From Endomychus coccineus (taxonomy: Eukaryota; Arthropoda; Insecta; Coleoptera; Endomychidae), in the NCBI GenBank assembly GCA_958510875.1, contig OY294068.1, forward strand, positions 200,309,997 through 200,373,996: 64,000 bases of DNA. The letters are read 5' to 3'. The position numbers and the translations under genes were made by a program. A model generated the notes under the pieces. That model was not told the DNA's origin and searched no databases. It saw only the letters and a list, made by a program, of their open reading frames with translations. How positions within the stretch are numbered: the stretch's first letter is position 1; each line of letters starts with the position of its first letter. Positions 1 through 64,000 of this stretch are shown piece by piece.

Positions 1-278
1 ATTAGCTAGACTGGGAACCACGCCTACATTTTATTTGTTTATACACATGTACTAAATGGGCCAGGCAGGATAATTTTTGCTCGATTCCTTGAAACTAGAA
101 ACTAAAAATAGCTCAAGAGAAATATACAGCCAGGCGGTTCATCAATTATCGAGATGCAAGTTGTGCTAGTGAATAATTTATGATAGACACAAACACATAT
201 ACAGGTACTTTTATTAGCATAACATATGCTATTGGAAGTTTAATGAAAATAAACAAGCTTACAGCCTTCTTTACTTAC
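1..278. other. No gene seen
   Basis: AT-rich sequence without a recognisable coding region, RNA gene or repeat end. Confidence 0.4.
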
Positions 279-478
279 CTTCTACGCAGTATTATAATCG
301 AGAGGAAAGTCTGGAAAGTGTTTTCAGCAGGACGAACAATTTCATCTTGATTATATAATTAATCATAAATTAGGCCAATAGCAATCACAAATTTTACATA
401 ATTATCATGTATAGATAAACGAATATACCCTTGACGACGTGGTTTGATCACTTCGACTTTTCGTTTGGTCCAACAAAG
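279..478 (-). other. Possible exon with one internal stop
   Basis: On the minus strand this 200-bp segment follows a good acceptor (T-rich tract then AG at 480-479) and ends at a consensus donor (AAG|GTAAGT, donor at 278-273). One reading frame stays open throughout except for a single TAA near the middle; the downstream half reads DEIVRPAENTFQTF and onward. I do not recognise the protein. The stop means it is a decayed exon, a sequence error, or chance. No partner exon was identified. Confidence 0.2.
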
Positions 479-1761
479 CTAAAATAATCAATAATTATTT
501 AAATCTAGAGCCACGATTCAATAACTGTCACAATAACAAAGGTTTGTAATCTACAACAAACAACCTACAAACAACATTACTCTTTCGAGAACTAAGTCAA
601 AGATTCAGGAGACATATTAGAAGAAAATTGTGTAGGTATCTTTGCGACGGAAAGTATTTTTAGAAAGTTCGATTCGGTCGTGCAGACTATTCTTAAGGGA
701 ATTACTAATAGTAAGAGTAATGCTATTCTTATTAAAATGACATGTTACATAAGTTACTATTGTATGAATGTTTTTTTTACTCAAGTGGTAATGACACAAA
801 TCGTATGTTACTCAATAACTGGGTACTCGATAATTACGGTCAAGAGTGTAAGAAAGCAACAGACATGACCCATAGACTTTCATAAACAGATTATGCCAAT
901 TTCTTAGATAAAGAACAAAATTTTCGGACTTTTGAAATAGTTGTTTATCCTGATAGGTGAAAACCTAATTGGCTTTTTGGAAGTGAGATCAAGCAGGATG
1001 CTTGATTGATTTTTGAGCAAAAATAGATGGTAAAAGTTATTCACAATACTTCTTAGCTCTAGAAAATGTGGTTACGTTCCTTGGAAAAAAATTCCGAAGA
1101 CGTCATTACGGCCATTTTTGAACTTCTAATTTTCTTCTCTTTTAGCTGAAAAGGTACCACAGTTCATCATATTTGCGATCCTAGGTTTGGTCTTAGGCAA
1201 AAAAGAGAGTATTTTATATCCCCTTTAAAGCACATTTTGGTGTTCCTCCCTAGCTTGTTTAGTTTTAGAGCCATTCAATTATCTCTATAGGCCATGCGTA
1301 GGAAATTCGCGAACATTAAAAACACAATTTTTGTAATTTTATCAATAGCGATTTTCTTAAAAACCATGGCTTATACAAGAAAATTACAAGAGGATTTTTT
1401 TTAGGTAATCAGTAGAATAAGGCTTTTTTCACCAAAGGGGTGATATTTTTGTGGAGTTGCGTCGCACCCCCAGAACTGATTTTTGTGATTTTGTAATGTA
1501 CAACCCCTATACTATCAGTTGCTGAAGGAAAATGTGAGAGATAATTTTTTTGCGAACTTCTGGTGAATTTTTACTTTACCGACTGGACTAAGATTCCGAA
1601 ATACAGGGGCAAGGTAAAAGTTCTTTGAACAGAGAACATATGGCGCCACAATCGAGAATCCCATCTTTAACTACAACGATTCAAAATTGTCAGGCTGATA
1701 TATCATTTAGTTCCGTTATGACACCCATCGAAAGCAAGCAACCTTGAAGATTTTAGTAAAT
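479..1761. other. No gene seen
   Basis: AT-rich intergenic sequence. Short open frames here lack coding character, and no terminal repeats or similarity to the other repeats of the window were noticed. Confidence 0.4.
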
Positions 1762-2450
1762 ATGGAAATAAGTTAATTTCGCGTCTTGATTAAACATTAT
1801 TTCTCGCGTGGAAAAAACTTTACGCAAACCAAAGCATCGCTTGTTGAACATTATGGGGACTCTTCACCATCGATTGGAACGATTGACAAGTGGCTTACCG
1901 ATTTTCGTTGTGGTGGTATGACCACAAAGAACGCCAAACGTTCTGGTCGTCCAATTGAAGTTACAACGCTAGAAATTGGCGATAAAACCATGGTATGATA
2001 TTGAACGATCGGCGAGTTAAAGTACACAAGATTGCTGAACCTATGGGCACCTCAACCGATCGGTGTGGCTTTTGCTCTCTGTTGGCAACAAGCGCGACTT
2101 TGTGACAACTTCAAAGGAATGTTTGACGATATTCAAGCCCGATAAGATGTACTTTTGCACCGTTTCGTAACCGTTAACGAAACATTGATCCCTCACAACA
2201 CACCAGAGACCAAAGAACAGTCGAAACAGTGAGACTTGTCCTGACGAATCGAAGCCGAAAAAGGGCAAAGTAGGTTTATCGGCCAACAAAGTCTTGGCGC
2301 GACAGTTTTTTGGGATGCACACGGTATCGTCTATATCGATTACTTCGAAAAGGGCAGAACGATCACTGGCATATATTATGCAGAGCTGTTGAATCGATTC
2401 GTCGCCGATTTGAAGCGAAAGCAGCCGCATTTGGCAAAGGACACAAAGTA
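1762..2450 (+). pseudogene. Mariner-family transposase remnant
   Basis: DDE transposase fragment of the mariner family. It starts at ATG 1762, hits an in-frame TAA at 1774-1776, then reads through the N-terminal helix-turn-helix region (IKHYFSRGKN, SIGTIDKWLTDFR, RSGRPIEV) to about 1998. After frame disruptions and a deletion it resumes with the first catalytic region (VNETLIPHNTPE, where Asn stands in place of the usual first Asp) and the second (FWDAHGIVYIDYFEKG, YYAELLNRF, KRKQPHLAKDTK). The third catalytic Asp block is missing because the copy is cut off near 2450. A PLE fragment begins shortly after. It is clearly dead: nonsense codon, frameshifts, lost catalytic residue and 3' truncation. 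Confidence 0.9.
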
Positions 2451-2621
2451 AAGAGTTGAATCATCATCATCCTTTAGCATAAACATGACCGAACCAAATG
2501 GTACTGAATCATAAACCTAAGCTCTTTCTTGTTGAAGATCTTAGAGAAAATAATTGATAGAAACAAATGAGGGATGGTTGCCTATCTACACGTGAATACT
2601 GTGATTGTGTTTGAATAATAA

Positions 2622-3554
2622 AGATTCTTTAAACGATATGTAGACGATTGCCTTATGTGTGTTCCCAACGATAAAATTCAATATGTAATTGATAAATTTA
2701 ACAATTTCCACTGTAAACTTCAATTCACTTGTGAAATAGAAATAAACAAAAACATAAATTTCCTAGATATGAACCTTAGGCATGATGCAGATGGAAAAAT
2801 AAAAACCTCTTGGTTTACTAAAGAAGTTTGGTCTCAACGTTATCTTCACTTCAATTCCGTTGCACCAGCTTGTTATAAAAGAAGTGTCATAAACAGCCTT
2901 ACGGACCGCGCGATAAAATTGTCCCACGCAGATGACCGCCCCAAAAATTTAAATATTGTTCGTAATACACTAGAAATGAATGGCTACCCAAAAACCTTTT
3001 TCAATCCTATCATTAAAGAGAGAATAAACAAAATCTATAATGGTTCGTCATATAAGAATAACATAAAAGGTATGACAGACAATTTTATAACTTTACCATA
3101 CATTCCGGAGACCTCAGAGAAAATCAAGAAGTGTTTGAAAAAGTATGATATAAATGTTGCGCATAAACCTACTAACTGTATTGGGAAATATTTCTCAAAT
3201 CTAAAACCTGTAATACCTAAAGATAAACAAACCCACACAGTATATAAATTGAATTGTTTAGATTGTGATGGAACCTATACTGGGATCTCTAAACAATATT
3301 TACAAAAAAGAATGTATGGCCATAAATATAGCACAAGAAATAATAACTTAGAAAATTCCACCGCCCTTGCTAAGCACTGCTTTGATTATAACCATCAATT
3401 TGATTACAAAAATGTTAATATTTTAACTAAGGAAACCAATTATTATAAAAGATCTATCCTGGAGATGATTCACATAAAACGGGATTCCAAGTCTGTAGAC
3501 CATAGGGCTGACACACAAAATCTAAGTCATATTTATACTAATTTGATTAAATAA
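2622..3554 (+). pseudogene. PLE reverse transcriptase C-terminus plus GIY-YIG endonuclease
   Basis: The frame is open from 2622 (after TAA 2619-2621) to the stop at 3554. It begins with the RT catalytic motif FFKRYVDDC, whose YVDD lies at 2637-2648. The RT thumb follows, then a GIY-YIG nuclease from about 3235: TVYKLNCLDCDGTYTGIS contains the VY and YTG elements and a Cys-x2-Cys pair, followed by QKRMYGHK and AKHCFDYNHQF. This order is diagnostic for Penelope-like elements, which reverse-transcribe their RNA at nuclease-cut sites. The frame has no internal stop over about 310 codons, so this copy looks fairly young, but the RT fingers and palm are missing, so it cannot be autonomous. Confidence 0.92.
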
Positions 3555-3949
3555 TCTCTTGCAAATTCCTACATACGTCTTTATAATTGTTGAAAATGTT
3601 TTTTAGAAGAATGCGTTGTAGTAATATTCCAGTACAGGTCTGAACCTTCTAAGTATCTCATAAATTACACATCTGGGTCGAGGGTAGGTACTCGACAAAT
3701 AACTTCGTCTCCAGTTGATGTGAGAATACCAACATGAACTTATACATTTTGAGAATATTACTGAATAGCGGATTCTTACTACAAAAGAATTTTTATACTT
3801 TAATATTGACGATACAATTTCGATTATTCGTGGCTCGGTTCGTTTCGACGGCGTGGGCTCTTTTGATTGAAATTAAATTTGTGCGATTTGGACGCTTGTG
3901 ATATAATAAGTTTTAGTAAAAACCCCTTTTTTTTATTTTTACATAGTGA

Positions 3950-3991
3950 GTCTTCTGATGATGGTCGTGAGACCGAAACGTACGTAAAGAC
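3950..3991 (+). ncRNA. Hammerhead-like ribozyme in PLE 3' region
   Basis: Hammerhead core elements are in order: CTGATGA at 3955-3961, stem II GGTC/GACC at 3963-3966/3971-3974 closed by a GTGA loop, GAAA at 3975-3978, then a minimal self-complementary stem III (ACGTACGT) and a GTA cleavage triplet at 3984-3986. Stem I pairs GTCTT (3950-3954) with AAGAC (3987-3991). There is one extra T (3962) between CTGATGA and stem II. Hammerheads with a very short stem III are known in Penelope-like elements. Self-cleavage of this copy is inferred, not shown. Confidence 0.72.
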
Positions 3992-4050
3992 AAAAATTTT
4001 TAAAACGGAGTGTTATTGTGACCTATTTCCCAAGAATTTTTATATATAAT

Positions 4051-4658
4051 TGTCTTTAAATGAACTGCTACGCAGATCAAAATAAAGGTGTACATTTTTG
4101 ATCATTTCTCGATATCGAAGGAATATTTGATAACACAATTTTCGAGTCTATCTAGTACGCTGCCGAAAAGTATGGAATACTATAAGAATAGTACTGGAAG
4201 TACCAAGACAATATTCTTGACAAAGAATAGAACTCAGCAATCTGGTCAATACTGTTTTTTTGCAAAACTTTTTTTACATCATGGGTCATTGTAAGGAAAT
4301 AATAATAAGCGAAAATATCTAGGCCACGGGGTAAAAATAAAAGGCCTATAATATTCGGTTTGATTTTAACACGTCAAACGTAAAAATGAATTACACAAAT
4401 GACATTTAACAAGAGAGAAGAGAATAATCATAATACTAAAGCCAAAAAATAACTCGGTAGTAACTATGATTTAATTTTGACATGTCTATTATTTAATTAA
4501 ATTAATAATATAAAGTTTGCCGAAATCTTATAGATATTAATTGAAGGGATTGAAAATTTAGAAATACATTGAACGACGTTTAACGAGTTACAAGGAGATT
4601 ATGTTGGAAAATAGAATAAGTTTTGACCAAATAAATCATTTTTTGTTTCAATTTTCAG
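4051..4658. other. No gene seen
   Basis: AT-rich intergenic sequence between the PLE end and a possible exon; nothing recognisable. Confidence 0.4.
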
Positions 4659-4747
4659 GGAATTTCCACTTTGCCCTAGTGGAACAGATTATTTGGCTAT
4701 GGTCGTATTACTGACTGTGTATTTATTTAAGGGAACGGGCCAAATCG
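4659..4747 (+). other. Possible internal exon of an unrecognised gene
   Basis: An 89-bp segment is framed by a strong acceptor (long T-rich tract then CAG, ending 4658) and a consensus donor (G|GTAAGTG at 4748). Read after its first base it is open for 29 codons, including a hydrophobic run (YLAMVVLLTVYLF) that could be membrane-spanning. One base is left over at the donor, which matches the phase of the possible exon at 5105-5225. I do not recognise the protein. Splice-site strength and phase agreement are the only support. Confidence 0.3.
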
Positions 4748-5104
4748 GTAAGTGAGTCTAACAGATATAATAAAATAGAACATTATAGTCAATTTTGTTC
4801 TATGCACATATTTGTTGTATCGACTTTTCGCACAACTACATTTTTGGTCAACTTTCTTCACCACAATACATAAAAAAAATAATGTGTATAAGTTTTGAAA
4901 AATAGCTATGAGGTCTAAGATAGTATACAACTTAATAATTTCATAGACAATAACAATGATAACAAAAAAAGTCGAGTGTAGTCCAGATCACAGATGTGAC
5001 ATCGTGGGAAGTGCCATCAAATGTACGTAATCTCGGAGTTATTAACGGCTATAATTACGGGGTTTAATCCACGTTGAAATAGTTTTGGTTGGTGACGGAA
5101 CCAG

Positions 5105-5225
5105 AAACACTATCAGAGGAGTACAAGCATGGCATTTACATGCCGCAAGGCATTGCCAACCAGTTTGGTAGGATTGTGGACATCTGTCCTCTCAGTATTA
5201 ATGTCATTGCGAGGAAACTTTTCCA
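5105..5225 (+). other. Possible second exon of the same unrecognised gene
   Basis: The segment follows an AG at 5103-5104 with a weak pyrimidine tract and ends at a very good donor (A|GTAAGTG at 5226). Joined in phase to 4659-4747 it is open for about 40 codons (YKHGIYMPQGIANQFGRIVD, then CPLSINVIARKLF). The composition looks protein-like, but no family was recognised. The gap between the two segments would be a 357-bp intron. Confidence 0.27.
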
Positions 5226-5850
5226 GTAAGTGTTTATCAACATGCATATGCATGAGTATATAAGGTGTTTACTGCACGTTGCTACAAGGAAGTTTCTTCA
5301 ATACTTTTACATACTTTATTCGTTGCGTTACGTTATTTGCTCCACAACTTTCCATTGGTATAGAATTTTAATCGAAAATAAACGCGGAGCTGCGAGCGTT
5401 TGTCTCGCTTCGCTATGCTCGCTCTACACTGAGGCCTGGCCACCAATAATTATTCATATGCAATAGGGATGAAGCACGAACGCGACAATGAAATAGTGAT
5501 ACCGAAATTTTAAATCGCATAATTCAATGGAATATCAACTAACGAACTAATGAACAATTAATTCTTCATCAACAATTAATTATTGAGCTGATGAATTGAG
5601 TTTATTGAGTTCAAAATAGTTTTTGTTAGAACTTATAGGTAGACGAATGCTTTATCTAGCTAAAGTTACCAAATGGTAACATAGCTAATTAAATATTTAG
5701 AACACGAACGGGAGAATGGCTGACCAATTCTTCTAGTGACCATTGCGGCATAGAGAATAGGCTGGAAAAAAGGAAGTAACATCCCTGTAGCTATGGACAA
5801 TTTTGACGAATGTTTTTAATGTCAAACAATAGTTATGTATTTTTACCAAG
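5226..5850. other. No gene seen
   Basis: Intergenic sequence left of the satellite array; nothing recognisable. Confidence 0.4.
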
Positions 5851-8470
5851 ACTTCTGTATATAGAGAAGACAAATGCCATAAGACCAATGTATAAGCCGG
5901 GCGATCGAGAAGTTTAGTGTCCTTCTCGCACTTATCGTTCTGTTTTTGTCACACACTTTCCTCTCTCCACCGAAAAAAAAGCTATACGACTTCTCGGTCG
6001 CCGGGCTTATACATGGGTCTTATGGCATTTGTCTTCTCTATATATAGAACTCTTTATACTAATGCTTGTTCAATATCAAATCTTGCGATAGACACAGAGC
6101 GGAAGGAGCGAGAAGAACAGTAAAATTCTCGGTCGCCCGGCTTATACATGGGTCTTAAGGCACTTGCCTTCTCGATATATGGAACTCTTTGCTCTGATGT
6201 TTGTTCAATTTTGAATCATGCGGTAAAGACAGAGCGAAAGAAGCGAGAAGGACAGTAAACTTCTCGGTTGACCGGTTTATACATATGTCTTATGGATTTT
6301 GTCTTCTCTATATATAGAACTCTTTGCTCTGACGTTTGTTCAATTCCAAATCATGCGATAAAGACAGAACGGAAGGAGCGAGGAGGACAGTAGCTGGCAC
6401 CCAGGTTGTTATAAGTAGACAACATAGACAAGTAGACAGAACGGAAGGAGCGAGAAGGACAATAAACTTCTCGATCACCAGGCTTATGCATGGGTCTTAT
6501 GGCACTTGTCTTCTATAGATATGGAACTCTTTGCTATGATGTTTGTTCAATTTTTAATTATGCGACAAAGACAGAGCGAAAGAAGCGAGAAGGACAGTAA
6601 ACTTCTCGGTTGACCGGTTTATACATATGTCTTATGGATTTTGTCGTTTCTATATATAGAACTCTTTGCTCTGACGTTTGTTCAATTCCAAATCATGCGA
6701 TAAAGAAAGAACGGAAGGAGCGAGAAGGACAGTAGCTGGCACCCAGGTTGTTATAAGTAGACAACATAGACAAGTAGACAGAACGGAAGGAGCGAGAAGG
6801 ACAGTAAACATCTCGATCACCAGGCTTATGCATGGGTCTTATGGCACTTGTCTTCTATAGATATGGAACTCTTTGCTATGATGTTTGTTCAATTTTTAAT
6901 CATGCGGCAAAGACAGAGCGAAAGAAGCGAGAAGGACAGTACACTTCTCGGTTGACCGGTTTATACATATGTCTTATGGATTTTGTCGTTTCTATATATA
7001 GAACTCTTTGCTCTGACGTTTGTTCAATTCCAAATCATGCGATAAAGAAAGAACGGAAGGAGCGAGAAGGACAGTAGCTGGCACCCAGGTTGTTATAAGT
7101 AGACAACATAGACAAGTAGACAGAACGGAAGGAGCGAGAAGGACAGTAAACATCTCGATCACCAGGCTTATGCATGGGTCTTATGGCACTTGTCTTCTAT
7201 AGATATGGAACTCTTTGCTATGATGTTTGTTCAATTTTTAATCATGCGGCAAAGACAGAGCGAAAGAAGCGAGAAGGACAGTACACTTCTCGGTTGACCG
7301 GTTTATACATATGTCTTATGGATTTTGTCGTTTCTATATATAGAACTCTTTGCTCTGACGTTTGTTCAATTCCAAATCATGCGATAAAGACAGAACGGAA
7401 GGAGCGAGAAGGACAGTAGCTGGCACCCAGGTTGTTATAAGTAGACAACATAGACAAGTAGACAGAACGGAAGGTGCGAGAAGGACAGTAAACTTCTCGA
7501 TCACCAGGCTTATGCATTGGTCTTATGATGGCACTTGTCTTCTATAGATATGGAACTCTTTGCTATGATGTTTGTTCAATTTCGAATCATGCGGTAAAGA
7601 CAGAGAGAAAGAAGCGAGAAGGACAGTAAACTTCTCGGTTGACCGGTTTATACATATGTCTTATGGATTTTGTCTTCTCTATATATAGAACTCTTTGCTC
7701 TGACGTTTGTCCAATTCCAAATAATGCGATAAAGGCAGAACGGAAGGAGCGAGAAGGACGGTAGCTGGCACCCAGGTTGTTATAAGTAGACAACATAGAC
7801 AAATAGACAGTTACGGAAGGAGCGAGAAGGACAGTAAACTTCTCGATCACCAGGCTTATGCATGAGTCTTATGGCACTTGTCTTCTATAGATATGGAACT
7901 CTTTGCTATGATGTTTGTTCAATTTTTAATCATGCGACAAAGACAGAGCGAAAGAAGCGAGAAGGACAGTAAACTTCTCGGTTGACCGGTTTATACATAT
8001 GTCTTATGGATTTTGTCTTCTCTATATATAGAACTTTTTGCTCTGACGTTTTTTCAATTCCAAATCATGCGATAAAGACAGAACGGAAGGAGCGAGAAGG
8101 ACAGTAGCTGGCACCCAGGTTGTTATAAGTAGACAACATAGACAAGTAGACAGAACGGAAGGAGCGAGAATTACGGTAAACTTCTCGATCACCAGGCTTA
8201 TGCATGATTCTCATGGCACTTGTCTTCTATAGATATGGAACTCTTTGCTATGATGTTTGTTCAATTTTTAATCATGCGACAAAGACAGAGCGAAAGAAAC
8301 GAGAAGGACAGTAAACTTCTCGGTCGCCCAGTCTATACATGGGTCTTATGGCTTTTGTCTTCTCTATATATGGAACTTTTTGCTCTGATATTCGTTCAAT
8401 TTCAAATCATGCGACAAAGACAGAGCGAAAGGAGCGAGAAGGACAGTAACTGGCACCCAGGTTGTAATAA
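5851..8470 (+). repeat. Satellite array with 342-bp higher-order unit
   Basis: The basic monomer is about 134 bp, recognised by CTTCTCGGTCGCC, CTTATACATGGGTCTTATGG and GGAAGGAGCGAGAAGGACAG. From about 6261 two monomer types alternate: a plain 134-bp one and a 208-bp one carrying a 74-bp insert (GTAGCTGGCACCCAGGTTG through GTAGACAGAACGG). Together they form a 342-bp higher-order unit, repeated about six times to near 8316. The left edge (5851-5985) is a monomer in inverted orientation facing the array, which makes a hairpin. Short open frames repeating every 342 bp are by-products of the repetition, not genes. Confidence 0.95.
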
Positions 8471-8474
8471 GTAG

Positions 8475-10420
8475 AATAAGGAAAGGGTAGTGCATGTACT
8501 AGAAGATATATGTTTCAGACTGTCTAAGACAAACTACATTGATAGTCACGTGATAGTTCACTCCATAACATAGATATCCTTGTCAATTCAAATAAACTTT
8601 CACATGACATAGAGTATAATTTTACGTCTTTTCTTGCCTTTAACTGTTTCTACGGGTATCAGATGTTTCTGGACAACAGCTGGTGTCATCATAATTATTG
8701 AAACGCGTCTGTAGGCGACTTGTGTAGTATTAAAATCCAATAAAAAACTTTGGACCGGTAGTGTGTGTGTGCATTATGAGATAATGATAATTATTGAATT
8801 ATTGAAGTTGAGAATCATGATTCCGAAACGTCGTCAACACCATTATGACCACACCCGGGACTAAACTACTATGCAGAAAAAAGTGTATCATACAACTCCC
8901 GCGGAATAGAATAGGATTGGAGATATTTAAGCTAAGATATGTAGCAAATTATTTACAATTCATCACGCTTGAATGAACAATAAGCCACGGTCGGCTACCT
9001 GGATATAATATTTGAGGTTACCAATAATTTGAAAATTGGTGGTCTTCTATTTCGGTTATGAAACTTCTCCTAATTTTATTTCGTGCAGAAGTTGATCATA
9101 TAATTCCAATATAGCCGGCACTGGTACCACGTGTACTCTATTTCAGTCACGGTTCGAGTACTTCAAACTACATACTTAATTTCGTAAGTTCTTATGACAT
9201 AGAGTGGTGGAGCAAAAAAAAATTAATTCGTTTTGAATTTAATCGTGTCAGTACTCGTGTAACGGTCGCATTCTTTATTATTTTAACCGTAAACAAATAT
9301 GTCTTATTTCAAGATCACTTCTACCTTATAGGTAATATGTTATTCGGATCTGTTTACTTTGCTGTTTGCATTCTAAAATATAAACATTTCTCGGATGCAT
9401 GATCGCATACATAATATGCAACGAGAATAACATTATAGTTCCTGTAAAGCACGCCCACTAGATACATTTTCTGAAAATTCATCTTTATAATTCCACAAAC
9501 AACTTTGTTGCCGCTTGAATTGCAAGCAATTAATATCCCCCGGCCTTAATTGGGACATGTTAATGGGTCAAGTATGGAACGTGATCGAATGCACTGGAAA
9601 TCCCTAGATATTAAGGAATATTATGAATAATAATTTTGTTGCGATGACAGGCAATCAAACAGGGCGTCGTCGTACATTTAGAACGCTTTCCTCATATTAT
9701 TATTTAAGTCGATAACTTTTCTTACAATTGGGCAGGAATCTTTGGAAGATTACGCTAGAACTGGATGGACGGTGAAAGTAGTGACAGGCGACCAAATAGT
9801 CCTTGTTGAGGATGCCTCGTATCAGGCGATCGACGCTTGAAGGTGAAGAAAATAGCACAAATGTCCGGCCTTTGGATACAAGGCTTCGTCGAGTCATCCA
9901 CTGACGTTAGGGCATTAATAAAGTTAAGCGCGCTCCACACTCCTGTCAGAAATATCCAAGAATCGCCAATAAGTCTTGTCTAGGTCCCCATGCCGTCGTG
10001 TCGGTGTTTTGTGCCCGGATCAAAGAGCTCTCGTGTAGTTTTGTGTTTGGGCGACATCCTTGCTTCCCTCTCTTGATATCTCGATCCCGTCAGACCAAAC
10101 CTAGCTGGTTCCCTGTTTTTTGATATTTCGTTGTCATCAACCATCTTCCCTATACCAACATCTTTTCACTACTTTTTTCCTCGTACATACACGTAATTGT
10201 TATAGGCCACAGATCACAATAATTGTTTCCAAGACGTCCATCTTATAGAGAATATAGAGAGCTGCTCTCGGTCTAGTCCTGTTTCGGCAAATATGTTGGC
10301 CGAGATCTCCCGTCGACAGATCATATGAAAACTGCTTCACAAAAACTTGATTTTCTATTCCGTGCCAAGAGCTACTTTAGATTCCAGCAGTTCCTCATGA
10401 TCTAAAAGGCACAGATTCGA
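8475..10420. other. No gene seen
   Basis: Intergenic sequence. A somewhat more GC-rich part at about 9700-10150 shows no recognisable product on either strand. Confidence 0.4.
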
Positions 10421-10424
10421 CCTG

Positions 10425-10530
10425 TCCTCGAGTACACTGTTCCCATGTTTGGAGTTCGGTTCCTAAACATACACTGAAGCTTTTGCATTCTATCGAGAAG
10501 AGAGCTTTTCGTCTGAAGTTAGGGTTTGTT
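10425..10530 (+). pseudogene. LINE reverse transcriptase thumb fragment
   Basis: A short plus-strand reading (CSHVWSSVPKHTLKLLHSIE, then KRAFRL) resembles the region just after the RT domain of Jockey-type non-LTR retrotransposons, where a tract like VWGGAP...LLDRIQ(K)RALRL is typical. It is about 35 codons long, with no intact frame on either side. A mariner scrap follows directly. Confidence 0.6.
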
Positions 10531-10544
10531 AGGTCATTTTTCTT

Positions 10545-10645
10545 ATAGACTTTAAAGAACGCAATACAATTAACGGAGCTTATTATGCAGAACTCTCGCA
10601 TGAATTCGAGATAAAAGACGCCAAAGGAGTGTGTTCGTAGTTGCT
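10545..10645 (+). pseudogene. Mariner transposase scrap
   Basis: One frame reads NTINGAYYAELSHEF, matching the mariner segment between the second and third catalytic Asp (compare TITGIYYAELLNRF in the copy at 2.4 kb). Too short to assign a subfamily; bounded by unrelated sequence. Confidence 0.6.
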
Positions 10646-10859
10646 GGAATTAAGCAAGACGCAATTCCGGACTGTAGTTTTCTTTAAGCCCATATCAGAT
10701 CCCCAGTAGCTACTACCTAATTAGGTATTTGGAAAAGAGCTCTCAAAATTTTTGTCATAGCCTTCAATAAAGTTAAAATAGGCAATAATGATGAAACATT
10801 AAGTAGGCGTCCGAAATAATAACTACTACAACCAAAAGAAAATCGTAAGCGTTCAAAAG

Positions 10860-11300
10860 GCCCCACTCGAAATTCCCGAGGAAAGTACAAGAAAAAGTCG
10901 CTAAAAAAGAGGAAGCGCAGACAAACGTTTAGTGTACGATTTCCACTACAGGGGATATCCAGGTCATATGTGGGACGGGTTAGAGCAAATCACTAGATTA
11001 TCAAATTGGTTGATATTATTCACAAGCATGATGACGATTGAAGACGATGTAATGCTTTGTGCAGAGCTATATGCACGAGATTCGCAACATTGGTCAAATG
11101 TCCAAAATGTACCATTCGTACCGAGAAAGGGAAATCTCCTAACTTGCCCCAGGCTCGTCCAATCGCGGATGTTTGGTACTTTTTTCTAGAAAGGTCCACA
11201 ACGGATGATGCGAAGCTCAAAATGAGGCTTAGAATCTATAGAAAAATTATAGAGTTGTTTGTCAAAGTCGTGCAAAACCTAGCAGGATGTCCATAAGAAA
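10860..11300 (+). pseudogene. Tc1-like (IS630/Tc1/mariner) transposase C-terminal remnant
   Basis: The plus strand reads, across one frameshift near 11130, NVPFVPRKGN then SPNLPQARPIADVWYFF. This matches the C-terminal catalytic block of Tc1-like transposases (NPPN.PQARPIEDFW), in which the Glu is the third acidic catalytic residue. Here it is Ala, so this copy lacks the third catalytic residue as well as an intact frame. Upstream, RDSQHWSNVQN fits the second catalytic Asp region. No terminal inverted repeats were found. Confidence 0.72.
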
Positions 11301-14160
11301 TTACTTCGTGACCAGCTTTACAAGAACAATTCAAACGAATTGATATATTGACTATTTTTCTTTTGAATTCATGTGCAATAATACTTATTTCTAACTATTT
11401 AACGTAATATTACAGAGATTAGTAAAGGATGTGGTTGATAATATGATACTTCAAGCTTCAAGAGTTACTTTCAGGTGATCGATTTGAAATAGACTTCCAG
11501 TAGTCAAATGTATAGTTATTTTCAGATTATGAATAGTTCGATTTGGTCAAGTATAATGAATGATGACTGCAGGAATACGTTGATAAGATAAGAAGATCAA
11601 GGAATCTGTGAAGCTGAGTTATATTTTGTATGATTAGTATGTGAGTGCACAGAACGTCCCTGTTATGTAGTGCATGAACTCATGAAGCTATCTTGATCTT
11701 GTGTTCTTTTGTGATGTGAATGTCTGCTCTAAAAATGGTTTCCTAGTTTAATTTATTGATGAAATGTGTCTTCTATTGCTACATCTAATAAATCAAAGTA
11801 GGTTTTCTTTACAAATCATTATCTAATACAATTTTACCGTTTTACCAACTCATTTTACAATGTTCCTATAGTTTTCGATTCAAATAGACTTTGAATATTA
11901 GGTACAAGTTGATCCCAATAGATTAATAGAGTTGATATTGATTATCAGTTTCTGGAGATTCGTCGATCGTTGTATGCTTGTGAAAATCTATTTCTAGATC
12001 TCATTTACAAAATTATATTCTAGGGTTATTTTGTTAGATTCTAACCTCACTTTATACGGGTGAAAAAATAGTAGCAATGTTTAACATGGCATAAAATGAC
12101 TTAACGTATTTTGCGTTCCAAAACTAAGTAGTCAAAACTATGAAATTGAATATTTACTTTTGGGGGACATTGTATATACAGCATAGACGCAAATTAATTA
12201 AACATGGATCATAACTTAAATCCAAACAATCGTTAAAAATAAATTTAGACATTTTCATGTATCTTTTAACTAACGCAATCATTTTCTTTAACTACCAATC
12301 TACCCTTAAATATATCTTAAAAGGAAGGTAATATTTGAACTCATTTCAAAATGAATTTAGTTTCCCTTCTAGATTGTAGATAGTAAATAAATAAGCTCTG
12401 GCTAGGTTCATTATCCAGTATTAAAACCTGAAAAAATTTTTGTGACCACAAAACAATGCGTTTTTAAGATGTACAACTTCCCACCATCGACAACCGTTAA
12501 GTTTCAATTTGTCAGTTTATGTGATAATGATTTAACAATTGCTATCAATTCCTATTCGTTTGAATTAGGAACAGACAGAAGATTGTTTTTTCAAAATAAA
12601 CGTAGAATATGCTTCAAGAGAAAAGATGTATGAAAAAAATTAAGGTTTAAAATGTTACCACCACAATTTAGTCGCAACTGAAATAGAACTAACAGTAATA
12701 ATGAACCATATATTACAGCACTGTCTGAAAAAAAAAACGAATACAAAATGGGCGCAACGACAAGTTAACAAAATCATTGTTGCATTGTTTTGTTCGCTTC
12801 CGAATAATATTTCTTGAAAAATTGCATTGGTCTAGTTTTGCTTTGGTCATCAATTTAACAAAAAAATTTAAATATTCCAACGAAAGGAAGGAATTACTAT
12901 AACAGATCCATCCGGTAGATGATTCATGTGAACAAAAGAACCGACTTACAAGGTCTTAGTCATACTTATGACCTGATAAAAAATTGCTTGCAAATGTCTA
13001 CAGTTCGTTTTCGAAAATTGCAATAACTAGCATCAAAAGAACTTATAGAAAGTGGCTCGTTCTATTTTAATAGATATTGGATCGTTTTTTTGTGTCTTGA
13101 TGAACTATTTGCTACGAATTTAGAAGCAATTGTAACAAATCAAGATCGTTTAGAACCTAGATTGAAATTTAACAGACTGGTCCTCCGCCTTAGGACACCC
13201 CGCTTTTACATAACTATTTCTAGATGTACTTGTTCTTCCGCTTTCGTATTTTCATCGAATTTCTCACGCACCGTTTTATTGCCATATGGTAAAGGCATCC
13301 GTCGGACCTAAATCGAGCGTACCTGATTAAAGAGGAATATTTTACCTGTTTGTCCGGAGCAAGTGTTAATCCTAAGTAAGCTTTGTAATGCAAATAACTG
13401 CCAGCTTGATGCAGAACGAGGACGCTACATGGCTAGCAAGATCCTCCCGTTGCAGGATTCCAAACGCACATACACTAATCACTCTGGTCATAGCACAAAA
13501 AGCACTGAAATTGGTCGTAGCTAAACTGACTGAAATTAGGAAACCACCTACACTAGTGGTGTGCGTTCTTGATTAGTTTAAGTGTTATAGTGATTGCTGC
13601 ACGGTCAACAAGCGACGCTTAATTACACTCCTCGGTGTTGACTGAAGCCAGACTTTCTGTCGACTATCGACTTGGCAGAACTGCCGCGTTATTCCTCGCG
13701 GTAATATGGCGAGATCAGAACGTTAACTAGCCTGGTTTTCGTATCAATACTATTTGCATGGCAATTTGTCTTATTTTATTGGCAAACTTATCTAACGCTC
13801 TAACGATTGGTCGTTAAACGACGAAATGGCGGCGACCTTCGCCATTTTTATTCGGAGCGCGCTCCTTGGTCCGTTGGGCCTATCTAGTTTTTTTTTAATA
13901 ACAAGCGAGGCCGGCGTGGTGGGTTTTTCGGGACCCTATAATTTGTTGGGGTCTCTTCGTTTTGTAGTAATGTGAAATGCGTAATTAACACAAGACAATT
14001 TATTCGGATGGAATTAAATCCACGCAATGTTTTTCCGCGGTTATATTCCTTCCATAGACATTCTCAGGGATTTCAACGTGGTGCATTTAATTCCAGACTA
14101 ATTTCCAATAACCAAGATCAGGTTAAGAGTTCTTGACACCACTTTAAAACCGATACTAAA
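11300..14160. other. No gene seen
   Basis: AT-rich sequence to about 13000, then a stretch of more even composition (13000-14000). There is a short dyad around 13843-13866 (AAATGGCGGCGA...CGCCATTT). No family was recognised. Confidence 0.4.
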
Positions 14161-14164
14161 TCAA

Positions 14165-14640
14165 TTTTCAGAAGTTTTGCGCAGATATACGATGACATTT
14201 TTGCCATAATTAGTATAAATTTTGATCGTTTTGATTCACTCAAATTCGCTGTAGCAATAGAAGGAAATTACCAGCTTCCTTTTTTTAACATTACCATTGA
14301 CAAGGATGGTCACCATTTGGAATTCGACATATAGAGAAAACCGACACCAACAAGTAAAAAAAAATTCAGCTGATTCATGTACGGCAATTAATTATAAAAT
14401 GGCTCCAACCAATAATCTTGTTTATTGATTTTTGAATGTCCCTTTAAGCCAGAAAATTGTAACAACGAAGTTGAGAAACTTCAGCAAATAGCGACGGACA
14501 ATTGTTACGACCAATCTTTGATAATAAACTATAGAAGAGTTCACACTGAAAATGTTATAATGTAATAAACAAAAAATAATCACCTTTATCCACTAAGAAT
14601 ACCTACTGCTAAAGTACTGAGGACCTTTCGGCTACGAAGT
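14165..14640 (+). pseudogene. Second-type PLE reverse transcriptase remnant
   Basis: The plus-strand reading IYDDIFAIISINFDRF, with YDD at 14188-14196, is the RT catalytic motif. It is followed by LKFAVAIEGNYQLPFFNITI, HHLEFDI (then a TAG) and RKPTPTS, the conserved order seen in Penelope-like RTs. After a small frame change it reads FLNVPLSPENCNNEVEKLQQ. No endonuclease follows. Instead an end-type block at 14570-14640 (AAAGTACTGAGGACCTTTCGG) recurs at 23.8 and, inverted, at 24.1 kb. This copy belongs to a different PLE lineage from the one at 2.6-4.0 kb. Confidence 0.82.
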
Positions 14641-15149
14641 TAACCGTATTCTAACTATTTTGGGAATTCCGCCGTTTATAGATTCATTCCAACTGTGGAA
14701 GTAATAGCGCGCAGTCATTGTGTATCTGCAACACGACCGATTCGCACATTTTATGATGAGCCAGTAGATGAAGAGCGTTGCGTGATCACTTCGGGCGGCA
14801 CTACAAAGTTCATATAAACAAGAGTCCTACTGAAGCTATATACCTCTAAAAGCTGAACCGTTTTGTTGTCAAAATGGTAAATGAATATACGACTCCCCCG
14901 TCCATTAGTTCCAGACAGTTGTGTAACTCTTTTCATGATCTTGTATTCAAAGATTCAAATAATCGTCGGAATTATAATGTCTAGTGAATTATGTCTCGTG
15001 TTAGAGGCCAATAGAAAAAGTTTTGATTTTTCTGTTCAACCTTTATTATGCGTGGCATTGTGAACTGCATTCTCAGTGAAACATCTGCTTTCCGCTAAAC
15101 ATTTTCGTAGGTGGTAGTTAATAATGATTTTTGACCCAGGTATGAATTA
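14640..15149. other. No gene seen
   Basis: No coding region recognised. The last 30 bases (GACCCAGGTATGAATTATA, ending at the foldback insertion) resemble 18966-18984, the left edge of a PLE, so this may be the stub of an older PLE copy. Confidence 0.35.
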
Positions 15150-15151
15150 TA

Positions 15152-16090
15152 CAGGGTGAGTCAGTTTTTTGTAGACAAACTTCAACAGGAGATAGAACAA
15201 GTGTTTTTAAGAAGAAAAGTTCCTATAAACATATGTCGTAGAAGGCTTCGTATTCGAGATACAGGGTGTTGAAATTGAAAAAAAAATTAGTTTTTTGCGA
15301 ATATCTCCGGAACCGTTTATCGTACAATGGGCAGCTTTTGTAAGAATTTTCTACTCATAGTAAGCTATGTTCTGTGCGATAAAAAATTTTTTTACTCTTA
15401 ATTTGTGAAGATTTTGAAGGGGTAGTGGGTGTTTTTCTCCCCAACTTCTACGCCACTGAAAAAAGTACAATTTTGAGACAACCAGTTGAAGCGCCACTAT
15501 TTTCTACACAAAAAAGTTACTCCTGGTCATAAGCTCTAAAGTTGACCGTTTTCGAGGAAAATCAACTTTTATGTTGAAAGACATGATCAATTCTTACTAA
15601 TTAAACAAAATTTATTCAAACGTTAGAACAAGTAACAAAACCAAAGGATTGACCATGTTTTTCAACATAAAAGTTGATTTTTCTCGAAAACGGTCAACTT
15701 TAGAGCTTATAATCAGGAGTACCTTTTTTGTGTAAAAAACATTGGCGGTTCAAACGGTTGTCTCAAAACTATACTTTTTTCAGTGGCGTAGAAGTTGGGG
15801 AGAAAAACACCCACTACCTCTTCAAAATCTTCACCAATTATGAGTAAAAAAATTTTTTCCACCGCACAGAACATAGCTCACTATAAGTATAAAATGCTCA
15901 CAAAAGCTGTTTCCTGTACGATAAATGGTTCCGGAGATATTTGCAAAAAACGAAATTTTTTTTCCAATTTCAACACCCTGTATCTCGAAAACGAAGCCTT
16001 CTACGTCATATGTTTATGGGAACTTTTCTTCTTAAAAACCTCTGTTCTATCTCCTGTTGGAGTTTGTCTTCAAAAAACTGGCTCGCCTTG
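15152..16090 (+). mobile_element. Foldback element 1 (TIR about 450 bp, TA target)
   Basis: Long inverted repeat. The left arm opens CAGGGTGAGTCAGTTTTTTG and the right arm ends with its imperfect complement (CTGGCTCGCCTTG). The arms pair for roughly 450 bp around an AT-rich centre near 15600. TA dinucleotides flank both ends (15150-15151, 16091-16092), as expected for Tc1/mariner-mobilised non-autonomous elements. No transposase is encoded; open frames inside are incidental. It abuts a shorter relative at 16095. Confidence 0.88.
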
Positions 16091-16094
16091 TATA

Positions 16095-16518
16095 CAGGGT
16101 GAGTCAGTTTTTTGTAGCCAAACTGCAACAGGAGATAGAACAAGAGTTTTTAACAAGAAAAGTTCAATGAACATATGTCGTAGAAGGCTTCGTTTTCGAG
16201 ATACAGGGTGTTGAAATTGAAAAAAAAAATTCGTTTTTGCGAATATCTCCGGAACTGTTTATCGTACAGAAAACAGCTTTTGTAAGCATTTTCTACTCAT
16301 AGTAAGCTATGTTCTGTGTGATAAAATTTTTGTTTCTGTTTTCTGTACAATAAACGGTTCCGGAGATATTCGCAAAAAACGGACTTTTTTTTTCAATTTC
16401 AACACCCTGTATCTCGAAAACGAAGCCTTCTACGACATACGTTTATGGAACTTTTCTTCTTAAAAACACTTGTTCTATCTCCTGTTGCAGTTTGGCTACA
16501 AAAAACTGACTAACCCTG
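16095..16518 (+). mobile_element. Foldback element 2, short relative of element 1
   Basis: A 424-bp inverted repeat with the same termini (CAGGGTGAGTCAG ... CTGACTAACCCTG), flanked by TA (16093-16094, 16519-16520). It corresponds to the outer parts of element 1 with the middle deleted. The two elements are separated only by TATA, so one probably inserted into the target TA created by the other. Confidence 0.88.
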
Positions 16519-16574
16519 TATAATATAAGTCTTATTTGACATTCTGATAGTATCTGAAGGTGCCAATATTGAAA

Positions 16575-16710
16575 TGGTCGATATGCATTTCAATTAAGGA
16601 AAAGCTAATGGCAATGCATCTGTAGCGAGAAGGTTGTATCATGGAGGCTACCATGCGAAAAAACCTTCAGCCATTTGCATCGGAGAACTGTTTTAATGAG
16701 GAACAAAGAC
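16575..16710 (+). pseudogene. HTH (DUF4817-like) fragment of a DNA transposon
   Basis: From ATG 16575 one frame reads MVDMHFN, a stop, then GKANGNASVARRLYHGGY. This resembles the N-terminal helix-turn-helix domain (DMHF..G.A.GNA..AARLY) known as DUF4817 from insect transposon proteins. Only about 40 codons remain and no catalytic part was seen. The assignment rests on pattern memory. Confidence 0.5.
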
Positions 16711-16794
16711 TGCTAGGTACTTCGTTCCACTAGAACTCCGAGAGCCATCTGTCAAGAATTCTCTCATGTTCATATATCATGCTGAAACCATAAT

Positions 16795-17715
16795 CGGCTT
16801 TGAAACTAATTTTTGCTGATGACTTGAAAATATGTTTCGAAATAAAGACCATAGATGATTGCTATGCACTATAAAATGATCTGGACAATTTTTTTGGCGT
16901 ACCACCAACAATAAATTGAGTCTAAATATTAGTAAATGTTGTGTTGTTAGCTTCAGTCGTAAAGTCCATCCTATTTCCTTCGATTATCTTTTAGATTCAG
17001 TAATCATTTCTCCTAGTACTACAGTCAAAGACTTAAGCTAATAGAACTTTAGGGTTTGTACTTAGGCATTCCAAATATTTCAAACACTATTCAATTCATT
17101 GGTTAGACCAAAACTGGAATATGCTTCACTCATTTGGAACCCTCAGTATAAATTCCAGATTGCACTAATTGAGAGCATTCAAAGTAAATATTTGAGATAT
17201 CTCTTGTTTAGAACTATCAATATCTTTCCTAGAATAGGTTTTAACCATCAATTATTATTATCTACTTTTGATTGTTTGATACTTGAACTGAGAAGAAGAA
17301 TAAGGAGCACAATATTCCTCCATAATTTGTTGAATAATAATATTGACTGCTGTTATTTATTAGGTAAATTCAATTTTGTTGTACCTAGATTATCTTCTCG
17401 TTGTCCTTTTACAATGTTAGGTCTAATACAAATGTATCATCTAGATGTCCGATATTTGTCATGACAACAAATAATAATCTGTTCACAATGTGACTTATTT
17501 TTCAATAGTATTCAGTGTCTTATTAGTGTGGTTAGGTGAGGTTATTTATCACCATGTAAGTTGATAATTTAGCTAGTTTAATTTCTTTATTCCTAAAAGA
17601 TATTATTTTTGTTATATATTTCTTGCTACTCTTTATATTATGTTGCTCAGTATTGTTTGTCCCATAATTGGGTAAACCTGTTGGGCATATATATACTAAA
17701 TAAATATTTTTTTTC
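16795..17715 (+). pseudogene. Jockey-type LINE reverse transcriptase C-terminus and 3' UTR
   Basis: The reading begins at the RT catalytic motif (LIFADDLKIC, FADD near 16810) and continues over several frame changes through NKLSLNISKC and FDYLLDSVIISPSTTVKDL. It then enters a 121-codon open stretch at 17099-17464 (VRPKLEYASLIWNPQYKFQ, IESIQSKYLRYLL), the post-RT region of Jockey/CR1-like LINEs. A 3' UTR of about 240 bp ends in CTAAATAAATA plus a T run. The copy is 5'-truncated and disabled. Confidence 0.82.
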
Positions 17716-18540
17716 TTCAAAATCACCCGAGGAATAAGATCCTGGAGTATATTACCGTTATTTCCAGACATCCTTCATACATATAATTATATTAGGGTGT
17801 ATATGTTTGTTTTATCCACATTTTACTATTCAATAAAAAAAACGATTCAATGACACGATACGTTACATTCAACGTTGCTTCACAAGATCTGTTATACCCC
17901 AACACTATTTAATCCCGTTCTCTTTCAGTTATATGATACTATCCACAAATAAAATCTTATTGAAATTACTTTATTATAGGATTCGTTTGAAACGATTTGA
18001 TTTGTGAACTATCACTTACCTGTGAATTGTATTTGAGGGTCATTCATAAACAAGTGTTTGAGTCAAATCGCATTTACTACACCCGGTAAACACCTAAGTC
18101 ACTTTAGGTGAATACACAGAAAGGTCTAGTACGTTTCAAATACCGGAAATACCTTTTACAAGTACGTCGTAAACAAATTCAAAATAGAAATAGTTTTATA
18201 ATCACTCGAGAGATTTTCATTCATTCTGAAGTAGGTACTATTGTGATGGTCATGAACATAAAATGACAAATATCGATGCCATTCTACTGTTGTCGAACAA
18301 GCAAACGTCTTTTATACAGACACTTTATGGTCTTAACACGATATTCAGGCTTGTATACTGATATCTAGAAACAAAGCAACATTCCACGTTTGAATCTGTA
18401 GTGATTATTATGCAACTGTTTGTTACCACTGATATCATAGCAAGAAAATGATGCAAATAACTAGGTACGTTATTTGATGATGTTGGCTTCGACTTCTAAA
18501 TGTTGTCTTTCTTTCATATTTAGTTTCATGCTGTTTTCAT
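17716..18540. other. No gene seen
   Basis: AT-rich intergenic sequence. On the minus strand a consensus donor (ACAG|GTAAGT, around 18025) occurs, but no convincing exon precedes it. Confidence 0.4.
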
Positions 18541-18549
18541 TTTCCATTG

Positions 18550-18905
18550 CTATAATTTGGGCTCATTGTGCGCCCCGTGGTCAGAACAGGTTTGTGGCCC
18601 GCCAGAAACCCAGAATATTGCCAGTGTTGGCTTCCATAAGTTCTTCTGGGAGCAGTTTTGATTCTCCGGAGTATCGGTGCCTGAGGGATGCTAATGCTGG
18701 GCATTCCAACAGGATGTGAGAGGCAGTTTCTTCCGCCTCTATGCATTTCTTACGTATTGGGTCATCTGTGATGCCCATAGGGTGGAGATGTTTGTTAAGA
18801 CGACAGTTGGGATTCCAGTCATCTCTCTAACGTCCCTTCTGTTCAGAATGAGGAGTTTCTTTTTGGGAGCCTAGGCACAGGCTCTTTGATGAAGAGCTTG
18901 GCCTG
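18550..18905 (-). pseudogene. RNase H-bearing LINE (I/R1-Loner-like), C-terminal fragment
   Basis: The minus strand reads a degenerate start (LLLNRRDVREMTGI-like, frame broken), then GITDDPIRKKCIEAEETASH and ILLECPALASLRHRYSG. This is the Cys/His-containing C-terminus that follows the RNase H domain in this group of LINEs. A 3' UTR continues leftwards to about 18550. A second copy lies at 47440-47850 in the same orientation. 5'-truncated and broken. Confidence 0.78.
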
Positions 18906-19034
18906 CCTCATGCGTGGTCAAATGTTTCTAGTGACAAAAATAATACCTATCATAATAGCTATTCTTGACCCAGGCATGAATTATATATAAATTCTCGGGC
19001 AATAGGTCACACTAACACATATGCTTATTATTTT

Positions 19035-19078
19035 CGTCTTTACTTACGTTTCGGTCTCACGACCATCATCAGAAGACG
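19035..19078 (-). ncRNA. Hammerhead-like ribozyme, PLE left block
   Basis: The reverse strand carries CGTCTT, CTGATGA, GGTC-GTGA-GACC, GAAA, ACGTAAGT, A, AAGACG. Stem I is six base pairs, stem II four, and stem III has two pairs with a four-base loop. All core bases are kept, so this is the best-preserved copy together with 3950-3991. It has the same extra T before stem II. Confidence 0.72.
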
Positions 19079-19744
19079 TTTTATGTATGATTTATTAAAA
19101 CCAACTGTATCAGCACAAAGTGTCCTTATCGCACCAATTTTAATTAAAATGCCCAAGTCGCCGAAACGAACTAAAACACGAATAATCGAAACTGCAACAC
19201 ATTAATGTTTTAAGAATATGAATATGTATCAAGAATCCACTGCTTATCAATTTTCTTATAATTTACGAACTTTGTCAAACAAAGTCTGTATACGACTGAA
19301 ACAAAAAAATGTAACGGTGAAGTCCACTTTCGAACCAGATGTTGAAGATTTATGAGGAAATAGAAATTTTACTATTTGAGCATTCTACCTAAAATATATT
19401 TTCAACATTATAAAGACGCATGAAGAAATTTGCAAGGGTTATAATTAATTAAATAAGTATAACTTTGACTTAATGACTGAATGTCTGTTCTATAATTAAC
19501 ATACATGTTTTATGTGAATCATCTCCAGAATGGATCTTTTATAATAGTTGGTTTCCTTAGTTAAAATATTAACTTTTCTGCAATCGAATTGATGGTTATA
19601 ATCAAAACAGTGTTTAGCAAGGGCGGTTGAATTTTTGTCTCTTATGGTCATACATTCTTCTTTGTAAACACTGTTCAGAGATTCCTGTATAAGTCTTTTG
19701 GCCGATAGAGCGGGTGTTGAAAAATTCCGTTTTAGACATTGATA

Positions 19745-19788
19745 CGTCTTCTGATGATGGTCCTGAGTCCGAAACGTACGTAATGACG
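19745..19788 (+). ncRNA. Decayed hammerhead-like motif, PLE right block
   Basis: CTGATGA at 19751-19757 and GAAA at 19771-19774 are kept and stem III is ACGTACGT. Stem II is disturbed (GGTC against GTCC) and stem I has one mismatch (CGTCTT against ATGACG). Probably weak or inactive. Confidence 0.55.
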
Positions 19789-19850
19789 AAAATAATAAGC
19801 AAATGTGTTAGTGTGACCTATTTCCGGAGAATTCATATATAATAGCTATT

Positions 19851-20975
19851 TATTTCAGATCAAATCAAATTTTGTCAAAATCGATGAACAAACGATTTTT
19901 TAAACAGAATTTTGAAAAAATTAAATTATACATATCGACTTACTTGTTCATTTACTATCGACTGGTGAAGTTTGGCAAACTACAACTGTGTCATTCTGTA
20001 TTTGTTACCTAATTTGACACAGCATTCTTCTTCTTGTAAGGAGCCAAATTTCTTGGATAATTGAAATATGAACAACAGTAATGACAAATGATTACTATGC
20101 GACTTTATTTGTACCTTCGGAAGCTTGGCTATTGAATATATGGCAATAAATGAAAACGTTTCTTCTAATTTGGTTGAAAAAATTCTCCGTTCATTATTTC
20201 GAGCGAAAACTGCCGATTATTTTGCATTCAGTGTCCACGGAATTTGTGGCCATCGCATTCAATTATTGTTATCGACGTCAGATATAACGGATATTTTCGA
20301 ACACAATCCAATCCTGATAGTAATATTTGAAGGATCCATAGTCCGTATAATCATTGATTAAAATATTTTTAATGGTATAATAATATGATATAATATAATG
20401 CACACTAGATTAACGAGATTATGCGAATTAAATTGTTAGAAAACTGGGATGCAGTCGCCATCTATTGTATAGTAGCGGAACCTCTGAATTTGATTTATCT
20501 GCATTTTGGATAGATATGTAGTTAGTTACTCCCAATCCGAGATGGCGCATTCAAAACGAGTTGGCAAAAACTATTACAATTATTGCTAAGGAAATTCGAA
20601 AAGTTGTGGAAAAAATATAAGTAATCGATGCGAGAGGGATGTTTGTTATAGATCATTAACGCACTGACTTGTGAAACAATATGAATTGTTCTATTTGAAC
20701 AATGTTTGAAAACTCCCAAAAACGACTATTGCTGATTTCTTTTTCATAAAATGAATCTTAATACTGCACATATAGTCGAGGAAATAAAGTACAAAAATTA
20801 CCTACAGCTAGAAAATGTTTGCTCCGTGCTGGATCGAGATGCGATTTTTTGCATTATATTCTGGAAGGTGTCAGGAAATTTTGCCCGTTTTTCGCTTTCA
20901 TTAGAAATATTAAGCTGCATTTTTAAGTGCAAAAGCTATAATTTTATTTCTCCCCACAAAATGAAGATAGAAATA
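19851..20975. other. No gene seen
   Basis: AT-rich intergenic sequence. A 78-codon open frame at 20125-20361 has no recognisable similarity. Confidence 0.4.
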
Positions 20976-21460
20976 AAAAGTTGTCAACCGCTCTGATTTT
21001 TTATCAGCGAAGTTGATGTTGAAATCGCCAGCCAAGATAAGTGGAAATTTATTACCATTTGTACCAAGTATTTTCGTCCCTTCTTCAGTGTACTCCAGTA
21101 AAGTGCGATGAATAAAATGCTCTACTTCGTCCAATTTTGGATTCGGAGAAATGTAAATTGCTACCATGACTATGTGTAGGCCATTTCTAAGTTTGCATAA
21201 GCACGCACAAATATCTCCAACAAATGAGCGCCTAACATTAACATCGCTAACGTGTGCAATATTTATTTCAATATTCGGTGTCATAATATTAGTTACATTA
21301 TTATTATTTTGGTAAATAGCTACCCCACCTTTTGGAACAGTATCTCGTTTGAATTGAACAATACAATTGAAATTAGGTATTTCAATCGGATTATCATGCG
21401 CCATGCTGCCATGCATGTTTCGGTAAGAAGTAACACATTTGTTTGTCTCGTAACTGAATC
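20976..21460 (-). pseudogene. Helentron endonuclease (EEP-type) fragment
   Basis: The reading includes MAHDNPIEIPNFNCIVQFKR, DVNVRRSFVGDICACLCKLR, MVAIYISPNPKLDEVEHF and LILAGDFNINFADKKSERL. GDFN is the conserved Asp/Asn motif of endonuclease/exonuclease/phosphatase domains. The N-terminal motif 1 (MTFNCQSL) and the C-terminal SxH motif of the other copies are missing, so the domain is cut at both ends. Helentrons (Helitron2) carry such a domain C-terminal to the Rep/helicase protein. Confidence 0.8.
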
Positions 21461-21832
21461 GTAGCTATATGCAATAGCTTAATAGAAACAGGTACTCTCA
21501 GGTCTAACGTATAAACTCTAACTGACGCGTAGCGAGCTCCTAGAGGCATATGTCAAAATGATTTCGTTCGTAGTTAATTACATAGGACGTCTGGAGTTCA
21601 TGCAATTATGTTATTTCGATAGGCCACGTGAAAATCCCGGAGTCTAAAGCGCTAGAGTGTTATAACATATTCGTATAAAATAGCGAAATTTCTCACTTTT
21701 AGAAACTTCAAATTAATTAATTAATTTGACACATGTTAGGTGTTTAGGTCTTACATTATTTTTCGTTACGGAATTTCTTGATTCGGTCGCCGCGCTCAAA
21801 GCCCGCGATAAAAGCTATATGCAATAGCTTAA
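20976..21832 (-). mobile_element. Helentron fragment, copy 3 (endonuclease joined to 5' end)
   Basis: Minus-strand element whose 5' terminus (TTAAGCTATTGCATATAGC, at 21832) and 5' module of about 350 bp match the copies at 53-54 and 57-58 kb. The module is followed by a second, truncated 5' terminus (about 21455-21480) fused directly to an endonuclease reading frame (20976-21460). The 3' end typical of the family is missing; the endonuclease stops matching after SERLTTF. Confidence 0.82.
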
Positions 21833-22231
21833 TAAACATAATTTAATAAGATTTTAAAACAAATGAAATGAAAATAATTCAGACTTGATTTTTACTGACA
21901 GTTACTCATTAGTCGCGGTAAAACAAAAGGAGGAGCAAAAATTGTATACGTTGTTGTGCTTCATTTCCTCGACTAATATTGAGTTCATTTGCTGCGAAAA
22001 AAAACAGTCATAATTTTTAACTTGTATCTATTCAAATTCCATGTCAAATGTATATGATTAATTTACACTATCGACCTCAATTTACATATAAAACTTACAA
22101 AACCTATTAACAATATCTCTTATTGGATGGACAAGGCACTAGTGGCTTTATAGAAAAAGAAAGTAAATATATTTACATCTCTACAATCTATAGAATGCCT
22201 ACATTTAGTACCAATTTATTTCAATTGCTTA
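21833..22231. other. No gene seen
   Basis: AT-rich intergenic sequence with nothing recognisable. Confidence 0.4.
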
Positions 22232-22239
22232 TCCTTATA

Positions 22240-22617
22240 CGAGGGGGAAACCGCTGCGGAAATTTAATGTACATATTGATAAAATTTTGAAAATATGGAA
22301 TTTTTGTGGAAATTGTGGAATTTTTCGAATTTGGTTGAAATTTCTATGGAAATTTGGCGAAATCCATAGAATGCGACTCATATTCCTACATTCCTTTCCG
22401 TAGTTCTTTTATGTCCCGCACTCATAATAAAAAAATAACGATTTTCACTAGTTTCAATAAATAAATGTCAAATTGAATCAATTCCTTATAACGTTAATTA
22501 ATTAATTCCTTGTAACATTAATTAAGTATCCTTGGGAGTTTTGACATTTAAGTTGTACATTTTTGGCAATTTGATGGAAATTTGGTGTATACAGATTTCT
22601 CAGCGGTTTCCCCCTCG
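22240..22617. mobile_element. MITE with 8-bp target duplication (hAT-like)
   Basis: A 378-bp non-coding element with terminal inverted repeats CGAGGGGGAAACCGCTG / CAGCGGTTTCCCCCTCG, flanked by a perfect 8-bp direct repeat TCCTTATA (22232-22239 and 22618-22625). An 8-bp duplication is typical of hAT transposons, though the terminus is not a classical hAT CAGGG end. The interior is AT-rich with near-repeats of TGGAAATTTGG. Confidence 0.9.
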
Positions 22618-22625
22618 TCCTTATA

Positions 22626-23800
22626 GTAGTAAATAACATTTGATTACTTTCAATTAATACTAAAGTTCTGTTTACATATTTCTATAATTTATTCTAAAAT
22701 CACCATTTATTATCCAAACTAAAACTTACTAGATAATATAAAAAAAACAGTTTCATTAGGATAAGGTTAGTTATAATATATTCCTGATGTCTTTGAGTAA
22801 TTTGTGTGAATAATTATTTAATGGAAATAAAATTTCCATTGAATTAGAGTTGATAACTCCTAGTTTTGAGAATGCCACCACAGTGTTGGGAAACAATATG
22901 TCAGCATTAATTCTAACCTAAATGTTACCAGTTTGGTGTAAATTTGAATTTCATTCTCCAACTTCAAAAAAAAACGTTCTTTGGAAAACACAAGATATGA
23001 AAAAACGCTTTTTACCAAAATTACATTAAACTAGTTTTACTACTGATATTCAGATTAAAATTTGAACAAAAAATTTTCAAGGTAACTGTGGATTAACAAC
23101 GTGTGATTAAATTAAATACCACCACCTTATTATTGAGATCACAATATTTCTTTTCAATAAATGGTTTTAAATATTTATATTTATCTGAAAAAGAATTTTT
23201 GATTTTAAATATTTTCCACTATCAAGGATACAATTATTTACCCAAATAAAATAACTATTAAAATTTCGTTTTTCACTAATTTAATAAATTAATAAAATGT
23301 TATTTATGAAACTAGCGAAAATCGAACTTTTAATAGTTATTTTATTTCATTTTACAATGGATTTTCATCACGTAATTATTTGATACAATTATTTATAGGA
23401 AAAGCTTGATCTTGAACATGTTTAGATGATGTAAAAATCTATTATTATCAAAAAAATATTTTGCCTAAGTTGGGCAAGTTGAAAGTTCGAGAAAATGAGT
23501 TTTTTCATTAAATTGCGATAAAAACATCGGTAATTGAAATATGCCACTAAAATGATTTGATAAAATAAAGGAAATCAAAATAATCAAACAGGAATAATTG
23601 ATTGATTTTTAAATAAGTTACTTCAGTACAGACTTAATTATACAAAATTGTTATAACATAACTTTAAAGTGTAGATAAATAATTTGAACTATTTCTTTTT
23701 GCAGTCTATGAGATCAATACTTTACTCAGAACAAACAGTTGATATTTATTTTGATAGAAAGTATTTATGTTCAAATTTAATTTTCCTACACCTATAAATA
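22626..23800. other. No gene; AT-rich with one small hairpin
   Basis: Very AT-rich. An imperfect inverted repeat at about 23247-23343 (AAATAAAATAACTATTAAAA paired with its complement, 30-bp arms) could be an old MITE. Nothing else recognised. Confidence 0.45.
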
Positions 23801-24175
23801 ATAAATAATCACCCTTATACACTAAAAATACTGTTAAAAGTACTGAGAACCTTTGGGCTACGAAGTGAACTAACTTATGAATCAAATTGTGCTTGTTTAA
23901 ATACTATTTGGGGATAATAATGCAAACAAGTTTTAAGAAATTACGTTTTAGACATTGATACGTTTTTCTGATGATGACGAAAATAATAAGCATATGTGTT
24001 AGTGTGACCTATTTCCCCAGAATTTAAATATAATTATATTCAATAACTGGTACAACGAAATAGTTTTAGACAAGCTTCTAATTTAGTTTATTCCAATGAT
24101 GACTACTTGGTAGCCGAAAGGTCCTCAGTACTTTAAGAGTATTTTTAGTGGATAGTATGCACAGTGTAAACTTTT
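23800..24175 (+). mobile_element. PLE terminal blocks, inverted pair with decayed ribozyme
   Basis: At 23805-23875 and, inverted, at 24085-24165 lie copies of the end-type block also seen at 14570-14640 (AGTACTGAGGACCTTTCGG). Between them, 23940-24040 matches the PLE terminal block of 3.95-4.05 kb, including CTGATGATG. However, the hammerhead is deleted from stem II through GAAA, which leaves GATGACGAAAATAATAAGC. No coding sequence remains. Confidence 0.7.
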
Positions 24176-24274
24176 TTATAGTTTATTAGTTTCCTAGAAG
24201 TGTATAATCTAATTTAGTTCCAAATACATTCTATTAAACTCATGTCAAGTCCTACGGAATTTCAATACCTTCAT

Positions 24275-27200
24275 TTAGTTCAGTCGCACGGTCCAAAAGT
24301 TGATTAGAAAATTTGATATGGCTAATTGGTATGTTATCTAATGTTTTTGGGTGCACTAAAAACGGGAAAAATAGTTAAAAAAATTCCTGGAGTGCCGCTA
24401 GAAAAGATATGTTAATTTTCTTGCCGAAAAACTAAAAATATTCCGGATTTTTTCATTTATTTAAATTAATTGTGAAATAAAGCTTCCAATTAAAAATACA
24501 AGACATCGAAGTCATAGATAATTTGAATATGCGTCGAATGAGCAAGGTAGAAGTCATTTGAATGTTATGGGCCCGAGATAAGGGCCATTTTGTGATTTTT
24601 TTCTGTTTACAGAATATTTTGTTTGCGTGGAAAGTTGGCATTTTTATTCTACTTTTCACTGGATTTTTTTTGTCACCAAAATTTGAATTTCGCGAATAAT
24701 CGTCTGAAAATATATATTTTGACTCAAAACAAAATGCATTTTGTAGATTTTAACAAATATTATCTAAAATAACCATCACATGACATTTTGCTATGAATGC
24801 CGAATTTTGGCTGGACTTTGAAATTTTTTTATCTCAGAAAATTAGAGAAATGCTGAGGTTAGAATATTCGAAACGAGAACAAATTCGTGATACTGTTAGA
24901 GATCTTCAATACGCGTATTTTGAGCTATTGTAAATCAATTTTGCTATAGTAGAAGTCTAGATAATCATATAAACGTGTTTGGACCCAGCGTGTAAAACAA
25001 AATTCAATGAAAAGTAGATTACTTTCTCTATCTAAGCCAAGATTGAAAAATATTTTGAGCGAGTTCAAGAAAATAAATTATCATGCAAACTATCATTTTT
25101 CATTTGGCTAAGAGGTCACATTTTTGGATTTATATAGACAGTTATCTACTTTCCACTGAATTTTGGATTTTTATGATGAGCCCAAAATTAGGTCCGCTAC
25201 AGACCCAAACACGTTTACATGAATATCTAGACTTCTACTAGAACAAAATTGCTTTACAATAGCTCAAAATACGCGTATTTTGAGCTATTGTAAACGTGTT
25301 TGGGCCCAGCGTGTAAAACAAAATTCAATGCAAAGTAGATTACTTTCTCGATCTAAGCCAAGATTGAAAAATATTTTGAGCGAGTTCAAGAAAATAAATT
25401 ATCATGCAAACTATCATTTTTCATTTGGCTAAGAGGTCACATTTTTGGATTTATATAGACAGTTATCTACTTTCCACTGAATTTTGGATTTTTATGATGA
25501 GCCCAAAATTAGGTCCGCTACAGACCCAAACACGTTTACATGAATATCTAGACTTCTACTAGAACAAAATTGCTTTACAATAGCTCAAAATACGCGTATT
25601 TTGAGCTATTGTAAACGTGTTTGGGCCCAGCGTGTAAAACAAAATTCAATGCAAAGTAGATTACTTTCTCGATCTAAGCCAAGATTGAAAAATATTTTGA
25701 GCGAGTTCAAGAAAATAAATTATCATGCAAACTATCATTTTTCATTTGGCTAAGAGGTCACATTTTTGGATTTATATAGACAGTTATCTACTTTCCACTG
25801 AATTTTGGATTTTTATGATGAGCCCAAAATTAGGTCCGCTACAGACCCAAACACGTTTACATGAATATCTAGACTTCTACTAGAACAAAATTGCTTTACA
25901 ATAGCTCAAAATACGCGTATTTTGAGCTATTGTAAACGTGTTTGGGCCCAGCGTGTAAAACAAAATTCAATGCAAAGTAGATTACTTTCTCGATCTAAGC
26001 CAAGATTGAAAAATATTTTGAGCGAGTTCAAGAAAATAAATTATCATGCAAACTATCATTTTTCATTTGGCTAAGAGGTCACATTTTTGGATTTATATAG
26101 ACAGTTATCTACTTTCCACTGAATTTTGGATTTTTATGATGAGCCCAAAATTAGGTCCGCTACAGACCCAAACACGTTTACATGAATATCTAGACTTCTA
26201 CTAGAACAAAATTGCTTTACAATAGCTCAAAATACGCGTATTTTGAGCTATTGTAAACGTGTTTGGGCCCAGCGTGTAAAACAAAATTCAATGCAAAGTA
26301 GATTACTTTCTCGATCTAAGCCAAGATTGAAAAATATTTTGAGCGAGTTCAAGAAAATAAATTATCATGCAAACTATCATTTTTCATTTGGCTAAGAGGT
26401 CACATTTTTGGATTTATATAGACAGTTATCTACTTTCCACTGAATTTTGGATTTTTATGATGAGCCCAAAATTAGGTCCGCTACAGACCCAAACACGTTT
26501 ACATGAATATCTAGACTTCTACTAGAACAAAATTGCTTTACAATAGCTCAAAATACGCGTATTTTGAGCTATTGTAAACGTGTTTGGGCCCAGCGTGTAA
26601 AACAAAATTCAATGCAAAGTAGATTACTTTCTCGATCTAAGCCAAGATTGAAAAATATTTTGAGCGAGTTCAAGAAAATAAATTATCATGCAAACTATCA
26701 TTTTTCATTTGGCTAAGAGGTCACATTTTTGGATTTATATAGACAGTTATCTACTTTCCACTGAATTTTGGATTTTTATGATGAGCCCAAAATTAGGTCC
26801 GCTACAGACCCAAACACGTTTACATGAATATCTAGACTTCTACTAGAACAAAATTGCTTTACAATAGCTCAAAATACGCGTATTTTGAGCTATTGTAAAC
26901 GTGTTTGGGCCCAGCGTGTAAAACAAAATTCAATGCAAAGTAGATTACTTTCTCGATCTAAGCCAAGATTGAAAAATATTTTGAGCGAGTTCAAGAAAAT
27001 AAATTATCATGCAAACTATCATTTTTCATTTGGCTAAGAGGTCACATTTTTGGATTTATATAGACAGTTATCTACTTTCCACTGAATTTTGGATTTTTAT
27101 GATGAGCCCAAAATTAGGTCCGCTACAGACCCAAACACGTTTACATGAATATCTAGACTTCTACTAGAACAAAATTGCTTTACAATAGCTCAAAATACGC

Positions 27201-29494
27201 GTATTTTGAGCTATTGTAAACGTGTTTGGGCCCAGCGTGTAAAACAAAATTCAATGCAAAGTAGATTACTTTCTCGATCTAAGCCAAGATTGAAAAATAT
27301 TTTGAGCGAGTTCAAGAAAATAAATTATCATGCAAACTATCATTTTTCATTTGGCTAAGAGGTCACATTTTTGGATTTATATAGACAGTTATCTACTTTC
27401 CACTGAATTTTGGATTTTTATGATGAGCCCAAAATTAGGTCCGCTACAGACCCAAACACGTTTACATGAATATCTAGACTTCTACTAGAACAAAATTGCT
27501 TTACAATAGCTCAAAATACGCGTATTTTGAGCTATTGTAAACGTGTTTGGGCCCAGCGTGTAAAACAAAATTCAATGCAAAGTAGATTACTTTCTCGATC
27601 TAAGCCAAGATTGAAAAATATTTTGAGCGAGTTCAAGAAAATAAATTATCATGCAAACTATCATTTTTCATTTGGCTAAGAGGTCACATTTTTGGATTTA
27701 TATAGACAGTTATCTACTTTCCACTGAATTTTGGATTTTTATGATGAGCCCAAAATTAGGTCCGCTACAGGCCCAAACACGTTTACATGAATATCTAGAC
27801 TTCTACTAGAACAAAATTGCTTTACAATAGCTCAAAATACGCGTATTTTGAGCTATTGTAAATCAATTTTGCTATAGTAGAAGTTTAGATAATCATATAA
27901 ACGTGTTTGGGCCCAGCGTGTAAAACAAAATTCAATGAAAAGTAGATTACTTTCTCTATCTAAGCCAAGATTGAAAAATATTTTGAGCGAGTTCAAGAAA
28001 ATAAATTATCATGCAAACTATCATTTTTCATTTGGCTAAGAGGTCACATTTTTGGATTTATATAGACAGTTATCTACTTTCCACTGAATTTTGGATTTTT
28101 ATGATGAGCCCAAAATTAGGTCCGCTACAGGCCCAAACACGTTTACATGAATATCTAGACTTCTACTAGAACAAAATTGCTTTACAATAGCTCAAAATAC
28201 GCGTATTTTGAGCTATTGTAAATCAATTTTGCTATAGTAGAAGTTTAGATAATCATATAAACGTGTTTGGGCCCAGCGTGTAAAACAAAATTCAATGCAA
28301 AGTAGATTACTTTCTCGATCTAAGCCAAGATTGAAAAATATTTTGAGCGAGTTCAAGAAAATAAATTATCATGCAAACTATAATTTTTCATTTGGCTGAG
28401 AGGTCACATTTTTGGATTTATATAGACAGTCATCTACTTTCCACTGAATTTTGGATTTTTATGATGAGCCCAAAATTAGGTCCGCTACAGGCCCAAACAC
28501 GTTTACATGAATATCTAGACTTCTACTAGAACAAAATTGCTTTACAATAGCTCAAAATACGCGTATTGATGAGCTCTAACAGTATCTCGAATTCGGTTTC
28601 TTTTTGAATATTCCAACATCAAAATTTCTCCAATTTGCCAAGGTCAAAAATTTTCAAAGTTCCGCCAAAATCCGGCATTCATAGCAAAATGTCATTTGAT
28701 GGTTATTTTAGGTGATATTTGTCAAAATCTACAAAATGCATTTTGTTTCGAGTCAAAATATGCATTTTTCAGCGTGAAATCGCGAAATTCGGCGACAAAA
28801 AAAAAACCAGTGAAAAGTAGAACAAAATTGTCAAATTTCCACGCAAACAAAATATTTTTACAATCTCGTTTCTATTTTATAAAAAATATTTCGTAAACCC
28901 TAAAAAGCCCATAATTTTTAAATGACTTTCTACCTTGGCTCATTCGACGCGCATTATATGACTTTGATCTCTTGTATTTTTTTGATTGAGAGGTTTTATT
29001 TCAAAATTAATTCAAATAAACCCGGAAAATGGCGCTTCCAGCGCCATCTGATAAAATAAAAATGCTTTTATTCAATAATCTGTCAAAAAAATGCAGTGAA
29101 AAGTAGAGCAAAAATGCCAACTTTCCACGCAAATAAAATCTTTTTTTTTTCCAAAAATGTTTTGTAAACCGAAAACAAATCACAAAATGGGCCTTATCTC
29201 GGGCCCATAACCTTCAAATGACTTCTACCTTGGCTCATTCGACGCGTATTCCGAGTCTCTGGTATTTTTTTGATTGGGGGCTTTATTTCAAAATTAATTC
29301 AAAAAAATTAAAAACCCTGGAAAATTTCTAGTTTTTTTCCGACATTATGGCCTTAACTATTCTAGCGGCACTTTCTGATAAAATAAAAGTGCTTTTTATT
29401 AATTTAATCTGTTAAAAAAGGATTTGGTCACATTCCAGCCATATCAAATTTTGCCGGATTCTCTGGGATTCCGGCGACCATGCGACTGAACTAA
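24275..29494. mobile_element. 5.2-kb inverted-repeat element with internal palindromic satellite
   Basis: Non-coding element with terminal repeats TTAGTTCAGTCGC(A)(C/T)GGTC at 24275 and, inverted, ending at 29494. Left arm 24275-24910 and right arm 28559-29494 are diverged inverted copies; for example GATACTGTTAGAG and AAAATGCATTTTG occur at mirrored positions. The right arm is longer because a segment of about 290 bp is duplicated (about 28806-29095 and 29098-29390). Between the arms stands a tandem array of eleven monomers. TA borders both ends just inside the terminal TT/AA, so a TA target is possible, but no target duplication is certain. No transposase is encoded. The layout is like Drosophila foldback elements that carry satellites (Tetris is the known example). 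It ends 125 bp from the pgant7 stop codon. Confidence 0.85.
24911..28558. repeat. Tandem array: 8 x 321 bp and 3 x 360 bp monomers
   Basis: Counting from each ACGCGT, monomers start at 24911 (360 bp), then 25271, 25592, 25913, 26234, 26555, 26876, 27197 and 27518 (eight of exactly 321 bp), then 27839 and 28199 (360 bp each). The eight short units look near-identical by eye; the edge units differ at a few sites. Every junction is a perfect 40-bp palindrome centred on CGCG, for example 25254-25293. The 360-bp form has 39 extra bases that continue the palindrome (CAATTTTGCTATAGTAGAAG pairing with CTTCTACTAGAACAAAATTG). Within each unit the two flanks of a second dyad also pair (AACGTGTTTGGG with CCCAAACACGTT). 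Confidence 0.96.
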
Positions 29495-29619
29495 TAATGA
29501 ACCAATTTAATTTGAAACTTTGTACAAAACATCCGTCAGTTCTAACAATTTAATTGTCTTTTAAATAAGTGTAAAAGATGCCTCGCGAGGTTGAATCTGG
29601 AATTAAATCAAATACAAAT

Positions 29620-31371
29620 CTACCATTTGGGATGAATTTCTTTGAACGTCCATTGCTGATAGGCATTATTTTTATCACAGGGCATCAACGACAGATGAGA
29701 AGTTTGCGGATGAAGGGCCATACACTTTTTATGCACCCTGTGCAACAACGTGTGCGTGTTCTCGTCGTATTGCCAAGGCCCATCGACCGTACCTAACCGA
29801 CAAAAAGCCAATTTGATACCTTGCCCGTCCGCTTCGATACATCGCTCGCCAACCCCCAATTGCCCTTTGGCGTTCAGTCTCATCAGTTGATTGTTACCGA
29901 AACCGTGGCAATGTTGGATGGCCATCAACGTGGGCGGCCCGTGTCCCAACGTATCGACACACTTGTTGACGGCCACGGAACGCATTTCGCCGGAATGTAA
30001 ATTGGGCGGCAGTTCCGGGAACTTGTCCAACACGTCGTACGCCACGTTTTCCATGTACCAGGCGAAACTTTTACATTGTAACTTGTCTTTAAGCGCTAGC
30101 GGTTCAGTTATGTCGCCCATGTCGAGGAACCTGGCCATCGGTTCCCTGGTGTAGAAAAATTCCTTGTACTTGTCGTCGAACCACGTTTCGATCACCCTTT
30201 TGTAGTTGATCGTGATCAGAGGACCTTTTTTCTTTTGCGACAATTTGCCGAAATTGTAAGGCATGAAACTACGGTACACGTGACCTACTCTAGAACAAGG
30301 CACCCACTCGATACTGCCACCGCATTGCCATATTTTGAAACTCAACTCGAAATTTTCACCGCCCCACACTAGCAGCCCAGCATCGTAAGCACCCAGTTCC
30401 AAGAAATACTTTCGATTGACCGCAAACAATCCTCCAGCGTGAGTTGGGCTCTTGTACGGTTCGCTGTTGTGTTGCCTGGTGCTCAATTCACGTTCAGGCA
30501 CTTCATTTTCCTTGTATAACATTCCCCATTCGAATATCCCCCGGAAATGTCTATCTTCACCGTAAACCGGTCGATATTCAAAGGACTTATGATCGATACC
30601 ATCGATAACCGGTACAGTTAAAACCGTGTGATCCCTGTATATCGGGGCCAACAACGGAGGCAACCAATTCGTATTAACTTCACAATGAGCATCGAGAAAA
30701 ACTATAACATCACCTTTGGCCTCTTGAGCTCCCCTAGATCTAGTTCTAATAAGTCCTTCTCGTTGGGTATTCCGAATTAACCTCACTTTCCCATCGAACT
30801 GTTCAATGTATCGATCTAGATCATCTTTCAGATTCTCCTTGTCGCTGAAATCGTCCACTAAAAGCACTTCTTCCAATACGTCCACAGGAGATCGGTTAAT
30901 TACCGAATGCACAGTTCTCAATAACACGGACCAACCTTCGTTGTGAAACACTACGATAACACTGGTTTTTGGTAGATCGACTGGATATTTCCAATGTTTA
31001 CACTCTGCCAATCTGGTATCTAAAATGGTTCGATCCAAGGAAATTTCGTCGGAGCATGCTATGTTCATGCCGTATTCCGATTCGGATTGATCGGCTGTAT
31101 TTTGTTGATCCTGTTTTAGGTGATGCGGACGACCTTTCTCGCCTGGACCGTCGCGATTTTCGATTTCTTTCGGTTCGAAGTTACCTAAACCTTTCAGTAA
31201 CTCGGGTCTTTGTTTGCTGGATAGTCTTGCAGCAATCGAATTTGAAACGGTGTAACTTGGATTCTTTTTGTATGTCGCTAGTAAGTACACTAATGGCAAT
31301 AGAATTACCATCCCCGCGAGGATTCTTATAGCTCTAGTTCGTCTTCCAAAACCGAATCTTACACCTGCCAT
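29620..31371 (-). CDS. Pgant7: Polypeptide N-acetylgalactosaminyltransferase 7 (pgant7/GALNT7-like)
   Basis: Golgi type II membrane enzyme of GT27 that transfers GalNAc from UDP-GalNAc to Ser/Thr of mucin-type glycoproteins; GALNT7 members prefer substrates that already carry GalNAc. The 583-aa frame is complete. A short basic N-tail is followed by one membrane segment (about 16-33), a stem region to about 98, the catalytic domain (about 105-450) and a C-terminal ricin-type lectin domain (about 460-583). Landmarks: YGMNIACSDEISLDRT (100-115), HNEGWSVLLRTVHSVI (143-158), the metal-binding DAH at 227-229, the Gal/GalNAc-T motif VWGGENFELSFKIW (335-348), GHVYR with the third metal-ligand His (364) and the lectin Cys/Asp pair CVD (471-473). 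Length and motifs fit insect pgant7. The start ATG lies in AACATGG, and no intron interrupts the CDS. ATTAAA lies about 66 nt past the stop codon. All expected catalytic residues are present, so it should be functional. Confidence 0.97.
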   Translation of the reverse strand: MAGVRFGFGRRTRAIRILAGMVILLPLVYLLATYKKNPSYTVSNSIAARLSSKQRPELLKGLGNFEPKEIENRDGPGEKGRPHHLKQDQQNTADQSESEYGMNIACSDEISLDRTILDTRLAECKHWKYPVDLPKTSVIVVFHNEGWSVLLRTVHSVINRSPVDVLEEVLLVDDFSDKENLKDDLDRYIEQFDGKVRLIRNTQREGLIRTRSRGAQEAKGDVIVFLDAHCEVNTNWLPPLLAPIYRDHTVLTVPVIDGIDHKSFEYRPVYGEDRHFRGIFEWGMLYKENEVPERELSTRQHNSEPYKSPTHAGGLFAVNRKYFLELGAYDAGLLVWGGENFELSFKIWQCGGSIEWVPCSRVGHVYRSFMPYNFGKLSQKKKGPLITINYKRVIETWFDDKYKEFFYTREPMARFLDMGDITEPLALKDKLQCKSFAWYMENVAYDVLDKFPELPPNLHSGEMRSVAVNKCVDTLGHGPPTLMAIQHCHGFGNNQLMRLNAKGQLGVGERCIEADGQGIKLAFCRLGTVDGPWQYDENTHTLLHRVHKKCMALHPQTSHLSLMPCDKNNAYQQWTFKEIHPKW

Positions 31372-31401
31372 GTTAACTTTAATTCCAATATTGTGTGATA
31401 G
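31372..31401 (-). other. 5' UTR stub of pgant7 with splice acceptor
   Basis: Thirty bases upstream of the ATG, on the minus strand, a pyrimidine-rich tract ends in TTTTGTTTTAG (AG at 31403-31402). This is a good 3' splice site. It implies a 5' UTR intron and an upstream non-coding exon at higher coordinates, and argues against the gene being a processed retrocopy. The first exon was not located. Confidence 0.5.
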
Positions 31402-31403
31402 CT

Positions 31404-32155
31404 AAAACAAAAGATTGAATAAAAGAATCTTACTATTTTCGTTCACACTAATAATTATTATTGTAAATTTCGCTTACATTCAGGGTTATCCTCTTATGTG
31501 ATTATGCTCTACAATTTATTCATTTGTATGTTTCTGTTTTCCTTTCATTTGTAAATTACTGAAACACGTAAACAGATTTACCGGTGAGTTCAATCCAATC
31601 ACACCTTTTGCTTTGCTTATGTCAGTTTGGTTCGCAATTTCTATTAAATAAAGTTTACAGATTTGGTTCGCCTTCGTACTGAGTCAGCTGCGATATCTTC
31701 TACTAGAATTGGGCTAGTCAACAAAAGAGGGCAGCATATGTATTCCATTTCAGTTTACGTCCTTCCTCGACTACAAAATGATCAACAAAGTCGGATTAAT
31801 ATCAACCATAGATAAGCTTCTTATGTTTGGTGGAAGTTGAAAGAGAACATAACTATTATTTTACTTGATACCTTGATGTACTGATGATTAATGTTTGGTC
31901 TACTCAAAATTACAATTTCACATTAATAAAATAAAGTTTTGTTTGTAGGTTGGCGAGCAATTGGATCGGTACGGGGAGGCAGAAACTCCATTCTCATTTA
32001 TCGAAAATGACCTTCAATACAATTTATGATGTTATGCATTATAGTTTTTCTTTCAGTTTGAATAAAATCGTTTTATGATAATACAAATTGTTTCAATATT
32101 CTTCTCATACTTCCTATCCACCTAGCGATAAAAGGTTCGTATAAAGAGAACTTAT
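31404..32155. other. pgant7 upstream region, no gene seen
   Basis: Probably contains the 5' UTR intron and perhaps the promoter of pgant7. No TATA box or initiator could be assigned with confidence, and no repeats were recognised. Confidence 0.35.
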
Positions 32156-32159
32156 AAAT

Positions 32160-33560
32160 CACAGAATCAGTGCTACAGTATGCAACCATGATTACATAAC
32201 AGTGTATTTTGTATTGCTTCTTGTAGGAAATGTACAAAAATATACATTTCATTATTATGCAACCCAAAATACGCAGAAGTGTATCTTGTGTTACATACTC
32301 TATTAGCTTATGACAGCAAGAAACAACAGAAGCTAACTATGCAACTCAAAATACATTGTGGTGTATCCTGTGTTGTATACATTGTTCTGTGTATAAGAAA
32401 TTTACATAAGAAAATACTTGCAGTAGCACGCAACTCTAAATACATAAGGGTGTATCTTGTATTGCATACATCGTTCTGCTTGGAGAAAATAAATAAATTA
32501 GTGCAGTAGTATGCAACTCAATATACGCAAAGGTGTATCATGGATAGCTCATGTCGTTGTTGTTATCCGATCCTTGACGGGAGTTGGGAATCTCTATAAG
32601 TTAACTCTGGAAAAAAAATCAGGAGAGAATCATGGCATTGGTGAACAAAACAAACTTAGAGGTATATTTTATGTTGCATACATTGTTGGTCATGATAGGC
32701 AATTAACATTATTAATCATTGCAGCAGTGCAACCTTATATATACAGGGGTTGTTTTGTATATATTGTTGCTTCTGGTTGAGAATGAGCATCCTATGTGAC
32801 CCTGGTAGGGAATTTCAGAAGATTCGCTACATCATTACGCAACATGGCTGAATTTTCAATTCCTTACCAGGATCACATACGAGCGAGTAGGTATATTTCC
32901 AACCGAATAAATATGCAACACAAATTACACGACCGTGTATTCTGTGTTGCATACATTATTCGGCATGAAATATACCTCCTCGATCTTATGTGATCCTGGT
33001 AGGGAATTGAAAATTTATCTTCAACACTCGAGAAATTTTCGAAGCTTCGTCCCATCAGTAATTTTTAATTTCTCTACCAGGATCACATGAGATCAAGGAG
33101 GTATATTTCCTACCGAGTGATATATGCAACACAAAATACATGCCCGTGTATTTTGTGTTGCATGCATTATTCGGTAGGAAATATACCTCCTACCAGGATC
33201 ACATGAGATCAAGGAGGTATATTTCCTATCGAATGATATATGCAATACAAAATACACCCCTGTGTATTTTGTGTTGCATACATTATTCGATGGGAAATAT
33301 ACCTCCTCGATCTTATGTGATCCTGGTAGGGAATTTAAAATCTAGCCATATTTTTCAACTTCAGCGAAAATTTTAGAAGAGATTCATTGCACTAGTATGC
33401 AACCTGCATTGCCCAGGATGTGATCTTGGTATGGGATTGGAAATTTATTCATATTTACTCTTGAGTAATGACTTCAGAAGATAACCATTGCATTACAGGA
33501 CTGTATTATGGGTTGCATTCATTATTGCTGATGTATACACGCTATCATAATGTCCTGATA
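32160..33560. repeat. Cluster of nested hairpins built on TATGCAAC...GTTGCATA dyads
   Basis: At least eight spaced copies of TATGCAAC(A/T)CAAAATAC followed by the complement GTGTATTTTGTGTTGCATA occur. Three lie inside larger palindromes: 32861-33007, about 33096-33190, and 33189-33333. Their outer arms are TACCAGGATCACAT with GAGATCAAGGAGGTATATTT and the complement. Neighbouring palindromes share arms, so the middle one is truncated where the next starts. The left part (32160-32560) holds more diverged copies roughly 100-130 bp apart. No coding capacity. Confidence 0.9.
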
Positions 33561-34290
33561 TATATATGTATTTTGAATTGAAATGGGTAAAATTACAACT
33601 TCAAGTTGGAATAAAGGCCGGACAATTTGATAAAACTTTATTAAATCAAATATTTATGACAAAAGTACAATAATAATCATTTCACAACTTTAAATACAAC
33701 AAAATGTAATTAATTAAAATGTGAATAACAGGATTACAACATATTGCATATACGTTTCATATAATAAGGAAATTATTGCACATTAAATGTAATATTACAG
33801 CTCAATAATTAATCACATTTCTTTTGCACAAAAACAATAAATAAAGGAAACAAGTTATGTAATAAAAATCAATTATTCAATAAAATAAAACTGAATGTTA
33901 TTGAATTAATAGTAACAGTAATTATTTTTTTTTGTATGATTGAAAACTGAAGAGAAATTTTAAACTATAGATATTGAATATTTCACCAACGATCATCAAA
34001 TTGCTTCTATTTTCTAGATTTGGGAGAGTTTTACAGTGACAAACAGAGGAAAAAATTTGTGAACCTGCAATAAGCACAAATATATTTAATTAGAGATATA
34101 TACCCCTAACGAGCGAGATGAGAGTAAAGAAACAATTAATAATCATGCCTCTACCCCTTGTTTGAAATCCTCAGCATATTTATTATCTGTTATTTACATA
34201 TTAATATAGCTTAATCAATATATTCACAATAGTAGAATGTATTTTAACTTTCTTGTGTCGTCAGGACCGGATTATTACAGTCAATTGGTT
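33561..34290. other. No gene seen
   Basis: Very AT-rich intergenic sequence. Confidence 0.45.
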
Positions 34291-34299
34291 AATTTAGAA

Positions 34300-34535
34300 T
34301 GTTCTACATGCGTCTTTATAATGTACAAAGTATATTTTAGGTGGAATGCTCAAATAGTAATATTTCTAACAAGATCAGACGACCTTTTCCTATTACCTCA
34401 TAAACACTTAGTTTTAAGAAATCCCGGCTTAGACATAATACGTCTTCTGATGATGGTTGTGAGACCCAAACGTACGTAAAAAGGAAAATAATAAGCATAT
34501 GTGTTAGTGTGAACTATTTCTCGAGAATTTATATA
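34300..34535 (+). mobile_element. PLE 3' terminal fragment
   Basis: Matches the PLE 3' UTR and terminal block (GCGTCTTTATAATG, GGAATGCTCAAATAGTAA, then the hammerhead region and GTGTTAGTGTGAACTATTTC). No coding sequence is left. Its 3' end lies directly at the left side of an LTR, which suggests insertion into or beside that LTR. Confidence 0.75.
34441..34484 (+). ncRNA. Dead hammerhead-like motif
   Basis: CTGATGA (34447-34453) and stem III are kept, but the core GAAA is CAAA (34467-34470) and the 3' side of stem I is lost (AAAAGG for AAGACG). The conserved core G is essential in hammerheads, so this copy should be inactive. Confidence 0.6.
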
Positions 34536-34539
34536 AAAT

Positions 34540-34984
34540 TTCTTTAACTTAGTTGATTTAGTTTCTCTAGGTAATCTTATTTAACTTTAGGTTTCATTCT
34601 TAGTTTATTCTTATTAGTAATTTTATAATATAAGCAATCAAGTTAGTTATAATATTCTTTTTTATTGTCTTAATTATCTTTTAATTGTTGTTTATTAAAT
34701 ATTTTATTATTGTTGAATTCGAGTTTCTCTGATTAAAACTGGCGTTTATTCCTCCACTTACATTCGTGTTTAAATCCATGTATCTAGTGAAATAAAAAGG
34801 GTAAGTGTCAATGATATTTTTCACATTTGCTCTGGCTAACCAATGATTGAATCAAACACCAACGTGACATGGTTCTCTAAATTAATTGGTCACACTGTAA
34901 ATAACTAAATATTGGTAAATAGGGATAATGTAAATTTCTTGAGTAAAGTTTTATAGAGTTTCATAGAGAGAAAACCATGTTACA
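34540..34984 (+). mobile_element. Solo LTR, same family as the one at 39.4-42.4 kb
   Basis: Aligns by eye with 39430-39800 plus 42382-42433: GATTAAAACTGGCGTTTA, CACATTTGCTCTGGCTAA, CATGGTTCTCTAA, GGTCACACTGTAAATAA, and the end TTTCATAGAGAG...CCATGTTACA. No primer-binding site follows, so it is a solo or 3' LTR. The left boundary is hidden by the PLE fragment. Confidence 0.65.
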
Positions 34985-35892
34985 GCCCAAATACGCGTCT
35001 CTAATTCCAGAAAAGCTTGTAAAATGCCCGTCAAAAAGTTCATAGATCTTGATGTTAAATTATTACAATACACCATGGACAGGTAATATATGACGGCAGA
35101 CAGTCTATTATAAATCGAAACTCATATCCTGCGGCTGATATATTTCATTTCTGCTTCTTACACTCGCTGCTCCTAGAGCCCCATCATTTAGCCCACGCGT
35201 TCATTCTTCGGAACGTTAAACAAGACGCGGTTGATCCTTGTGGATTTCGCTCGCCGCGTCGCTACTAAAGCCTTCTAGTGCGCCGGAAATCAGCCTCGTA
35301 AAACTAATGTTTAATGTGAGACGAGTCGTAATTGACGGCAACTTCAAATCTTTCACATATACGCAAACCCATAAACAGGTTTTATTTAAGGAATTTCGTC
35401 GGTTTATTCGATTCACATAATGCGTTTTATCTCGGCAAACCGGCGCTGCAGTTCTCTTGTATTATTTTATTAGACCTTACGTAGCCACGGAAACGAATGA
35501 AGACATCGAGGTGAATAATTCAACTGTTCGGGCTTTCGAAGAAGTAAAAACGAATGGAACGAAATAATTTCATGTCACATTGCTTTAAACGATAAACTGC
35601 ACATGAAACACAAATTTAAACCGGAATAATTACACTCGAAGACGAAAATGTTGCATATTTCATCTGTAAGACTTCAAACTTGAACTTGGTGATACTCTCG
35701 TTTCATTTAATGTTGTTTCACTATTTACAAATACTCCAATCTCTGAGTCGATAAACATTCTGAAGAAATGGTTTTCAAATATTAATATCCCCGGTAGAAA
35801 TTGCAGAGAATACGTGATCCTTACATCTTCATGTATGGAGCAAAAATTGCCATTATGCATAATTGATAAAAAAACAAGATAATAAGTTCAAT
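34985..35892. other. No gene seen; less AT-rich stretch at 35160-35560
   Basis: The stretch 35160-35560 is more even in composition than its surroundings and could be conserved non-coding sequence, but no exon or repeat was recognised. Confidence 0.35.
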
Positions 35893-36230
35893 GGTGGAAA
35901 CCATTGTGCTTTGTGATAATTAATCATATTGATATAATAAAATATAACTCATTTACTTTGTTTTTTACTACATATATTGTCATCTTCAAAGGATACTAAT
36001 GTATGAAAATATGAATAATCTTTTCTATTTATGTAACACAGGTAACAAGTGGGTTCCGGTTGAAGAAATACATTGTTAGAATAGTATAATTGGAATTGGA
36101 TAATGAGGTAGAGTTAATATTGTGCTAAGGAGATTTTGATGTGGAGGTATACTAGGAAGGCACAAGAGGATTATGGGAAATTTTACGTTATCAAGACATC
36201 AAATAGAATGCTGTAGTACACATCTAAAAA

Positions 36231-36740
36231 AAACCTAGAGTGCTTAGGTATTCGTTCAAATTTAAATAAATTAGTAGACAGGAAAATAGAAATCGAAGTA
36301 ACTGATGAATTCTCTGAAGAAGCAGATATTAACGAACGTTGGGGTTCCACAAGGACTAATTCTAGGATATTAGTTATTCATCCTTTCTATTTATCATTAT
36401 GACATTTGATCTCTTTTCTCTTTAGAAGTTAAACGTTTTCGAAGGTACGGACGACTTTATGATTGTTGTTTCTGTAGAAAGTATTGAAGAACTAAAAAGA
36501 ATAATTGACATTTTCATTCATCGAGTTACTGAATGAATTTGAGTAAAACTGAGAGCAATAAGGGTATTTTTGAATAAATTAGTACGCAGAATAATAACAG
36601 TCAAAGTAACTATTAAATTCTCCGAAGAAACAGCCATTGACGTTGGTGTTCCACGAGGATCAATATTAGGAATTTGTTATTCATTTTTTCTATTGATCAT
36701 AATTATACTTGAACTCTTTTCTCTGGGCTAGATAAAAGTT
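36231..36740 (+). pseudogene. Two LINE reverse transcriptase fragments in tandem
   Basis: Two similar segments each carry the RT motif before the palm: FLNKLVRRIITVKVT...SEETAIDVGVPRGSILG in the second (36560-36690), and a more damaged version (SEEADIN...GVPQGLILG across a frame change) in the first (36250-36380). In LINEs this VPQGS(I/V)LGP motif precedes the catalytic FADD. The duplication suggests two separate insertions or a local tandem duplication. Both are broken. Confidence 0.65.
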
Positions 36741-36789
36741 GAAGATTAGCTTTCGAGAATTGCAGACATTTTATCGAAACATAATCTAA

Positions 36790-37740
36790 AAGTTATCTTC
36801 AAACCCCAAAATATATTTTGCTATTTTTTGTTTAATGCTGAAGATAGAACAAATAAACCTGGAGTATATAAATTAACCTGTTCAGAGTGTGATAACTTTT
36901 ACATCGGTAGATCTAGTGATAATATAGAAATTAGATATAAGGAACAACGTTCGATCTTTTAAACTTAATAGAACCGATTCATCTTTCTCTAACCATACTT
37001 TAGAAACATAATATATGGTATCCTTGTATATGGTGGCTCATACAGTTTGAACACTGTTTTTATTGTACAGAAAAGAGTTTTAAGAGTGATTCTGAAACTA
37101 AGTCAGCAAGAGTCATGTATAGGCTAATTTAAGCAAAACAATATTTTAACAAAGAGTGCGATGTATATTAAAGAGTGCCTAATTCATCTATTTAAAAACA
37201 AAACAAATTTCAGAAACTTCGAATCCAAACATAATTACCAAATTAGAAACCCAACCTACCTACCTATATCCCAAACACAGGTTGGACATTACAGACAAAA
37301 AAGGTAGAATACGGGAGTGTGAAATTTTTTAATAAGCTGCCAAAGATCTTAAAATCTGAAGTTAATGCTCATAGACTTAGAGCCATACACAGTAAATGAA
37401 TACATAAATAGCAATTTTGCATAATAAGTATATGTCCAAATCGATGTTGTTTTAGGATTAAGGTAATTCTTTTACGTGACACTATTTCACCATCCATCAT
37501 CATTGTTTGTGTATCTATATGTTCCATGTATACTGTTTGTATTGAGAGGATCTGTGAAATAAAGACCATTTATATTCTATTCTATTCTAAAAAAACAGAG
37601 CACAATTCTCCAAATTTAGATAAGGTTAAAATTTTACATAACCAGAGTAGAGAATTCAAATTAAATACACTAGAATCAATAGAAATTTTCAAAGGTATTA
37701 AAAATAATGACAATACAATTTTAAACGATCAATTAGATGT
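36790..37740 (+). pseudogene. PLE GIY-YIG endonuclease split by a LINE insertion
   Basis: The first part reads NKPGVYKLTCSECDNFYIGR (36860-36920) followed by a degenerate EQRSIF and RTDSSFSNHTLET. The second part (37590-37720) reads EHNSPNLDKVKILHNQSREF, then NTLESIEIFKGIKNNDNTIL and NDQLD. The host reading resumes exactly where it broke off, so the 570-bp LINE fragment is an insertion. AAACA-type direct repeats flank it. The catalytic Y/YIG and Arg region is mostly intact, but a frame break follows. Confidence 0.8.
37012..37585 (+). pseudogene. LINE 3' end inserted in PLE endonuclease
   Basis: Reads, over frame changes, SLNTVFIVQKRVLRVILK (near 37045), KQNNILTKSAMYIKECLIHL, then NPTYLPIPKHRLDITDKK and FFNKLPKILKSEVNAHRLRA. 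This is the typical C-terminus of Jockey-like LINEs. The 3' end is a simple repeat tail (TATTCTATTCTATTCTA) rather than poly(A). Target duplication about 5-6 bp (GAAACA / AAAACA). Confidence 0.8.
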
Positions 37741-38149
37741 GATAATCCTCTTGTGCCTTCCTAGTATACTTCTGCATTAAAATTTCCTTATCACAATATT
37801 AACTCTCGATCAATATCCAATTTCAATTATTTTATTCTAACAAACGTATTTCCTCGACAGGAACCACACTTGTTACCTGTGTCTTATATTCAACCATAAA
37901 TAGCCAAGATTATTCATATTTTCATAGTGTCGAAACTATAGTCACGATTTGTTTCTATAATATATGTGATAAAAAAAGTAAAAGTGTTTTATTTTATTAT
38001 ATCAAGATGATAAATTAACAGCTTTCACCATGATTATTTGGAATGGATGTAATTGAAATGAATTATACGATGGAATAGTAGACTTCGGGTTCAGTTTCTG
38101 TAAACATGAATTTCATCCGGTCTCGGCGTGTGTTGACAGTCTCAATTTT

Positions 38150-38335
38150 CAAGATGTGCCGCTCTGACTAAACGGCCAGGCCGTTATTTTCGAACGCAAA
38201 CAATACAATTGAAGTAGTGGCGGCGGCAGCAAGATCGAATCAAACATGTTCTTCGTTTCGAGTTTGTTTTTACGTTTTCGAACGGAAACAGTAAGAAAAG
38301 TGAGGTTCATCTCTCATTGGGACTTTAAAGTTCGC
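38150..38335 (+). other. Possible first exon of an unrecognised gene
   Basis: A more GC-rich segment, containing GGCGGCGGCAGCAAGATCG and an ATG at 38246 in a fair context, is open until a consensus donor (CGC|GTAAGT at 38336). The encoded 30 residues start MFFVSSLFLRFRTETV. I do not recognise it, and no following exon was found. Confidence 0.2.
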
Positions 38336-38341
38336 GTAAGT

Positions 38342-39420
38342 AATTTTGAAACTGGAAGAATTGACGTAGGTTGCTACCAGAACTTGCCTTATAATAAATC
38401 TTTGAATAACGAACAGAAATCTTATCTAACTTTTTTATAATGGCAATTTTGTTCAGATCTCTTCCGACTTTTTTCATTCATTTTACAGCTTTGAAGCTTA
38501 CATGCTATTATAAGCACAAATCTACCGTGGGAAAGCGCACGTTCCCCGTTCGCTGTAGATGATATATGCAACAAACATTGAACAGTCTTTGAAGTTCTTT
38601 ATTTACGAATACAGAGTTATAGACGAGGTTTATCAGATCAAGCAAATGTTCGAAATATCCTCATTTTTAGTTCCTATTTGAAGAGAGAACGTTCTGTTGA
38701 GAGTTATTTTTATTTTTATGGCAGTAGAAATACACAAACCTACAATTTGATATTTTAATAAGGGTTTAGTACAGTTATTCCAATATTCAAAACAAAATCA
38801 TTTTTGGAAAATTTAAATCAATGTAAAATTAAAATCTCCAAAAGCAAAGTAACAAGAACATCTAGGAGTTGCCGGATGTTTTCTGCTTGGTATCAATAGC
38901 AAATGTAGCATGAGAAAAGGGAAAGAATTTCTGAAATGAATATAAGACAATTCACATTCGCTTCAAGGAGCTTGGTTGGATACCCTAACTGGCATGGTCA
39001 AGATGGCTTCAATGATTTCACGCAAGTTTCTTGTTCTAAAGGAAATCATAAATCGGTCAAGATGAATAACCAATACACGACGGAAAACGAATGCTAAGCT
39101 ATGATAAATGTTGATGTTAACCATTTGGAGTTGCTTAGGTAGTAGATTGTTTCAGAACCGTTGTTGAATATTTGAACGTTTCCGTTTCATAAGTTATATA
39201 ATTAATCAAAGTGTATCACACGTAAATCGGGACGAAATCTTATCATTAAAATTGTAATTAAATATAGTCTTGATTATAGTTGAAATAATTAGTAAAGAAG
39301 GAATTAGTTAGTAATATTCAGAAAAGGACCGATACTATTAGAAAACCACACCGAAAACATTCTGAATTAGAGGTTTCAAGAGAGGAAAAGAATAATTAAC
39401 TATCTTAGTGCTTATTGGTT
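38342..39420. other. No gene seen
   Basis: AT-rich intergenic sequence; the start of the LTR at about 39.4 kb is not sharply defined. Confidence 0.4.
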
Positions 39421-39800
39421 GAACAATTTGGGAATTTTCCCCCTAATTGTAGATTGGTTTTCGAGAAAAATGTTTATCTAGGTTTGTTTTATTTGAGTTT
39501 AGGTTTTGATCTTATTCTTTATTCTTATTAGTAAAAAAGTTAATATTCTTTCATTATCTATTGTCATTAATCATTGTTCTATTACTATCAATTTGAATGT
39601 AATCTTTATTATTAAATTTTATTGTCCTTGTTGGGTACGAGTTTATCTGATTAAAATTAGCGTTTACCCTTCGACTTACCTTCGAGTTTCACGTTTGTTC
39701 TGGCTAATCAATCTTTGGTTCAAACTCCAAAGTAACATGGTTTTCTAAGCGAAATGGCCACACTGTGAATAAATAAATAGATTGAGAAATATGATTAATA

Positions 39801-42381
39801 CTAGCAGACCCGGCCACGCGTTGCTGTGGCTAAGGTTTTTATTATATTACATAGTAGTAAATTATTCAAGGGAAACTGTAGGAGAACACCAGTCATGGGG
39901 ACTACCATGCTTTTTTACACAGATGCCATTTGTTAAAATACATGGCGACCGCCATCCCGCCATCATTGATTTTCTACTACCGTTGATATTGAGCAAAAAT
40001 CAATACAAAAGAAATAAATTTAAATTTTTTTATTTTTTGTATCCAAGTCTGTAACAAATGAGTACATTACAAAGTTGTTAATAAATAACACGTAACACTT
40101 AAACTTATTAATGAGGTAGGTAGGGCAGATAGTTTTAAATCTTTAACAATAATGTTTATTATTTTGAATTATAAATACTTTTAATTTTAATTTAATTTAA
40201 CACTAATCGGTGCACAATATTTTTGGTTAACCTGTCTTTAGCTAACACAAATAGATTTGACGGTTTTCCTACACGTGAACATGCAACGTATAGTTGCCCA
40301 TGAGAAAAACATGGATTTTCCAAATCTAAACCACAATTGGCCATTGTTTGGCCTTGAGACTTGTTTATAGACATGGCAAAAGCTAAACGAATTGGAAACT
40401 GTAACCTTTTGAAGGGTATCGTAGATTCTGATGGTATCATCGGAATACGTGGCAACAGGACCACTTCTCCTTTAAACTTTCCAGTTAAAATGGTAGCTTC
40501 AAGAATATTTCCGGTGATCTTTTTGATGACCAAACGCGTACCGTTTCATAATCGAGGTGGATTTAAATTACGCAGAAGAATAATAGGTGAACCAACCTTC
40601 AATCGAAGATTATGTGGTGGCATTCCAGGTATATCTAGTGAATTTAAAAATTCAATTGGAAAATTTACGCTATCATTTTCATCAACAACAGTGTCGATAG
40701 ATTTAAAAGACATCAGATCGCCTGGTAACAACTGTAGTATCTGGAAGTTAATTTAGTCAACATCAACATTTTTGGCTGCCAAAATAGCCCGATCACTGAG
40801 CCAATTATGATTCAAGTAATTACTCTGTATATCCGGAAAAATACTCTGAATCAATTCGTTTTTTCCCTGAAGAACAGTGCAGAAATTGTCCGGTAGTTTA
40901 ATGTATTGCGTATTTGATTGCAGTTCTATTTTACCGTTCCCAATATCTAGCAATTGTTCAGAAAATAATTGTGCTGATGGATCATTTTGCAATTGTACGC
41001 GCATATTTATGGTCATTCGAAGTGTTTCAACACTTCGCCATAAGAATGATCGTTTTAAACATGCATTAATCTCATCCGCGAAAGTAGAGCGAGGTATAAC
41101 CGGTAAGGTCTGTCGGAAATCACCAGACAAAAGTAAGATAGCACCACTGAAAAGTTTATCATTGCCGTTTAAATCTTGCATAGTTCTATGTAATGCTTCA
41201 AGTGAATATTTGTGAGCCATTGTGCACTCATCCCAAATTATGATTGAACTCTTCCGCAACACTGCAGCTAGTCCACTATTCTTTTTTATGTTACATATTG
41301 CGTTCGGTTTATTATGAATGTCCAAAGGCAGCTTGAATGTTGAATGTGCCGTTCGCCCACCATCTAGCAAAGTAGCCGCAATGCCTGACGATGCAACTGC
41401 CAAGGCGATTTTCCGTTGTGACCGTATTTTAGCAAGAATCAACGATATTAAAAATGTCTTACCGGTTCCACCTGGTGCGTCCAAGAAAAAAAAACCGCCT
41501 TGCTCAGCAGCAACAGTCAGCATAATCCGATCATAAATAATTTTTTGTTCTGCTGTCAGTAATGGACGTGCTATTATGACACATTGAAATGAGGAGTGCA
41601 AAATAATTTTTAATAGAGGTTGAATAAAAATAATGAAAAAAAAATATTTGTGCAATTATTGAAAAAGTGTAAGAAGCTTTGTACCGCTTTTTTATATGTA
41701 TATTAATTAACTTTTGATCCTGGAGCCTTGAGTACCTCATAATCATCAAAATACATATATCGTACATCGTGATTTGATGTGTAGCAAATATATAATAATA
41801 TAACTATGTGATAATACTTACATGTATATACTTTAATGTAAGATTGTTAAATAATGAAGCACTAATAATAAAAAAGCAACAAGAATTCAACTGTATTACT
41901 CTTACTATAATATGAATTCAATTTATAATTCAGTCTAAATAACACGTGGCCGGCTATGGTAATACCAAAAATTAAGAAAGTAAGAACAATTGAACTTCAC
42001 TGTATTGCGTTTACTACGAAATAAATTTAAATTATACTTTAGCCTCAGCAACACGTGGTGGTTATGCCATTAAATTGTAGCTTATGTAAAACGTTAGTAC
42101 TTTTAACACTGCGCCATCTGTTAGAATACTTACTCAATCCAGTCAACAGATACCGCCATCTGTTAGAATCGTTTGGGACTGACAGATAATTGTGACTGAC
42201 GAATAATCAACAAATAATTTGCAATAAAATAATATTGCGGCTATAAATTGAGATGTGAGCTATCCTATCTGTTAAGTTAGATCGAACTGCACACGGTGTG
42301 CAAATTTGATTGAAATCGGTTAAGTAGTTTAGGAGTCTATAGCGGACAAACAACGTGACACGTAATTTATATATATTAAGA
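39801..42381 (-). mobile_element. Helitron with exact ends, internally truncated
   Basis: Minus-strand Helitron. The 5' end is TCTTAATATATATAAATTAC at 42381, followed by the widespread insect start (CGTGTCACGTTGTTTGTCCG). The 3' end is a GC-rich hairpin, CAGCAACGCGTGGCCGGG, then TCTGCTAG ending at 39801. It sits between A (42382, minus strand) and T (39800), the canonical A|T target. Inside are only a broken helicase C-terminal two thirds, and a degenerate tandem duplication of about 110 bp near the 5' side (about 41880-42075). The Rep nuclease domain is missing, so it is non-autonomous. Confidence 0.94.
40192..41571 (-). pseudogene. Helitron Pif1-like helicase, two nonsense codons
   Basis: A single reading frame runs from about 41571 to the stop at 40192, broken only by TAA at 40753-40755 and TGA at 40546-40548. 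Motifs in order: Walker A GGTGKT (about 41472-41455), Walker B IIWDECTM (about 41232), LSGDFRQTLPV, then HNLRLKVGSPIILLRNLNP, the motif V-like INKSQGQT and the motif VI-like YVACSRV. These are the SF1 Pif1 signatures of Helitron helicases, which unwind DNA in rolling-circle transposition. The frame enters abruptly at ARPLLTAEQ, so the N-terminal helicase part and Rep domain are deleted. Confidence 0.93.
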
Positions 42382-42433
42382 TAAGTTCCTTAAGTAAAGA
42401 TTGAGAGTTTCATAGAGAGATTGCCATGTTACA

Positions 42434-43165
42434 ATTGGCGCAGTGACATTATAACAAGAATTTGCTGATTCTATCAGTAAATGAAACTATCCGGCAGAAA
42501 TTTATAACATATCTGAGTCTGGCAGATAGATTTGCGTTTCTACAGTTGGTAACGTGATTTTCTTATTTAATAGTAACAGCAGATTATGTTGGGGGGGCCA
42601 ACAAAAATTGGCGGATGCGCCAGTTTAGCATTAGAAGATAAATCATGACATCGATTACCCTCGTCTTCATAACTGGTTAATTCTAGAGTTTCACGATATC
42701 TTTATATCTGAAACACAAGGCGTATCATATGAATATTACGTTAGTGGCTACCAGATGACGAATTTTGTATAGTGTCATCACAATATATTATTAGCATGGT
42801 GACATGTAAAAGTCTCCTAATTGAACGATATATTTGGGACAATATCTCTAAAGCAACAATAATTGGGTGTATTCTGATGGTAATTCTCTTCTTTTCGTAA
42901 GTAGAGATATATTATAATCATACTTAGATATTCTCTTATATCAGAATGTAAGTCAAATTATCAATCTCGCGCCTCAGAAAAATATTGATTGAATTGTAGC
43001 AATGCACGCAAATCTCGTAATGTACATATACGTATCTCCTTTTTCACGTGAATAACTGGATCACTTTGGGTGCTACTCGAAAATTGAACTAGCTACAGTT
43101 GTTTTTTGTTGTTGCGAGATGTTTAAAACTCTTTATGGGCACCTTATGGTCCTGTTACATCCCAT
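42434..43165. other. LTR-element leader remnant, otherwise no gene
   Basis: Begins with the putative primer-binding site. A G-run with GGCCAACAAAAATTGGC at about 42592-42614 lies within. No gag-pol reading was found. Confidence 0.4.
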
Positions 43166-43169
43166 AAGT

Positions 43170-43430
43170 TAGTGTGTGAGTTCCCGAGTCCGAATTTTAA
43201 TCACCTCAGATTATCCCCCACTAAACACTCCACGTCGTGTGGTGGGTTCGATCCTGCAACCAGGGCATTCTCAATGACACTTGAGCTTGACGGCCCATTG
43301 TATCTTGCCTCACCACTTTCTCGGACCATCGGAAAAATTCCCGCGACCGGCAGCCATGTGATTAGAAGATCGATGCTTCTATCACTGATCTACCTGGCTT
43401 ACGGCGTTATTATGGTTACTATGGTGTTTT
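43170..43430 (-). repeat. SINE-like repeat with tRNA-Arg-like head
   Basis: On the minus strand, from about 43405 leftwards: AGGTAGATCAGTGATAGAAG (A-box-like D-arm), GATCTTCTAATCA (an anticodon arm like tRNA-Arg TCT), then GGTCGCGGGAATTTTTCC (degenerate B box/T-arm). A non-tRNA body of about 150 bp follows, which itself contains GGATCGAACCCACC. No poly(A) or clear target duplication was found, and no second copy lies in the window to confirm the family. Confidence 0.45.
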
Positions 43431-43434
43431 GAGT

Positions 43435-45060
43435 TGTAGGTTGCAGATTCAATACTAATAATTGTATATGTTAAGTTCTGAGTTTTAGCATCTCAAATTA
43501 AATATTGATATTAGTCCTCGGCTATTTCAAGATAGATTAAGCCAATTAATGTTTGATAAAGCAATATGGTACAAGTGTATCCGCAAGACGGTATAAGATT
43601 CCTTCAACCAGTCGACCAGATAAAAATAGAGCGTACTCCAAGGAGCCGACCAGTGACATTTTAAGGTGTATTATCTAAGTGTAGTGTACCAAATTTGGTC
43701 AAAATAGCCTGATCGAATGTCAAAATTCCCAAATTGATTGGTAGAAAGCCTGTTGTAGCAATACCCCATTTGAATGGATGCTCCAATAAAAACAATTTTA
43801 ACCGAACACAGAAAAGTGTATTTATACACAAAGGACAGGGGCAGACTTATCTTCAACATGGGGCTTCGAGTGAATGTTTGTCAAAGCTGCAGTATCCCTT
43901 GAATTTTGCAACAGCATCGATCGCGAAAGGGCCATTTAAAATTAATTGTCACCTTGCCAGTGTTATTTCGGCTCGGCGTAATGGAACGTGAAAGGGTAAA
44001 ATCATGTTTTAATGATTAATGATTCGTTTGGAAAGCACACACAGACGGATTTGTGCTAGCACTTAATGTTGTTTTCACTGTAGAGCGCACTTTGATCCTT
44101 TGATCGGATTGAATACAAATTCGAAGTCGATTCTTAACTAAAAACTGGGGAAGACGTGAGAATTCCGGCAGCAGAACGACTCTATACGTTGGTAAATGCT
44201 GGAATATAGGAAACTCGATCGTTGTCTCGCCGCAACGGAATTTGTGAAATTGTTTTACATGTTTAAAATATACCGGGTCGCGGTATATACGGCTACGTCT
44301 TCTTTTCGTGGAAAGTCATTTCAATATTTCCATTCAGACCAGTTTCCAATTACATGCCACGACGCTCTCTTTGTAATTTTCCACCGCCATCCGGTTAATG
44401 GAAAATTAAACACATATAACGTCCTAGAATTTGCATAGGTATAGCATAAAAGCTTTCCTCATATTTCTTTTGTCACAAGAGAAAATAAAGTGCACCAGTA
44501 CGAGTCAATTATTGATTTCAAGGAACTAGTTCTGGTTGACATCCTAAGTTAATTGGATTCTACTATTGTAACCTAACATATTTCTTGAAAACGATTTCCA
44601 TGATATATCTAATTCAAAGAGGAGTTTTTCGGCGGAGCTTTTTAACGCAGACCTTGGGATGGGCAGCCAGCATAGGAAAGTCGACCGATACGTCGATGCG
44701 TGAACGTCTTAGAGTCGTTCGAATAACAGACTTTTTCTTGTCGCTTTTGAATACGATATCGCTGGTCAGTTTTGTTGGAAAACTAGATCAACAACTTTAG
44801 TCTCCTTGTACTCGATTATTTTAAAATACATGTCGCTAAACAGAGATATACAAACGTGTCGATTTATAGGGTGGAATAGCAGCGACGATAAGATCCTGAA
44901 AATCAACTCACCTCATGGCCTCATTGCAAATTATTGATAGGCATCGCGAAAGCAAATATGTCAATAAATAAATTCCAATATCTCCAAATGAATTGAATCC
45001 ATCTTTCACTGTTGTGGCAAAAACCGTGTGGATGCCTTGCCTCAAACGAATACCAATAGC
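43435..45060. other. No gene seen
   Basis: Intergenic. Open frames of 80-85 codons at 43734-43991 and 44196-44438 have no recognisable motifs. Confidence 0.4.
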
Positions 45061-45064
45061 GATG

Positions 45065-46200
45065 AAACCATAAATGATGACAAATTTTAAAAAATCCTAC
45101 ATTTGCCTAAGAGACATTATCAGAAATTTAATTGGTTCAATCTGTTATGATTGATATAACTTATACTCAAAATATCGCATATCATTTATCTAATAGCATA
45201 TCGAATCCCCGTTCGTTTTGGACTTTCGCCAAAGCAATAGGTAGACATTTTACTTCCAGTTCTGTTCCTCCCCTTACCAAAGATTATGGTACACTGACTA
45301 CTTTATCACAAGAAAAATCCAACCTTTTTGCTGGAATGTTTGTGTTAAATTCCACTTTAGAACCACAAGTGAAGCAGCCTCCTAATGTTGTTGACATCGA
45401 TAGCCATATGCCTGAAGAAATTGTCTTCCATCGGCACACAAATAAACGATCTCAATACCAAAAAGGTTAAGAGGCCAGACGGAATTCCAATTGTGGTTCT
45501 CGAGGAAGATGCGCCTAAATTAACACTAGTTTTCTGCAGGTTGTTTATCCTTTCATACAAACTTGGTGTGGTTCCTCCCAATTGGAAAATAGTTAGAGTC
45601 CAACTAACTAGTCATCCCTTCATTGCTAACCTCCAAAACCTACAAGAAACTATCAAAGTCCTCTTCCAACGTTCAACGTTCCGCCGTTGGCTCACATAGT
45701 GTTTTTCGAACATTATAAGTTTGCTTTTCTTGTAGTCAAAGAATATGAAAAAACTAAGTTCATATCCACAAAAGGGTTCAACCGATGGGCCAGTCAAAGA
45801 ACTAGGCACTTTAAGCAAAGTACAATCTACAACTTCAGCAGTGAATGCTCTAGTCAGCTAGATGCATTTGAGAATGAAGAAAATTTCGCGATCTGACTAA
45901 GGCTCTTGACTGGGTTTCAAATTACTTATTATTGAGTACCTACACATAGTCGTTATGAATTTTCTAGGGGGGCGGTGTCCTTACTACTGTCATATTTTCA
46001 ATATAGACATCAATTGGTATCAGTAAATAACGTTAGATCAGAATTAGTGCCAGTTAATCTGGGTGTTCCTCAAGGACAGTCAAGGGACCAATTCTTTTTT
46101 AAATCTTTAAAATCAATTTTCCACCAAACCATTCAGGAGTGAAATATTATTTTGTTAGCGGATGATGCGACGATGATAGTAAGCTAAAGCTACAGTTAAC
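45065..46200 (+). pseudogene. Jockey-like LINE, RT N-terminal part
   Basis: The reading starts in the linker before RT (SNSISNPRSFWTFAKAIGRH, PPLTKDYGTL, EKSNLFAGMFVLNSTLE) and, after a frameshift near 45430, enters the RT fingers: INDLNTKKVKRPDGIPIVVL, then LFILSYKLGVVPPNWKIVRV. After a damaged stretch it ends with NLGVPQGQSR (near 46055), the motif before the catalytic Asp pair. This order and wording are typical for Jockey-family LINEs of insects. Several stops and frame changes; the catalytic FADD part survives only as a trace (LADDAT near 46160). Confidence 0.8.
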
Positions 46201-47440
46201 TGAAACGCAGTTGAACCTCACCAGAAAGAATCACGGATAACAGATTGAGTCTCAATCTGACACCCTGGCCTCCAGGTATATTTTTTCAATGTCAGAATCG
46301 TGTTCAGCGATCTCGAAAACCTCGAGCAACATTTTGTTTCAATTTCCAAGCAAATTTCGAGGAAACCTCGTGGATGACCCTCACAACCAGGACTTCCTGG
46401 TCCCCAGGTACATCATATGGATTTTTTGACATCATCTCCGTGATCAGCGACCTCAAAGGCCTCTGAGTAACAAATTTGGGTCGATTTCCACAATGTATCA
46501 CATTACAATGTATTATTATTATTTGCTTCAAAAATTGCACATGAAAAAATGCATTTTTTCGAAGCAGAAATGCAGTTTCACTTTTGTATGAGATTTAAAA
46601 AGTGGGCAAATGGAGTAAATATAAAAATAATTATAAGAAGAGAAAACATAATATTCATAGTTCAATATTGAATCGAATAAAGCTCCTTTATGACCGATCA
46701 TTCCGAAGCGGCGCTTCAAGGAAGGGTCAATAGTAGAAAACACCTCACACCTCACACCAAATTAGTCAAGTGTTTGCAGCCTAACGAATCCGGAAGTCCG
46801 CCTCTGGGCGGTAGTTTTTGATGGGTTATGTTACCGTTTAATTGAAACGTATAGCCGTGATCGGTGATAAATGCGTGAAACGACCTCGTTCCACCTTTTC
46901 TCGTTCGCTTTAATTGTCTTTAGGATTGTCAGTCGAACCGATCCACAGATATTTACGGTATTTCAATTTGAAGAGAGCGAATTGAGCGAAGAGATAGAGA
47001 ATTTGGAATAATTTACATAAGAGGAATTGCGAACCGATTTGGTATCCTGTCGAAATCACGATGCTACTAAATTAGAACTATGGTCCAAAACATGGCGACT
47101 GTTTCCTGTTTCTGTCTAGATATTGCTAATAAATAATGATATATGACACCGTTTTGTTCCATTGTTAATAAACTAAACGTTATAAAATAAAATAACCAAC
47201 ATTAAATTTGATATAAAAGCTCATAAAAGTTGAATCAATAACGGTTATAAAATATTGATAAAGGATGTATATTACAACCAATTTGCAGTTTCGATAGTTA
47301 AACTATCATTTTCAAACGAAATAAAGAGATCTGTTTTATCAATGCGTCTCACTGGGACGTCTACTTTACGGCAGATGGCGCTGGAACATTTATGTACTCC
47401 AAACATTTTCGAAAGTGGCAGTTATACCTTAACCGGAGAT
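46200..47440. other. No gene; short internal duplication at 46255-46490
   Basis: Two diverged copies of a segment of about 100 bp (CCAGGTAYAT...TTTTTT, GATCAGCGACCTC or GTTCAGCGATCTC, CAATTTCCA or CGATTTCCA) lie side by side at 46255-46490. Related CTGATCA(T/C)GAT motifs recur near 52150, 54735 and 58530. Nothing else recognised. Confidence 0.5.
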
Positions 47441-47850
47441 GGTTGATTAGTATGACACATGAGGGGAGGCTTAGCCTAATGCACTTAGGCCACTTAGTTG
47501 GGCCCATTGTGCGCCCCGTAGTCATAGGTCTATCCTATTCTGGAAGGTTTGTATTGCCAGTGCTGACTTCCATAAGTTCTTCTGGGAGCAGTTTTGATTC
47601 TCCGAAGTGTCGGTGCCTGAGGGATGCTAATGCTGGGCATTTCAACAGGATGTGAGAGGCAGTTTCTTCCGCCTCTCTCTGAATTTCCTACATATAGTGT
47701 TGGAGGTTTGCTAAGACGACAGTGACCGGTCAGGATTTCAGTCATATATCTGATGTCTCTTTTGTTTAGAGAAAGGAGTTTCTTTGAGAGCCTAGGCACA
47801 GGTTTTCAATGCCTCATGAGTGGCAATTCACGCCACAGTTCAGATCACTC
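47440..47850 (-). pseudogene. RNase H-bearing LINE C-terminal fragment, second copy
   Basis: Minus-strand reading PRLSKKLLSLNKRDIRYMTE and ILTGHCRLSK, then in another frame EAEETASHILLKCPALASLR and HRHFGESKLLPEELMEVS. The 3' UTR (GGGGCGCACAATGGGCCC) continues to the left. It is close to the copy at 18550-18905 but carries different small deletions. 5'-truncated and frameshifted. Confidence 0.78.
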
Positions 47851-48009
47851 TTTATTCAGTTGGCCCAGAAAGGCAAGACCAAAAGCCTTCAAAATAGAAC
47901 ATATTTTATTTAGTAAATTAACACAAACCAAAAACAATTGATAAATCTGGAGTTTATAAGCCATCTTGCCAGGAAGGGGTAGCAATTCCGATTGCATAAG
48001 AGCCAAAAT

Positions 48010-48200
48010 ATTTTTATCACAGGCTGACATGGAATCAATACTTACATAAAACAATCCGAAAGAGCACGATAGCCCTCAACATATGCAGAAGAATGTGTGG
48101 GAAAAATAATGGGAATGCCATCGGACGAGTTGCTTCTCAAGTATAGCTTCAAGAAAAACTTCAAACAGGCAGAGAGGTATAGAAATGACCTGTTAGACTG
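48010..48200 (+). pseudogene. LINE fragment with internal deletion
   Basis: The plus strand reads LTWNQYLHKTIRKSTIALN and ICRRMCG, matching the LINE at 62.9 kb (LTWSQHLQKTIQKSTAALN). It then jumps, without the roughly 240 bp that follow in that copy, to the equivalent of its PSDE(M/L)L segment (GCCATCGGACGAGTTGCTT). It is therefore an internally deleted relative in the opposite orientation to the fragment at 47440-47850. Confidence 0.7.
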
Positions 48201-49610
48201 ATGACTCAAATACCGAGGAAGCCTCCTGTGGTATAGCGCACATACTGTGCTACTGCGAAGATTCACAAGGCTTTTTTTTGGTTTTAAACCATAGGAAAGG
48301 AAAAACAACAACCCTCCCATTATACGGAGGACCTAAGGTTGGCCTACGAAGTCTAGTGATGAAGATGGGTCTAGACTCACAGGCCCCATACAATCTATCT
48401 TTCTATATTGCCAGGAATGCAATTCCTTTTATATAGGTCATTTGAAATACTTATTGTTAGGTAAATTTCAAACTGATCCATTGGAAGAAGGTTTCTTAAT
48501 CAACAAAGCAAATGGGGTGCAACTAAAGACAGGAAGTCCTTATACATGTCCAAAAGAATAGAAATTCAAATACATACCTCCTTCGCCAACATTACACCGC
48601 TGACTCGGACGATGTTCCAAAAACATGGGTTTCCTATAGTGTAAACTTAAAAATATAAAGAAAAAACGCGTTCATATAGTGATGCGAAGCATATGTGACG
48701 AGAAACATATGATAGGAATGAATGAAATCATAATTTCTTCCGAGAGCGCATCCAGGATGTTGCCTTTCACAAACATACCCAGTGAATGATTGGAACGGCT
48801 GCAAACATGTTTAAACTTTTTGAACGTAATCAGTCAACGGTTCAAACTGAAACTTCACGCAGAGAGTAGTCGCTCATAAACAGAACATCGCGTTCGGTTA
48901 TAGAGAAAATCGAGAACTTGAATAATATTCGAAATGTGAAACAAAGTTAAGCATTCGGCATGAACGCAAAACAAACGATTGACTGAATAAAACATCTATC
49001 GGCTTTAGTTGTTTGAACACGAAATTATTTGAGTCTAAGATCGGTTTACAAATTGAATATAAATGCAAATGAAGTTACAAGACGACGAAATCAGAATCTT
49101 TTAACTTCCTTCGAACGAGAAATGTAAGCTTTGATATCAAAAGTCGACTGGAAAATACCTCTCTCCCTCTCGTCCTGAACTAAAATAGAATATATTTTAT
49201 ATACAGATTGCAATTCATATTCCCGGAACAGTATTAGTATTCGACCCTCATCGTATTTCGACTCCCTGCGTCCATTTTAATGGATACCTGCCTACTTTCC
49301 AGACAAGCGATAAATTATTGAAATATCTCGGCGTACTCCCGTAGGGTCTATTAATCCAAAAGACGACATTTACGACGTCAAACTTGAGGACCAAGTGCTC
49401 ATATAACACTGAGACAGGGGCAATAGGTATTTGTGGGAAGGTGTAGTAATGATTGAGAACAAATAAGTAAAGGTGCTGCAGCATTTTCCTTCACCAAGGA
49501 AATCACTACCTTTATAGAACACAGACTATAGGTTTATTCACAGATAAGTTTGATGTTGATAGGAAAAATAAAGACCTAATTGAATCCATTTGAGCTGCAA
49601 ACAATTAACC
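48200..49610. other. No gene seen
   Basis: Intergenic. About 48585-48615 resembles 62025-62060 (CTGGCTCGTACGATGTTCC), a short dispersed repeat of unknown kind. Confidence 0.35.
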
Positions 49611-49619
49611 AGGAAGTAC

Positions 49620-52080
49620 AAGACATTATTCATCAGAGAACGGACTATAACAGATCAGGTGATTAAAATCAGCGACTAAGCTAAGTACTTAGGGATAACC
49701 TTAGACATGAAACTAGAGCAACGGTGTCGCAAATTCACTGCAAACTTCTGGTTGTGCCGAAGAGATATTGCACACAACTGGAGACTCAGCCCAAACGCCA
49801 TGAGGTGGGTTTCCGAAGCCGTCCCTTAGGTTGATATATGCCTCGTGGGTGTGATGGAAAAGAACAGAGCATAGAACCACCAAATTAGGCTTGGAGCATC
49901 TGAGAAAGCTCATCCTAGGTGCGGCCATGGGAGCTACTGCACTTTGAGCTCTCATTCCCCTGACTGTACAAGGAGCGCCAACAATATTTGCCCACAGATT
50001 TATGTCAAAAGAACTGTGTAAGGCAAAAGGTAGCGATACCTCACTACTGTAACGGGTTGCGTTACGAGATAGTATAGAGCTTGCTAATGGGCAGATTAGA
50101 TTTCTTTTCGGCTAGGAAAATAAAAAAATAAAACTTAGATTATTGATACTGCCATTCCTGATGTGAGATGTCACTAAATATCGCGGAGTGGGAATGTAGG
50201 ATAGCGGAAATCGGAAAGTAGGATTGTGGTGTGTACCTTTACCTGGGTAAGTCGAGATTTCGTAATTCATTGTCGTTAAATACATTTTCTTAATTTTGCC
50301 TCCGAAATATTATTCACATCAGGCTTTTTAATTTGACTTAGATATATAATTAACATCTGGATGTACAAAGCCTGACTGTGATAATATTTCGGCGGATTTT
50401 TTTTATCTCGATTTGCCGGGGGGGGCACACCCGATCATTTTGCAGATAGCATATTTCAAAGAATATCATTTCCATCACGGCATTGATTGTTGTAACTCTT
50501 GTAGGAGGATAATCTATCGGAACGTAGGTAGGTTCTCATGATAATATTTCTGTATTCCTTGTCAGTTTAATTCCGCATTGGCACATGCTATTTTTTTCGT
50601 GATTCGTAAGAGTCGCCATTTTGTAAATCTGATACGTAGTATTCAGAGCTGTCTTCGACTGCATCGTGCTATAAATAGTATTCGGAATTATCACAAGGTA
50701 TTATTCAATTACGGCTTATTGAATTTTTAATTATCAGGACTGCTGCGTTCGCGTGATTGCAGAGTAGAGTAATACATCAATTTGATGCAAATCAATTCAA
50801 GTTTATAGATTTGTGCTACTAGCAAATTCAACGTTTTGGTTATTTCCTTCAATCACAATTTGATTATTTTTCTTTCTATCTCATTTTTTGAATCGTTAAT
50901 TCAGTCACATATTATTTATTGTTTAAATTTAAGTAATTCTTGTAATTATATAATTCTTGCAGATTAAATTATATTTTTGTCTAAATTGATATCTCTTCAA
51001 GATATCAATTTTGTAATAGTGTTTTACATATTGGGGAAGATAACATTATCGGAGGTGGAATCATTTGGTTATTCCGGCCGACGGTGTTACTTGTCCTTTG
51101 ATCTCAAGTCAGGTACTGTTCGTTCTTTGACATTACAGGGTTTGAACGTCTGAGGTTCCTCACCCCTTCATTCCAAGACGGTTTAGTGATTTTCCTGACA
51201 GGACCAGCTTCCAGTTCCTACGAGTTCCAAGGAGGGTAAAATTTTCTTGTTGAGTGACCATTATTTCATTTTCTGATTTTGTTGTTCACCAAAATTGTAT
51301 CTCGCTAAATTTTTTAGAGCCATTCGTCGTCTCTTTACTATTTAACTATCCATTCTTTCAATTAAGAAATTGAGTTAATTTCATAATTATTTACTCTAAA
51401 TTCTATATATACAAATTGATTTAATTTTGTAATTGTTTTACTTCAAAATTCATTTTATTTATAAATTAATTCATTATATAAACTGTAAATTTATTTTTGT
51501 TAAATACCAAATTCCATCTGGAATAAATCAAATTGTTAAGTTGAACTTGTATTGTTTTTCTAATTTCCATCAACTAATAAACCATCTCGTGGTGCTTGTA
51601 TTCTAGGCTGTGAATTCATTTATTTTATAGTTTTCTTTAAGCAATTGGCGCTCAGGCAATTCACCAGTCTAGAATCACAAGGCACGTTTCACTACGAGCC
51701 CTGAGATTAATTAATTCAAATTGAGCTAGTTGGGACAATATAAACTGACCCAAGCGGGTCCGTTTCATTGGCGCCCAGCATAGATGGGCTGCCTTATCAC
51801 ATCCGTTTCACTACCCATCAATGTGGTGAGACACATCCTATTTACTCAATCAGAACTGATGGGATGACATTACATTACACATTCGACAAGAAGTATCGTA
51901 TGAGTATACCCTCCAAAGAATATTGATCACACAACTACCAATCAGCCCTGTCAACCAATGGGAAAATCTGGTTCACTGATGGCACCAGAAAGTAAGGACA
52001 GGTGGGAGCAGGGATGTACCGAAAACACCCAGGTAGGCTATACTTCTGAATCCAGGATATCCTAGTAACCTAAGTCATCT
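49620..52080 (+). pseudogene. RNase H-bearing LINE, split by an LTR-element remnant
   Basis: Left part (49660-50047): AKYLGITLDMKLEQRC, NFWLCRRDIAHNWRLSPNAM and RWVSEAVP, the region after the RT domain, heavily broken. The right part (51815-52080) continues it: DGMTLHYTFDKKYRMSIPSK and NGKIWFTDGT, where FTDG is the first catalytic motif of RNase H, followed by GQVGAGMYR. Removing 50048-51810 joins the halves at CTAC, consistent with a later LTR insertion. Confidence 0.75.
50048..51810 (+). mobile_element. LTR retrotransposon remnant (LTR, PBS and deleted interior)
   Basis: The LTR opens TGTAACGGG at 50048 and ends CCGTTTCA at 51767 (1720 bp). A TATA-like CTATAAATAG lies at about 50669. TTGGCGCCCAGCAT, a primer-binding-site-like sequence, follows, and after about 40 bp a second ATCCGTTTCA ends at 51810. 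CTAC flanks both sides (50044-50047, 51811-51814) as a 4-bp target duplication. This fits a 5' LTR plus leader joined by deletion to the last bases of the 3' LTR. No coding sequence is left. Confidence 0.68.
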
Positions 52081-52084
52081 TCAG

Positions 52085-52810
52085 GACACTTCCTTAAAAT
52101 GTTTCAAACATGCAATTTCACTTGTTATCTGGGAGTTTTTGGGATCGCTGATCATGATTCTGATGTTTAAATAATGCTATAATTTACCTGAGGAACAGCA
52201 TGACCTGCTTGTTACCTCATCCCTGAAGAATTTACGGTATAATTCGCTTTAAAATGAAATTAAATTTTAAAACCAATTATAACAAACCGTAATAAAAGCA
52301 CCTTGAGGTAGGTTCCCACATTTCAATTCCCAGTAGTTTCTGAGATACGACTGTATTTTTTTTTTCAAACGGAAATATGTACGAAAGCATGCTTTTTATG
52401 GCTGCACCAAAGTTGTTCCTCGGCAAATTTGCTATAACATGAATACAAAATTTTCCATAAACTTTTACGAAAAAGTGTAAGCGATTTTTTTTCTGTGACA
52501 AGTATATTTCTGAAAATTTAGATACGGTAAAAAATGAGAGTAGAAAGTTAGAATTTGTTTATTCATTTAAATTATTAATGAATATCATCTCCTATAAAAG
52601 TCGTTTTTAGTGTGCAATTGATTATTTTAATTACTTTGTGGCGAAAAAATTGGCAATAAATATCTTTTGTTGTTGATAAAACAGTGTTTATTTTCATCGT
52701 CTCGAGTCATCTATAATCTCCTTGATTTGTCGAAGTAACTGAAAACCGAAACACCTAATTTAATTATATTATTGTTATATTAATTTGCTGTAGATTGAAA
52801 AATAAAAAAA
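52085..52810. repeat. Dispersed repeat, partly inverted relative to 54520-54750
   Basis: CCTCATCCCTGAAGAATTTA (52213 on) recurs in the same orientation at about 54660. The segment 52365-52475 (GGAAATATGTACGAAAGCATG, CCAAAGTTGTTCCTCGGCAA) is the inverted counterpart of 54530-54655. These copies bracket the Helentron at 52811-54447. Family unknown; the rest is AT-rich. Confidence 0.5.
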
Positions 52811-54447
52811 ACGTGTGGCACTCGGGGACTGCCGCGGTGAAGCTATTGCATAGTATTTTTTCTCAACTTATGCAATTATAATTATTTATTTATTTTTAAT
52901 TTATGCAGTATTTTTTTTTCTTTGATATTAATTCAAGTTACACTTTTTGAGCGTGGTGACCGATAAGAAAACAAATTTTTTTCTTTTATTGAATAAATGA
53001 GAAGTTAATATCGTTTAAAATATTTTAATTATCTTACAATACATGTAGGTTATTCAGGAATTTGTTATCATTGAAACTATAGGTTTATGGTAACTGAAAT
53101 AAGAGACATAAGTTTGAGACTTGATATCCTCTAAATATCTGGAAAATACCGCATCAATGGTGGCCCCATATTTTGTTGTGGATTCTTGTGGATCATTATT
53201 CATTTTCAAATTCAATTTTTCCGAAAGAAAAGTTATCAACCGCTCTGATTTTTTATCAGCGGAGTTGATGTTGAAATCACCAGCCAAGATAAGTGGAAAT
53301 TTATTACCATTTGTACCAAGTATTTTCGACCCTTCTTCAATGTACTCCAGTAAAGTGCGATGAATAAAATGCTCTACCTCGTCCAATTGTGGATTCGGAG
53401 AAATGTAAATTGCTACCATGACTATGTGTAGGCCATTTCTAAGTTTGCATAAGCACGCACAAATATCTCAAAAAAATGAGCGCCTAACATTAACATCGCT
53501 AACGTGTGCAATATTTATTTCAATATTCGGAGTCATAATATTAGTTACATTATTATTATTTTGGTAAATAGCTACCCCACTTTTTGGAACAGTATCTCGT
53601 TTGAATTGAACAATACAATTGAAATTAGGTATTTCAATCGGATTATCATGCGCCATGCAAGATTCGGTAAGAAGTAACACATTTGTTTGTCTCGTAACTG
53701 AATCTTGTAAATCGTGTTTGTGACTATTTAGACTTTGGCAATTGAAAGTCATTATTGAAATGCCATTTCTATTCCTAAGGAAATCTAAGATACTTTGAGC
53801 TGTCGTCTGAACACTATTTAAAGGCAGTCTTTTGAATTTTTGCAACAAAGATGCAGTCGATGCAGCTTGCCTTCTATTATTATAAAACTTGAATGTAGAA
53901 TTATCGTTTTTTGTCTAGATATACAATTTTTCAATATTAGTCACCCGAGAGAGCGCAACATAAACGAGTTCCTGTTATTTTTCGTTACGGAATTTCTTGA
54001 TTCGGTCGCAGCGCTCAAAGCCCGCGATAAAAGCTATATGCAATTATATGCAATAGCTTAATAGAAACAGGTACTCTCAGGTCTCTGCTACGCGCGTCTA
54101 ACGTATAAACTCTAACTGACGCGTAGCGAGCTTCTAGAGGCATATGTCAAAATGATTTCGTTCGTAGCTAATTACATAGGACGTCTGGAGTTCATGCAAT
54201 TAAGTTTTTAGATAATTCGAACCTTCTAATTTCGATAGGCGACGTGAAAATCTCGGAGTCTAAACCGCTAGAGTGTTATAACATTCGTATAAAATAGCGA
54301 AATTTCTCACTTTTAGAAACTTCAAATTAATTAATTAATTTGACACATGTTAGGTGTTTAGGTCTTACATTATTTTTCGTTACGGAATTTCTTGATTCGG
54401 TCGCCGCGCTCAAAGCCCGCGATAAAAACTATATTGCAATAGCTTAA
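52811..54447 (-). mobile_element. Helentron, copy 1, with two tandem 5' ends
   Basis: On the minus strand the 5' end is TTAAGCTATTGCAATATAG at 54447. A module of about 390 bp follows, then a second 5' terminus (about 54060-53970, including CGAATCAAGAAATTCCGTAA) fused to the last helicase motif and the endonuclease. The 3' end is CTATGCAATAGC...CGCGGCAGTCCCCGAGTGCCACACGT at 52811. The subterminal GCTATTGCATA and TATGCAATAGC form an inverted pair, as in Helentrons (Helitron2). Rep and most of the helicase are missing. Confidence 0.87.
53054..53960 (-). pseudogene. Helentron helicase end plus endonuclease, copy 1
   Basis: Reads ELVYVALSRVTNIEKLYI (last Pif1-type helicase motif), a TAG, then LQKFKRLPLNSVQ and the endonuclease: ISIMTFNCQSLNSHK (motif 1), VLLLTESCMAHDNP (catalytic Glu), IPNFNCIVQFKRDTV, a TGA after VNVRRSFF, VAIYISPNPQLDEVEHF, LILAGDFNINSADK (GDFN) and the C-terminal SYHKPIVSMI. 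Only two nonsense codons break this frame. Endonuclease/exonuclease/phosphatase-type nucleases of this sort are a hallmark of Helentrons. Confidence 0.87.
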
Positions 54448-56285
54448 AATTAATTTTTTTTTAGTTGAAACAACATAGTGATTAGGTTGTTGATGAGGAA
54501 TATGGAAATACTTCCATGGACTCATACATGGAAAAGCTTATGGAAAATTTGGATTCAATATAATGTCATATTATAGCAAATTTTCTGAGGAATAACTTTG
54601 GTGCTGCTCAATTTTCCATAAAAAGTATGCTCTCATACACATTCCCGTTTGAAAAAACCTCATCCTTGAAAAATTTACGGTTTCATTCGCTCTGAAATGA
54701 AATAAAACCTGGAACCTAGGGATGGTTAGTGTCGCTGATCACGATATTGTTGTTGAAATCGTAATGAAATGCACTAGGAGGTGGTAATCCACAAGTTGTG
54801 TAGATATATAATATATTTTTTTTACAAAATTAAAATAATATTCGATATATTTTTTCAAAATTTTATGAACAGTATAATTACTCATTTTTAGCAAGTAGTG
54901 TTAAGGTGAATACATTTTTTTCTATTAAAAATGAGAATATTGTAATACTGATCTTTGAGTTTAGATATGAAAAGTATGAAAAAATAATTGATTGAGAGAA
55001 GTTGGTAAAAAGGAAAGGAACCTATTGTGAAGATTTCTCATTTACAGATGACAAAAACAATCATTATATACAATGATCGATCATCCTTATGTCCAAATGA
55101 ATCTACTAAATTATGATCAATATTATCTTCTTCATACTGACATGGGGAAGGTGGAAACAAGAAAAAACTCCAATGGCTCACACGATGTTTTATCAACATT
55201 ATAGGCTTTCATTTTGTGTAGTCAAAAGAACGGTTTACCAATTCAAAAACAAGTACTGAATGGTCTTGCAAAAAGTAGTTATATTGCATATGGTGAAATT
55301 ATTTCCATTCATTGTTCGGACAGAAAACATTAACCTTTACAATAACAATAACGCAAAGGTTTGCATCTGTTCCATTTTTATAGTAAATTCGTCGTAAAAA
55401 TTCTGATTTGGACATTTGATTCGATAAAGCCCGCTCATAAAAATAATAAACCTATATCCAGTTAACGGTACACCAATGTTTTAGTCTTGTTCCAATAAAC
55501 TTGAATTTTTCCAAGTCAGCTTTTCTCTACTTTTATCGCTTAATACCGGAGGAGATACGTTGGACCAGTAATCTCTAAAGTGATACATCTAGCACATTTC
55601 AACGCGAACTGGTGTAAAAACCGAAAGGTCGGACGAAAGTTTTTCACATGTGAGGCGATTTGCTGGTTTAATCTTCGACCGATGTAACAGGAAGTAGAAT
55701 TGATGGTGACTGAAATTACTTTTTGGATATCCATGTCCAATCTAATATAAAAAATGAGGATTTCGTCGATTTTTATACGAACAAAGGAGCTCTCCGGACA
55801 TGCGGCCGTTACAAGTGAAATACAGGATGTCCGCAAATTAAGAGGGAATAATGCAGGGGGTGATTCTACCTGAAAAATTAATATCACAATTGCCCCATAG
55901 CATTTTTTAGTAAACTAGAAAGTAAAGGAATTATTGGACTTCAAAGATAATTTTTTATTCCTATTGATTTGACGTTTTACTTGGTGTAAATTCATTTCAA
56001 AAATACAATATAGAATAGTGAAACAAATATCATCGTCTTCAATATTGTTAGATAGTTCTTGACCTTCCTCCTGAATATACGATAAGTCCGGAGAGTAAAA
56101 TTTGATTGAATTCTATAAGATGGTTCGCGAAATTTTATTTGTGCTTTTTAAGGCGGTAGCTTGGTAATGAACAAGTTTCTTCCGGTTTGTCCTAAGTAAG
56201 TGCCACTATAATCGTGGTCTGAATTATACTTGTTATTTACGATATCTTTGACAGGTCACCTTATAATTTCCAAGTCCAAACAGAC
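54448..56285. other. No gene; dispersed repeats
   Basis: 54520-54750 is the repeat described at 52085-52810. 55175-55230 (GGCTCACACGATGTTTTATC, AACATTATAGG) resembles 45690-45740. 55540-55830 ends in ATACAGGATGTCCGCAAATT, like a TIR-type repeat end. No coding region recognised. Confidence 0.4.
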
Positions 56286-56289
56286 GTTT

Positions 56290-56540
56290 TTCGGATGAGC
56301 AGGAGCCAAGATATTAATATAAATGTATTTGGGATTCTAGAGGACAAATTATGGGACTTTTATGGAAAAACTTCAAATTAATCGAAGAATAATAAAGCTA
56401 ACAAATGCTAAAAATGCGTATTCCCACGTCTTTTTGAAAATATTTGAAATGAACTTCTCTAGTTTTTCCAAAAGGTCCCATAACCGGGCGCGCTAGAGGC
56501 CCAAATACATTTATATCAATATCTCGGCTCCCACTCAACG
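56290..56540. repeat. Foldback hairpin related to the 321-bp satellite monomer
   Basis: Arms 56300-56370 and 56455-56532 are imperfect complements (CCAAGATATTAATATAAATG against CATTTATATCAATATCTCGG; GGACTTTTATGGAAAAACT against AGTTTTTCCAAAAGGTCCC). The right arm, GCCCAAATACATTTATATCA then ATATCT, lines up with GCCCAAACACGTTTACATGA then ATATCT of the satellite at 25-28.5 kb. Confidence 0.65.
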
Positions 56541-56685
56541 GCTCAAAAGAAGCGTTCCAGGAAAGTCTTCGGGCCAAATTGTTGCTTTCGGATAAAAAAG
56601 GTTGAGTTTTGAATTCGACATATAAGACACACATGGATTTTGTTTTGGCTTGCGAAAAATGCCATCGCTTTATGATATTTTAATT

Positions 56686-58273
56686 TTAAGCTATTGCATA
56701 TAGCTTTTATCGCGGGCTTTGAGCGCGGCGACCGAATCAAGAAATTCCGTAACGAAAAATAATGTAAGACCTAAACACCTAACATGTGTCAAATTAATTA
56801 ATTAATTTGAAGCTTCTAAAAGTGAGAAATTTCGCTATTTTATACGAATGTTATAACACTCTAGCGCTTTAGACTCCGGGATTTTCAGGTGGCCTATCGA
56901 AAATAGAAGGTTCGAATTATCTAAAAACATAATTGCATGAACTCCAGACGTCCTCTGTAATTAGCTACGAACGAAATCATTTTGACATATGCCTCTAGGA
57001 GCTCGCTACGCGTCAGTTAGAGTTTATAAGTTAGACGCGCGTAGCAGAGACCTGAGAGTACCTGTTTCTATTATTAAGCTATTGCATAAATTGCATATAG
57101 CTTTTATCGCGGGCTTTGAGCGCGGCGTTTATGTTGCGCTCTCTCGGGTGACTAATATTGAAAAATTGTATATCACGACAAAAAACGATAATTCTACATT
57201 CAAGTTTTATAATAATCGAAGGCAAGCTGCATCGACTGCATCTTTGTTGCAAAAATTCAAAAGACTGCCTTTAAATAGTGTTCAGACGACAGCTCAAAGT
57301 GTCTTAGATTTCATTAGTAATAGAAATGGCATTTCAATAATGACTTTCAATTGCCAAAGTCTAAATAGTTACAAATACGATTTACAAGATTCAGTTACGA
57401 GACAAACAAATGTGTTACTTCTCACCGAAACTTGCATGGCGCATGATAATCCGATTGAAATACCTAATTTCAATTGTATTGTTCAATTCAAACGAGATAC
57501 TGTTCCAAAAGGTGTGGTAGCTATTTACCAAAATAATAATAATGTTACTAATATTATGACTCCGAATATTGAAATACATATTGCACACGTTAGCGATGTT
57601 AGTGTTAGGCGCTCATTTGTGCGTGCTTATGCAAACTTAGAAATGGCCTACACATAGTCATGGTAGCAATTTACATTTCTCCGAATCCAAAATTGGACGA
57701 GGTAGAGCATTTTATTCATCGCACTTTACTGGAGTACACTGAAGAAGGATCGAAAATACTTGGTACAAATGGTAATAAATTTCCACTTATCTTGGCTGGC
57801 GATTTCAAGATCAACTTCGCTGTTAAAAAATCAGAGCGGTTGACAATTGAATTTGAAAATGAATAATGATCCACAATAATCCACAACAAAATATGGGACC
57901 ACCATTGACGCGGTATTTTTCAGATATTTAGAGGATATCAAGTTTCAAACTTTTGTCTCTTATTTCAGTTACCATAAACCTATAGTTTCAATGATAACAA
58001 ATTCCTGAATAACCTACATGTATTGTAAGATAATAAAAATATTTTAAACGATATTAACTTCTCATTTATTCAATAAAAGAAAAAAATTGGTTTTCTTATC
58101 GGTCACCACGCTCAAAAGTAACTTGAATTAATATCAAAGAAAAAACTTGAATTAAAATATCAAAGAAAAAAAAATACTGCATAAATTAAAAAAAATAAAT
58201 AATTATAATTGCATAAGTTGAGAAAAAATGCTATGCAATAGCTTTATCGCGGCAGTCCCCGAGTGCCACACGT
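56686..58273 (+). mobile_element. Helentron, copy 2, with two tandem 5' ends
   Basis: The 5' end is TTAAGCTATTGCATATAGC at 56686. The 5' module contains an imperfect hairpin (GCTACGCGTC...GACGCGCGTAGC, 57003-57047). A second 5' terminus at 57081-57127 stops after TTTGAGCGCGGCG and is fused to TTTATGTTGCGCTCTCTCGG. The 3' end is CTATGCAATAGCTTTATCGC then GGCAGTCCCCGAGTGCCACACGT, ending 58273. Opposite orientation to copy 1; same architecture with a different fusion point. Confidence 0.88.
57127..58010 (+). pseudogene. Helentron helicase end plus endonuclease, copy 2
   Basis: VYVALSRVTNIEKLYITTKN leads into LQKFKRLPLNSVQ and the endonuclease: SIMTFNCQSLNSY (motif 1), LLLTETCMAHDNP (catalytic Glu), VSVRRSF, then a small deletion/frameshift near 57625. 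It resumes with MVAIYISPNPKLDEVEHF and LILAGDFKINF, in which the usual Asn of GDFN is Lys. A further break follows TIEFENE, and the C-terminal YFSYHKPIVSMI survives in another frame (57960-58000). Inactive. Confidence 0.86.
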
Positions 58274-61200
58274 ATCTTTTTTTATTTACGCGATGATCAA
58301 CTGAAAAAAATGTTCCATTTTTTGCAAAGAAAAAACATTAGAAATGGGCCTACAGCGAGCGCAAACCTTCTTTCCAGCTTCCATTTGGACTGTTTCATGC
58401 GTTTTGTTAAGATTCACAAATTCGATCTCATATTTAAATTTTTTTTAAATGGAATCATATTGCATTTTTGGACATAAAAATGGCCATATCTTGGAGGGCA
58501 GCGGGCAACGACGATTTTTATTAGTATCATGATCAGCGTACCAAAAAACATAATACACGACACTAAGATTTTGTTCCCAAAAATAGTCAGGGGTTAATAG
58601 TCTCGAGTATGACAGATATAGTAATCAAAAATTCAGTTGTGGAAGCCGTTACTTTGTGATAGTTTATCATTTTAACGAAATAATGAATAAAACTACTTTG
58701 TTATACTATCGTAACGACTATATTAAATATCAGTGATAGTATAACAAAGTAGTTTTATTTATTATTTCGTTAAGATATAGTAATCGTCAAGATGTAGCAA
58801 TCTGTACATCTATTGAGCAAGTGTTGACTAGTGGATGAAGATGAATCCTTTATAACCAGTGTACGATTCCAACCCTCTGTTTTCCTATGGAACTTCTGCC
58901 ATACACCAGAAAACGAACCCTTTTTTCGTTACCACATGGCGATCCTGCAAATCAAATAATGAACCTTTTTTTCGATACGACAACCTAGATATTAATTGTT
59001 TCAAACTTAAAAACAAACAAAAAATTCAAGTTATTTCAATCGTACGATGTCAGGAAAACTGTGTACTTCCAGCGTTTACACCGGGAAAGGATATTAGGTG
59101 GATAAGAAAGGAAGAATAAATCGAAACCTTACTGAAAATACATTTATTGTAATTATTATCCTAAATAAGTAATCTAGTAGCTGCATTAAATGTAAACACA
59201 AGATTATGATTGACCTTCGCAAAGGAAAAATAAGTATTCGATGGAAGTATGTATGTTGTGTACTTATTGTGTACGCATGTATAGAAATGAATATGGCCAT
59301 TTAATTTCATGAGATCAATATGAAAGCTTACTATAAGACGTCATGTTATCTATGCACTTTATTTCATCAAACACGTTCCCAAGACTTTTCAAAATTTCAA
59401 AGGTATGACGTTGCCAGTGATAGATACTGATGGTATTGGAAATAACTCATCTAGCTGCTATAACCACCCAATCGATAAATCAGTAATACTATTGCATTCT
59501 GTGAATCTATCATGGGAAGTGCAAAATTTTGAAACAACTACGTCTCTAACTGATATCAAGACGGATATTGAACGTAGAAGAATCCTTCCTACAAGTATCA
59601 ATCAAGTGCAAGTGAAATAAAAGAATTATGTGAGTTGCTGAGAGTCTACAGCTGATTTCACCTGCTGGATCTCGCTAGAACTCTGGCAATACTTGTGACC
59701 ATTCTCTCGTGAGTGGTAAGTAAACATATCGTATATGAATATATACAGTTCGTCCGCTATTTTGAGTGGGTTAAGCCAGTATTCGTTTTATTATCAAACG
59801 TTCATTTAGTCAGTCATATTTGGTACCTGTTTTGACAAAAAGTTACGAAGATGTTCACCGCTCAGCTAGTGAATGTCACGATGCAGATATTGTGTCTTTT
59901 CATATGCGGTAGCTTTGTTTTCAGAAACGTCCCTCTAGTATTTGAGTAAACGACGAAAACAATCAATAATGCAAAGTTAAATTAGACAAGTTGAATCGAT
60001 TTATTCCTAATGGATTTTCACAAAGTAAACTCAACTTCAATCAACTGGATTACTGTTTCTATAGAAATGTGAAAACTTTTTATTCGTTACCATCGCAGCG
60101 TTATAGCTTCAATTCGTCGCTGTTACTAAGTACAATAGGTCGTATGTCAAAAATATCCACTTTCCGCTGTAAAACATGTTTCAAACCAAAAAACTAAAAC
60201 TACTTATAGAACGCCTTTACTTACAATTTGACTGTGAGTAATTACTTGATTCAGAGTAATTGAAACTGAAAAACAAATTCGAAAAAACGAATCAATAAAT
60301 GTCTTGAACAAGGAGTTTTCGTACAACTTCTCAAGTAGAATATTTCGGTTCAAAACAAATACATTTTTATTTTCTTTGTTGTTGTTCTAGCTTCATTATA
60401 ATTTATTGTCGTTTGTTTCCACAGCATCCTAAGGTTAGTTAGTTTCGGATAAAAACTTCATAAATCTGTTATTTTGCATTCTAGCGAAAAGTTTATGAAT
60501 ACCAATCTTATTTTACATTCCAATATCTTTCATAATTTGATGAAATTTCATTTAAAAAATTGCAATACAAAGCTTACCACAATTTATGATGACATGCAAC
60601 TCTAAAAAACTGGAAGCGATAAGAAGCTATCAATATTTTTGTATCTCCTGAAAATTCATCATTTTTGACATTGCAGCAACAGCGATGAATCATACAGAAA
60701 AAAGAGCACAGATGACATTGCCTCACAATAAGCTATTCCATCGAGTATCATTGTTTGAAGGAATGTTTCAATGATTCAAATTCGTATCTAACACCCCCAC
60801 CACCTGGTGATGTATTCGTTCTTTTGTTATTACATCGAGTCTTAACTGCATTGTCTAGAAAGGTGCATAAAAGAAACGCGGTTTCGCTGTATTTTATTTT
60901 CTGTTTGTTTATCGTTCGTAAATCATACGAAAGTTGTGAGAGAGCTTTTATATTTAACGTATAACCACACGATAATAATAATAATAATACAAAAGGAATA
61001 AAATCTCTCGTTTCGTATTGTTCGTGAACGTTGCGAGGCAAATTATTTGGCACAAGTAGTTGAAGTTGTGCAACAACCAGTCATAATCTCGGCTCAGAAT
61101 ATAGAGCCCCATGTGTAGTTTATTATTTCGACAGTTGCCGGAAATGAACCGTCTCGACGCCGACTGTGATGGTTCGTGTTTGTGGCGGCCTGCGGGCGTT

Positions 61201-62200
61201 TGATTGTACAATTTTCATCGCAAGTTTGGAAGTTGGCGAGGTGAATTTATGACGGACGTCTTGTTTCTTATTATACGTACACGAAACGTAAGATGTTCCG
61301 AGTGAGTGTATTAAAGAGTTAGACGTGTTTGTAATCAGGAAGAAGGTTATACGAGGCACGTTCAAGAGAAATCGACATTATTGAATTTGACCGCTTCGGA
61401 CTACCTCTAGAGGCGTGCGAATGGCTGCACTGCAGTATAACCATCGAAAAACCTTAATTTTTGTATTTGGTGAACAATTTTTACTAATAATAACAACACA
61501 AACACCCATTTCCACTAGTATCGTCATCGGATTATCTTAATGTAAATCCATGTTAACGGATCAAAAAGTAGAGTATTTAATGGTAAGTACCTCATTAACA
61601 GTATAGGTGTCTCTAGATCGATCAGTAACAACAAAGATGAAGAGCTCCAGACAGCTGTTTTGCCTTCACTAGCTCATCAGTGGAAGAAGTAGAGCCAATA
61701 CCCTATATTCAAGGCCCGAACACTGGATCTGCCAAACGTGAACTGAATCCTTAGTTGCACCCCATTTTGGTTTTTAATGTAAAAAACTAATGATTCTGTT
61801 TGATATTTTCCCAACAACATGTAATTTGAATTAAGGTCATTGAAACAATACGATATTATTGCTGAATTCCCGTGAACTATGTGTGACCATGCAATACGTG
61901 TTTATTTTATCGAACGGCGAAGTTGTGGAAACTCTTTGCCAAGTTAGGTCTTTTCTGATGCCAATAACCTCCTAAATTTTGAGAAAAATTCAATGATTAT
62001 CTCCTCTGATACCAATATTCCATCACTGGCTCGTACGATGTTCCACGAACATTAAAGGAAAAAACATTGAATCGATATTCAAGTCGTATTTTCCGATTGA
62101 AATGAAGAGCGACCTACTTTGACTGTCTGTAGAGTGTTACCTACAATTCAGACCTAATAGTCAGATAGAGGCAAAGATGACTCCTAAAAAATGGCCTTCA
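58274..62200. other. No gene seen
   Basis: Intergenic, AT-rich to about 60700. The stretch 61000-61440 is less AT-rich (GTGTTTGTGGCGGCCTGCGG) and may hold regulatory or untranslated sequence, but no product is recognisable. Possible donors (GTAAGT at 59716 and 61584) have no convincing exon before them. Confidence 0.35.
58672..58773. repeat. 39-bp arm hairpin
   Basis: Arms 58672-58710 and 58735-58773 are complementary over 39 bp with one mismatch (AAACTACTTTGTTATACTAT and complement), with a 24-base loop. The sequence just left of it (TGTGGAAGCCGTTACTTTGT) resembles 35893-35925, the outer end of the PLE composite arm, so it may be a PLE terminal relic. Confidence 0.75.
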
Positions 62201-62229
62201 AGTTTACCGGATCTCAGGCTAATGTATTT

Positions 62230-63580
62230 TCTTGGGGTTATATGAAGAACGAAGTTTACTAGTAGGAATCAATACAGGACCACGACTAGACAAAAAGATC
62301 GTAGAAGAGAAGGGCGTACGCTATTTAATAAAGCCCAAATCAACCAAGACCTACTACATAGCTATTCAACACATACCTACTGAGTGGCAAAAAGGGAGAT
62401 TTATTTATATTCCCAAGTTAGACAGACTAAATGGCACGACGCCCAAGTCACACTGTCCAATTAGTCTAGCCTCCTAGGGTTCTATCCCTCCTGTGTCAGT
62501 GGATCAACGCCAGTTTGGACAAAAGGGTAGTCTTATCATCAATTGGGGATACCACAGTCACAGCTAAAGCTGGTAGAGGATTCCAGCAAGGAAGAGTGTT
62601 ATCACCTCTTCCGTAGTCTATGTTGGTGGATGAACTATTGAAAAGGCTAGCATCCAAAGGCATCCACTGCTGAGGGTCGATGATCTTGCGATTACTGCGA
62701 TAGGTGAATTCGCAGCAACAATATCGGGACTCACACAAACTGCTCTAAACTTAATGGACAAGTGGTGCCAAGAATGGAACTTACCGTAAATCCTCTTAAA
62801 ACCACAATAGTTGTTTTTTCTAATAATATAGTACTGAGACGACTAGAGTCACCAGCTCTGATTGTGGTAGATATCCCAATTTCACAAGAGGCAAACTATT
62901 TTGAATATTGATCACAAGCTGACATGGAGTCAACACTTACAGAAAACAATCCAAAAGAGTACGGCAGCCCTCAACCTAAGCAGAAGAATGTGTGAATGAA
63001 TTGGGAGCACAACCAAAAATGATCACATGGCAATACACCAGGGTCATTGGACCCATGACTGCATATGGCTTGGTAGTATGGTGATCAAAGACTAAGCAGG
63101 CTGGGGTGATCCGAAGGCTAAGGAGCATTCAAAAGCAAGGCTGCCTGGCTGTCACGGAAGCTATGACAACCTCAACAGCAGCCACCTTAGAAGTCTTGCT
63201 GAACTTGCCATCGGATGAGATGCTTCGAGAGAATAGTTATAAGAGACGGCTCAAAAACCCAGGAAGGTACAGGAGCAGGAATAAATATATCCGAGTCAAA
63301 TACAAGAATCTAACTGAGATTGGGTGAACACATGGCACTATTCCAGGCAGAAGTTGCTGTAATACATCATTGTGCCGAAGAACTGTTAAGACAAGAGTTT
63401 GACATTCAGGCGGCCCAAGTCTTTAGTCTCGGTATCAGGCCACACAAGTTACAAAGGCAACGAATAGGTTGACTCACTATCCCGAGAAGGGGTAGGTGGG
63501 GCTCTAATTGGTCCATAACATGAGGGCATACACGATAGATGTGCAAAGGTCGCAGTGAAGAGGCTCACAGTCCATAAGCT
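62230..63580 (+). pseudogene. RNase H-bearing LINE (I/R1-Loner-like), RT to RNase H
   Basis: The longest LINE remnant of this group here. RT fingers: HIPTEWQKGRFIYIPKLDRL and CPISLAS. Catalytic region: VDDLAITAIGEFAATISGLT and LNLMDKWCQEWNL, where VDD stands for the usual ADD. Thumb: IDHKLTWSQHLQKTIQKSTA, AGVIRRLRSIQKQGCLAVTE and STAATLEVLLNLPSDEM. RNase H traces: ALFQAEVAVIHHCAEELL (contains a catalytic-type Glu) and VSGHTSYKGNE...DSLSREG. Many frameshifts; the 5' half (ORF1, AP endonuclease) is missing. Confidence 0.85.
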
Positions 63581-63589
63581 CCATACAAA

Positions 63590-64000
63590 TCTAATCTAAT
63601 GTAGACAAAACGATTGTTGCTCGTATTCGAATTGGGGGAACTCTTTCAATGCTATAGCAGTATTCACGAAATAACAAATACAGGGCTTCGTCAATTTGGT
63701 TATGCATCAATCTGTATCGAGTTAGAATAATCGTTGCATCTAACAACAGTATAGCCAAATGTAGCGAAGCCGAACCACTGATCGTAATCTTGTTGGCTCT
63801 ACACCGTCAATCTGGCAGCGAATACTCCATAAATTGGTGGTTGTTTAGTGAGAAGAAACCTCAATCAGAAAATCCAACAACATGAACCGACTCGAAGCTA
63901 CGATAATAGCTTTAATTGGCAATCAGCAACGGACATTAAATGAACATTTTTGCGAGAGATCCAAGGAATACGAGGATCCGTCTTATTCATAGAATTTATG
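63590..64000. other. No gene seen
   Basis: The last 410 bp show no recognisable coding or repeat structure. Confidence 0.35.

Follow-up and report, generated by a model that had tools for sequence, protein, structure and literature searches.

The window, by which we mean the whole 64,000-nucleotide stretch of the Endomychus coccineus genome that was analysed, contains a foldback element whose two inverted arms enclose a tandem array of apex monomers, and which lies next to an intact pgant7 reading frame. The features referred to throughout are as follows:

24276..24293, + strand: left terminal inverted repeat, 18 bp, TAGTTCAGTCGCACGGTC; ends shared with dispersed copies, preceded by the 3 bp ATT
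24276..24913, + strand: left foldback arm, composed of terminal part E1, middle part B, and inner part A
24908..24919, no strand: left apex border word AATACGCGTATT, a 12-bp palindrome; the word is present at both borders of many single-apex copies
24914..28561, + strand: eleven apex monomers arrayed head to tail (360, 8 x 321, 360, and 360 bp)
25253..25294, no strand: first 42-bp palindromic junction; the other junctions fall after bases 25594, 25915, 26236, 26557, 26878, 27199, 27520, 27841, and 28201
25274..27841, + strand: the eight 321-bp monomers, m2-m9
28556..28567, no strand: right apex border word AATACGCGTATT
28562..29493, - strand: right foldback arm, the outer part of which has been duplicated in tandem and has diverged
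29047..29090: leftover piece of the terminal part in the right arm
29476..29493, - strand: right terminal inverted repeat, followed by the 3 bp ATA
29620..31371, - strand: pgant7, intact open reading frame for a 583-aa polypeptide N-acetylgalactosaminyltransferase 7, 126 bp from the element

Beetle proteins are the best named matches of the pgant7 reading frame, led by one from Zophobas morio at 83% identity. Within the element, open reading frames of at least 60 aa are limited to two, of 66 and 68 aa, and no transposase reading frame is present, so that the element does not qualify as an autonomous transposon. A scan of the window against Rfam at gathering thresholds gave no match. Outside the element, a 116-bp duplication is found at 33074-33307.

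Ends, arms, and array

Comparison of the left end (TTAGTTCAGTCGCACGGTC) with the reverse complement of the right end (TTAGTTCAGTCGCATGGTC) reveals 13 exact positions, or 19 with one mismatch, and the exact 13-mer occurs in the window at the two element ends only. Other copies have the ends TAGTCCAGTCGCACGGTC, and the base preceding these is variable; the first T is therefore placed outside the element, which accordingly spans 24276-29493 with 18-bp terminal inverted repeats. Long inverted arms, expected to form most of a foldback element, are present, and their inverted order is common to the relatives described below. The inner 301 bp of the two arms are 86% complementary, while a longer alignment gives 77% identity over 474 columns. 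The diverged tandem duplication in the outer part of the right arm, with offsets of 286-327 bp, accounts for the greater length of this arm relative to the left one.

Monomers m2-m8 are identical, and relative to these there are three substitutions in m1, one in m9, three in m10, and four in m11, the 39-bp gap aside. This gap separates the two length classes: the 321-bp units, which as an array reach a Tandem Repeats Finder (TRF) score of 5760, do not contain 39 bp that are found in the 360-bp units, as would fit a deletion between TAAA direct repeats. The tandem junction sequence is TAGCTCAAAATACGCGTATTTTGAGCTA. A palindrome stands at each inner junction because a palindromic unit is repeated in tandem, and no further cause is needed.

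The terminal repeats and their match lengths, the two diverged inverted arms, the eleven head-to-tail monomers, and the gradation from near-identical central units to intermediate edge units had all been recorded in a preliminary description of this DNA, and all are borne out here. Its further claim of a perfect 40-bp palindrome at every junction stands in part: the ten inner junctions are indeed perfect palindromes, but their length is 42 bp, and at the two outer borders of the array the perfect palindrome has shrunk to 12 bp, namely AATACGCGTATT.

Dispersed relatives in the host genome

The host assembly (906 Mb, 129 contigs) was searched with one 321-bp unit, which returned the window array and 39 other loci when 40 of 560 first-look candidates were scored. 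Among these scored candidates the best apex match per locus was 76-86%, 34 of the 39 other loci were matched on both strands, and shorter secondary apex matches reached 91% over 79 bp and 92% over 36 bp. Sequences of 32 of the 39 loci were fetched and read, and the remaining seven were judged by their match rows. In a search with the left arm, for which 40 of 814 first-look candidates were scored, the best-scoring match outside the window was 81%, with some shorter matches of up to 87%. Counts of distinct loci given below exclude L001-L011 and L041, which are the window itself, as well as the second fetches L044, L051, L053, L054, L055, and L059.

The relatives share the ends of the window copy and are non-coding foldback elements, about 1.2-1.7 kb in length; those for which both ends were found measure 1167-1715 bp (L031, with a doubtful end at 1925 bp, was left out). 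The preliminary description had called for a genome search with the monomer and the ends, and had made its reading depend on the terminal repeats recurring elsewhere. The window's terminal repeats do end other copies, and the proposal of a foldback DNA element is supported. Fetched relatives mostly show the whole or part of the order E-B-A-apex-A'-B'-E', many being incomplete and some rearranged, and those seen have a single apex where the arms meet. Extra apex pieces occur in L024, L032, and L060, where they are partial or rearranged. Taken as a majority row, 21 dispersed apexes give a 406-bp sequence that is 89% self-complementary from end to end; this apex set includes the L052 unit (72%), retained despite being a probable mis-cut.

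Complete apexes arrayed head to tail were seen in none of the 39 other scored loci (40 of 560 candidates scored), nor was a free array of the apex unit seen among these 40. A satellite would be expected to form long arrays at several places; one 11-unit array of this unit was found among the 40 scored of 560 candidates. Comparison of the border word plus apex start with collections of viral contigs and genome contigs gave no match.

Target duplication

For target duplications, ends were re-paired around the apex, giving 16 dispersed end pairs, among which the doubtful L031 (4 left-end mismatches, 1925 bp) was kept. Exact 3-bp target duplications (CTT, CTG, TAT, AAT, GAC, ATA, TAC, and TTA) flank eight of the 16 pairs, versus 0.6 expected from mispaired flanks, as is expected of a foldback transposon that duplicates its target upon insertion; the other eight have no exact target duplication. 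The flanks of the window copy, ATT and ATA, represent a 3-bp target duplication with one mismatch. An exact 4-bp match was found in 0 of the 16 re-paired end pairs, and an exact 8-bp match in 0 of the 16 rows of a first flank listing, three of which (L026, L031, and the second L034) were judged to be spurious pairings. A TA or 8-bp target duplication was considered and rejected, given that the paired flanks yield 3 bp.

Superfamilies with a 3-bp target duplication include PIF/Harbinger, CMC/EnSpm, Zator, and Academ, of which Harbinger has the target TWA; the CTT, CTG, and GAC duplications do not match the latter. One viral contig (L062) also matched the end pattern, through a single unpaired 18-mer that is probably due to chance, and it stands outside every count.

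The border word and the tandem junction

Allowing up to 2 mismatches, 21 of 42 distinct loci have AATACGCGTATT on both sides of the apex, with no more than one mismatch per side in 16 of these and no mismatch on either side in 4. One or both border words are missing or degraded in a further 18 of the 42, and 3 have no apex match. The 28-bp tandem junction, which is perfect in the window, finds its closest match in 47 distinct dispersed loci at 6 mismatches, while the window's own single borders differ from it by 8.

The centre is crossed by a direct repeat of 10 bp or longer in 13 of 14 single copies, the limits of which were set by hand and, in the case of L023, L027, and L050, are only approximate. 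The longest centre-spanning repeat holds a palindrome of at least 8 bp in 8 of these 13 copies and not in the other 5; when all centre-spanning repeats are taken, 27 of 56 hold such a palindrome, compared with 4.1% of random 11-mers. The longest repeat is AATACGCGTATT, whole or in part, in 3 of the 13 (L023, L028, and L040), and L050 carries a longer palindromic word of 16 bp. Thus AATACGCGTATT appears to be sufficient and well placed as a border word, but not unique. A rule to be expected is that palindromic words in foldback arms should mark array borders above chance.

Other copies have been duplicated at other places. L061 contains seven ~120-bp units, the source of which is an arm segment found once per arm in the other copies; L014 has been duplicated in tandem, flanking DNA included, at an offset of about 755 bp; and the apex of L024 is partly duplicated. 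This recurrence at different places in different copies fits in-place events in old copies better than it does one satellite-bearing lineage. Read by eye, the borders of the duplications in L061 and at 33074-33307 share short stretches only; both apparently arose without AATACGCGTATT, which suggests that tandem duplication does not, in general, require this word.

Age and origin of the array

In a tree of the 21 dispersed apexes and the 11 window units, the latter group as a single clade with support 1.000, the stem of which measures 0.096. Window units differ from each other by a distance of at most 0.022, and no dispersed unit lies closer to any of them than 0.109. Judged by these branch lengths, the array would be much younger than the element copy that contains it, and since its units form one clade on a long stem, it is most likely the product of late, in-place growth in an old copy and not something carried along as part of a satellite-bearing element. 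We therefore consider the best explanation, with a probability of roughly 0.78, to be that, in an old non-autonomous foldback copy, the apex was amplified in situ into a head-to-tail array a long time after the copy had inserted, probably by way of the border word.

A normal copy of the family would be a single imperfect palindrome of ~1.2-1.7 kb, inserted with a 3-bp target duplication and carrying an apex that is itself a ~400-bp palindrome; in the window copy it is this apex that would have been copied in tandem. Any word that is its own reverse complement would have the same orientation in both arms and would provide a direct-repeat pair around everything inside, and it is for this reason that the two copies of AATACGCGTATT are direct repeats despite the inverted arms. 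Slippage in replication, or unequal sister exchange, between these two copies would duplicate the apex and generate the observed junction, with the product arm-word-apex-word-apex-word-arm, which is the arrangement in the window. Once two units were present, ordinary unequal exchange or conversion could extend and homogenise the array, and a 39-bp deletion at the TAAA repeat would give rise to the 321-bp form, which would then spread through the interior. The occurrence of 321-bp copies inside, with what would be older forms at the edges, is the pattern expected of unequal exchange. The sequence itself shows the family, its ends and target duplication, the single apex of the relatives seen, the border words, the junctions, the grouping of the units in one clade, and the deletion, whereas the recombination steps, their order, and their timing are what we infer. 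Given the abundance of single-apex relatives in the same genome and the youth of the array, the first step is open to direct reading, in the word employed, the form of the ancestor, and the later deletion.

The same junctions are predicted if the apex was excised as a circle at the two border words, copied by rolling-circle replication, and reinserted by homology, and the seven identical units would fit one burst of this kind. No circle-specific mark was seen in the sequence, however, and m1, m9, m10, and m11 differ in the graded fashion predicted by unequal exchange, which makes rolling-circle copying an unlikely origin.

Growth in place also has to be weighed against the possibility that the array was already inside the element when it transposed. 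The preliminary description had envisaged something of this kind, a mobile element with a satellite of its own, and the window copy, in which an array lies between the two ends and a near-perfect target duplication flanks them, has the form that such an element would take. We nevertheless regard this as improbable: the relatives seen have a single apex, none of the 39 other scored loci (40 of 560 candidates) holds a head-to-tail array of complete apexes, the tandem junction is absent from all 47 distinct fetched loci, and array divergence of no more than 0.022 is far below the stem of 0.096 on which the window units sit as one recent clade.

It is very improbable that the apex is an independent palindromic miniature inverted-repeat element (MITE) inserted repeatedly, nose to tail, at one border site of a host element. 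The apex does have inverted ends of its own, and similarity of 75-80% over 45-59 bp links these ends to a 242-bp palindrome at 56296-56537; against this, the apex halves of the relatives carry on the inverted symmetry of the arms, at a constant place, and, had the units arrived by separate insertions, the eleven would not be most closely related to one another. That the monomer count is an assembly artefact is equally hard to credit, for although seven identical 321-bp units (2247 bp in total) are difficult for short-read assembly, a 203-Mb contig in a 129-contig assembly suggests long reads, the units at both edges can be told apart by diagnostic variants, and the existence of the array does not depend on its count.

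Comparison with known systems

Transposon-to-satellite transitions of the Tetris type had been proposed as a likeness in the preliminary description, and this comparison is supported. According to the available part of its published account, Tetris, or TIR-220, of Drosophila virilis is a non-coding foldback element with internal tandem repeats that constitute an emerging satellite, with two allelic copies of unlike repeat number, 202 repeats in 25 contigs next to other Tetris parts, and target duplications of 8-10 bp for which Mutator was proposed (PMC4079207). Its repeats lie inside the terminal inverted repeats and, in the text available, palindromic tips are not described (PMC4079207). In the present family it is the apex that was amplified, the target duplication is 3 bp rather than 8-10 bp, and complete extra apexes were seen in a single copy. 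The 8-10-bp duplication expected of a Mutator-type element was thus not found for the present family.

Two MITEs of Xenopus, Xstir and miDNA4, likewise have tandem repeats that derive from inside an inverted-repeat element and occur as a single monomer or as an array, for which stem-and-loop replication (Xstir) and short direct repeats (miDNA4) have been proposed as origins (PMC12628747, PMC9659126). In the available portions of these reviews, the monomers are not described as a palindromic apex, and a self-palindromic border word is not invoked (PMC12628747, PMC9659126). Satellites from inverted-repeat elements are therefore already known, and what appears to be new, within a limited search of the open-access literature, is the route by which an apex is amplified through a palindromic word: amplification of a foldback apex via a self-palindromic border word was found in no title or abstract start in the open-access literature searched, with few queries near the idea. 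To our knowledge, the origin of satellite monomers with large internal palindromes is an open question.

Such monomers are found in Tribolium, where, as far as the accessible text describes them, TmSat2 of T. madens has a 704-bp monomer with a ~600-bp palindrome and occupies large, putative pericentromeric regions, and T. brevicornis has a 1061-bp dyad-symmetric satellite (PMC13081366). Long dyad symmetries in satellite repeats are "not so common" according to the same T. madens paper (PMC13081366). As in the present array, the monomer of these satellites is itself a large imperfect palindrome, a likeness drawn by description only; in contrast to the present array, they are abundant, and they belong to other species (PMC13081366). 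The locus described here shows a simple possible route for the birth of palindromic satellite DNA. Taken further, and as a speculation that we hold to be doubtful, foldback elements might act as built-in satellite seeds, in which self-palindromic words in the arms lead to tandem duplication of the tip and ultimately to satellites with palindromic monomers, the window locus then representing a first stage and TmSat2 and the T. brevicornis satellite possible end products.

Tandem arrays at or near other family copies

Another copy of the foldback transposon family, at the fetched host-genome locus L061, carries an array of seven 120-bp units built from a segment of the arm (517-1363 of that locus), and this array is independent of the one in the window, in which the apex, the central palindromic tip of the family, is amplified. 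Tandem arrays were also located near family copies at the fetched loci listed below (each in its own coordinates), and these match neither the window nor the remaining fetched loci (L012 onward).

Tandem arrays near family copies
L025, 4880-5879: 317 bp
L027, 4098-5400: 333 bp
L045, 1-1031: 141 bp

Surroundings of the foldback element

The neighbouring gene pgant7 lies on the minus strand (ORF 29620-31371). Past its stop, the earliest AATAAA signals on its strand are at 29400 and 29287, both within the foldback element (24276-29493), and two ATTAAA signals (29554 and 29511) are found ahead of the element; it is possible that pgant7 ends inside the element or close to it.

Other repeats and gene fragments in the window
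5848-8475: tandem array, seven copies of 342 bp
23816-24154: inverted-repeat element of about 340 bp, immediately adjoining the foldback element
32841-33352: another palindromic element
40753-41655: fragment of a PIF1-like helicase, 300 aa
52800-58287: inverted pair, 1.68 kb, 91% (halves 52800-54453 and 56680-58287)
56296-56537: palindrome, 242 bp

The 342-bp unit is subdivided into 135 and 207 bp, and an inverted piece of it (5848-5953) adjoins the array. The inverted-repeat element has arms of 51 bp (88%). The helicase fragment may come from a Helitron, and the inverted pair carries ORF fragments, one of which displays a weak endonuclease likeness (Exo_endo_phos_2, slightly under the cut-off). 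When compared with the apex ends, the 242-bp palindrome has 45-59 bp in common at 75-80%, a resemblance that would indicate either a distant relative or a motif common to both. The hairpin tip of the 32841-33352 element is present twice, head to tail (33074-33307, 116 bp x 2), and the word at the borders of this duplication differs in kind, by eye, from the self-palindromic 12-bp word at both apex borders.
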